From positions 1 to 35,788 of IMG/VR virus record IMGVR_UViG_3300031368_000192: a DNA stretch of 35,788 bases. One strand, given 5' to 3'. A model generated the notes under the pieces. It ran no database searches. It was given only the letters and a program-made list of their open reading frames with translations, and was not told the DNA's origin. This DNA is from a virus. The translations under genes were made by a program, and so were the position numbers. Positions 1 through 35,788 of this stretch are shown piece after piece. The first letter of the stretch is position 1; the number at the start of each line of letters is the position of its first letter.

Positions 1-2688
1 CTCAACGACATTTGAGAACGACGTTGAGAGAGGATCGAGGACTTTTTCTCTAAGCCAAGTGAGAATGACACCTAGTTTGTCTTTCACAAAGTTGTAAGCA
101 GTCGTGAACGCCCTGACCACCGTAAACTCAATGATGAAAGCCATTTGCTTGAGTGTCGTGATCGCCTTATCCAGGGCATAGGTGATCAAGAATTTGATCT
201 GATTTGCTGTCTCCGTAAGCTGTTCCTTGAAACTTACCAACAGAACAACCAATACACCCACTGCCGCAATTAGCAATATGATCGGGGCAATCAAGATTCC
301 CACGACAAGTGCTAATATTCCAATCACTACCCGTGCGGCCATGAATGCCTCAATTACTTTTACCCTGATGATAAACCAGAGTTGCTTGAGTACTTCAACT
401 GCCTTATTTAATGCAAAAGTGACCAAGAAAATGATCTGGTTCGCCGTTATCGTGACCTGTTCCCCGTACTTTTCCCACAGGATGATCAAAATCCCAATGG
501 CTATGCCTAACAGTACGATGGGACTGGTCAAGAGTGCCAATACTACTAGTAAAAACTTGACTGCTATGCCTGCCACGAGAATTATTCCTGCCCATTTGCC
601 TATTTTCTCAGTTAGATCGGGTGGCAAGAATTTCTTGATCTTTTCCACGACCGGCTTGACCTTCTCGTCGTAAAACCTCCCAACAAGGTATGTAAACCAC
701 TTCCACTTCGCCCCCAGGGTATCCAGGGTCGGCTTGATGTCGTTTTCCCACGCGTCGGTGACTGGCTTGAACATCCCGCCGAACTTCTCCAAAATGTCCG
801 CCTTAGCATCCTCAAATCCTTTTGTCAGTTCGGAAAAGTCAGGCTTTGGTATTTTTGGCTTCGGCAACTTTATCTCAGTATCCGCTCCTGCCCCGGCCCC
901 GGCCATAGCCCCCATGGCCTCCAATGCCGACTCTGTGACCTCCTTCTGTGCATCGGCCATTTGCAGGAGCTGGTCAAGCACCCTTTGCTGTACGTCTACC
1001 TGCTCCTGAAGCGGATCGACTTGTTCCTCAGCCGCCGCTTTTTGTTCCTCGGCTTGCACCACTTGATCCTCAGAGAGGGCAAGTTGATCCTGTGCGGCAT
1101 CGTACTCGGCCTTCTTTGCCTCCAGAAGGGCCGGGTCTGCCCCCGCAGCCAGCAGTTTGTTGTATTCATCCGCCAGCTTGTCGACAGTGCCACGAGCCTC
1201 TTCGCTGGCCTTACGAGTCTTGTTCAGGTTCTCCTCAGCCTCCTGGACTTGCCGCGTTGCCGCTGCTAATGCAAACTGCTTGCGTGCCAGGCCTGATAAC
1301 TCTTTGCCAAATTGGCCCCCGACCGCCTCCAACTTCTCAAATATCTCACTGCCGACCTTGCCGGTTTTTTGGAAGGCGGTGAGAGCGACAGTCAGGTCAC
1401 CCGTCAGCCCCTTGAACGCCTTTCTCCCCGTTTTCTCCCCGATTGCGCCCATGTCAACCAGGGTGTCAAGCGTCTTTTGTAGTGGCCCCTGGGCGCCTTC
1501 CAGGATGCCAAAAGATGCCTTGGTCATCCCATGCAAGTACTGCCCAAAAGCTTCTTGGCCCCACGCGCCAATTTGCGGCGCAACCTTGGGAGGGGAGCCA
1601 GGGGAGAGCCAAGAGGACAACAGATTGCCAACAAACTGCATGGCCGCAGTGATGGCCTGCGCCGCATCTTTGACAAGCCCCGTTGCTAACTCAGTAGAAA
1701 TCTTAATGCCCCAGGTCAACGCATTTTCGGCAGCAGTCATTAACTTACCGCCGAACTTGCCGAGGAACGACTCGCCAGCGTCTACTGCTGCTGTTCCCAG
1801 GCCGCCGAGTTTGTCCACGAGAATGTCTAGAGCCGGGGCGATCTTTGTCTCAAACAGACTGACGAGAGGAGGAAGCACACGCTGTGCCAAGTCGTTGAAC
1901 CGGCCCATGAGGTTAGAGAGAACGGGTTGGAGAGCCAGGCCAGCCTGGTCTTTGAAGTTCTGGAAAACGGCCTGAGATCGTTGGAGCTGTTCGGCAACCG
2001 TGAGTTGTGCGTTGCCGTATTTCTCAACGATCTTTGCGCCAGCTTCAGTGGTGGCATTGAGAATGGCAATGGATTTCTCTTGTGCCGTAAGCTGTTCAAC
2101 GGTCTTGCCGAGGCTTTTAGCCATGGCCTCGTTGGCCTCGCCGATCTTGAGGACTATGCCTGTGTTGTCGATCAGCATTGGGGAAGCACGCTTGACGCCG
2201 GTTACCAATGACTCAAAGAGAAATCCCGCGTCTTGACCCGTGGCACGGGCAGCCGCGCGTGCGGCCTCAAGCAAATTGGGTAGCCTCTCTCCAAACGCCT
2301 TGCCTAGTTCTGTGCCTGCACCGGTCAAGGCGACGTTGGCCTGGCGCATCATCTCAAAGTCGCTTACCGTGCCCGCCGCAGCTTTGCGCATAGCGTCCAT
2401 GGAAACGCCGAATTCCGCAGCATTGGTTTTGAAAATTGCGCCGATGCCCTGTAGCGGGGCCGCATTGATGGCAAGCTGCCCAAATGACTTCGCCAATCCG
2501 AGGATACTCTTCGCAGCCTGCTTTGCACCGTCTACGAGCAGCTGGACACCGACGTTGGCAAAGGCCCTGCCGACTTTCTCAGAGAAGGATGTGGCAGTTT
2601 TCGTCGCACCGCCCAGGCCGCTTTTCCACTTTGTGGTATCAGCAATGATCTGCGTGACTAATTTTGCAACATCAATCGTCGCTGCCAT
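1..2688 (-). CDS. Tape-measure protein (partial, runs off left edge)
   Basis: This is an open frame of 896 codons with no stop before the window edge, so the C-terminus is missing. Tape-measure proteins set tail length and line the tail tube. The start ATG at 2688 follows an AGAGG ribosome site and overlaps the end of the T-like gene by 17 nt. The N-terminal half is alanine-rich and helical (residues about 1-480). A coiled-coil stretch rich in Glu, Gln and Ala covers roughly residues 480-600. Two long hydrophobic blocks follow (about 720-765 and 815-850). The sequence around the second block repeats that around the first: both carry TANQI, then F-L-x-T-x-AL-x-KA and a following LKQ. Position after the tail chaperones fits the lambda gene order G-T-H. 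Length, helical content and membrane segments support the call; no single diagnostic motif was used. Confidence 0.88.
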   Translation of the reverse strand, partial: MAATIDVAKLVTQIIADTTKWKSGLGGATKTATSFSEKVGRAFANVGVQLLVDGAKQAAKSILGLAKSFGQLAINAAPLQGIGAIFKTNAAEFGVSMDAMRKAAAGTVSDFEMMRQANVALTGAGTELGKAFGERLPNLLEAARAAARATGQDAGFLFESLVTGVKRASPMLIDNTGIVLKIGEANEAMAKSLGKTVEQLTAQEKSIAILNATTEAGAKIVEKYGNAQLTVAEQLQRSQAVFQNFKDQAGLALQPVLSNLMGRFNDLAQRVLPPLVSLFETKIAPALDILVDKLGGLGTAAVDAGESFLGKFGGKLMTAAENALTWGIKISTELATGLVKDAAQAITAAMQFVGNLLSSWLSPGSPPKVAPQIGAWGQEAFGQYLHGMTKASFGILEGAQGPLQKTLDTLVDMGAIGEKTGRKAFKGLTGDLTVALTAFQKTGKVGSEIFEKLEAVGGQFGKELSGLARKQFALAAATRQVQEAEENLNKTRKASEEARGTVDKLADEYNKLLAAGADPALLEAKKAEYDAAQDQLALSEDQVVQAEEQKAAAEEQVDPLQEQVDVQQRVLDQLLQMADAQKEVTESALEAMGAMAGAGAGADTEIKLPKPKIPKPDFSELTKGFEDAKADILEKFGGMFKPVTDAWENDIKPTLDTLGAKWKWFTYLVGRFYDEKVKPVVEKIKKFLPPDLTEKIGKWAGIILVAGIAVKFLLVVLALLTSPIVLLGIAIGILIILWEKYGEQVTITANQIIFLVTFALNKAVEVLKQLWFIIRVKVIEAFMAARVVIGILALVVGILIAPIILLIAAVGVLVVLLVSFKEQLTETANQIKFLITYALDKAITTLKQMAFIIEFTVVRAFTTAYNFVKDKLGVILTWLREKVLDPLSTSFSNVVE

Positions 2689-3043
2689 TGTGCCTCTTTC
2701 GCTTGTCTACAAACGTGCCACCGAAGAGTCGATTGAGTATCTTGAGCTTGTCAAACAGTTGATCTGGCGTCTTCTTTTTCACCGCCTGTTTGGGTCCGAA
2801 CTTTGGTATGAACTGATCCAGACGGAAGGCGGGCTTTCCTTTAGCTCGGCCCATCGCATTGGCAACCGTGGCGGCGACAATGGCCGACCTGAAATCGGCG
2901 CGCTTTTCGCCAAACGGTTCTACCTGATAGTAATCATGCCATTCCCGATAGATGCGGAATGGCATGCACGCCAGCATGGCGTCGGGATTGGCATGACCGA
3001 GAGCCAGAGCCAGGCGGAAGGCGAAACGCCGTGCTGGACGCAT
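2672..3043 (-). CDS. Tail assembly protein, lambda gpT-like (frameshift partner)
   Basis: This 123-residue basic protein begins MRPARRFAFRLALALGHANP and contains a W-H-D-Y-Y stretch followed by EPFGEKRADFRSA, as in DUF4035/minor tail protein T families. In lambda-type phages this frame is translated mainly as the C-terminal part of a gpG-T fusion made by -1 frameshifting. The fusion helps load tail subunits onto the tape measure and is absent from the virion. Here a CCCAAAC heptamer sits at the end of the upstream gene in the correct phase to run into this frame. An independent ATG at 3043 exists, but no clear ribosome site precedes it, which also favours expression by frameshift. The 3' end overlaps the tape-measure start. 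Confidence 0.75.
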   Translation of the reverse strand: MRPARRFAFRLALALGHANPDAMLACMPFRIYREWHDYYQVEPFGEKRADFRSAIVAATVANAMGRAKGKPAFRLDQFIPKFGPKQAVKKKTPDQLFDKLKILNRLFGGTFVDKRKRHNGSDD

Positions 3044-3045
3044 GG

Positions 3046-3399
3046 TCAGTTTGGGATTTCTTCTTTGGCGACCAAACCAGATAACTCTAGCACCGCGGTT
3101 GCTATTTTCACGACAGCATCACCGCCTTTTTGCGCCAGCCTCTTCGCGTCACCGTCGACGAAGATGCGTTCCTCTTTCTCGTTGATCACGCACCTGGCAA
3201 CGATCCACGGCATGCGACCCCTCGCTTTGCTCGGATCAACCTTACCTTCTTCGTCGGCCATGCCGAAACCGATCTGTTCAACCTCGTCGGCAGTCAGTTC
3301 ACGAACGAGGACAGTACCACCCCACGCCGGAATCTCGATCTCTTGTGTCTTGAACCCGGCAGCAAGAATGGCCTTGCGGTCAGTCAAAAAGTCAACCAT
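3046..3399 (-). CDS. Tail assembly chaperone, lambda gpG-like
   Basis: This 117-residue acidic protein lies between the major tail gene and the T-like/tape-measure genes, which is where tail assembly chaperones sit in siphoviruses. It begins MVDFLTDRKAILAAGFKTQE and has an early beta-rich segment (EIPAWGGTVLVRELTADE), typical of phage tail chaperones of the gpG/gp24 type. The start ATG at 3399 has a good AAGGAG site (from 3414). The last sense codons CCA AAC, read with the preceding C, form the slippery heptamer CCCAAAC directly before the TGA stop. A fraction of ribosomes should therefore shift into the T-like frame. Confidence 0.75.
   Translation of the reverse strand: MVDFLTDRKAILAAGFKTQEIEIPAWGGTVLVRELTADEVEQIGFGMADEEGKVDPSKARGRMPWIVARCVINEKEERIFVDGDAKRLAQKGGDAVVKIATAVLELSGLVAKEEIPN
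3049..3055 (-). promoter_or_regulatory. Programmed -1 frameshift heptamer CCCAAAC
   Basis: Read on the minus strand in the frame of the chaperone gene the codons are ATC CCA AAC TGA. The heptamer C-CCA-AAC has the canonical X-XXY-YYZ form. After a -1 slip the next codons are CTG ACC ATG CGT, which is exactly the frame of the T-like gene at 2672-3043. Siphoviruses commonly use this device between the two tail chaperone frames; lambda uses GGGAAAG. I did not identify a definite downstream pseudoknot by eye. Confidence 0.8.
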
Positions 3400-3424
3400 A
3401 GAATTCGCTCCTTGGAATTGTATG

Positions 3425-3886
3425 TCAGGTTGTTATGGTTAGTGTCGGCTTGCCAGAGACCTTAACGCCTACATCGGCGGTTAGTTCGCCTTCCAGTGGC
3501 ACTGCGCCGCTGAAGCTGTTCGGGTAGCCGTCAAACGTCCAGACAGCTGTACCTGTGCATACATGCAACGTGAGTTCCCAGGCTGGCAGCGTACAACCAT
3601 CTTGTTCAAACGAACCGAGCAACCCGGTGCCTACAGCCGTGCCGTGATCGGCATCGGTTGGGTCAAAACCGATGGCAAACGACAGGTTGCCACCGTCAGT
3701 GATGCCAGGCAGAAATGTCCGGTATGGCGTGCCACCAGTGATACCGTCATCGTGATCGGTCACGTCGATGTCACCACGTGAAAGATCAGGAAATCCAATG
3801 TCTCTGACTTGGCCGACTGCACTATAAGCTGTGCCGCCAGCCGGGTCCCACTTCAATTGCGAGCCAAAAGATGGAGAGTGAGTCAT
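3425..3886 (-). CDS. Major tail (tube) protein
   Basis: This 153-residue protein sits directly upstream of the tail chaperones, the standard place for the tube subunit that polymerises into the tail. It has the look of lambda gpV-like/phage tail tube proteins: an early GDIDVTDHDD segment, a TPYRTFLPGITDGGNLSFAI segment, a central W-E-L-T-L and a beta-rich C-terminus with GKPTLTITT. The start ATG at 3886 has an AAGGAGACACATC leader. A 40-bp gap separates it from the methyltransferase upstream and contains a short inverted repeat (GGGGGTT-AAT-AACTCCC), possibly a weak hairpin. Confidence 0.75.
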   Translation of the reverse strand: MTHSPSFGSQLKWDPAGGTAYSAVGQVRDIGFPDLSRGDIDVTDHDDGITGGTPYRTFLPGITDGGNLSFAIGFDPTDADHGTAVGTGLLGSFEQDGCTLPAWELTLHVCTGTAVWTFDGYPNSFSGAVPLEGELTADVGVKVSGKPTLTITT

Positions 3887-3925
3887 GATGTGTCTCCTTT
3901 TTAATCACGGGAGTTATTAACCCCC

Positions 3926-4498
3926 TCACTTTTTCTTTTTGAAAACCGTTGACCTGCCGTTCTTTTTCCATACAGCAAGCCAAAAACCACGAATATCTTC
4001 GATCACTGCTAGAGAGCCAAACAACTTCTGCAAGTCAAGCACGCTCCAAATGTGCTTGACGTGCGCCGGGTTGGGACTGGACATTGGCACGTCAACGATA
4101 ATCTGGATACGAGCAATCCGCTTCGCTTCTCTAACGATGTCTTCAGGATGTTCTAAATGTTCTAGCACCTCACTGAGAACAACAGTGTCAAAACCGTCGT
4201 CTTCGATCTCTCTAGCGAATTTGAGGATGTCTGCCAGAACGAATTTAGCGTGCTTGTTCCGGCAATGCTTCTTTGCGTACCCGATGGCGACCTTGCAGAA
4301 GTCCACGCCGGTGTATTCAGCCTTGATTTTGTCTGCCAAAACGCCAAGTCCGCAGCCTAGATCAAGTACAGAACCGCCGTCTATGTGCCTCGACGCCCTG
4401 TCGGCCCAGTGGTTAATCAGGGTCATGGCCCGTGGTACACCGATGATCTGTTTTGAGTAAACCTGGTCGTAATAGCTTGCCTGTTTGACCTCACCCAT
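3926..4498 (-). CDS. Class I SAM-dependent methyltransferase
   Basis: This 190-residue protein has a clear Rossmann methyltransferase core: motif I VLDLGCGLGVLADKI (residues about 44-58), the acidic residue ending strand 2 in TGVDFCKVAIGYAKKH, FVLADIL for motif III, and FDTVVLSEVLEHLEHPEDIV, typical of UbiE/Methyltransf_11-type enzymes. Substrate is not evident. It overlaps the glycosyltransferase upstream by 8 nt and closes a three-gene glycosyltransferase-glycosyltransferase-methyltransferase cassette. That context suggests action on a sugar or glycan, perhaps decorating virions or altering host surface. The C-terminus is a lysine run. Starts at ATG 4498. Confidence 0.85.
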   Translation of the reverse strand: MGEVKQASYYDQVYSKQIIGVPRAMTLINHWADRASRHIDGGSVLDLGCGLGVLADKIKAEYTGVDFCKVAIGYAKKHCRNKHAKFVLADILKFAREIEDDGFDTVVLSEVLEHLEHPEDIVREAKRIARIQIIVDVPMSSPNPAHVKHIWSVLDLQKLFGSLAVIEDIRGFWLAVWKKNGRSTVFKKKK

Positions 4499-5288
4499 GT
4501 GCTACCCCTGTTATGAAAGACCAGAATGTGTCTGGCGCATCCTGACTAGCCTGAAAATCTAGCCAATCCCAAAGCGCTTGAGTATCCCCAACCAGTACCA
4601 TCTTTAATCCTGCTGCTGCGGCCTCCACGACACTCCGGCAATACAAATCGCCAAACACCGGAGCATACCAAAATGTCTCGTACTGTGCGAGCAGCCCCGG
4701 CACGTCTCTGTGTGCAATTTGTCCGCAGTAGTAACAAGGAGGAACGATGCGAATGTGGGGATCGTTCATCTGACCATAGAGATCGATCCGCTTGTCATTG
4801 CACAAGGACCAGTCCACGGCATATTGAATTCCCTTACCTGCTTCGATGCGCCCTAACCAGATGATACCTTTGCGTTCCCCATCGTATTCCTTAACAGTCT
4901 TCGTTATTCCCTCCATGTCCACAGGGATATGAATGTAGGCTTTGGGTACATTCACCTGGTAGTGGAACATGTCCCATTGCTTTGGACTGTTGAACATCAC
5001 GAGTTTTGCGTTGTTTAGAATCCACCGACGCAAGACAGGCGAACCATAAGGCCACAGGTCGTGTATGTGCATTACGACAGGTTTCGTTTCTAGAACCTCG
5101 ATCCACCGTTTGCCATACGTGATGACATTGCCAAGTACAAAAATGTCAACGTCAGCAGGAGGACGTTTGCTAGGAGGACACCTGACAACTTCCACGTCCT
5201 GTGAGGCGTGTGCAATGAATATGGAATCGCTGATTTCCGCACCGCCAATGATACCGAAACTGTCAGCAAGCCAGCCGACTTTCACCAT
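4491..5288 (-). CDS. Glycosyltransferase, GT4-like, degenerate active site
   Basis: This 265-residue GT-B-type protein starts MVKVGWLADSFGIIGGAEIS, matching the N-terminal strand and glycine loop of GT4 enzymes. It has VVMHIHDLWPYGSP at the end of the N-domain and IIWLGRIEAGKGIQYAVD at the start of the C-domain. The usual EX7E motif is altered: the region reads GDLYCRSVVEAAAAG, with Asp or Gly where the first Glu is expected. It is also shorter than typical GT4 enzymes (about 350-400). It overlaps the intein-bearing glycosyltransferase by 7 nt and the methyltransferase by 8 nt, so all three are translationally coupled. It could be a divergent active enzyme or a partner subunit. Confidence 0.75.
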   Translation of the reverse strand: MVKVGWLADSFGIIGGAEISDSIFIAHASQDVEVVRCPPSKRPPADVDIFVLGNVITYGKRWIEVLETKPVVMHIHDLWPYGSPVLRRWILNNAKLVMFNSPKQWDMFHYQVNVPKAYIHIPVDMEGITKTVKEYDGERKGIIWLGRIEAGKGIQYAVDWSLCNDKRIDLYGQMNDPHIRIVPPCYYCGQIAHRDVPGLLAQYETFWYAPVFGDLYCRSVVEAAAAGLKMVLVGDTQALWDWLDFQASQDAPDTFWSFITGVAHG

Positions 5289-7729
5289 AATTCCCTCTGG
5301 ACTTTAGCTAAAAGTGGTTCCCAATATTGCTCCATCACGACAGGCCAGTCATAGTTTGTTCTAATGAACTCTGTACCGCCACCTGCCATAAACTCCTTGG
5401 CTTCATCCGATAATTTATAGAATCTATCAAGCGCGTCCACGATCCGTTCTATGCTTGCTTGCTGCCACCAGTAGCCTAACTGTGGAACCCAAAACGGTTG
5501 TAGCGGTTCGATTGCTCGACCATTTATGGTCAGTTCCTTCATAGCGGAACAGTCCTGTGTGATAACCGGCGTGCCGCAGGCTTGTGCCTCACAGTTATGC
5601 ATTGCAAATCCATGGATCACATAACTATGATCCTCCCTTACTTCCAAGTTGTACACAAGACCGGTATAAGTTTCCCGTTCAATAGAGCGTATAGGAACAT
5701 ATAAATAATTTTCATGTTCAATAAAATATTGCCCTTGACGCCCACTATGTTTTGCGGGCAAAACTCCTATGAGCGTGGCAAATCTGTCACTCTGCTTGCC
5801 CTCAATGGTTATGGTAAATTCTTCATGTTTGATTTTATTGCGCTTATGACTATGCACTGTCGCTAATATCCCAAATCCCAACAACAACCTTCTCAGTTCA
5901 TGGGCAAGCCTTCGTGAAGATGTACTATATCCAAATCCCCCAGAAAGTCGATGCCCATCCCCCCACCAAAAACCTGTAAGGAAACCCTGTGCAAATTTCT
6001 TATTGTGCAAAGCCCATTCCATAGGTATGTGTTTCTCAGGTGCACTGCTGCCACAAGTTCTTTTCAAAACTTGCGCCAATGCCTTGTTGCATGTATAAAG
6101 TCGGCTACTATAACTATTCTTACGATGGAGGATATTTGTTGACAATCCCCATTCTTTTAAGATGTCCCCAATGATCTTGCGATAACCGACTTCTTTCCGA
6201 TGTGATGCAAACTCAACAGTATAAGTATTGCTTATTGAACCTTCGGCAGTATAGTATCCGAACAACAAGCCGGTCCGATAATTCAAGGACATTTGTGCTG
6301 GGATTGATCGCTTGACAGATTGCCAACCAAGTTTCTTGCTTGCTTCTAATACTGCCTGGCGGATAGTTTCATTTGTTGGTCTATCATAACCTCCCAACAC
6401 ACGACATACACTTGTGAAAGATACTTCGGCAACTTTAGCAACATCAGAAAACGTAACGACATTGTCACTTCCGTTGCTATACTTGCTTACCAGTCTCCCA
6501 TTTGTCTCTTTTACATCAGTGAAACATCTCAGGTCAACAGTGTCCATTGTATCTTTAATCAAACATAAGGGAATAACCAAGAAATCATTTTCTGTAAGAT
6601 CAATTGCACATATCCATTCGGGTTTCAATCCGCGCTTAAGAGCACGTCTTACGCTAATGAATCGACGATAAGGCGGTTGTAATGCATAAACGGGATGTTC
6701 CTTTGTCAATCGGATTTTCTCATTCAACCCCACCATGTCTAAAGATATAATTTCTTCGTCAGCTATATGTCTAGATTCGCAATACGTTGCGGTACTATAT
6801 TGCCCCTTATGCGTTAAAACTCGATCCATTGGCTCTATCTTCTCAATTGTCTTTATTCCGCTGTCTAGATAGACTAACTGCCCTGGCAAAAAACAGATCG
6901 GTAACCCAAACCCCTCTCCCATGCTTGGTGAGAGTAAAACGTCACTTGCTCTGTAAACCATTGCCATTTGTTCGTCAGGTATGCCAACTGCAAGCTCGCC
7001 TTGGTCAGGGAAGGTGATAGGAACCTTTGTCAATCCCAACGCCTCAATTGCCTGCCCGAAATGAATACCCCGTCCCTGACTGCCATACGGCTCTCCCGTC
7101 GTATGGAGATAGAGCATGGCCTCTGAGTGATCCTGATAAAACTGCCCAAACGCCTGTAGAATTTCCATCCAACTTTTGCGCATTGGATAGCCCTTGTTTG
7201 CCGCCACTACTGTTACGAGATACCTGTCAAGCGGTATGCCAAGTGCAGCCTTAGCTTTGTCTTTGTCCCCTGGACAAAACAATTCACAGTCTATGCCGAG
7301 CGGGATGTAGTCACACTCAAACCCGGCTTGTTCAATCTGCGCCTGTCCATATTTACTCATGGCCACCGGATAGTCTATGGTCTTCAGTCGTTCTCTCATT
7401 CCACGTGGAATGGGTTCGCCGTCCACGGGAACCCAGGCGATCCATGGGCATGGGAGGTTGCGGCGGGTGTCGGCCGGTAGTGCCCAGATGTCGTACAGGG
7501 AAATCACCACATCTGCTGCAAAATGCTTCGCGTAAAATCCCAACATGCCCGGGCGCGTTGGGTAAACTGTGATGCCCTGCCACTTTATGGAGCCGCCACT
7601 CAATCCAGAATTGGAGACGATGGCTACATCGTGACCCAACTCAACGAGGCGAGGTGCGAGATTTTTAATCTGGCCTCCATAGCCCGATTTAAGCCAAGGA
7701 GAATTCGTGAATGTCAGGATTCTGATGAT
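5282..7729 (-). CDS. GT4 glycosyltransferase interrupted by an intein
   Basis: This 815-codon frame is a GT4 family enzyme of about 381 residues split by a 434-residue intein. The N-extein begins (M)IRILTFTNSPWLKSGYGG, the usual GT4 glycine-loop opening. It continues through IPLGIDCELFCPGDK and ends in GEGFGLPI. The C-extein resumes CEAQACGTPVITQD, so the spliced junction gives GEGFGLPICEAQACGTPV, a textbook EX7E motif. No ATG, GTG or TTG fits the conserved N-terminus. The first conventional start is a TTG at 7639, which would delete the first strand. I propose an ATC start at 7729 (or 7726) just behind an AGGGAG site at 7738-7733. The gene lies between the tail terminator and a second glycosyltransferase. 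Start codon is the uncertain part; the GT4 and intein calls are firm. Confidence 0.88.
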   Translation of the reverse strand: MIRILTFTNSPWLKSGYGGQIKNLAPRLVELGHDVAIVSNSGLSGGSIKWQGITVYPTRPGMLGFYAKHFAADVVISLYDIWALPADTRRNLPCPWIAWVPVDGEPIPRGMRERLKTIDYPVAMSKYGQAQIEQAGFECDYIPLGIDCELFCPGDKDKAKAALGIPLDRYLVTVVAANKGYPMRKSWMEILQAFGQFYQDHSEAMLYLHTTGEPYGSQGRGIHFGQAIEALGLTKVPITFPDQGELAVGIPDEQMAMVYRASDVLLSPSMGEGFGLPICFLPGQLVYLDSGIKTIEKIEPMDRVLTHKGQYSTATYCESRHIADEEIISLDMVGLNEKIRLTKEHPVYALQPPYRRFISVRRALKRGLKPEWICAIDLTENDFLVIPLCLIKDTMDTVDLRCFTDVKETNGRLVSKYSNGSDNVVTFSDVAKVAEVSFTSVCRVLGGYDRPTNETIRQAVLEASKKLGWQSVKRSIPAQMSLNYRTGLLFGYYTAEGSISNTYTVEFASHRKEVGYRKIIGDILKEWGLSTNILHRKNSYSSRLYTCNKALAQVLKRTCGSSAPEKHIPMEWALHNKKFAQGFLTGFWWGDGHRLSGGFGYSTSSRRLAHELRRLLLGFGILATVHSHKRNKIKHEEFTITIEGKQSDRFATLIGVLPAKHSGRQGQYFIEHENYLYVPIRSIERETYTGLVYNLEVREDHSYVIHGFAMHNCEAQACGTPVITQDCSAMKELTINGRAIEPLQPFWVPQLGYWWQQASIERIVDALDRFYKLSDEAKEFMAGGGTEFIRTNYDWPVVMEQYWEPLLAKVQRELW
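5594..6895 (-). mobile_element. Intein with LAGLIDADG endonuclease and LacI-type HTH
   Basis: This in-frame insertion of 434 residues (279-712 of the host protein) lies inside a glycosyltransferase. Splicing features are complete: Cys1 in CFLPGQLVYLDSGIKTIE (block A), LTKEHPVY at intein residues 63-70 (block B, T-x-x-H), VYNLEVREDHSYVIHG (block F), and terminal HN followed by Cys+1 (block G). The endonuclease part has two dodecapeptide-like motifs, LLFGYYTAEGS (about 210-220) and FLTGFWWGDGH (about 305-315), each with an acidic residue as required for cleavage. Residues about 146-193 form a LacI-type helix-turn-helix. The DNA is visibly more AT-rich than its flanks, which suggests recent acquisition. 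Self-splicing should regenerate the uninterrupted enzyme. Confidence 0.92.
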
Positions 7730-7740
7730 TCTCTCCCTAC

Positions 7741-8142
7741 TTAGACAGAATGTTCTACCATAACGTCGATAACCTGACGAAACATTTTCAACGCATCTTC
7801 TCTCGTTGCAAAACGGTTAGCAATGAAGGCATATCCTACATCGCAATCATCACTCTGGTATCCGCTCCACGCTTGGAAGAGCTGGTCACCGCCTAGCTCC
7901 GCCTGGTCTCCGGTTTTGGCGTAGTAGTCAAACTGGACACGGGAGACTGTGCGTGTTACCGGATTATTGACGTTGCTGTGTGTCCGGTACTCAGCGTCGT
8001 TGTCAGAGACAGGCGAGTGGTGAACGAGTGCTGGCAACGTCACGCTCTCCGGGAGTCGGTCAGGATAGCACCGACTCCCAATCAGAGCAGACAGGCCTGC
8101 ATGCGTGGTGCACCTGTCAAAAACGACGGCGCGAAGGCCCAT
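7741..8142 (-). CDS. Tail terminator / tail completion protein (DUF3168-like)
   Basis: This 133-residue protein sits after the HK97 gp10-like neck gene and before the tail genes, as expected for the tail terminator that caps the tube. The sequence fits DUF3168/gpU-like proteins: an N-terminal helix with AGLSALIGSRCYPDRLPE, a central PALVHHSPVSDNDAEYRT, then SRVQFDYYAKTGDQAELGGDQLF and a C-terminal helix after FATREDALKMF. ATG at 8142 lies 2 nt past the stop of the upstream gene. It is separated from the major tail protein by the glycosylation cassette, which looks inserted into an otherwise standard tail-gene order. Confidence 0.72.
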   Translation of the reverse strand: MGLRAVVFDRCTTHAGLSALIGSRCYPDRLPESVTLPALVHHSPVSDNDAEYRTHSNVNNPVTRTVSRVQFDYYAKTGDQAELGGDQLFQAWSGYQSDDCDVGYAFIANRFATREDALKMFRQVIDVMVEHSV

Positions 8143-8143
8143 G

Positions 8144-9853
8144 TTACGCCGCCACTGTAACTACGGTATCGGGTGACAGGGGACGGTAGAACATATACCA
8201 CTCGATCACCCCATCCTGAGCAGCAGAACAGGTCGCCACGATCTCGCCAATCGGAACCAGCCAACGCATTTCCGGTACGACCATCAATACACCAGCTGCG
8301 GTCGGTGTCAGAACACCAGGAGACGCTGCCGTGAAGGTGTAGGAAGTACCGACTGCATTGTTATCGATAGCGACAGTCGTCGAGAGGGCTGTCGTAGCTG
8401 CCGGTGCGGCAACATTAGCGTTGATCGTGCAGTTGGCAGCACCGCCGATCAACGTGGTGACAATACCGATGAAGTCGGTCACCATGATCGGGCCGCCGGT
8501 AATGGTGAACAGGGGATCGTCGCCGTTCAACACATTGCCGTCAAGTTTGGCGATTGCAACTTCTTGTACTACTTGAAGATGCTCAAGACGTTCGAGCACC
8601 GAGCCGTCTGCATTGTGCTGGACGTTGCCAGACACAAACGGTGTCGTTGCATCAACTTCATTTGTACCTATCGCGCCAAAAAGCGAGACTGCCGAGGCCG
8701 CTGTAGCCGCTGCGGCTGCAACGCCGTTCGAGCCGATGGCGTCTACGAGGGAACTCGCCGCGCCAACTGGCGTACCAGCGCCAACGTTTACGGCTTCCTG
8801 GATTTGTTCGAGGCGTTCCAAGATTGAACCGTCCTCATTTGCAACTACCACGTCAGTCAGTGCATCGTTGTTCGCATCATTGAGGCCGACGAAGTTGGTT
8901 GGTGAGTCGGAAGGCACCCCGATCAATTGTCCGGTCTCGCCGTCTGCATCTACTGCGTAGTTCTCAAACCATTCGCAGGCAGCAGCGACGATGGTGATGT
9001 CAGGGTCAAGACCGGTTGAGGCAATCATGTTGCCTACGATTCGCCCCTGCGTAGCAGCCATCAACGTGATGCCGGGCAACCCGTCGGCGACCTTGATCAC
9101 ATTGTCCTGGATAACCACATCTTCACAAGCCGTAGTGTCATTGGTGATGCCGGCGTTTGAGTATGTTCCCTGGATCACATTGTCCTTCACAACCCATCGG
9201 TGTGATGCACCCGTGAACTTGACAGCATCGGTTGCACCGGCCGCAGCGTCGTCGGTGTAGAACTCGTTACCGACGATTTTCGTTCTGTTACAGGCTGCCT
9301 TCACGTCCACAGAGAGTACAAACTCGTCCACGCCTGCGCCGTCCTCGCCGACCATGAATTCACAGCCAGCAATAACGGTGCCGGTGATAGTCGTTTCAAT
9401 ATCCACACCAATCAACACATCCGTGACAGCCGGTTGGAAGCGCAAGCCAACGACGGTGATGTTGTTTGCCCCAATGTTGACACTCGATGCAGCGTTGTTG
9501 AAGTCGATTCTCGGCTTGCTATCGCCGCTTCCCACACCGATGACGTAGACATCCGGTAAGTCCATGTCGATCTGGGCAGCCGCCAAGTCCTCAACGTGGT
9601 TCGGCAGCACCCACACAATATCGCCAGCCAGGAGCGTCTTGCCAAACGCCCCATCAATAGTCGCCAGTGGAGCCGTTGGGTCAGTGCCGGGGTTTGAGTC
9701 ACTCGCGCTGGCATGTGTGCTACTGACAAAATAATGCGTGACCGCACGCATCCAGGTAGCATTGCCCATGCTGTCGACCAGGTCCCGGTTGTAATCATCC
9801 GGGTCCCATTCAGCAAAGTGATTTTTCAACCAATCGTTCGTTCTTAATGTCAT
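8144..9853 (-). CDS. Right-handed beta-helix protein, probable spike or fibre
   Basis: This 569-residue protein begins MTLRTNDWLKNHFAEWDPDD and contains a DSNPGTDPTAPLATIDGA segment (about residues 52-69), the usual entry to pectin-lyase-like beta-helices. Many short turns with N-N-I-T-V-V-G-L, K-I-V-G-N-E-F, W-V-V-K-D-N-V-I and VVIQDNVI follow, which are parallel beta-helix coils (about 110-290). Two copies of a likely coiled-coil signature follow: DGSILERLEQIQ and DGSVLERLEHLQ, probably trimerisation segments. Tailspikes with this fold bind or cut host polysaccharide; no catalytic residues can be assigned here. The start ATG at 9853 overlaps the upstream stop (ATGA) and has an AAGGAG site. 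Its place among neck genes is unusual for a spike. Confidence 0.7.
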   Translation of the reverse strand: MTLRTNDWLKNHFAEWDPDDYNRDLVDSMGNATWMRAVTHYFVSSTHASASDSNPGTDPTAPLATIDGAFGKTLLAGDIVWVLPNHVEDLAAAQIDMDLPDVYVIGVGSGDSKPRIDFNNAASSVNIGANNITVVGLRFQPAVTDVLIGVDIETTITGTVIAGCEFMVGEDGAGVDEFVLSVDVKAACNRTKIVGNEFYTDDAAAGATDAVKFTGASHRWVVKDNVIQGTYSNAGITNDTTACEDVVIQDNVIKVADGLPGITLMAATQGRIVGNMIASTGLDPDITIVAAACEWFENYAVDADGETGQLIGVPSDSPTNFVGLNDANNDALTDVVVANEDGSILERLEQIQEAVNVGAGTPVGAASSLVDAIGSNGVAAAAATAASAVSLFGAIGTNEVDATTPFVSGNVQHNADGSVLERLEHLQVVQEVAIAKLDGNVLNGDDPLFTITGGPIMVTDFIGIVTTLIGGAANCTINANVAAPAATTALSTTVAIDNNAVGTSYTFTAASPGVLTPTAAGVLMVVPEMRWLVPIGEIVATCSAAQDGVIEWYMFYRPLSPDTVVTVAA

Positions 9854-10326
9854 CGTACCAAACTCCTTATCTTCTTTTCCAGCGACTTTGCCACAACGTA
9901 CATCGCCGGTAACTTCATTTCGTCTATCGCTGGCCTGAGGTACGCACGCTCAGGAATCGTGTAGGTCGCTGAAAGGGCCAGGGCTTTCCACATCGGGTTT
10001 CTCGTTTCAGACCACTTGGCCCAAAAGAAGCGTCTTTGTCTTGGCGTAATTTCCACCGTGACGCCAAACTCATGAGCAGCACCGTAGACTGCATCAACCC
10101 GCACATCAACTCTATACTGGTTGATCTTGCGTGGCTTAATGCCGTCGATCAGGTTGCCGGTGTCAAAGAGTCCCTTAGCAACTGCATTATCACGAGCTTG
10201 CAAGGCAATCACCCAGGCTCCGTCTTCAATACAATCTGCCAAGTCGCTGCCAGGTATTGCATGCCCTAGAGCGACAATCTTTTTCTCAAACTGTAGCAAA
10301 TTGAACGCTTTTTGTTTGAAGGCCAT
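9850..10326 (-). CDS. HK97 gp10-like tail completion / neck protein
   Basis: This 158-residue protein, from ATG 10326 (MAFKQKAFNLLQF), overlaps the stop of the upstream small ORF as TAATG. It has the features of HK97-gp10/tail-completion proteins: an amphipathic N-terminal helix, ARDNAVAKGLFDTGNLIDGI, then DAVYGAAHEFGVTVEITPRQ and a C-terminal PERAYLRPAIDEMK segment, the common R-P-F/Y-L-RPA signature. These proteins join tail to head. A longer frame opening at 10368 exists, but it would run back into the previous gene and has no ribosome site. Confidence 0.8.
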   Translation of the reverse strand: MAFKQKAFNLLQFEKKIVALGHAIPGSDLADCIEDGAWVIALQARDNAVAKGLFDTGNLIDGIKPRKINQYRVDVRVDAVYGAAHEFGVTVEITPRQRRFFWAKWSETRNPMWKALALSATYTIPERAYLRPAIDEMKLPAMYVVAKSLEKKIRSLVR

Positions 10327-10517
10327 TACGTTACCAAACCATATGTCATGGCGAGTCCCAAACTCCAAACTTTCGCGTGGAGCGATGAGCGTTTACCGCC
10401 CATCCGTCCAGAACCTATGCCTGTTGGCTGTCTGGTTCCTGCTTCACAGTGGGGCCTTACCGCACCCCAACTCCACAGGCAATTCGGGGCCGTTTGCCCC
10501 TTCACTTTGTAGTTCAT
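10326..10517 (-). CDS. Small basic protein of unknown function
   Basis: This 63-residue basic protein has two cysteines, several tryptophans and glycines, and no family I recognise. It starts with ATG overlapping the stop of the head-closure gene (ATGA) and its stop overlaps the next start (TAATG). This tight coupling on both sides is the main evidence that it is translated. It sits between head-closure and gp10-like genes, where some phages carry a short accessory neck gene. Confidence 0.55.
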   Translation of the reverse strand: MNYKVKGQTAPNCLWSWGAVRPHCEAGTRQPTGIGSGRMGGKRSSLHAKVWSLGLAMTYGLVT

Positions 10518-10894
10518 ACCACCGTCCCACCAACGTTGACCCGTTCGAGGGAGAGACTGGTATGATGCGCCTTGGTACTGTTCCTGTTCAACACTGCCTC
10601 GATCCTGAACGTTCCCTCGTCCACGAGTGTATCGTCAGTCTGCCAGCGGATGTTCCTGATTATGTCGTCTACAGCCACATCCTCACCGATGTTCATTAAC
10701 AGCTTATACGTTTGCGCCATTGGAAATCCGGCTGCCTCGTCAGCTATCCGTTCCGTTTTGGCAATGAACCGGCAGTTGATCGTGCCTACGTCTGCCCAGT
10801 CCGGTATCAGTTCACCGGACGCGCTTTGTGCTGGCGTATTACGCTGAACGACACAGGTATGGAGCAAATGCTTCTTGAAGTGCACATTCGCCAT
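10514..10894 (-). CDS. Head closure / head-tail joining protein
   Basis: This 126-residue beta-rich protein resembles SPP1 gp16/HK97-type head-tail joining proteins. It starts MANVHFKKHLLHTCVVQRNT, has ASGELIPDWADVGTINCRF, then E-R-I-A-D-E and a C-terminal half with DDIIRNIRWQTDDTLVDEG before FRIEAVLNR. Such proteins plug the portal after packaging and connect to the tail. The start is a TAATG overlap with the connector gene, and the gene order connector - closure - gp10 - terminator is the usual one. Confidence 0.7.
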   Translation of the reverse strand: MANVHFKKHLLHTCVVQRNTPAQSASGELIPDWADVGTINCRFIAKTERIADEAAGFPMAQTYKLLMNIGEDVAVDDIIRNIRWQTDDTLVDEGTFRIEAVLNRNSTKAHHTSLSLERVNVGGTVV

Positions 10895-11307
10895 TAGCTA
10901 GTATCTCCAGCGTCCAGGTCTATGTATCCTTTGACCTCTATGGTGGCCCGTTTCATACCAGCCGTTGCCAAAACGCCAGAACAATCGAGCATCATCGCCT
11001 GTTGCCCGTAGAGTGATGCCTTTAGTCCCTCACCATCAACGCCCATGTACGTCACTGCCCACTCCGAGTCAACCTTCTCACTCTTCGTCTGCCGCTCGTA
11101 CATCGTGAGGAAATGCGCGGCAAGCAGAAGTTGAATTTGACAGAGCATATCGCCACCACCACAGTCGCCGAGCTTACCAGATAGCGCAAGTGTGCGGAAG
11201 TAGGCCATGTTGATAAAGTTATGGATCCGCACATCTAACAGATCGGTGTCTATGATCTCTTTTACGTCGTCGGCGTCTATGCAGGCATTGACGTTCAAGG
11301 TCGCCAT
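10894..11307 (-). CDS. Head-tail connector (gp6-like / DUF4054-like)
   Basis: This 137-residue protein has a helical N-terminus (DADDVKEIIDTDLLDVRIHN) and then FINMAYFRTLALSGKLGDCG and LLLAAHFLTMYERQ. This is the pattern of gp6-like connector adaptors that bind the portal base. The C-terminal part contains GLKASLYGQQAMMLDCSG, matching the S-x-Y-G-Q stretch common in DUF4054 proteins. The ATG at 11307 overlaps the stop of the upstream small gene. Position after the capsid genes supports the call. Confidence 0.7.
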   Translation of the reverse strand: MATLNVNACIDADDVKEIIDTDLLDVRIHNFINMAYFRTLALSGKLGDCGGGDMLCQIQLLLAAHFLTMYERQTKSEKVDSEWAVTYMGVDGEGLKASLYGQQAMMLDCSGVLATAGMKRATIEVKGYIDLDAGDTS

Positions 11308-11576
11308 TATGCGCCCCGCTGAACCACAAACGCTTCTACATCGCCTTTGGTGATACGACCGTCACGACCGCTGCCAGAGACCTCAGATAAGTCCAGTCCT
11401 GTGGCCTCTGCAAACTCCATTGCCGCAGCCGTTGCGCTCGTAGTTTCCACGTGGAAACCACGCTCAAACTTGTCGCCAAAAGCGATGAATTCAGCATCGG
11501 TTACCTGGATCACATCACCTGCAACGCACTGACCAGACCGGTGAGTGCATCCGGGTTTTACTTTGACAGTGTGCAT
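11307..11576 (-). CDS. Small protein with E3-binding (peripheral subunit-binding) domain
   Basis: This 89-residue protein is read from ATG 11576 behind a perfect AAGGAGGTCC leader. The frame upstream to 11714 is only overlap with the capsid gene. The N-terminal half (MHTVKVKPGCTHRSG, then CVAGDVIQVTD) looks like a small beta domain. Residues about 52-86 match the E3-binding domain of 2-oxoacid dehydrogenase E2 subunits: AMEFAEATGLDLSEVSGSG, then RDGRITKGDVEAF. That fold also serves as a Lsr2/FtsK-type helical binding module in some phage capsid-associated proteins. Directly after the major capsid gene, it is more likely virion-associated than metabolic. Role unknown. Confidence 0.7.
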   Translation of the reverse strand: MHTVKVKPGCTHRSGQCVAGDVIQVTDAEFIAFGDKFERGFHVETTSATAAAMEFAEATGLDLSEVSGSGRDGRITKGDVEAFVVQRGA

Positions 11577-11599
11577 TGGACCTCCTTGCAGACCGTTAT

Positions 11600-12607
11600 T
11601 TAGCAGCCGGTGGCGTGGGCGATACCACTGTTCCCGCTGTAATCCGTGCGGAGTCTCGGTATCGCACTCATCATCACGACGAAGAAGAGTGCCGAGCCAT
11701 CCGGGCTTTCCCACTGGCGATTCTCCAGCGAGAGGGCAATCACCAGATCAACCACATCCCTGGTAAGCTGTACCATGACCAACTCGCCATCCGGGATAAG
11801 ATCGTTAGCCTTGACGAACTCGATCTGCGGGATAGTCTCCACAGTCTCAAGCGCGGTCTGGCCACTGCCGTCAGCGTGCCGATCCAGCATCTCGTGATAC
11901 TGGGTGTTTGCGATATAGCAGCCAAACGGGCCATAGTAGCGTTTCGCAGCCAACGCACTCATCATACCCAGGAACGTTGGTCTGATATGGGAGAGAGTGC
12001 CGAAATCCCCGCCGCCCCCGCCGCCGTAGCCAGCCGCGGTGTTGGTATCACGTGCAGCCAGGGTTCGGTAACCAGGGATGTCAGAGCCATGCACCACGAT
12101 GCCAGCCTCGCCGTTGATCAAAATGTCCTCGGCTTTTTCGGCAACGGCGATTGCCGCCGCGTCGGCTTCAGACACTTCAACGTCACGACCTGCGCTACGT
12201 GCTACGAGCAGTTCACGCCTGCCGATGCCGTACTCTGCCGAGATGATCGGGATGGGCACGCCATACGTCTTCATATCAGTGCGGTCGTTGTTACGCCGCG
12301 ACCTGAAGTCCATCGTCACGTCAGCAGCGATACGTTCGCTTGCCACACGCCATTTGCTAAACTCTTCTGCCAAAGTGGTGGTGGTGGTCAGCTTGGCGTC
12401 CACCAGGTCTTGGTAGGCATTGAGCCGCTGCTGGCCGCGAGCGATGATCACCGAGTCCAGTTTCTCCCACTCTTCGCGGGACAAGAAACTGTTGATTTTC
12501 AGACCGTCCGCGCCATAGGCAATGCCTTGTTTGTCGTAGAAAGCAGGTCGGCTTGAATTCGTCACAAAGTCGACGGCCTCCACGCCTCGTAAAATCTTCA
12601 CAGTCAT
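11600..12607 (-). CDS. Major capsid protein, HK97 fold, encapsulin-like
   Basis: This 335-residue protein follows the protease/scaffold and decoration genes. Its pattern fits encapsulin-related phage capsid proteins: an early SREEWEKLDSVIIARGQQRL (E-loop/P-domain start), DLVDAKLTTTTTLAEEFSKW, MKTYGVPIPIISAEYGIGRR, then AEKAEDILINGEAG and a C-terminal domain with LVIALSLENRQWES. A glycine run (GYGGGGGGDFG) lies in a loop near residue 205. ATG 12607 has AAGGAGACGAAAAA upstream. The order protease, decoration and capsid is standard for HK97-like heads. Confidence 0.8.
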   Translation of the reverse strand: MTVKILRGVEAVDFVTNSSRPAFYDKQGIAYGADGLKINSFLSREEWEKLDSVIIARGQQRLNAYQDLVDAKLTTTTTLAEEFSKWRVASERIAADVTMDFRSRRNNDRTDMKTYGVPIPIISAEYGIGRRELLVARSAGRDVEVSEADAAAIAVAEKAEDILINGEAGIVVHGSDIPGYRTLAARDTNTAAGYGGGGGGDFGTLSHIRPTFLGMMSALAAKRYYGPFGCYIANTQYHEMLDRHADGSGQTALETVETIPQIEFVKANDLIPDGELVMVQLTRDVVDLVIALSLENRQWESPDGSALFFVVMMSAIPRLRTDYSGNSGIAHATGC

Positions 12608-12619
12608 TTTTTCGTCTCC

Positions 12620-13099
12620 TTAGAGAATCCGCACAGCCAACCGCGCCGGTCCGCCGGTGTTATTCACCAGGTCTGCATCGGCGACACCGACCAGAGAATT
12701 GATGAGTGAGCCTGCCGCAACAACGGTCAGATGTCCGTTACCGTCACTCTCAAGCAGTGACACGCCCTTGACCGCAGTCTGTCCATTCGCCAAGAACATG
12801 TTGAACACGTCCCCGGGCGAACCTTCGGCATAGTAGCAAGTGTCGTCGGCTGCATACTCAATGTCGATAGCTGCCTGCAACGGATGAGTGATGGTGTCGG
12901 GCGTGATAGTCTCCAACACGACCAACGTACCAACAGTTACGCCGTTAGCCGTCGCGTGCAACTCCAGTTCCTCATCCGCGTCAAAGCGCACCAGTTCGCC
13001 GGGGCACAACGCATGGTCGGCGATAGCCTCTTTGCGAACGACTCCGTTAAGATTCGCGCTTTTCAGTACGATAGTGTGTCTCGTGGTTGTACGAGCCAT
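12620..13099 (-). CDS. Probable capsid decoration / stabilisation protein
   Basis: This 159-residue beta-rich protein lies between the protease/scaffold and major capsid genes, the place of lambda gpD-like or DUF2190-like decoration proteins. It contains HALCPGELVRFDADEELELH, ANGVTVGTLVVLETITPDT, AADDTCYYAEGSPGDVFNMF and a C-terminal NNTGGPARLAVRIL. The repeated theme of property-like values (CPGE-LV, GT-LVVLE, Y-AEGSPGDVF) is common in such proteins. The call rests on position and general sequence style, not on a strong motif. ATG 13099 is 2 nt past the upstream stop. Confidence 0.6.
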   Translation of the reverse strand: MARTTTRHTIVLKSANLNGVVRKEAIADHALCPGELVRFDADEELELHATANGVTVGTLVVLETITPDTITHPLQAAIDIEYAADDTCYYAEGSPGDVFNMFLANGQTAVKGVSLLESDGNGHLTVVAAGSLINSLVGVADADLVNNTGGPARLAVRIL

Positions 13100-13101
13100 G
13101 C

Positions 13102-14787
13102 TTACGCCTCCTTCGGTTCACGCGAGAAAACATCCGGCATCGGAAATGGGATCAGTTCCTCGCTGTTCTGAATTGGCCCACCGCCTTGACCTGCATAGTC
13201 AGCTGGCAACAGATTGATTCGCAGTGTTTTTAGAGCCTCATCACTGAGTGTCTCCAATTGTTCTGCCGAGAGCGTGGACAGTGAAGCTACCTCGTTGACC
13301 AAAACGCGTCGCCCGTCGGCGGCTTCTTGCGCAAGCCGTTGGGCATTGGTCAAAATTGCACGCACTGCATCCGCTCCGCCAAACTCTTCAGCCAGTGTCG
13401 AAAAGGCATCGGGGAGAGGGGCCTCATCGGGTTCTGGAACAACTTCGCTGGGTTCCACAGCCGTGACGTTTCCAGCATCCGCCTCGGCTACGGGTATTTC
13501 CTCGCTACCAGGTGGCATTTCCTCCTCAGCACCCAAACTCTCCAGATATGCCACGAGAGCTTCCAATGCCGCGTCGTCCATGCCCTGCAACAGTTCATCG
13601 GACAGGCCCAGCCTACCATCGTCCGAGATTGCCTTGATCATTTCGTCCTTGTTCATTTGATTCGTTGCCTCCTGAATCAACTCATACGCAACCTCTACGC
13701 GCTCAGGCTGCCCGAATGTAACCTCGCCAGCATCAATGCTGGCGTCAAAAACCTCGTTCTTGGCAAGTCCAAGAGCCTTGAGAATAACTTGCAACGCCTT
13801 GGCTAACTTGCTTTCCTCTGTGCGAAAGTGGTCGTCAAGCAAAGTCTCTGCTTTTGCCTGCGCTGAGGCGAGTGCCGATGCAGGAATGTCAGCCATTGAT
13901 CCACGCCCACCTAGAACCGCGCGAACCGCACCGGCGTTTAGCTTGTTCGTGGATGGGTTGACGACGGGGAAAAAGCGGAGATCGCGCATGTTATCAGCTT
14001 TTGGATCGCCAAGCAATGACCTAGCGGCGATCCAATCTTTCATAGCCTGCGGCGCGTTCTCGATCTTGACGGGCGCGTCGGCAGGCATTTCTGCTGCCGT
14101 GTTTTTGTAGAATCCCGCGCGATAGTCCTGAAAAGTTGTCCCCACATCAGCCCAGGATATTTCTTCTGTTCCTTCAAAGGTCGGTGTTCGTGCCGTGCCC
14201 AAAACGTTGATCTTCACGTTATCGCCCTCCTCGTTTACTCTGGGAACCCCGCACCCATCCTCCCAGGAACACGCGCCCACACTGTCAAGCAGGACGGCTA
14301 TGTGGTCAGGCCGTATGTTACGAGAGATACCCACAAACTCTTCATTGTCGCGTTCCCCTGCTACTTCCTCCAAGTCACGGAAGTAGGCCGTGGAGATTTC
14401 AATGGCCTTCCCTGCTTCGAGGAGCTTGATAGCTTCTATCCCTCGCACCACTGCCTTTGCCTTGGCCACATCGATCCACAACTCACCGCGCAGTTTGTCA
14501 CCGTCCATCTCAGGATTGAAGAACGAACCGATCTGAATTTCTGCCAGCGTCTCAGGGGCGTTGGCTGTAGCTGGCAAACCGTCACTGTCCAGAGGATGAC
14601 TGGGAACAACGACCGGGATACCTGCCCAAGCGTCGGGGTACATCCCAACTTCCTCGGCAAGTACAAGTTCCTCGTTCAAAATCCCTTCAACCAACGCAAT
14701 CGTGGGGGCCACGAGATAGTCAATATTTCCAACTGTCTCATGTCTCGTAAGTTTGGCTGAGTTCTTGGCGAACTTCAAATTCCCCAT
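13102..14787 (-). CDS. Prohead protease-scaffold protein (DUF2213-like)
   Basis: This 561-residue protein starts at ATG 14787 (MGNLKFAKNSAKLTRHETVG) behind a GAGGATT leader and overlaps the upstream LamG gene by 13 nt. The N-terminal part fits DUF2213 capsid maturation proteases: IPVVVPSHPLDSDG (the H of the conserved S/P-H), IGSFFNPEMDGDKLRGELWI and GKAIEISTAYFRDLEE near the putative catalytic serine, then IRPDHIAVLLDSVGACS. The middle carries a DUF2213-type extension. The last 200 residues are acidic and helical (rich in Glu, Ala and Leu), like an internal scaffold. Processing of this scaffold would permit capsid expansion. It lies immediately upstream of decoration and capsid genes. Confidence 0.72.
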   Translation of the reverse strand: MGNLKFAKNSAKLTRHETVGNIDYLVAPTIALVEGILNEELVLAEEVGMYPDAWAGIPVVVPSHPLDSDGLPATANAPETLAEIQIGSFFNPEMDGDKLRGELWIDVAKAKAVVRGIEAIKLLEAGKAIEISTAYFRDLEEVAGERDNEEFVGISRNIRPDHIAVLLDSVGACSWEDGCGVPRVNEEGDNVKINVLGTARTPTFEGTEEISWADVGTTFQDYRAGFYKNTAAEMPADAPVKIENAPQAMKDWIAARSLLGDPKADNMRDLRFFPVVNPSTNKLNAGAVRAVLGGRGSMADIPASALASAQAKAETLLDDHFRTEESKLAKALQVILKALGLAKNEVFDASIDAGEVTFGQPERVEVAYELIQEATNQMNKDEMIKAISDDGRLGLSDELLQGMDDAALEALVAYLESLGAEEEMPPGSEEIPVAEADAGNVTAVEPSEVVPEPDEAPLPDAFSTLAEEFGGADAVRAILTNAQRLAQEAADGRRVLVNEVASLSTLSAEQLETLSDEALKTLRINLLPADYAGQGGGPIQNSEELIPFPMPDVFSREPKEA

Positions 14788-15461
14788 AATCCTCGTTCGG
14801 CCTCCCAAATGCTTGCTACTTCTCTGTCACTCAACTGTCTATTCCATATCCTCGGATGCCAGAGCTTGCCAATGAAATTATTGTCGTGGCTGTTGTTTGC
14901 CAGATAAAATGTCTCGTTTATGGTCACCGGATCGAGCAGGCCCCCAACCGATTGCACCATTGGAACTGGCAGACCGTTGACATACGCCTGTCCCCACAAC
15001 CCCTGCCTGACAAATGCGAAAAATGACCACTGATTCAAAACCACAACACCAACGGCCGTTGCGCCGCAGCGACTACCCGCTTGATTTGAACGAAAGGCTA
15101 GATTGGTTGACCATTGATACCATTCCCAACCGCCGGTATCCAGTAGCCCCCTCCCAAAGATTGCACAGGAAGCTGCACCGGATGTCGGATATGCCCAGGC
15201 GCACATGCTAAAGTCTTCTGACGTAAAATCAAAAGCTGCGGATGCTCCAGCTGCCATCCACAAATAGTTCAGCGCTGCACCAAAGGTAAGAGATGATGCG
15301 CCCCCAACTTCATTCGTCCAGGTAGGCACAAGTTGCCAATTCATCTCGTAATGATTGTCGGCCCAGTCGTGTGTAAATGTTCCTTGACCCTCTCTCATCC
15401 TCAAATCCAAGAGAAGGTTGTGGTTCAATTTCAGCCTGTCGTATCCACCTACACTGCCCAC
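14775..15461 (-). CDS. LamG/concanavalin-like domain protein (copy 2)
   Basis: This 228-residue single-domain protein has the LamG_3 jelly-roll pattern: YDRLKLNHNLLLDLRMREG at the N-terminus, FTSEDFSMCAWAYPTSGAAS, LNQWSFFAFVR, AYVNGLPVP, and a C-terminal FIGKLWHPRIWNRQLSDREV. It is clearly paralogous to the next gene upstream (15449-16150). Both share LNH/VNH-x-LLLD-x-RMREG-x-G-x-x-THDWA at the start and W-NR-x-LS at the end. Such domains bind glycans and are common on phage virions as adhesins. The start is GTG 15461 behind AGAGGG, overlapping the upstream stop by 13 nt. Confidence 0.78.
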   Translation of the reverse strand: MGSVGGYDRLKLNHNLLLDLRMREGQGTFTHDWADNHYEMNWQLVPTWTNEVGGASSLTFGAALNYLWMAAGASAAFDFTSEDFSMCAWAYPTSGAASCAIFGRGLLDTGGWEWYQWSTNLAFRSNQAGSRCGATAVGVVVLNQWSFFAFVRQGLWGQAYVNGLPVPMVQSVGGLLDPVTINETFYLANNSHDNNFIGKLWHPRIWNRQLSDREVASIWEAERGLWGI

Positions 15462-16150
15462 AAGTCCCTCTCAAATTCAAACAACGCTTTGAACTCGCTT
15501 GCGGAAAGTGCCCTATTCCACACACGGTGCCCCCACATACTTCCCGACCACCACCCGGCCGCACCCGCTTGCGTTGCGCCCATCACGAAATCCGCTGCGG
15601 CTGCTGAATCCGGGTCAATATGGGTTGCTGGCGTTACCGTGGCATCCTCGCCGTCTACGTAAATGCGCACGCTTGCGCCGTCCCGGCTGAATCCGACCAT
15701 GCGCCAGGCGTTCGTGCCAATGGAGGAACTGTAAGTGTACTGAGACGTTGGCCCTGCTTGGAACGTCACCAAGGCGAGAGGAGGGCCTGCGGTAGCAGGG
15801 ATATAGAACGCCCAACCCGTTGCCCACCCCGCGACAGCTTTGCAGAAAACGTAACGATTGCCGGTTGCATTGGTGTTTACCCAGGCCACGCCGGAGAAAT
15901 TGCCAGCCGTGAAGTCCAGGTCGCCGCTGTCGGCGGCAGGTAGATTGAGGTATTCATGAGTAGCGGCAGCAAACGCTAGATACTCAACGCCGGAGGCTGC
16001 ACGTACTGTCCAGGTTGGCGTGTTGACCAGTGCAATGTCTTCGTGGTGAGGACGTGCCCAGTCGTGCGTGAGAACCCCCGTTCCCTCACGCATCCGCACA
16101 TCCAGGAGCAATCCGTGGTTCACTGCTAGAGCGTCGTAACCGCGTGGCAT
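15449..16150 (-). CDS. LamG/concanavalin-like domain protein (copy 1)
   Basis: This 233-residue jelly-roll protein is paralogous to its downstream neighbour. Visible elements are LAVNHGLLLDVRMREGTGVL, LDFTAGNFSGVAWVNTNATG, NAWRMVGFSRDGASVRIYVD and a closing WGHRVWNRALSASEFKALFE. These are the strand patterns of LamG_3 domains, in which the last motif packs against the N-terminus. Probable virion-surface carbohydrate-binding decoration. ATG 16150 follows the stop of the upstream gene directly. Confidence 0.8.
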   Translation of the reverse strand: MPRGYDALAVNHGLLLDVRMREGTGVLTHDWARPHHEDIALVNTPTWTVRAASGVEYLAFAAATHEYLNLPAADSGDLDFTAGNFSGVAWVNTNATGNRYVFCKAVAGWATGWAFYIPATAGPPLALVTFQAGPTSQYTYSSSIGTNAWRMVGFSRDGASVRIYVDGEDATVTPATHIDPDSAAAADFVMGATQAGAAGWWSGSMWGHRVWNRALSASEFKALFEFERDLWAV

Positions 16151-16582
16151 CTAACTTTCCTCCAAGACAGAGTAGACAAAAGCGTGATCCCCCCCTGCGG
16201 TGCGCTGGATAGTCAGGCGTATACCAAAACGACAGGGGAGCATGTCCACAGCAATTATGGTTCGTCCACCTGCCAATCCCCCATCTGCACCGATGTATGT
16301 CGCCACATCTTGCAATTCCCATCCCCCGGCTAGGGCCAAGCGGTAGTAGGTGTTGAATACCACAGTGTCTCCACCGACCATAAGATCAAGATCGACGTAG
16401 CAAACTTGGGGTTTCATGCTGCCAGCATAGGGATTGTCCACGATGTACAGATTTTGCTCATTGCCGTCAGTCGTGATCGTGCCGCCGGTTTCTTGAAGAG
16501 TGAGAAGAGAGTTAACCAGGTCAAACGTCTGATTGACCGTATCCGTAGTTTCGCTACCAGCTATGTTCTGGCTACCGATCAT
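16151..16582 (-). CDS. Hypothetical virion-associated protein
   Basis: This 143-residue protein has no family I recognise. It begins with a polar Ser/Thr-rich segment (MIGSQNIAGSETTDTVNQTF) and is then mainly beta: TLQETGGTITTDGNEQNLYI, a W near residue 87, and a C-terminal VDMLPCRFGIRLTIQRTAGG. It is transcribed between another beta-rich small protein and the LamG pair with 1-nt spacing, so it is probably part of the same virion or receptor-binding set. ATG 16582 lies 1 nt after the upstream stop. Confidence 0.6.
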   Translation of the reverse strand: MIGSQNIAGSETTDTVNQTFDLVNSLLTLQETGGTITTDGNEQNLYIVDNPYAGSMKPQVCYVDLDLMVGGDTVVFNTYYRLALAGGWELQDVATYIGADGGLAGGRTIIAVDMLPCRFGIRLTIQRTAGGDHAFVYSVLEES

Positions 16583-16583
16583 T

Positions 16584-17003
16584 TTATAGTCCTGTCGTTA
16601 CATACGCGGCATCGATCTGCCCCGCCGTTGCCCCGACTACGCCCGCCTGTACCTGGAATTGAGCATAGAACACAAGGCCGTCCAGGTCCCAAGACAGAAT
16701 CATCTGCTGGTCAGCATCGACATTGAACTCTATATATTCGTCTTCAACTAAAACAGCAGAGGCCCCCACTGTGCGGATCGGGAGCACGTACTCGTCTGCC
16801 CCGGCATTCTCCCACTTTACAAGCAACCGCACCCGCGCGTTGATGCTGTCGTTAATGTCCAGAGTAGTCCACAACGCAATGGTGCGCGCGCCGGTTACCG
16901 TCAGTTCAGCACCCAGGTCTGCCCAGGCGGCGGTCAGGTCTTGTGCCGCTGCCAGTAGAGCCTGCGGCCCTCCGATGATACCAGGTTTTTCAAGGCTTGC
17001 CAT
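16584..17003 (-). CDS. Hypothetical beta-rich virion-associated protein
   Basis: This 139-residue protein starts at ATG 17003 (MASLEKPGIIGGPQALLAAA) with a GGAGGG ribosome site at 17007-17012. The frame upstream to 17066 lies in the terminator hairpin and is not coding. The body looks like a small jelly-roll: AELTVTGARTIALWTTLDIN, RVRLLVKWENAGADEYVLPI, and FNVDADQQMILSWDLDGLVF. It is the first gene after the cargo operon. Its ribosome site touches the U-tract of an intrinsic terminator, so it may be expressed by read-through or anti-termination. Confidence 0.65.
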   Translation of the reverse strand: MASLEKPGIIGGPQALLAAAQDLTAAWADLGAELTVTGARTIALWTTLDINDSINARVRLLVKWENAGADEYVLPIRTVGASAVLVEDEYIEFNVDADQQMILSWDLDGLVFYAQFQVQAGVVGATAGQIDAAYVTTGL

Positions 17004-17012
17004 AAACCCTCC

Positions 17013-17076
17013 AAAAAAAAACGCCTGCTTTTGACGGCGAGATCGGGGGGAGATCAAACCGTGCAAAAAGCAGGCG
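17013..17076 (-). terminator. Strong intrinsic terminator after the csf cargo operon
   Basis: On the minus strand CGCCTGCTTTT (17076-17066) pairs with AAAAGCAGGCG (17032-17022) as an 11-bp stem. Inner pairs ACGG/CCGT enclose a C-rich loop, and the 3' arm runs straight into a tract of nine T residues (17021-17013). This is a textbook rho-independent terminator. It both ends the transcript of the cargo operon and lies about 30 nt downstream of the start point of a separate consensus promoter. Confidence 0.88.
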
Positions 17077-17104
17077 AATAGTAAAATTGGCCTTGTATTT
17101 AATT
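17013..17104 (-). ncRNA. Putative small RNA or attenuator leader
   Basis: A perfect promoter at 17111-17139 predicts transcription from about 17104, and the intrinsic terminator ends at about 17013. The product would be roughly 92 nt: an AU-rich 5' segment of about 28 nt followed by the hairpin. It contains no convincing ORF. It may be a stand-alone small RNA next to a type IV CRISPR effector that has no array, or a leader whose terminator gates the virion gene at 16584-17003. The start point and both roles are inferred. Confidence 0.5.
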
Positions 17105-17110
17105 ACTCAA

Positions 17111-17139
17111 ATTATACCACATCCTACGCAAGATGTCAA
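17111..17139 (-). promoter_or_regulatory. Perfect sigma-70 consensus promoter
   Basis: The minus strand reads TTGACA at 17139-17134, then 17 nt, then TATAAT at 17116-17111. Both hexamers and the spacer match the housekeeping-sigma optimum exactly. The -35 box starts 1 nt after the stop codon of the last cargo ORF. This is the only perfect promoter I noticed in the window, in a genome otherwise packed without intergenic space. Confidence 0.85.
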
Positions 17140-17140
17140 A

Positions 17141-17281
17141 TCAATCACGACTGAATTTTCCACGCGGCCGCCGGGAGAAACCATAATGCTTACACAGCCA
17201 GTCGTCTAGAATGACTAGGCAACGGTGCACGACCTCTGCCAGTTCAGCTACAAAGACAGTCCATTGGTCGTCAGTCATCAT
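17141..17281 (-). CDS. Tiny ORF coupled to csf3
   Basis: This 46-residue ORF begins at ATG 17281 (MMTDDQWTVFVAELAEVVHR), overlapping the csf3 stop as ATGA. An ATG at 17278 is equally possible. It is an amphipathic helix (about residues 4-28) followed by a basic tail, HYGFSRRPRGKFSRD. No family is recognised. Its coupling to csf3 and its position as the last gene before the promoter and terminator suggest it belongs to the cargo operon, perhaps as a small accessory to the effector. Confidence 0.5.
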   Translation of the reverse strand: MMTDDQWTVFVAELAEVVHRCLVILDDWLCKHYGFSRRPRGKFSRD

Positions 17282-18048
17282 GTGGCCTCCCTGGTGCCGG
17301 ACACTGCGCACAAAGTCGCGTACCGCCCGTCCCAATACGGCGGACGGTAGGTAGTGAACTCGCGTTGGAATTCACCGTTGATGCCGAGCTTGTTCAGCAA
17401 ATTGATAGGGACTGGGCGCATTAGAGCGCCGTCCGGCGAGAACACAGAGAGATCGTGCTCTGTTCTCTCCACCGTCCAACGGCGCACCAGGCCATATCCT
17501 CGCCGCCGCTTCTTGGCGATGGAGCGCACGAGCGGAAGCATCTCCTGCAGGTCGTCATAATTGCCGCGCACGTACCAGGTCAATGCGTCGGTGACGACGG
17601 TTTGCAGAGGGATGTACTTAGATGCGAACTCACCCTTGGCCGTATAGACCCGCTTGTGGCGCGTTTTCACGTAGCGGTCTACTTGCTCAAAGTCCACGCG
17701 CTTGGCCAAGTGCACCAGGTCGTGCTCGTACTCGCCCGGTATGGCCCACGAGGAACGATAGACCCACAAGCCATGATTCTCCCCATGGCCCCACACAGCT
17801 AACGGCATAAAATGGAGACGGTCTGGCACTTCCCAGCCCTGCTCGTGGAAATAGCGCAATGTACCAGCCCTGCCGTATTTGCGCACACCCCGCCGCCAGC
17901 GGCGCACGAGGCGATCACGTTGGCGCAGCTCGGGGTCCTCAATGATCGTCGCGCCAAGGATGCCGTCCAACGGCTGCCAGCGGTCCAGGGCAACCGGGGA
18001 CATCAGTTCGGCACGCACAATCAGCGATTCATAGTAATCGTCCATCAC
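17278..18048 (-). CDS. csf3: Csf3 (type IV Cas5-like RAMP protein)
   Basis: This protein of about 256 residues has the RAMP features of Csf3/Cas5. It opens with YYESLIVRAELMSPVALDRW and PLDGILGATI, the hydrophobic strand and L-D-G-x-L-A signature of Csf3. The middle has FMPLAVWGHGENHGLWVYRS then SWAIPG. The C-terminal part carries the glycine-rich loop SIAKKRRRGYGLVRRWTVER, followed by LMRPVPINLL. In type IV complexes Csf3 binds the 5' end of the guide RNA next to Csf1. The start overlaps the csf2 stop: GTG 18048 or ATG 18045. Csf2 and Csf1 relatives encoded just upstream support the call. It could also be described as a divergent Cas5 of a new subtype. Confidence 0.82.
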   Translation of the reverse strand: MMDDYYESLIVRAELMSPVALDRWQPLDGILGATIIEDPELRQRDRLVRRWRRGVRKYGRAGTLRYFHEQGWEVPDRLHFMPLAVWGHGENHGLWVYRSSWAIPGEYEHDLVHLAKRVDFEQVDRYVKTRHKRVYTAKGEFASKYIPLQTVVTDALTWYVRGNYDDLQEMLPLVRSIAKKRRRGYGLVRRWTVERTEHDLSVFSPDGALMRPVPINLLNKLGINGEFQREFTTYRPPYWDGRYATLCAVSGTREAT

Positions 18049-18986
18049 ACGCCTCCGCGTAATAGGGTTTCGATCTGCGCCCGGTTCTCCTCAAGGTGCT
18101 TGGCGGCCACCTCGCAGGAGTCCAGGGCCAGGTCGTTCTCAACACGCCCCGGGCCAACGAGGCGATATTGGTGTAGATCGAGAACAACGCGTCCGAATCC
18201 TCGCGCACCCCGCCCGCCGATTTTTGGCCGCTCGTAAAAATAGCCCAGGCCGCCAAAAAAGACGCCCAGCTCCACGTCGGTCGGGTTGCGCAGGGTGAAT
18301 CCCACCGAAAATGTGGTCCCCTGCGCCAGCGCCTCGTAGCCATAGCGCATCTGCATCGATGCGCCAGCGGCGTTGGCGTCGCCGCGCTCAGCACGAGCAG
18401 CTTGCTCGTGCTGGTATTCGTGCAGCGTGGCAGGTGCGATGTATGCCTGCCAGTCGCGGTTTTTCTTGTCGTCGCGGCGGGTGAAATTGACCTCCTGGAG
18501 CAGGTCCTCAATGTGCCAGGTCTCGGCCAGCGGCCACAGGTCCTCCGGCAGCGCCATTTTGGTCTCCACGCAAACCGGCACCCAGCGGTCGACGTCGATG
18601 CGCCCACCCAGAATGCGATTGCCGACGGAGGCTCCGAACAGGGAAACCACCGGCAGCAATTTACGAATCTGGTGTTCCTCAAATAAGTCGACGTATTTGG
18701 CATTGCCAGCGGAGACCAATGCTCCGCCGCCGGTGACCAGATCGAAGGAGCGCAGGTCTTCAAACTGGTCAAAATCTAGTTGATCCAGGCACCAGAACGC
18801 GCACTGGTCACGCAGAATGCCGGCAATGCTGTTGGCGCTGATGACCGGCATATACTCAAAGCGGTTGCCAACGCGCATTTTTTCGCGCCGGAATTCGGTC
18901 ACCGTGCCACCGGTACGTTCCCCGCCGTGGACAATTGGCTCAATGGCCTCGGCGATGCCCTCAATACGAATGATTCTCCTTTTCAC
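18045..18986 (-). CDS. csf2: Csf2 (type IV Cas7-like backbone protein)
   Basis: This protein of about 313 residues starts at GTG 18986 (VKRRIIRIEGIAEAIEPIVH) behind an AAGGGG site. A longer TTG start at 19013 would overlap the previous gene. Cas7/Csf2 features include GIAEAIEPIVHGGERTGGTV near the N-terminus, YMPVISANSIAGILRDQCAF (the I-S-G-N-S-I-R-G-like helix), FDLVTGGGALVSAGN, LLPVVSLFGASVGNRILGG and a C-terminal FGGLGYFYERPKIGGRGARG, the glycine-rich RAMP loop. Csf2 polymerises along the guide RNA to form the backbone of type IV complexes. The intact loop and hydrophobic core suggest a functional gene. Confidence 0.85.
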   Translation of the reverse strand: MKRRIIRIEGIAEAIEPIVHGGERTGGTVTEFRREKMRVGNRFEYMPVISANSIAGILRDQCAFWCLDQLDFDQFEDLRSFDLVTGGGALVSAGNAKYVDLFEEHQIRKLLPVVSLFGASVGNRILGGRIDVDRWVPVCVETKMALPEDLWPLAETWHIEDLLQEVNFTRRDDKKNRDWQAYIAPATLHEYQHEQAARAERGDANAAGASMQMRYGYEALAQGTTFSVGFTLRNPTDVELGVFFGGLGYFYERPKIGGRGARGFGRVVLDLHQYRLVGPGRVENDLALDSCEVAAKHLEENRAQIETLLRGGV

Positions 18987-18999
18987 GTTTTTCCCCTTT

Positions 19000-19428
19000 C
19001 TAACTATTTTCAAATTCGGTCCGCGTTTCCAGCTCCTCTTTGCGCTTGTCGCGGTACAAGCGCAGGAGCATAATCAGCACCGGCGTTTCGTCGCGCAGTT
19101 GATGTACGATATGCCGCTGCTCGGCTTCCGGCAAACTGAGCAGGCGAGCGATCTCGGCCCGCTCCTCAGCGTTGCCACCGATGCCGTTCAGGGTCAGCAT
19201 CCTGGCAATCTGTGCCAGGAAACCATCCAATCCGCGCCCCATCCGCGCGGCGGCGCGGACGCGGTCGGGGAAGATGCTCCAGATGCGGCGCGCGTAGCGG
19301 CTCCAGTCGGTCTGCGAACCGTACCACAAGCCACGCCAGAGGATGACCAGCAGCCGCCAGGCGTCGTAATAGCGCGCGACGTCAATGCCAGGCACCAGGT
19401 CGGATAAGTCTTCTTGTGTGTACTGCAT
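19000..19428 (-). CDS. Cas11-like small helical protein
   Basis: This 142-residue protein starts at ATG 19428, overlapping the stop of the transporter gene as TGATG, behind an AAAGGGG site. It is predicted almost fully helical and rich in Arg and Leu: YYDAWRLLVILWRGLWYG, YARRIWSIFPDRVRAAARMG, EERAEIARLLSLPEAEQRHI. Size, helicity and position immediately before csf2 match the small subunit (Cas11) of type IV-B and related class 1 effectors, which stacks along the Cas7 backbone and contacts target nucleic acid. Small subunits have little sequence conservation, so this is a call from context and composition. Confidence 0.6.
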   Translation of the reverse strand: MQYTQEDLSDLVPGIDVARYYDAWRLLVILWRGLWYGSQTDWSRYARRIWSIFPDRVRAAARMGRGLDGFLAQIARMLTLNGIGGNAEERAEIARLLSLPEAEQRHIVHQLRDETPVLIMLLRLYRDKRKEELETRTEFENS

Positions 19429-20024
19429 CAATTTTCCCCTTTCACCAAATAAATGCCCGGCAAACTGAACAAGGTAACTGCGCCCTTGACCAGTATGTTG
19501 CTCCAAAAGATCGACCACACCGTCACTGCTGCCAGGTTGCCGCCAAACGCTCCCCAGCAAAAGATCAGGCTGTCCACCGGGACGCTGATCGCGTTGCTGC
19601 TCAGCACTCTGAGCCACTGGTAACGCGTCGTCACCCGCGTAACCCACAGGTGATAGACCTCCGTGTCCAGGAGTTCACTGGCCACCTCGGCCAGGATGCT
19701 GGCAATGACGATGCGCCACACCGGCCCCAGAACAAGGGCAAACTCGTTTTGCAACCCCCAGCCGGGATCAGCCGGCAGCCAGATGACGAAGGCAAAAAGC
19801 GCGGCCATCACCAGGTTGATGACCCCGGCGGTGATGACCAGCGTCCGCGCGGCCCCTCTGCCCAAGAGCTTGTGCACCAGGTCGCGCAGCGTAAAGGTAA
19901 AGGGATAGATAAACGTCCCGCCGTCGATGCTGAACGAACCGACCAACGCGATTTTCAAGCTGGTGACGTCGGCCAGTATTTGCGCGGCGATATAGGACGA
20001 GATGACCAGGATAGTCTGGATCAC
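19428..20024 (-). CDS. YhhQ-family queuosine precursor transporter
   Basis: This 198-residue membrane protein is of the Vut_1/YhhQ (DUF165) family, whose characterised E. coli member imports preQ0 and preQ1. Evidence includes ISSYIAAQILADVTSLKIAL, the diagnostic SIDGGTFIYPFTFTLRDLVH, then LGRGAARTLVI, ASILAEVASELLDTEVYHLW, LSSNAISVPVDSLIFCWGAF and a final hydrophobic helix, giving about six membrane segments. The start is GTG 20024 within the csf1 stop (GTGA) behind a perfect AAGGAGACTAC. A TTG at 20042 is less likely. It sits between csf1 and the Cas11-like gene inside the operon, together with a TGT-like enzyme, so import of a deazaguanine precursor is the natural inference. Confidence 0.88.
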   Translation of the reverse strand: MIQTILVISSYIAAQILADVTSLKIALVGSFSIDGGTFIYPFTFTLRDLVHKLLGRGAARTLVITAGVINLVMAALFAFVIWLPADPGWGLQNEFALVLGPVWRIVIASILAEVASELLDTEVYHLWVTRVTTRYQWLRVLSSNAISVPVDSLIFCWGAFGGNLAAVTVWSIFWSNILVKGAVTLFSLPGIYLVKGEN

Positions 20025-20635
20025 GTAGTCTCCTTCGACCAAACATATTGCGCCAGATCCAGGTATGGCGTATGCAGGAACGGCTTTATGCCCTGGCGCA
20101 GGCGGATAAACTCAAGCGGATCGGACCACGAGGCCAGAAATTTCGCGTTATAGTCGTCGCTCTGAATCTCGTACCACGAGTGATGTTCGCGCAGTCGGTG
20201 CGCGGCCTGAGTCAGCCGCAGCCATTTTCGATCGAGGTCCAGAGAAACCACCTCAAAACGTACACGGAGAATCGCGTTGCCGGCCGCGCTCAACGGTGCC
20301 CACAGCGCTAAATGTTTCCGCTTCATGGTGGTGATCAAATAATAGCCATCGTGCTCCGGCGGCTGCTCCAGGTGCTGGCAGAGCAGCGGGTAGAGGTCGG
20401 CCTTAGCCAGCGGCCGGGCCTCGCCGGCGGTCAGATACCAGGAGGAACGGCGCAACTCCTGATGGCTCATATACCAGGCGCAAGCGGCGCAAACTACGCC
20501 GCTGATCACATTGCGCAGCGCAGCATGGTCGGTGAATGTTTTGCGCAGCGTTTTTTTGAGCGACACGCCATAGGACATCGGCAGACCGCAAACTGCGCAG
20601 GATTGATAGCCGGAGGGTACTTTGCCCCCGGTCAC
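20021..20635 (-). CDS. csf1: Csf1 (type IV CRISPR large-subunit-like, zinc finger)
   Basis: This protein of about 204 residues is read from GTG 20635, 1 nt past the previous stop. An ATG at 20719 would add 28 residues but overlap the upstream gene by 83 nt. The N-terminal four-cysteine zinc finger reads CAVCGLPM then SGVVCAACAWYMSHQ. RRSSWYLTAGE follows, and then KRKHLALWAPLS, which fits the conserved K-H-L-x-x-x-APxN segment of Csf1. The rest is beta-rich (LRVRFEVVSLDLDRKWL). Csf1 caps type IV complexes as the equivalent of Cas8. Its identity is reinforced by csf2 and csf3 downstream in the expected order. The transporter gene begins inside its stop codon. Confidence 0.78.
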   Translation of the reverse strand: MTGGKVPSGYQSCAVCGLPMSYGVSLKKTLRKTFTDHAALRNVISGVVCAACAWYMSHQELRRSSWYLTAGEARPLAKADLYPLLCQHLEQPPEHDGYYLITTMKRKHLALWAPLSAAGNAILRVRFEVVSLDLDRKWLRLTQAAHRLREHHSWYEIQSDDYNAKFLASWSDPLEFIRLRQGIKPFLHTPYLDLAQYVWSKETT

Positions 20636-20636
20636 A

Positions 20637-21338
20637 CTATGGTAAAACCACCTGGTGGTAAAAGTCGGTTCCACGCATTTCCTCCAACAAGCGAACCAAT
20701 TCCCATCCTCTGTGAACAATACCGAAATGGTCCGCTATGACAGCCAGTTGCCGCAGCAGCGGTATATCACGGTACTGAACTGCAGCAATTGTTTCTTCGG
20801 ACGTCGGTATCATTTTGCAGAGCGCTCCTACCTGACCACCGACACGGCGGTATCGCCAACCGTTGCGAAAAATTTTTTTGCCGAGGATACAAGTATTTCT
20901 TTTCGGAAAAAATTGCAGCTTGTTTAGTTCAAAGCGGCAAGAAAAAGGCGAATAGGAATGTATCTCGCATCTCCCGGTTCCCAGGTTCAAGAATTGACAT
21001 TTTTGGCCTTTCTTGAACCTCACTAATGCGGTATGACGGTTGCTGTAGAAAAATTGTTCACGACCACATACGATAACGTGACGCTGCCTAAATTTTTGCT
21101 CATGTTCCGGGTAGACCTTCAAGAAAAGAGGCCATTCCCAGGGCCAGAAATCCATCGAGAAAGCACGGCAGCACCCCCCGCAAAGAGGAGGACAGGTATA
21201 ATCTCTCCAGAATGTGGGAGAAACGACCAAGATCCCCGGCGGCGAAAAGCATCGATCTTTTATGCAGATATTCTCAACAGCTATCATTGACAAGTAATGA
21301 ATCGTTTTGATTATAGAATCAAACGTTGTTACCGTCAT
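20637..21338 (-). CDS. YkgJ-like cysteine-cluster protein
   Basis: This 233-residue protein starts at ATG 21338, overlapping the stop of the TGT-like gene (ATGA). The frame further upstream is only overlap. It contains the CxxCxxCC-type cluster CPPLCGGCCRAFSMDFWPWE and the second half CQFLNLGTGRCEIHSYSPFS followed by CRFE, as in the YkgJ family (PF03692), proposed to bind iron or zinc. The remainder is helical with no recognised domain. Function is unknown. In this operon it lies between the transglycosylase and csf1, about where type IV-B loci carry a CysH-like gene. It may be a redox or metal cofactor protein for the base-exchange step, but that is inference. This gene is less GC-rich than the csf genes. 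Confidence 0.7.
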   Translation of the reverse strand: MTVTTFDSIIKTIHYLSMIAVENICIKDRCFSPPGILVVSPTFWRDYTCPPLCGGCCRAFSMDFWPWEWPLFLKVYPEHEQKFRQRHVIVCGREQFFYSNRHTALVRFKKGQKCQFLNLGTGRCEIHSYSPFSCRFELNKLQFFPKRNTCILGKKIFRNGWRYRRVGGQVGALCKMIPTSEETIAAVQYRDIPLLRQLAVIADHFGIVHRGWELVRLLEEMRGTDFYHQVVLP

Positions 21339-22036
21339 TGCGCGATCTCCACGGCTACTCGCGCATTGTGCACAGCGATTTTGCGCCACGGCAGTTTGCT
21401 GCGCTCACGGCTGCCGTCCGAACGCCAGAACCAACCATCCTGTGCGTCGGTGTAATACGCGATGGTGTCGATGCTGTCAAAACAGCGGCGCTTGCGCCAG
21501 GCAATGATGTCGGCCGGGTTCCAGCCTGCACCGAGGCAATGTAACCATTTCGCGCCGGCCAGGCGCGCGATCTGACAAGCTGTCTCAATCCCACCGCTTT
21601 CCGCACAACGCAGGCCGGGGTTGGAGATGGCCACAAACTCTGGCTGGCTGTCAGCGTAAAAGCGCGCTTGTTTGGCGGCGGCATAGAGATCGAGATATTT
21701 TAGTTTGGTGAACTGGATGACCGGCACTACTGGCAGGCCGACGTGGGCCTGCCACCACTGCCAGTTCCTCATCGTCTGGTGTGGATCGAGAAACACGTCA
21801 GGAGCGATGCAATAGTAACCAGATCGGCCGGCGTAGGGCGCGTAATATTCGGCGAGCTGGCGCATATGTCGCTCGCCAATCTGGCTGCCGCGCTGCGACA
21901 GCCCGAACGCGCCCGAATCCAGGATGACCAGGCCATCATCCGGCGGATCGCTCGGCGGGGCCGGATAGGCGTAGAGGCGGCTGAATTGCAGCATATCGTC
22001 AGGCATGTTAGCAAACTGCGGGCAGATAAAATTCAT
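21335..22036 (-). CDS. TGT-superfamily transglycosylase, DpdA-like
   Basis: This 233-residue TIM-barrel protein resembles tRNA-guanine transglycosylase and the phage or bacterial DpdA enzymes that put 7-deazaguanines into DNA. Key elements are GLVILDSGAFGLSQRGSQIG, with the DSGAF/DSGGF acid-base aspartate; YYCIAPDVFLDPHQTM; PVVPVIQFTKLKYLD; WLHCLGAGWNPADIIAWR, the H-x-x-G-x-G loop; and FDSIDTIAYYTDA, aligning with the nucleophile-aspartate region of TGT (D-M-F-D). It lacks the C-terminal zinc site of bacterial TGT and is shorter (TGT about 370), both consistent with the phage DpdA type. ATG 22036 follows the previous stop by 2 nt; the ribosome site is weak. Substrate (DNA or RNA) is unproven. 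Confidence 0.75.
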   Translation of the reverse strand: MNFICPQFANMPDDMLQFSRLYAYPAPPSDPPDDGLVILDSGAFGLSQRGSQIGERHMRQLAEYYAPYAGRSGYYCIAPDVFLDPHQTMRNWQWWQAHVGLPVVPVIQFTKLKYLDLYAAAKQARFYADSQPEFVAISNPGLRCAESGGIETACQIARLAGAKWLHCLGAGWNPADIIAWRKRRCFDSIDTIAYYTDAQDGWFWRSDGSRERSKLPWRKIAVHNARVAVEIAQ

Positions 22037-22038
22037 TT

Positions 22039-22263
22039 TTAACTTTTCTTATTCATCCCCGCCGCCAGCACTTGTGCCTGATATGCCGCGACCAACTGCA
22101 TGGCCTGTTGCTCGCTGAACCCTTGCTTCTTGAGTGCGGTGTAGTACGCCGCCAATGCCTCTGCAATATCCTTGAACGCCGAGGCAACATCCGCACTGAA
22201 TATCACCGCGCCGACCTCTGTCGCAAGTGGGTCGTCCTCTGTGTGTCTTTGTGGCCTCTTCAA
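22039..22263 (-). CDS. Small helical protein of unknown function
   Basis: This 74-residue protein starts at TTG 22263 behind AGGAGACGTAAC. It contains SADVASAFKDIAEALAAYYT and KKQGFSEQQAMQLVAAYQAQ, an amphipathic helical pattern seen in short phage proteins near structural genes. No function is assignable. It is the last gene of the virion-like block before the cargo operon, with only 2 nt between its stop and the next ATG, so the cargo operon could be co-transcribed with it. Confidence 0.6.
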   Translation of the reverse strand: MKRPQRHTEDDPLATEVGAVIFSADVASAFKDIAEALAAYYTALKKQGFSEQQAMQLVAAYQAQVLAAGMNKKS

Positions 22264-22276
22264 GTTACGTCTCCTC

Positions 22277-23002
22277 TCATACTACAGCCCTCGTCAAATC
22301 CGCCACTACTGTTGCGTCCCCCACCGTTAACGTCGTCACGTCTCCGGCGTTGAGAACCTGAACATCGTAACCCAAGCTATCTGGTCTCAACTTTGCCGTC
22401 TCAACTTCGTCTAGCGCTATGGTGATGTCCCCGGCCACGGCGTCGTCAACTGTGATGCTGCCATTCACCGGAACGGTTGACGCCACACCATTTAGGTAGA
22501 GGAGACCCGCCGTCTCCTCAATCTGAACAATGGAGGCGGTGTCGGCGTCGGGATAGCCTTCTTTGACTGTGAACCACAGCTTGGCACGACCTACCAGGCT
22601 GCCCAATCCGGTTATGGCTACGCTGAGAGAGTCCCCGCGCCGGATGCTCATATCAGAGCCACTCAGGGCCGCTGCCAACGTTGCGCCAGCCGTCGTCAGT
22701 GTCGCCGATGACCGACCTATCGCGCCGGTGACGTGGTCGGTATCGAGGACCGTTGCGCCGGTGTAGGTTGCTCGCAAATAGTAGGTGTAAGTGTCCAAGT
22801 CCGCACCTGAGTAGATGCGGGCGTAGCAGCCGACGTTATCAATTTCCTCAGTAGGATGCTGCGTGCCGTCCCAAACCACATCATCTGCGCCGGTCGTGTT
22901 GTTCTGGCGCGTGAGGTACAAGTCGATCTCGGCTAAGGTGAGTGCCGTCGCCGGCTGGCCTGTGTTCTTTGTGAAAAACGCTGCAACTGTAAGGTTACTC
23001 AT
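22277..23002 (-). CDS. Phage structural protein with Ig-like beta domains
   Basis: This 241-residue Thr- and Asp-rich beta protein starts at ATG 23002, overlapping the glycosyltransferase stop (ATGA). The N-terminal half resembles short tail-associated proteins: LTVAAFFTKNTGQPATALTL, IDNVGCYARIYSGADLDTYT, then YYLRATYTGATVLDTDHV. The C-terminal half contains DMSIRRGDSLSVAITGLGSL and KLWFTVKEGYPDADTASIVQ, similar to baseplate upper-protein-like modules. Probable virion component; family uncertain. Confidence 0.6.
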   Translation of the reverse strand: MSNLTVAAFFTKNTGQPATALTLAEIDLYLTRQNNTTGADDVVWDGTQHPTEEIDNVGCYARIYSGADLDTYTYYLRATYTGATVLDTDHVTGAIGRSSATLTTAGATLAAALSGSDMSIRRGDSLSVAITGLGSLVGRAKLWFTVKEGYPDADTASIVQIEETAGLLYLNGVASTVPVNGSITVDDAVAGDITIALDEVETAKLRPDSLGYDVQVLNAGDVTTLTVGDATVVADLTRAVV

Positions 23003-25035
23003 AATCTACTCCATGCCTCGCCCTTGTATTGGCTGTGACTTCTGATCCTGTGCCAGCCCTTGACGTTTGAATCCTGTGCGGACTCATAGAGTGCGTAAAG
23101 GTCTTGGAACCATTTCTCAAACTCAAACTTCACGTTATCCATTGAGTAACGTTCCGCATGCCTGCGGATCACATGCGGATCGAGGTTGCCAACGCTGAGG
23201 GCTGCATTTACGAAGTCATCAAGAGTATCACAACGGAACCCTGTGATGCCACTTTGAACCGTCTCCAAAAAGCACCCAAAATTTGTCGTTATGACCGGTG
23301 TCCCACATAGCTGTGCTTCAACGTTGACCCCCCCAAACGCCTCAAGGTACAGGGTTGGCACGAACACAGCCTTGGCATGGCCCATAAGTTCGGCCCGTCG
23401 CTTTGGCCCGACGTAGCCCACGAACTCGCAATGGTCTGGCAGCTTCTTCACGTTTATCTCGTTGCTTTCTTGACCCGCTAAGATGAGCTTTGCGCCAATG
23501 GCCTGCGTCGTTTTGATCGCTGTCCAGACACCCTTGCGCGAGATCATTCTGCCAATGAAGAGGAAATAATCGCCCTTGTCTTCGCAAAAGGGAAAGTCAG
23601 CAGGATCGAAGTAGTTGGGGATAACACGATCATAGTAATTGCCATTGACGCTCTTGCCGGGGTTCTGGCTGCCATAGGTAAAGTTTTGCAGGTAAGCACT
23701 CTCAAATGCCCGAAAGCGAGTGTATGATCCTCGATAGCCAACCCCCGGTTCACAGGTCAGCCACAGTTTCACGCCGTCTGCAATTGGCTTCTGGTAGACA
23801 CCCTGGGTAAGCAAGAGAAAGTCGTCAGGCTTCTTGCGCTTGTTGATCTCCTCAATTGCTTTGGCATAATACTTCTTTGTCGTCTCTGTTCGTGCTGAAT
23901 TGAGATCGTGACGAAAACCAACACGCCGGTATGGGTAGCCGATCCCATCACATTCCTTGCGGCAATCCCCGCTTCCCCACGCTTGGCGAATATCCCTGAG
24001 CGTATGCGTTTGCACAAACTCTGTACACTCTGCATCCGACCCCTCTGCGCTGTAGAGATAGACAGTGTGGCCGAGGGACATAAGCATCTTTGACAGACGC
24101 CATATTTTAGTCGTGAAAGCGCAGGCCGGAAATTTGCTAGAGACGGGAAGATGAGAAAGACCAATCATGTGGAATGTATGCTTTTCCACAGAAGTCGCCT
24201 TACTCATTTTTACCTCCTTGAGTTGAGAATATACTGGCTGTCCCCGAACCAATCTTGACAATAAAGTATTTCCATCTCTCACAGTTTTCTCATTTGTCGC
24301 ATCAAACCCCGCTTTGCGAGAGGTGGCATAAAATGGGATCGTCCTGCAATCTGGATGCAGGAGTTTGCCATCCTTTTGCCAGAGGTAAAACTCCGGAAGC
24401 GGATCGCCGCGCTCCCAGCCACCGAGCAGGCCGAAACCAGCAATGGATAATTTGTCTAGATTTTGCAAGGTGTGGTTGAGAAACGGAATGATGCCCGCCC
24501 CGCCGAACCTTAATTGACCGTTCTCTATTGCCTTATGCCTGCCAGCAGGACACTCGCCAAACAGGGTCCTCGTTGAATCCTCATAGATCGACTGCGCAAT
24601 CTTGGAACCTCGTCGGCAAGTTGCTCCGTGCATGCAAAATGGCCAACCAGTCTTTGTCCTAATCCCATCTGGATCGTCGAGACCGACTAGCATTTCCTTG
24701 TCGGGCTTCAGCAGATCATGAAACGGCTTGAGCGTAAAACTATCCAGACCCATGACTGTACCGCCTCGCTCCATCATTATCCGCCAGATGCAGTTGTCGA
24801 AGATCGCTACTCGCTTGAAATGATCGCCGCGCCCCTCTAGCATCGGGAACTCAGGGATTTTCCAGGGGTAGCTCACGATCTCCACCTTGCCCTGGATGCG
24901 ATCGAAGTACTCACCGGTCGGCGTCTCCACTAACCACAATTTGACCTTCTCACCAAACGCCTCAACCGCGCTGGTGATCCCCAAGTAATAAGCATACGGA
25001 AATTTAGGCCCAGTATTTACAAAGTGTACTCTCAT
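22999..25035 (-). CDS. Two-domain glycosyltransferase (GT32-like + GT4)
   Basis: This protein of about 678 residues contains two enzymes in one frame. Residues about 1-275 are a GT32-like transferase: HFKRVAIFDNCIWRIMMERG then GTVMGLDSFTL, corresponding to the D-x-x-R-x-x-x-L-x-x-x-GG-x-Y-x-D-x-D region. Residues about 277-650 form a GT4 enzyme with FIGRMISRKGVWTAIK and a complete EX7E motif, EAFGGVNVEAQLCGTPVITT. Directly between them the DNA carries AAGGAGGTAAAAATGAG, a perfect ribosome site plus ATG at 24207. The second enzyme may thus also be made alone (402 residues), or the two genes were recently joined by loss of a stop. It lies in a block with a methyltransferase and a nitroreductase. 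Likely role: glycan modification of virion or host surface. Confidence 0.85.
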   Translation of the reverse strand: MRVHFVNTGPKFPYAYYLGITSAVEAFGEKVKLWLVETPTGEYFDRIQGKVEIVSYPWKIPEFPMLEGRGDHFKRVAIFDNCIWRIMMERGGTVMGLDSFTLKPFHDLLKPDKEMLVGLDDPDGIRTKTGWPFCMHGATCRRGSKIAQSIYEDSTRTLFGECPAGRHKAIENGQLRFGGAGIIPFLNHTLQNLDKLSIAGFGLLGGWERGDPLPEFYLWQKDGKLLHPDCRTIPFYATSRKAGFDATNEKTVRDGNTLLSRLVRGQPVYSQLKEVKMSKATSVEKHTFHMIGLSHLPVSSKFPACAFTTKIWRLSKMLMSLGHTVYLYSAEGSDAECTEFVQTHTLRDIRQAWGSGDCRKECDGIGYPYRRVGFRHDLNSARTETTKKYYAKAIEEINKRKKPDDFLLLTQGVYQKPIADGVKLWLTCEPGVGYRGSYTRFRAFESAYLQNFTYGSQNPGKSVNGNYYDRVIPNYFDPADFPFCEDKGDYFLFIGRMISRKGVWTAIKTTQAIGAKLILAGQESNEINVKKLPDHCEFVGYVGPKRRAELMGHAKAVFVPTLYLEAFGGVNVEAQLCGTPVITTNFGCFLETVQSGITGFRCDTLDDFVNAALSVGNLDPHVIRRHAERYSMDNVKFEFEKWFQDLYALYESAQDSNVKGWHRIRSHSQYKGEAWSRL
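24205..24219 (-). promoter_or_regulatory. Internal ribosome-binding site and start within the glycosyltransferase fusion
   Basis: The minus strand reads AAGGAGGTAAAAATG ending at 24205. The Shine-Dalgarno core is complete and the spacing to the ATG is optimal. The start is in the same frame as the long ORF and lies exactly at the boundary between its two transferase domains, so a shorter GT4-only product is expected. Confidence 0.75.
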
Positions 25036-25613
25036 CAATAGAATATCCTTTCTAGCTTTCGCTTAGGTGACTCAGGGGCCGACACTGTATATTTGCCCAA
25101 TGCCATTGCCCCACAGAATTGCAGTCCACGTGGATTGAACTGCCTATCAAATTGCCCCCGATCTTCCTTACGGATATTAGGGTTGACGAAGCATGCACCG
25201 ATGTTCAGCGCCGTCGCTGCAAGGTACACATTCTCTCCTACAAAGCCCGCGTCCAGATATGGCATGAAGTCTCTCTCGGCAGGAGACTTGTAAGCCAGCA
25301 TATCGGCAAAGAGCAATAGAATGATTTGAGCGCCTCCTAGCCAGTTTTTACCGCCGACTAAAAGACAGTCCAATTCAGCTTTTTCCCTTTCTTCTGTGAC
25401 TGGTTTCACGAGGATAGCCTGTCTATTGCAAGATGAGGGAGATAGCCTAATTGCCTCATAGATTTGATTCAATTCTACTTCTGTGATTTCCGCCTCGCTG
25501 AAAATTCGCTGGCTCTTTCTGGCTCTCAGTATGCCAAACAATGCACATCGAACTTCTGCATCCATCTGTGGCTTGCCAGAAATGGACTCTCTTTTTCTTG
25601 CCTGATGTTCCAA
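25035..25613 (-). CDS. Nitroreductase-family flavoprotein
   Basis: This 192-residue protein belongs to the nitroreductase FMN family. Evidence is RARKSQRIFSEAEITEVELN then AIRLSPSSCNRQAI, the FMN-binding S-x-x-N-x-Q-P/A segment, and GAQIILLLFADMLAYKSPAE and FVGENVYLAATALNIGACFV, the typical helix lining the dimer interface. The best start is TTG 25613 behind AGGAGAGATAC. A GTG at 25652 would overlap the methyltransferase by 20 nt. Such enzymes reduce nitro or quinone substrates or act on specialised flavin chemistry. A role in phage biology is not obvious, and its setting among glycan enzymes suggests tailoring of a surface modification. Confidence 0.82.
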   Translation of the reverse strand: MEHQARKRESISGKPQMDAEVRCALFGILRARKSQRIFSEAEITEVELNQIYEAIRLSPSSCNRQAILVKPVTEEREKAELDCLLVGGKNWLGGAQIILLLFADMLAYKSPAERDFMPYLDAGFVGENVYLAATALNIGACFVNPNIRKEDRGQFDRQFNPRGLQFCGAMALGKYTVSAPESPKRKLERIFY

Positions 25614-25632
25614 GTATCTCTCCTGGTATACA

Positions 25633-26232
25633 TCAACTTGTTGGGAAAACACCGTAATATCCTCTCCCCTTACAGCCAGCTTGCCCCGTGAACTGCTCTA
25701 CCTTTCCCTCACCACCAAGCCATTCATTCAATTTGTTCTCTGTCAGTGTGTGGATGTGACCGACGCTGGTCGGCACATCGATCCATTCAAAAACACGAAC
25801 GATATCGGCGACCCGCTGCGCACCTGCAATCACTAGTTGCGGGTTCTCAGTGTGCTGAAGACAGTTATAAATCCATGCTTCTGTCCAGTAGTCATCGTGA
25901 AGTGAGAACAGTTCCTCGCCACACATTTTCCAATAGCACAGGTCGGGTGCATCATCATATCGTGCCAACACCCAACGCGGCATGTGCATCGGGTCAATCA
26001 CAACGCCATACTCGTAGTTAGTGCATTTGAGAAGCAGGCTGGCTGGTCCTCCCCCGACGTCCACGACTGAGACGCCGCCGAGGTCAAAGTTGTATGGCGA
26101 TTTGCCATTATGGAAAGTTTGCAGTCCCATCCGGTCGGCATAGAGAAGTTGTTTTTCCTCTTCCCCAAATGTGTTTAGACTTAGCCCGTGCCAGTCTTGT
26201 TCCCACTTTTGCGCCTCTGACCATTTGCTCAT
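25633..26232 (-). CDS. Class I SAM-dependent methyltransferase
   Basis: This 199-residue protein has a Rossmann methyltransferase signature: VSVVDVGGGPASLLLKCTNY, then GVVIDPMHMPRWVLARYDDA, and DYWTEAWIYNCLQHTENPQL, the Y-N-x-L-Q-H-T region seen in methyltransferases acting with sugar cassettes. Substrate unknown. ATG 26232 overlaps the LamG stop as TAATG. Together with the nitroreductase and the two-domain glycosyltransferase downstream it forms a second sugar-tailoring cassette parallel to the one at 3926-7729. Confidence 0.82.
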   Translation of the reverse strand: MSKWSEAQKWEQDWHGLSLNTFGEEEKQLLYADRMGLQTFHNGKSPYNFDLGGVSVVDVGGGPASLLLKCTNYEYGVVIDPMHMPRWVLARYDDAPDLCYWKMCGEELFSLHDDYWTEAWIYNCLQHTENPQLVIAGAQRVADIVRVFEWIDVPTSVGHIHTLTENKLNEWLGGEGKVEQFTGQAGCKGRGYYGVFPTS

Positions 26233-26909
26233 TAGTAATCCTTAAGATATGCGGGTTGTACCGTCACTGGATAGAAAACTCGTGTATGCGCCGCAATGCT
26301 TGGCGTGTTGAACGCTCCCATATCGTATCCGCCTACCCTGTCCTGGTCCTCGTCACGGATCAACGGCCAGTATGCCACCAGGTTTTGTGGATGGACAAAG
26401 AGGGGTGAATAGCCTTTGGCGAGAATAGCAACTTCGGCATCGGTAAGCGCGACATTCCACAAAGCAACTTCGCAAATCCTGCCACTTGTGTAGTCGCCGG
26501 GTGACGAGTCGCGTTTTCCACCAATAGCAATGGCATCAATCGACGCATCATTCGATATTCCTGCGCTCGTCCCTTTCGAGCCGCCGTCTATGTACGACGC
26601 CCTGCTGTTGTTGTTGATGAATACACCACACGCGTGATGCCACGTATTGACTGAATATCCAGTCAACGTATGGGCACGAAAATCCCCTCTCCTCACCCGT
26701 GCCTCAATGTGGTCACCAACGAGGTCGCCACGTAACGTTAACGCCCAATAATCCGAGCCGCCTGCGGTGTCCGTAACCTGTATCAACGTCTGCTCGGCGG
26801 TAGCGTCGTCTGAATAGAACCAGCATGCCATCGTCAGCGGGTACGCTGTGATAGGCGTGCTGGCGATGAATAGATATTCGGATGAACCATCGTCAAATAG
26901 TCGCGCCAT
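26232..26909 (-). CDS. LamG/concanavalin-like domain protein (copy 3)
   Basis: This 225-residue LamG_3 jelly-roll protein has FDDGSSEYLFIASTPITAYP, LTMACWFYSDDATAEQTLIQ, NTWHHACGVFINNNSRASYI then DGGSKGTSAG, and the closing GRICEVALWNVALTDAEVAI. This is a standard LamG order including the W-H-H and D-G loop. It follows the collagen-like fibre gene with a ribosome site (AAGGAGACA) inside that gene's stop. Probable carbohydrate-binding virion decoration. Confidence 0.85.
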   Translation of the reverse strand: MARLFDDGSSEYLFIASTPITAYPLTMACWFYSDDATAEQTLIQVTDTAGGSDYWALTLRGDLVGDHIEARVRRGDFRAHTLTGYSVNTWHHACGVFINNNSRASYIDGGSKGTSAGISNDASIDAIAIGGKRDSSPGDYTSGRICEVALWNVALTDAEVAILAKGYSPLFVHPQNLVAYWPLIRDEDQDRVGGYDMGAFNTPSIAAHTRVFYPVTVQPAYLKDY

Positions 26910-26914
26910 ATGTA

Positions 26915-28954
26915 CTATGTCTCCTTGATCTCGACTGCCACTAGCTCGGCATCTCCCGCCGCCGTATCACTGGCTGCGTCTCGTGTGACTTTGATTCTGA
27001 ATGATTCGCCTACTGCGATGCTATCCATCTGTGCACCATTCGTGAACGCAATTGAGACGATGTCTACCAATCCAGATGTGCCAGGCACAACTGTATTATC
27101 CACACTTTGCACTGCCGCAAAGCTATCGGCATCAATATCCTGTTGTTGATCGCCGATGCGTTCCAATGCCGCATCCCAGTCAATGTCACCGGAAGTTGCT
27201 GTCGCCATTGCATAATGGATGTAGACTGTGATACCACCAGCAGCATAGTGACGCGGCATAATGGCTGTGAAAACGGCACTTTCGTTTGTCGTGTCGTCAA
27301 AATCCAAAACGGGGTGAACGTTCCGCGTATCAAGCGTAGCGTAATTTGACGTTGGCGGTTCATTGTCAGCGGGCCGGAAAATGAGCAAGGTATTCCCGCT
27401 TGCCGTTGGAGCCGCGCCGGTGTCGCCGTCTGCACCCGTATCGCCGGCCGATCCGGTATCACCATCTGCCCCGGTATCGCCGACCCCAGTATCACCAATT
27501 CCCGTGTCACCTTGAATTCCGGTATCACCAACCTGGCCCGTATCGCCAATTCCGGTATCACCAACTCCGGTATCGCCCTGAATTCCCGTGTCACCGATGC
27601 CTGTATCTCCGACGCCAGTGTCGCCTTGAACTCCAGAATCGCCCTGAATTCCAGTATCGCCGACGCCCGTGTCACCGGCCTCGCCAGAGTCACCTTGAAT
27701 TCCCGTATCGCCAACTCCCGTGTCTCCGATTCCAGTGTCACCAGCCTGGCCTGTATCACCAATCCCAGTATCACCAACACCCGTCGCGCCGACTTGGCCG
27801 GTATCGCCAATTCCTGTATCACCCTGAATTCCGGTGTCTCCGATTCCTGTGTCGCCTTGAATTCCCGTCGCGCCAACCCCGGTATCACCTGCCTGGCCTG
27901 TATCACCGACTCCCGTCGCGCCAACGCCAGAATCACCTTGAATTCCCGTCGCGCCAACGCCAGTATCTCCAACTCCGGTATCGCCCTGCTGACCCGTGTC
28001 ACCGACTCCCGTCGCGCCGATTCCGGTGTCACCGCTCGCCCCAGTATCACCAATTCCCGTGTCACCCTGAATTCCAGAATCGCCGGCCGATCCCGTCGCG
28101 CCAACTTGGCCGGTGTCGCCGATTCCTGAGTCACCCTGCGACCCTGTATCTCCAATTCCTGTGTCACCGACTTGGCCTGTATCACCGACCCCGGTATCTC
28201 CAATTCCGGTGTCGCCTTGTTGGCCTGTATCTCCGACGCCTGTTGCGCCAACTCCCGTATCCCCGGCCTGACCCGTGTCGCCAACCCCTGTATCTCCGAT
28301 TCCTGTGTCGCCGCTCGCCCCAGTGTCGCCGATTCCTGAGTCACCCTGAATTCCTGTTGCGCCGATCCCGGTATCGCCAGCCTGGCCTGTGTCACCTTGG
28401 ATTCCTGTGTCGCCAATACCCGTGTCGCCAACTCCGGTGGAACCAACCTGACCCGTGTCGCCGGCCGACCCGGTATCGCCGCCAACTCCCGTCGCGCCAG
28501 CCTGACCCGTGTCACCGATTCCCGTTGCGCCGACGCCCGTATCACCACTTTGGCCTGTGTCACCAATACCTGTTGCGCCGTCTGACCCGGTATCGCCAAC
28601 CCCGGTGTCGCCTTGAATTCCTGTGTCGCCGACGCCTGTGGCCCCGACCGACCCGGTATCGCCGATTCCAGTGTCACCGATTCCTGTCGCGCCTGTCGCG
28701 CCCGTCGCGCCGGCCGACCCGGTGTCTCCAATGCCTGTGTCACCGACACCTGTTGCACCCTGAATTCCCGTCGCACCGACCGCGCCGGTGTCGCCGATCC
28801 CGGTATCACCAACACCCGTCGCGCCGACTGTCCCCGTGTCGCCAGCCTGACCCGTGTCACCGACACCAGTATCGCCAATTCCGGTATCCCCGGCCGCGCC
28901 GGTATCCCCGTCCGCACCTACTCCAACTTGTTGTCTTGCATCTAAAAGTGCCAT
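26915..28954 (-). CDS. Collagen-like fibre protein with mixed 5/6-residue repeats
   Basis: This 679-residue protein has a short N-terminus ([14 protein letters not shown]), about 500 residues of Gly-rich repeats (about 14-514) and a 165-residue C-terminal domain ([20 protein letters not shown] onward). Repeats are built of [12 protein letters not shown]-like 6-mers (two regular Gly-X-Y triplets) mixed with [10 protein letters not shown] 5-mers. The triplet register is therefore broken many times by G-x-G steps. The strong Asp and Thr content is unusual for collagen. Phage collagen-like proteins are commonly trimeric fibres or virion decorations. The C-domain probably nucleates trimerisation and may bind the host. 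ATG 28954; GAGG lies upstream. It is adjacent to the portal gene in the genome. Confidence 0.88.
27412..28912 (-). repeat. 15-18-bp degenerate tandem repeats encoding GDTG units
   Basis: About 1.5 kb of short repeats with minus-strand core GGNGANACNGG, in units of 15 or 18 bp. They encode the collagen-like region. Codons vary between units, so the repetition is stronger in protein than in DNA. This implies either old duplication or selection against slippage. A long open frame on the plus strand here is a by-product of the repeat. Confidence 0.9.
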
Positions 28955-29052
28955 CGCGCACCATCCTCAAATATCGAAAATGGCTTGCGCGATTTTCCTC
29001 TAGTGGTCGGTTAGCCAGGCGGCGAACCTCTATTCAGTTTGTAGAATTCTCC

Positions 29053-30969
29053 CTATGGCATACTTGGCAACTTGCCTCGAGTCAACGGTTCGTCTGTTTG
29101 CGTCAGGGTGCACTTGCAGACAGTGACACCCCCCGCGTCAATCATACATTGCAGGTTCGGACCCTGCGGCCTTATCCCCGCTGCATTCCACATGGAAATT
29201 CTTTTCACCTTGCCGTTCAATTTTGAACAGCTCGTGCACGGCTCCTGTGAATGTATATCCCACCGCGCCTTGAAGTCCTCTCGCGCAGTGAGCATCGCCT
29301 CGTGCATCACCTGCGTGTACCGTGCCTGCCACTTCAGAGTGCGTTGCAGGTGCGGCCCCAACTTGAAGTCCGGCCTGGCCTTCGCCTCAATGTCGTTGCC
29401 AAACGGAATAATGTGCTGCATCTCATTGGCTGTGATTCCCTCAATGCGGGTCAATTCACTTTGCGTCAATTCGTCTTCTTTAATTCCAACTTTTCTTGCG
29501 CCTTCGATCCAGGCACGACGTAGGTTACGTTGCACCGTTGCTGTCATGAAATCAACGAAATCAAAGTATTCGATCTTGCCTGACCATAGTCCGCGCACAG
29601 CCGCGCGCAACCCCAGGCCATAGTCAGAGAAACCATCGTGCACTATGAGTCCGGTCATGTTCTCCTCTTCCCGTGGCGCATATCCGAGTGCCTCCCTCGC
29701 CTCGTCGTCGGTGACTGGCATGGCGCCAGTGAGAGGATCGGAGAGTTTGCGGATCGCGCCGGCCGTCTTGTCCTTGATGTCGGCTTGCTCTAGATCAGTC
29801 AGTTCAAACAGGGACGGCCACGACCAAGTACCATCCTCACCAAGTACGCCAACATTGTAGTTACCTGAGTCGGGGAGAGGGAGGATACCAATGAGAACGA
29901 GGCGATCAATGAAAGGCCGGAGTATCTCCGGCTCGGCATAGTTTACCTGCCGACTGGCAATCGAACCAAACCATTGTCGGCTGTCTTCTTTCGCCGCCGC
30001 TAACTGACCCGCTGCCGAGCCAAGTAGCCGCCGCTGTGGAATACCGGTGGCCGCTGCGATCAATTTGATCGTTACGTCAAACAAGCCAGTCGGATCAACA
30101 ACCTCACCGGGTAACTGTGTTGCATCGACGCCTTCGAGGAACAAAAGGCGCGCCACGTCATGCAGGTACTCATCAACCTCCTCTTGTCGCGCGGCCTTTG
30201 CTGCTGCATCGTCAGGCAACTCGTAGCCCTCACGCGGCGTGAGTAAAGTCCCCGGCCTCATGTTCAACCAGGTCGCCTCAGCCGAACCGCCGACGATCTT
30301 CATGAGATCGTCGAGGCGGTTGAACACTCGCTGTAGCCTCGGCAGACCATACGTCTCGCTGTCCAACTTGCCCTCTGCCACGTGGATCAACCGCGACCAA
30401 TGCACAGTTCTCGTGCCACTGCTTTCTCCAAGTTGGACGCGATACGTCTCTGGCATACCAAAACGGGGCGAGTTTGCATCTGTATTCCACGTGGAAATGG
30501 ACGCGCCAGCCTCGCTAAGAGGATTCAGGTAGAGGAGAGAAGAAACGCCTTGAGCGGAACGAGCTTCAACGGCCCTGCCTAGATCAGGCTGGCCCTTGAC
30601 GCCGAGGAGCAAAACGCCATATCTCCCGATGCCAGACAGCCGGTCAACCCGCATCAACTTTGACCAGACACGATGCCTGGTTGCCAACGTATTCCATGCC
30701 TGGACAAATGCCGTATCCTCGTTGCCGTCTTCGCTTACCATCGGTGGTTTCCGCCAGGTATCCTGAGCAGGGAGATCAACGATGCGCCCGGCTATGTCCT
30801 GGCGTTGGTAGCGTTGCGAGTATGTGGCCATGCTGATCGTCTTGGGATAGCCGAAAACGAGATAGTAGTCTCGACCTCCTCCGTATGCCGTCTGGCCCAA
30901 GTCTGCGGCCAGTGATGCACGCCCAGGCGAGAGCGCAAATAATTGTTGCCGTCGTGATAGTTTTTTCAC
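29053..30969 (-). CDS. Portal protein fused to MuF-like domain
   Basis: This protein of about 638 residues is probably read from GTG 30969, six nt past GGGAGG; an ATG at 30975 touches that site. Residues about 1-430 form a DUF1073/Phage_portal_3-type portal: TISMATYSQRYQRQDIAGRI then VDLPAQDTWRKPP, RIHV-like HWSRLIHVAEGKLDSETYGL, IAAATGIPQRRLLGSAAGQL then DSRQWF. The last 200 residues are a MuF/SPP1 gp7-like head morphogenesis domain with TRIEGITANEMQHI and Cys pairs CTSC and CKC near the end. The portal is the dodecameric DNA gate of the head. Fusion to MuF replaces the usual separate minor head gene. Confidence 0.85.
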   Translation of the reverse strand: MKKLSRRQQLFALSPGRASLAADLGQTAYGGGRDYYLVFGYPKTISMATYSQRYQRQDIAGRIVDLPAQDTWRKPPMVSEDGNEDTAFVQAWNTLATRHRVWSKLMRVDRLSGIGRYGVLLLGVKGQPDLGRAVEARSAQGVSSLLYLNPLSEAGASISTWNTDANSPRFGMPETYRVQLGESSGTRTVHWSRLIHVAEGKLDSETYGLPRLQRVFNRLDDLMKIVGGSAEATWLNMRPGTLLTPREGYELPDDAAAKAARQEEVDEYLHDVARLLFLEGVDATQLPGEVVDPTGLFDVTIKLIAAATGIPQRRLLGSAAGQLAAAKEDSRQWFGSIASRQVNYAEPEILRPFIDRLVLIGILPLPDSGNYNVGVLGEDGTWSWPSLFELTDLEQADIKDKTAGAIRKLSDPLTGAMPVTDDEAREALGYAPREEENMTGLIVHDGFSDYGLGLRAAVRGLWSGKIEYFDFVDFMTATVQRNLRRAWIEGARKVGIKEDELTQSELTRIEGITANEMQHIIPFGNDIEAKARPDFKLGPHLQRTLKWQARYTQVMHEAMLTAREDFKARWDIHSQEPCTSCSKLNGKVKRISMWNAAGIRPQGPNLQCMIDAGGVTVCKCTLTQTDEPLTRGKLPSMP

Positions 30970-31014
30970 CGCCATCCTCCCTAATCAGCAAAAGCGGCGT
31001 CCGCCGCGCTCAAT

Positions 31015-31347
31015 TCAATCAAGCGGTGTATAACGAACCAAAAAAGGCTCATCTTGCCTGATGCCTACACGCTTAGCAGCGGCCTTCTCAGGGACAAACG
31101 CTTCTTCATCTTGCCAATCCTCGGAGTATATCCCCGAAAAGCCCTTATGTATAGCGGTTCGCCGTTGCTCCCGGTCCATTGCACTACGGCGCGCTATCTC
31201 AAATGTTCCAGTCTCCGGCTGCTCTCCGCTCTCTGTAAAAGTCGTTTTAACTACAGAGACTTTACCAACGCCTGGAACCGTGCGCGATCCGACACCCCCG
31301 CCACCGCCCCCACCACTCCTACCGCCGCCACCGCTTGACCTACCCAT
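31015..31347 (-). CDS. Hypothetical protein with Gly/Ser-rich N-terminus
   Basis: This 110-residue protein begins with a flexible Gly/Ser segment (MGRSSGGGGRSGGGGGGGVG) and then has a basic, charged body: VKTTFTESGEQPETGTFEIA, MDREQRRTAIHKGFSGIYSE and a tail FLVRYTPLD. The ATG at 31347 overlaps the DUF4417 gene stop by 8 nt. It lies between that gene and the portal, where small virion or packaging accessory genes are common. The family is not recognised. Confidence 0.6.
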   Translation of the reverse strand: MGRSSGGGGRSGGGGGGGVGSRTVPGVGKVSVVKTTFTESGEQPETGTFEIARRSAMDREQRRTAIHKGFSGIYSEDWQDEEAFVPEKAAAKRVGIRQDEPFLVRYTPLD

Positions 31348-32011
31348 GCTCTCGCCTCCTGTCCTTGACGTGCATATTTTCCGGTAGCCACGTCCAGCCC
31401 CGCGCCAAGCACAGCTCCTCTACCGCCTTGCCCCCGCCGTATACTGCGAACAGCGGCGCGCGATTCCCAGAATGTTCGCAAGCCAGGTCGTGATCCGCCA
31501 CCACCAAGTCTAGTTGCTTGCTCAATCCCCTGGTGGCATATGCGTTCCAGCCCATCGGCACCCCGCGCAAATTCAGGTCGGCATATCTGGGCGCAACACA
31601 CAAGTCTACGAATATATGCACGCCGTAGTGCTGCCAATACCGCGCTAACCAACGTCTGCGATAAATCTGCCACAGTATCACCGCCATTGGCATTTGCGCG
31701 TTTGTGCTAAAGTTCGGCTCAACCACGTTTATGCATTGGCTGTTGACTACTGGAGTTGGGTCTTTCCACAACGCCTCGAATTTGTAGTCATCCGTGTAAA
31801 AGTGGTATGTACCCGACATCTGTGCCCGTCGCGATATTTCTCCCCATCGTGTCCAAGGCAGCACTAAAAATTCAGCTTGCATGGTCATGTCCAACAAAGG
31901 GATACCATACTCATTGTCTGTAGGAAAAATTGCATCCGGCACATCCCTGCGTGCCAACGGACGCAGCAACTCGCGCATTCCAACCTGTATTGCCTCCGGC
32001 TTTTCTATCAC
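31340..32011 (-). CDS. DUF4417 protein
   Basis: This protein of about 223 residues starts at GTG 32011 behind AGGAGGGTGGCG, overlapping the terL stop as GTGA. It matches the DUF4417 pattern: HFYTDDYKFEALWKDPTP, QCINVVEPNFSTNAQMPMAV (the P-D/N-F-S segment), ILWQIYRRRWLARYWQHYGV and RGVPMGWNAYATRGL. DUF4417 proteins are found in phages and mobile elements; molecular function is not known. Coupling to the large terminase suggests expression with packaging genes. Confidence 0.8.
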   Translation of the reverse strand: MIEKPEAIQVGMRELLRPLARRDVPDAIFPTDNEYGIPLLDMTMQAEFLVLPWTRWGEISRRAQMSGTYHFYTDDYKFEALWKDPTPVVNSQCINVVEPNFSTNAQMPMAVILWQIYRRRWLARYWQHYGVHIFVDLCVAPRYADLNLRGVPMGWNAYATRGLSKQLDLVVADHDLACEHSGNRAPLFAVYGGGKAVEELCLARGWTWLPENMHVKDRRREHG

Positions 32012-33333
32012 CGCCACCCTCCTACTTTCTTTTTCGGCTTCTCTCCGAGGCCGTCCACGTATGCGACGGCATAGCGGAGAGCATCGATGCCATCGTCCTC
32101 CTCTTTCACCGGTTGTTCCTTTGTGGTTCTGCTTGACCATACATAGCTGGCAAACTCCTGCTCCACGGCATAGGGCTTACGTGCCTGCTTGAGCACTTCA
32201 TCAACGCGCTTGAGTGAGTCACGAACGACAAACAAACGGGGCTTGCCGTCACCCGCCACCCTGAGCCGCTCCTGGACTGCGTTGATGCCTGGCTTCACGC
32301 TGTTAAAGCCGGCGACGGCTGGCAGTCCGGCCAGCCGGAATTGGTCAATATATGCAGGCTCGGAAGGGTCACAGACAAATCGTTCAATGCTATACCGATC
32401 CGCCATATCCTTCCCTGCCTCAATCCACCAATCGATGGTCTTCCCCGTCCGGTAGACCTGCTCTACCAGGTACATCCGCCCATCGCCATCTATTGACCAC
32501 ACGCCCAGTACCCCCGGATGCCGGTAGCCCCAGTCCACCCCGGCAATGTGCCTGAAACATTTTGGCACACCCGATGCATAGATGAGATGTACCGCTTCAT
32601 TCCACTCATCATAGACTGCGCCCTCTGCCTGAACCGGCTTGCCCTCTAGCAGCCGCACCCGACGCGCACCCGTCAACGCTTCCAGCACCGCCATAGTTCG
32701 CTTGCCCTGCTCTGTAATTTCTCCAGTCGTCTGGTCGTACAGAGCAGGGTTTTCCTTGTGGAATGAGTAGAACAGTTTGAGAGGCGGACGGTGGTACATC
32801 CAGTGTGTCGGGTAGGTTGGATTTGCATCACCCATCGTTCGCGAATATGGCATGTGCCCCGCCCGCCCTGTCGTGCGCGTCGTCAAGACCTCCCACTCGG
32901 CCAAACTTAGCTCTTCGGCTTGATTTGCAAAAATCAAATCGTACTCACCCGATAGCACTTTCTGCGCCCGATCTAATCCCGTAATCCAGATGCGTGAACC
33001 GTTTTTGTAGTCAAACCACTGCGGCTTGTTCTCTCCCCCGTATGCTGTACATGGCCACGCGTCGCGGTCAGGCCCTAGCACTTTCTCTGTAAACGTCTGC
33101 AAGATGGTGCTGTAAGTACTCGCCAGCGTCTTGCGCATGAGAACGATGGATGCACCAGGATACTTGCAGGCGCAAACATGAAGGTAGAATAAAGAGGCCA
33201 GACTTTTTCCCGTCTCGGCCGGGCCGTGTATCAAAGACTCCGATCCTCGATATTGCACAAAGTCCGCAGCCCCACCATAGAACGTGAAGTTCGATTGCCC
33301 GGGCTGGCCCTGCCGGATTCTATATCCCGCCAA
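32008..33333 (-). CDS. terL: Terminase large subunit
   Basis: This 441-residue ATPase-nuclease packages DNA into the prohead. The Walker A motif is SLIHGPAETGKSLASLFYLH, and the Walker B region is YDLIFANQAEELSLAEWE, with the usual Asp-Glu replaced by a Gln-Ala-Glu-Glu arrangement as in T4/SPP1-type terminases. The RNase-H-like nuclease has GVDWGYRHPGVLGVWSIDGD, FVCDPSEPAYIDQF and a final DDGIDALRYAVAY, giving the acidic triad. It starts at TTG 33333, overlapping the terS stop by 14 nt; no earlier ATG fits. Placement after the small subunit is normal. Confidence 0.93.
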   Translation of the reverse strand: MAGYRIRQGQPGQSNFTFYGGAADFVQYRGSESLIHGPAETGKSLASLFYLHVCACKYPGASIVLMRKTLASTYSTILQTFTEKVLGPDRDAWPCTAYGGENKPQWFDYKNGSRIWITGLDRAQKVLSGEYDLIFANQAEELSLAEWEVLTTRTTGRAGHMPYSRTMGDANPTYPTHWMYHRPPLKLFYSFHKENPALYDQTTGEITEQGKRTMAVLEALTGARRVRLLEGKPVQAEGAVYDEWNEAVHLIYASGVPKCFRHIAGVDWGYRHPGVLGVWSIDGDGRMYLVEQVYRTGKTIDWWIEAGKDMADRYSIERFVCDPSEPAYIDQFRLAGLPAVAGFNSVKPGINAVQERLRVAGDGKPRLFVVRDSLKRVDEVLKQARKPYAVEQEFASYVWSSRTTKEQPVKEEDDGIDALRYAVAYVDGLGEKPKKKVGGWR

Positions 33334-33751
33334 GGTCTATCCCCCCGACGGTTATCGAATGTTCAACCGATCCGCTGACTTCCTGCTTTTGCGTTGCCTT
33401 GCCCATCTCCCACTCAACGATCTCGGTTGCCACCCCCTGACGGATCCGCTCATCGTCACTATCAAGACCCTCGGCTTTGACCAACATCGCCTTCGCCAAG
33501 TTCCTTCGCCGGACGTGCAGTGCTGTCGTCAAGCCGTCTTGGGCCATGAGACGAACAGCCTCCCTGACAATATCCGGCCAGTGGTAGACAGTATACCGCT
33601 TGATACCAATCGCCTTAGCCGCTTCGGTATCAGTCGAACATTCCTGCCTCGCTACAACAAACCTGACCTGATCTGTAGAAAGTTGCGCCAGAACTGCATC
33701 TAGCTGCTCAGATGTGCGTTTTTGTGACTCTTTTTGTGTTTCATCTGCCAT
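33320..33751 (-). CDS. terS: Terminase small subunit
   Basis: This 143-residue DNA-recognition subunit of the packaging motor lies directly upstream of terL. It has an N-terminal helix-turn-helix like those of TerS/phBC6A51-type proteins: LSTDQVRFVVARQECSTDTE, AAKAIGIKRYTVYHWPDIVR, then a long helix AVRLMAQDGLTTALHVRRRN used for oligomerisation. A short acidic/Gly C-terminus follows. The ATG at 33751 is 2 nt after the preceding stop. Confidence 0.8.
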   Translation of the reverse strand: MADETQKESQKRTSEQLDAVLAQLSTDQVRFVVARQECSTDTEAAKAIGIKRYTVYHWPDIVREAVRLMAQDGLTTALHVRRRNLAKAMLVKAEGLDSDDERIRQGVATEIVEWEMGKATQKQEVSGSVEHSITVGGIDLGGI

Positions 33752-33753
33752 AG

Positions 33754-33951
33754 CTATTTCTCATCTGTCGTGGCCGTGCTCCACCTGGCGACATTTGCAT
33801 CATCCACGTCGGGAAGAGAGTGAAGCCGGTCGGTCACAATCATACCATCCTTTTTCCTCAATAGCCAGAACCACACTCCCAGGTTGATTGCAGTTACAAA
33901 AAGCACACCAACCGCGCCTCCCACAAACCATACCAAGTCTCTTGGTGTCAT
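33754..33951 (-). CDS. Small membrane protein
   Basis: This 65-residue protein has one N-terminal membrane helix (LVWFVGGAVGVLFVTAINLG, continuing VWFWLL) followed by a positively charged RKK and a soluble tail. It starts at ATG 33951 with a strong GGAGGTGAA site. It might be a holin-like or superinfection-related protein, but nothing specific supports either. The 70 bp upstream, up to 34022, are AT-rich, with a short inverted repeat (GCTAA-TTTGAG-TTAGC), and may hold a promoter. Confidence 0.65.
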   Translation of the reverse strand: MTPRDLVWFVGGAVGVLFVTAINLGVWFWLLRKKDGMIVTDRLHSLPDVDDANVARWSTATTDEK

Positions 33952-34021
33952 TTCACCTCCCTAACATTAAGGAACTTTCAATTATGCTAACTCAAATTAG
34001 CTAATCTCTGTGGAAACGTGG

Positions 34022-34984
34022 CTATTCCACACTGTCCAGCTGTTCTCGATATACCCTGAGCGCGTTGAGTTGCGCGTCCAAGCCTGCGATTCTCGCGTCT
34101 AAGAGCATTTGCGCAGCTCGTAACGCAAGACAGTCAACAGGCGATGGTGGCGTCGGGGGTTCTGGCCCAGGGCCAGGTTGTTCACCAACCAGGTGCAGGC
34201 TGGTCTCCCCAAGATACCAGTCTGAATGAGAGTCGCTGGCCCATTTCCCCCAAAACTTGAGGAAAACCGTGACGTGACTTTTCTTTGCTATGGCCTGGAC
34301 TTTCAGTTCTCTCCATTCCGGTTGACCCCATTGCCAGTCTGACCAGATAATTTTGTCAGACCAGGGGTTAGTCCCTCCCTCAGTGCCGATGCCGATGGCC
34401 GCATTAAGCGCACCCTCGGAGATGTTTACGTTGTCTTTCTTGGAACACCACGCCTGCCATATTGCGCTGGCCTCAAGTTGTGCACCTTGCACTACCTCAG
34501 TACGTTGCCAAAGAACAGAGACATGAGAATGGAAACGCAAAAAGCCTTTGACGGCCTTAGCATGAAGGACAAGACGCGCCTCGTTTGGCTTGCTCTTGGA
34601 AAGCATAGCCACTTCCGGCCGAGCGATGTAAGGCAATTGGCTATCTTCAAATGGGGCCACGTAATCTGGCACTTGACCCTTCTCTTTTGTCCACCAGGCA
34701 AGCGTCCACAGGTCAGGAATGTACAGTTCCCCGACCCCACCCTGGTTATGCCAACCACCGTCAAAGATGGGGTTTCGCAAATACTCTTCACTCACTTTGT
34801 CTTCCTCCCTAAAATAATAACTCGCGTGTTCCTTTGGACACCTGACGAAAGTCACAAATTGACCATCCAGTAAACGACCGGCAGCCTCTTTGAGAAACCA
34901 CGTATGATTGCAGCCCTCGTATGGACAGACAAACGGATCGCCATCCGTTCCCAGTAGTTGAATCCAGCGACCCTGCCAAGTCAC
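34022..34984 (-). CDS. Protein with carbohydrate-binding-like domain and possible zinc motif
   Basis: This 320-residue protein starts at GTG 34984 within the previous stop (GTGA). The N-terminus has FVCPYEGCNHTWFLKEAAGR and later VRCPKEHASYY, a possible Cys/His metal site. Residues about 90-265 look like a jelly-roll carbohydrate-binding module: VLHAKAVKGFLRFHSHVSVL, GAQLEASAIWQAWCSKKDNV, ISEGALNAAIGIGTEGGTNP, KKSHVTVFLKFWGKW. A Pro-rich linker (GPGPEPPTPPSP) leads to a C-terminal coiled-coil (DARIAGLDAQLNALRVYREQ). Role unknown; it may be a host-recognition or virion protein. No close family named. Confidence 0.65.
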   Translation of the reverse strand: MTWQGRWIQLLGTDGDPFVCPYEGCNHTWFLKEAAGRLLDGQFVTFVRCPKEHASYYFREEDKVSEEYLRNPIFDGGWHNQGGVGELYIPDLWTLAWWTKEKGQVPDYVAPFEDSQLPYIARPEVAMLSKSKPNEARLVLHAKAVKGFLRFHSHVSVLWQRTEVVQGAQLEASAIWQAWCSKKDNVNISEGALNAAIGIGTEGGTNPWSDKIIWSDWQWGQPEWRELKVQAIAKKSHVTVFLKFWGKWASDSHSDWYLGETSLHLVGEQPGPGPEPPTPPSPVDCLALRAAQMLLDARIAGLDAQLNALRVYREQLDSVE

Positions 34985-35346
34985 TGCGAAGTTACCATCC
35001 CCAAAAACGAGAGAACCCGCCCCGCTTTCACGTCTGCCCTCTCACACATTTCCTCAGAATCGTCGAGAAACTTTTTCACAGTCTTCAGATAAGCCACACT
35101 CAGCATGCTCGCCATCTCTGCCTCTTCCCAACTCATGACAATCATTGGCGATGCACCCTCGAAGACCTTTCTCCATATGGAATAGACGATACAAAAATTA
35201 TCGTCGTCGGTTCCAATCAGCACACATGGAGGATGGTGCAAGTCATCTGTGTTGCTGACTAGGAGAGGATTGTAGATGAGCTTAAACTCGTTTCTATTCC
35301 CTAGAGTAGAATGAATCTCATGCATCACTCCAAGTCCAACAGTCAC
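34981..35346 (-). CDS. Hypothetical protein
   Basis: This 121-residue alpha/beta protein starts at GTG 35346, overlapping the upstream stop, or at the later ATG 35325. It shows VMHEIHSTLGNRNEFKLIYN, CVLIGTDDDNFCIVYSIWRK and a helical C-terminus with MASMLSVAYLKTVKKFLDDS. No family is recognised. Overlaps with both neighbours (ATGTGA and GTGA) argue that it is a real gene. Confidence 0.6.
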   Translation of the reverse strand: MTVGLGVMHEIHSTLGNRNEFKLIYNPLLVSNTDDLHHPPCVLIGTDDDNFCIVYSIWRKVFEGASPMIVMSWEEAEMASMLSVAYLKTVKKFLDDSEEMCERADVKAGRVLSFLGMVTSQ

Positions 35347-35494
35347 ATTCTACCGGTCTGCTTTTTGCGCATTGCAACCCAGCCCATACAAAGTATGGAG
35401 TTTGCCCAAAGCGTCGCAAGGTTCTGTGGATTATCGCAGAACTCATACACGATGGCCCCAGGGTCAGGGTATGTGACTGTACCCTGCGCAAACG
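35343..35494 (-). CDS. Possible gene remnant or short ORF downstream of tnpB
   Basis: This open frame ends at 35343, coupled to the next gene. It reads EFCDNPQNLATLWANSILCM then GWVAMRKKQTGRM. No convincing start exists downstream of the tnpB stop; the only ATG in frame (35567) lies inside tnpB. The 3' end looks coding, so this may be the tail of a gene cut by insertion of the TnpB element. Alternatively the 5' part of the segment is element end or guide-RNA scaffold. Start is undetermined. Confidence 0.35.
35465..35486 (-). ncRNA. Hairpin just downstream of tnpB, possible omega-RNA/right-end element
   Basis: A perfect 7-bp inverted repeat CAGGGTA-8 nt-TACCCTG begins 8 nt after the tnpB stop, and a weaker TTCTG/CAGAA stem follows. 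In IS200/IS605 elements the guide RNA scaffold and right-end hairpin occupy the region around and after the tnpB 3' end. The match is positional; the RNA itself is not demonstrated. Confidence 0.35.
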
Positions 35495-35788
35495 TTATTT
35501 TGTTTGAAAAGTGCCTACATTTGCGAAAGCACGATGAAAGGCACGATACCCGCCTTTCCCTTCCCACGCGGCCTTTTTGTACAATGCTCGCCGCGCTATA
35601 TTCACGGCTGCGCTGTCGTCAGAATGACCAACGTAACCGCAATGGGTACAAGTAACTTTCCGGTCGTCTCGTTCCACAAGCTCTCCGCATTCGTGGCAAA
35701 TCATAGATGAATACGCGGCGAACACGTGGCGAAAAGGAACACCCAACATCTTGCACTTGTATTCCAGGATGTTGTCAAACTTGCGGAA
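35495..35788 (-). CDS. tnpB: TnpB RNA-guided nuclease, C-terminal part (gene runs off right edge)
   Basis: The last 97 codons of a TnpB (IS200/IS605 OrfB) gene are present and the frame is open to the window edge. Visible are FRKFDNILEYKCKMLGVPFR, the zinc ribbon ICHECGELV followed by CTHCGYVGHSD, and DDSAAVNIARRAL with the third RuvC aspartate in the D-x-x-A-A-x-N-I motif. TnpB is the RNA-guided DNase from which Cas12 arose. The C-terminal tail (about 40 residues after the RuvC motif) is normal. The catalytic centre shown here is intact; the first two RuvC motifs lie outside the window. Confidence 0.92.
   Translation of the reverse strand, partial: FRKFDNILEYKCKMLGVPFRHVFAAYSSMICHECGELVERDDRKVTCTHCGYVGHSDDSAAVNIARRALYKKAAWEGKGGYRAFHRAFANVGTFQTK

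Follow-up and report, generated by a model that had tools for sequence, protein, structure and literature searches.

What becomes of a collagen-like chain when its Gly-X-Y register is broken at almost every other repeat unit, and what might a phage carry on such a stem? These questions are raised by a single gene in the IMG/VR virus record IMGVR_UViG_3300031368_000192, whose complete stretch of 35,788 bases was analysed and is here called the window. We combined repeat statistics, searches of viral and bacterial sequences, structure prediction and gene neighbourhood comparisons to describe its 679-residue product, in which a Gly-rich stem stands before a domain with a predicted jelly-roll fold (Table 1).

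Table 1 Coordinates of the features discussed in this work
Feature	Position in window	Strand	Basis
Interrupted collagen-like stalk protein gene, 679 aa	26915..28954	-	ORF list and PHROG matches
N-terminal 12 residues, without recognisable anchor domain	28919..28954	-	
Gly-rich stem, aa 13-514 (502 aa), pentads and hexads mixed	27413..28918	-	
C-terminal domain, predicted jelly roll, 164 aa (~165)	26918..27409	-	Relatives, AlphaFold2, structural neighbours
LamG / concanavalin-A-like lectin protein, next gene downstream	26232..26909	-	PF13385, E 7.3e-20
Glycosyltransferase	22999..25038	-	PF00534, E 5.2e-20
csf1/Cas8	20021-20719	-	E 1.2e-22
Vut_1 transporter, between csf1 and cas11	19428-20042	-	PF02592, E 1.9e-37
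cas11	19000-19647	-	E 3e-11
csf2/Cas7	18045-19013	-	E 1e-55
csf3/Cas5	17278-18048	-	E 1.3e-39
Two tandem proteins of ~230 aa	14775-16150	-	By eye
Glycosyltransferase with apparent intein	5282-7639	-	LAGLIDADG domain, PF14528, E 4.7e-15

Reading frame and family matches

The stalk gene has a GAGG motif about 10 nt ahead of its ATG. A PHROG profile search matched its protein to seven families, of which four are annotated as tail fiber protein, one as tail protein and two as function unknown (best, phrog_5073, tail fiber protein, E 2.9e-25), with scores that composition may inflate. At E 1e-3 it matched no Pfam family, Collagen included, and against the NCBIfam Lcl/Scl models it reached 27-30 bits, far under their cut-offs of 325-500. 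A degenerate DNA search of viral contigs with the N-terminal peptide found a single match, in a sister contig (L001, IMGVR_UViG_3300031643_000017).

Two more frames stay open for about 600 codons across the stem, at 27064-28917 (-; 617 aa) and 27400-29226 (+; 608 aa), and more probably reflect the repeat itself than additional genes. When the 32 exact GDTG[IV] pentads were compared, codon positions differed in 63% (third), 10% (first) and 0% (second) of cases, and 28 of the 32 DNA sequences were distinct. This third-position variation therefore points to protein-level selection on the GDTG frame and, together with the homologous C-terminal domain, fixes that frame.

One-residue slots hold only isoleucine or valine

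The stem contains 184 Gly, 87 Thr, 77 Asp, 38 Ala, 35 Ile, 33 Val, 30 Gln, 17 Ser and one Glu, which amounts to 37% Gly, or 2.73 residues per Gly, and 78 acidic residues per chain; none of its 502 residues is Pro, Lys or Arg, and it has no variable segments. Its 183 Gly-to-Gly spacings comprise 135 of three residues, 47 of two and one of one, with none larger, so that 47 G-X-G and one G-G separate it from an uninterrupted or nearly uninterrupted Gly-X-Y chain. An overlapping parse resolves it into 93 units, each consisting of G[D/A/S][T/S] and a second Gly slot that holds one residue in 47 units and two in 46, with 32 units being exact GDTG[IV] and Ile-Gln filling 12 of the two-residue slots. 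The preliminary description, in which G-x-G interrupted about every other unit through roughly 500 residues, was thus accurate in both respects. Parsed without overlap, the stem gives 48 five-residue units (one of which, GDTGA, is merely the stem end), 43 six-residue units and two odd tokens.

All 47 one-residue slots are occupied by Val (24) or Ile (23), whereas these residues take the first position in 13 of the 46 two-residue slots (Fisher 6e-15). Because the two kinds of slot differ in this way, a residue is missing only after Ile or Val, a rule on which the preliminary description was silent, as it was on the C-terminal jelly roll and the neighbouring LamG gene. Pentads occur singly (13) or in pairs (17) and never three in a row, and the longest run is likewise two in the non-overlapping parse; this ceiling, an observation made post hoc, was matched by 0/2000 and 0/200,000 shuffles. 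Breaks are also spread more evenly than expected by chance (33/2000 shuffles as even), and the coherence of the Gly stripe, that is, the keeping of one face, is marginal and not significant (117/2000 shuffles as good, in a parse that counts the last two stem residues as a break). The longest unbroken stretch spans seven triplet spacings and the longest stretch present twice is 20 residues. Duplication of 11- and 16-residue modules, rather than structure, could have produced the pentad spacing.

Conservation in a sister contig

L001 matches the window at 99.7% across 9.6 kb. Over the first 514 codons of the stalk gene, 506 are identical, five differ synonymously and three change the amino acid (two Ile/Val swaps and one Gln to Arg), with no indel. 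All 47 breaks are kept; a scripted count of 48 two-residue spacings in L001 includes a GVG just before the start of the window's stem. The region is repetitive, as a sequencing or assembly artefact would have it, but the frame is intact over 679 codons, variation falls at third positions and L001, which may or may not be an independent sample, retains every break, so that the repeated unit losses by assembly error envisaged in the preliminary description are contradicted and an artefact is vanishingly improbable.

Break density in viral and bacterial sequences

To our stem's 25.7% of broken spacings we compared viral contigs scanned for GDTGxxGDTGxxG, which an unbroken chain can also satisfy and which returned at least 120 stretches. 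A first look at 80 loci among the matches listed gave 78 ORFs from 71 loci, 56 of them with at least 30 Gly spacings and a median break fraction of 1.3%; Ile or Val filled 47 of 236 single slots. The final sample, of 119 loci among the matches listed, gave 117 collagen-like ORFs from 103 loci, including 91 with at least 30 Gly spacings. Across these 91, still among the matches listed, the G-X-G fraction has a median of 1.5% and a 90th percentile of 7.3%, and is zero in 29; one alone exceeds the window (L114, 12/38 spacings, with Asp, Thr and Ala as single residues). Pro is absent from seven of the 91, Lys and Arg from 24 and all three from two.

The breaks themselves also differ in kind. Gaps of four or more residues make up 244 of 340 breaks in the full sample, among the matches listed, and 0 of 48 in the window (Fisher 6e-24), an approximate comparison, because in the sample a gap was scored only where perfect runs of four or more triplets flanked it. 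In the sample among the matches listed, Ile and Val account for 59 of 379 single slots, compared with 1228 of 11173 X positions (p 0.008), and Ala (67) and Thr (65) are both commoner in single slots. We thus reject Ile/Val in single slots as a general phage rule; since its excess in the sample is mild, the 47/47 rule belongs to the lineage of the window.

Other sequences in the survey have patterns of their own. The phage collagen-like ORF L192, with breaks in 33 of 229 spacings, represents a lineage whose favoured single residue is a different one, Ala (28 of the 33 single slots). Another, L083 (-), contains GETGVGAKGDKGDTG modules and has 13 of 85 spacings broken, mostly as G-V-G. A phage collagen-like protein with 1500 residues or more, which runs off the end of its locus (L069:4440-8939, +), has 23 G-V-G or G-A-G breaks among its 320 Gly spacings; a search of that contig for the C-terminal domain of the stalk, made without a positive control, gave no match.

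The search for the GDTG[IV] pattern elsewhere that the preliminary description had proposed returned exact doubles in three viral stretches, one of which is L001, and a single GDTG[IV]GDTG in 21; collagen-like ORFs account for 16 of the latter, at break levels of 1-15%. A viral protein at L068:1279-4722 (-) has Asp-rich DxDGDG-like repeats and, after them, the same pentads, here outside a collagen context. In bacterial genomes the pentad pattern occurs in 68 stretches, mostly as short runs; of the six longest, five are GATGV-type and lie within short frames on Lachnospiraceae contigs. Long GATGV runs with short open frames are seen in L220, L224, L226, L241, L263 and L279, and these Lachnospiraceae runs may be the antisense of Pro-rich linkers rather than genes.

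Collagen-like phage tail fibres (PHROGs 5073, 6320, 28263 and 366) share with the stalk their Gly-X-Y triplets, a long stem and occasional breaks, and differ in break density (26% in the stalk against the median of the 91 ORFs among the matches listed) and in that the stalk has no Pro, Lys or Arg. Titles and abstract beginnings in the open-licence literature yielded no description of a regularly interrupted phage collagen. Bella 2014 is said to be a census of collagen interruptions and a 2006 paper reportedly deals with the Gly-X-Gly interruption. In those Escherichia coli prophage EPcl proteins that have two Col domains, a single interruption is common in the first (PMC3368898).

A predicted jelly-roll domain that usually stands alone

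Relatives of the C-terminal domain were found in 67 viral loci, L001 included, and in none of the other 66 is the domain preceded by a Gly run longer than 15 residues. In 56 of these 66 loci, some of which are truncated at contig ends, the open frame does not exceed 230 aa, suggesting that elsewhere the domain is usually a small separate protein; ten have longer N-terminal parts of other kinds. Separate relatives often start with MASGDTLLIFT or near it and, judging from how the window's domain begins, the stem seems to have been joined on at what was formerly the protein's start.

AlphaFold2, supplied with 58 aligned sequences, predicts a beta protein with a pLDDT of 94.8. Its fold neighbours in the PDB are jelly rolls, from CBM6, CBM35, CBM36, Cry toxins, meprin and Eph receptors (Z ~11-12, 119-130 residues aligned, rmsd 2.5-3.0). 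The best CBM6/35/36 chains share the fold at Z 11.7-12.0 with 8-16% sequence identity, but as Cry, meprin and Eph chains score like them, the comparison identifies the fold class only. No strong sequence relative was found in Pfam, PHROG or the PDB, and the Pfam matches of the 58 members at E 0.1 included no CBM. Among PHROGs, two members match phrog_9983 (tail protein, best E 5e-4) and one each matches two unnamed families; the best PDB profile match, a DARPin entry (E 0.0074), was taken as chance, and a phage collection of 50,697 records gave no match. The best viral model neighbour is A0A5Q2W4F6 (TMq 0.90, 38% identity), and ranks 5 and 6 are BFVD models of two giant-virus proteins (Catovirus and Klosneuvirus) that bear the name collagen triple helix repeat protein and have the jelly-roll fold in common (TMq 0.68 and 0.72) at 15-17% identity.

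The head of mannan-binding lectin is unrelated to this domain. That lectin likewise joins a collagen stalk with a G-X-G break to a binding head, and has one GQG break, against 47 in the phage stalk (PMC9898670).

Gene neighbourhood

We searched the 66 loci, with up to 6 kb of flank on each side, by tblastn with 34 window proteins, the domain and cas11 being set apart. A LamG relative is present in 50, always downstream of the domain, and in 48 the distance from the start of the domain match to its own start is under 1 kb (more in L058 and L060); some of the 16 loci lacking a match have little downstream sequence. The only other window protein matched was p8144, in two loci. The jelly-roll and LamG gene pair thus recurs in otherwise different surroundings, and we know of no name for it. 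Two tandem proteins elsewhere in the window look mutually related and LamG-like by eye; used as tblastn queries in the 66 loci, they gave no match.

In the window the stalk gene comes after the portal gene (PF06381). A search for portal phrog_146 in 20 relatives' records gave no match, nor did its control. Nine proteins from relatives were tested against families: those encoded upstream in L055 and L009 are tail proteins, the one from L027, a fused relative, matches both head-decoration and tail-fibre families, that of L058 matches a function-unknown family and five match nothing. A collagen-like virion protein encoded among head genes is also described for SPP1, whose gp12, a capsid accessory protein of 64 aa compared to 679 in the stalk, is typified by a trimer bound to the capsid surface (PMC6316719).

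It is possible that the glycosyltransferase encoded at a short distance from the stalk modifies it, or something else. Given the many Thr at Y positions and this nearby gene, sugar decoration of stem Thr is conceivable. In BclA, glycosylation is on Thr. This protein is a bacterial collagen-like protein, and its glycosylation is noted in PMC8968730.

The same phage carries type IV CRISPR-Cas effector genes (window 17278-20719, -), which are possibly of more interest than the stalk; no regularly spaced CRISPR-like repeat was found within 16500-22400. A Vut_1 gene lies among them, from a family that includes queuosine-precursor transporters, and among the papers listed we found none joining type IV CRISPR, Csf2, phage and queuosine. 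A second glycosyltransferase gene has an apparent intein, whose Intein_splicing match (E 1.2e-06) falls under its cut-off.

Structural readings of the stem

Three chains set at staggers of 0, 1 and 2 residues have one Gly at 451 levels, two at 49 and none at no level. As no Gly gap exceeds three and no level is Gly-free at a one-residue stagger, we favour an oligomeric Gly-cored rod, soft or re-coiled, that would serve as an adsorption stalk derived from phage collagen, and give this reading about an even chance. The stem would have come from a phage collagen with GDT-GIQ-like units, from which the Y residue following Ile or Val was lost in roughly one unit of two. Its hexads are collagen triplets, and the words GDTGIQ and GDTGVGDTG occur in other viral collagen-like ORFs at lower break density. 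Extended and most likely trimeric, it would have glycines lining its core: since gaps are only ever shortened and never lengthened, a homotrimer whose chains keep the usual one-residue stagger would have at least one Gly at every cross-section. Each missing residue would rewind the chain locally at the cost of hydrogen bonding, leaving a rod that is softer, kinked or differently coiled than canonical collagen. Against this stand the lack of Pro, Lys and Arg to stabilise a triple helix and the 78 acidic residues.

The same composition, with its 77 Asp, would suit an intrinsically disordered, acidic, elastin-like tether acting as a flexible leash for the jelly roll. The elastin pentad G-V-G-V-P has the same Gly spacing as the stem pentad G-V-G-D-T. 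Moreover, short GDTG[IV] arrays occur in Asp-rich stretches of Deltaproteobacteria ORFs (L242, L258 and L280), as well as in a Myxococcales ORF (L218) and the viral contig L068, and AlphaFold2 gave a single chain of 200 stem residues neither fold nor secondary structure, with a pLDDT of 34.7. True collagens, however, would also be expected to give low single-sequence confidence, and such a model says little about a trimer. A leash needs no gaps of at most three, no single slots limited to Ile and Val and no pentad runs of at most two, and we therefore prefer the Gly-cored rod and judge a tether unlikely, though a serious contender. For one unusual collagen, prediction by AlphaFold3 is reported to contrast starkly with experiment (PMC11869133). 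Composition (77 Asp, one Glu, no Lys or Arg) is what suggests the ion-binding fibre of the preliminary description, which the stem may be.

Another regular Gly-rich structure, either a bundle of polyglycine-II type or a coil of three chains that takes its pitch from how densely the breaks occur, seems improbable to us. The polyproline-II helix is threefold, at -120 degrees per residue. If each chain were such a helix, evenly spread one-residue deletions and a two-glycine repeat of five and six residues would, at 2.73 residues per Gly, make the Gly stripe precess by about 33 degrees per Gly, setting a right-handed coil of three chains with a pitch of about 30 residues and no proline. The even spread of breaks, the pentad ceiling and a Gly Fourier peak at 132.5 degrees per residue fit such a coil, whereas the non-significant Gly coherence does not; were it true, the breaks would be a regular design element and not a defect. 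For the bundle, the model is gp38 of phages S16 and PP01, also a Gly-rich phage adhesin, which uses polyglycine-II helices (PMC12892980, PMC6851490). The polyglycine domain of gp38 packs ten Gly-rich motifs in a sandwich, with hypervariable segments between them, and has more than 50% Gly; on the stem's lower Gly content and lack of such segments we rejected the sandwich itself.

Still more doubtful is a collagen triple helix that stays essentially canonical while accommodating G-X-G breaks this often. No break is commoner than G-X-G in sampled phage collagens (87/340, full sample among the matches listed), where it is tolerated at low density, but the stem is never unbroken for more than its seven triplet spacings, and its 47 breaks and lack of proline make a continuous canonical helix unlikely. 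According to PMC9898670, a single GQG replacing a central POG triplet of (POG)10 lowers the melting temperature of this Hyp-rich peptide from 64 to 32 C, a drop of 32 C, while the peptide with the native GQG has a bend. These data fit the strong disturbance of a normal triple helix that the preliminary description expected.

A beta-solenoid can be discarded. Such folds are known with hexapeptide or pentapeptide motifs, and the alternation of five and six residues and the presence of Gln, Ser and Ala in the would-be inward slot rule them out; the absence of strands from the single-chain model is weak evidence alone.

Discussion

On present evidence, the stalk is an extreme variant of phage collagen fibres and not a new kind of system. 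The protein would be the stalk and tip of a phage adsorption structure, in which the oligomeric rod keeps a CBM-like jelly roll at a distance from the particle, and cell-surface glycans are the probable target on which this jelly roll and the neighbouring LamG protein act together; for a CBM-like domain that is stalked and has a lectin next to it, glycan-directed adsorption would be a natural role.

Collagen interruptions have mostly been studied singly and in animal proteins. Here, a natural chain has 47 breaks of one kind, always at Ile or Val and never with a lengthened gap, and it could tell which of two conditions collagen really requires, 'Gly every third residue' or 'no gap above three'. 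For the phages themselves, it means that one lineage sets a stalk before a jelly-roll protein that elsewhere is usually free-standing, often with a lectin gene after it.
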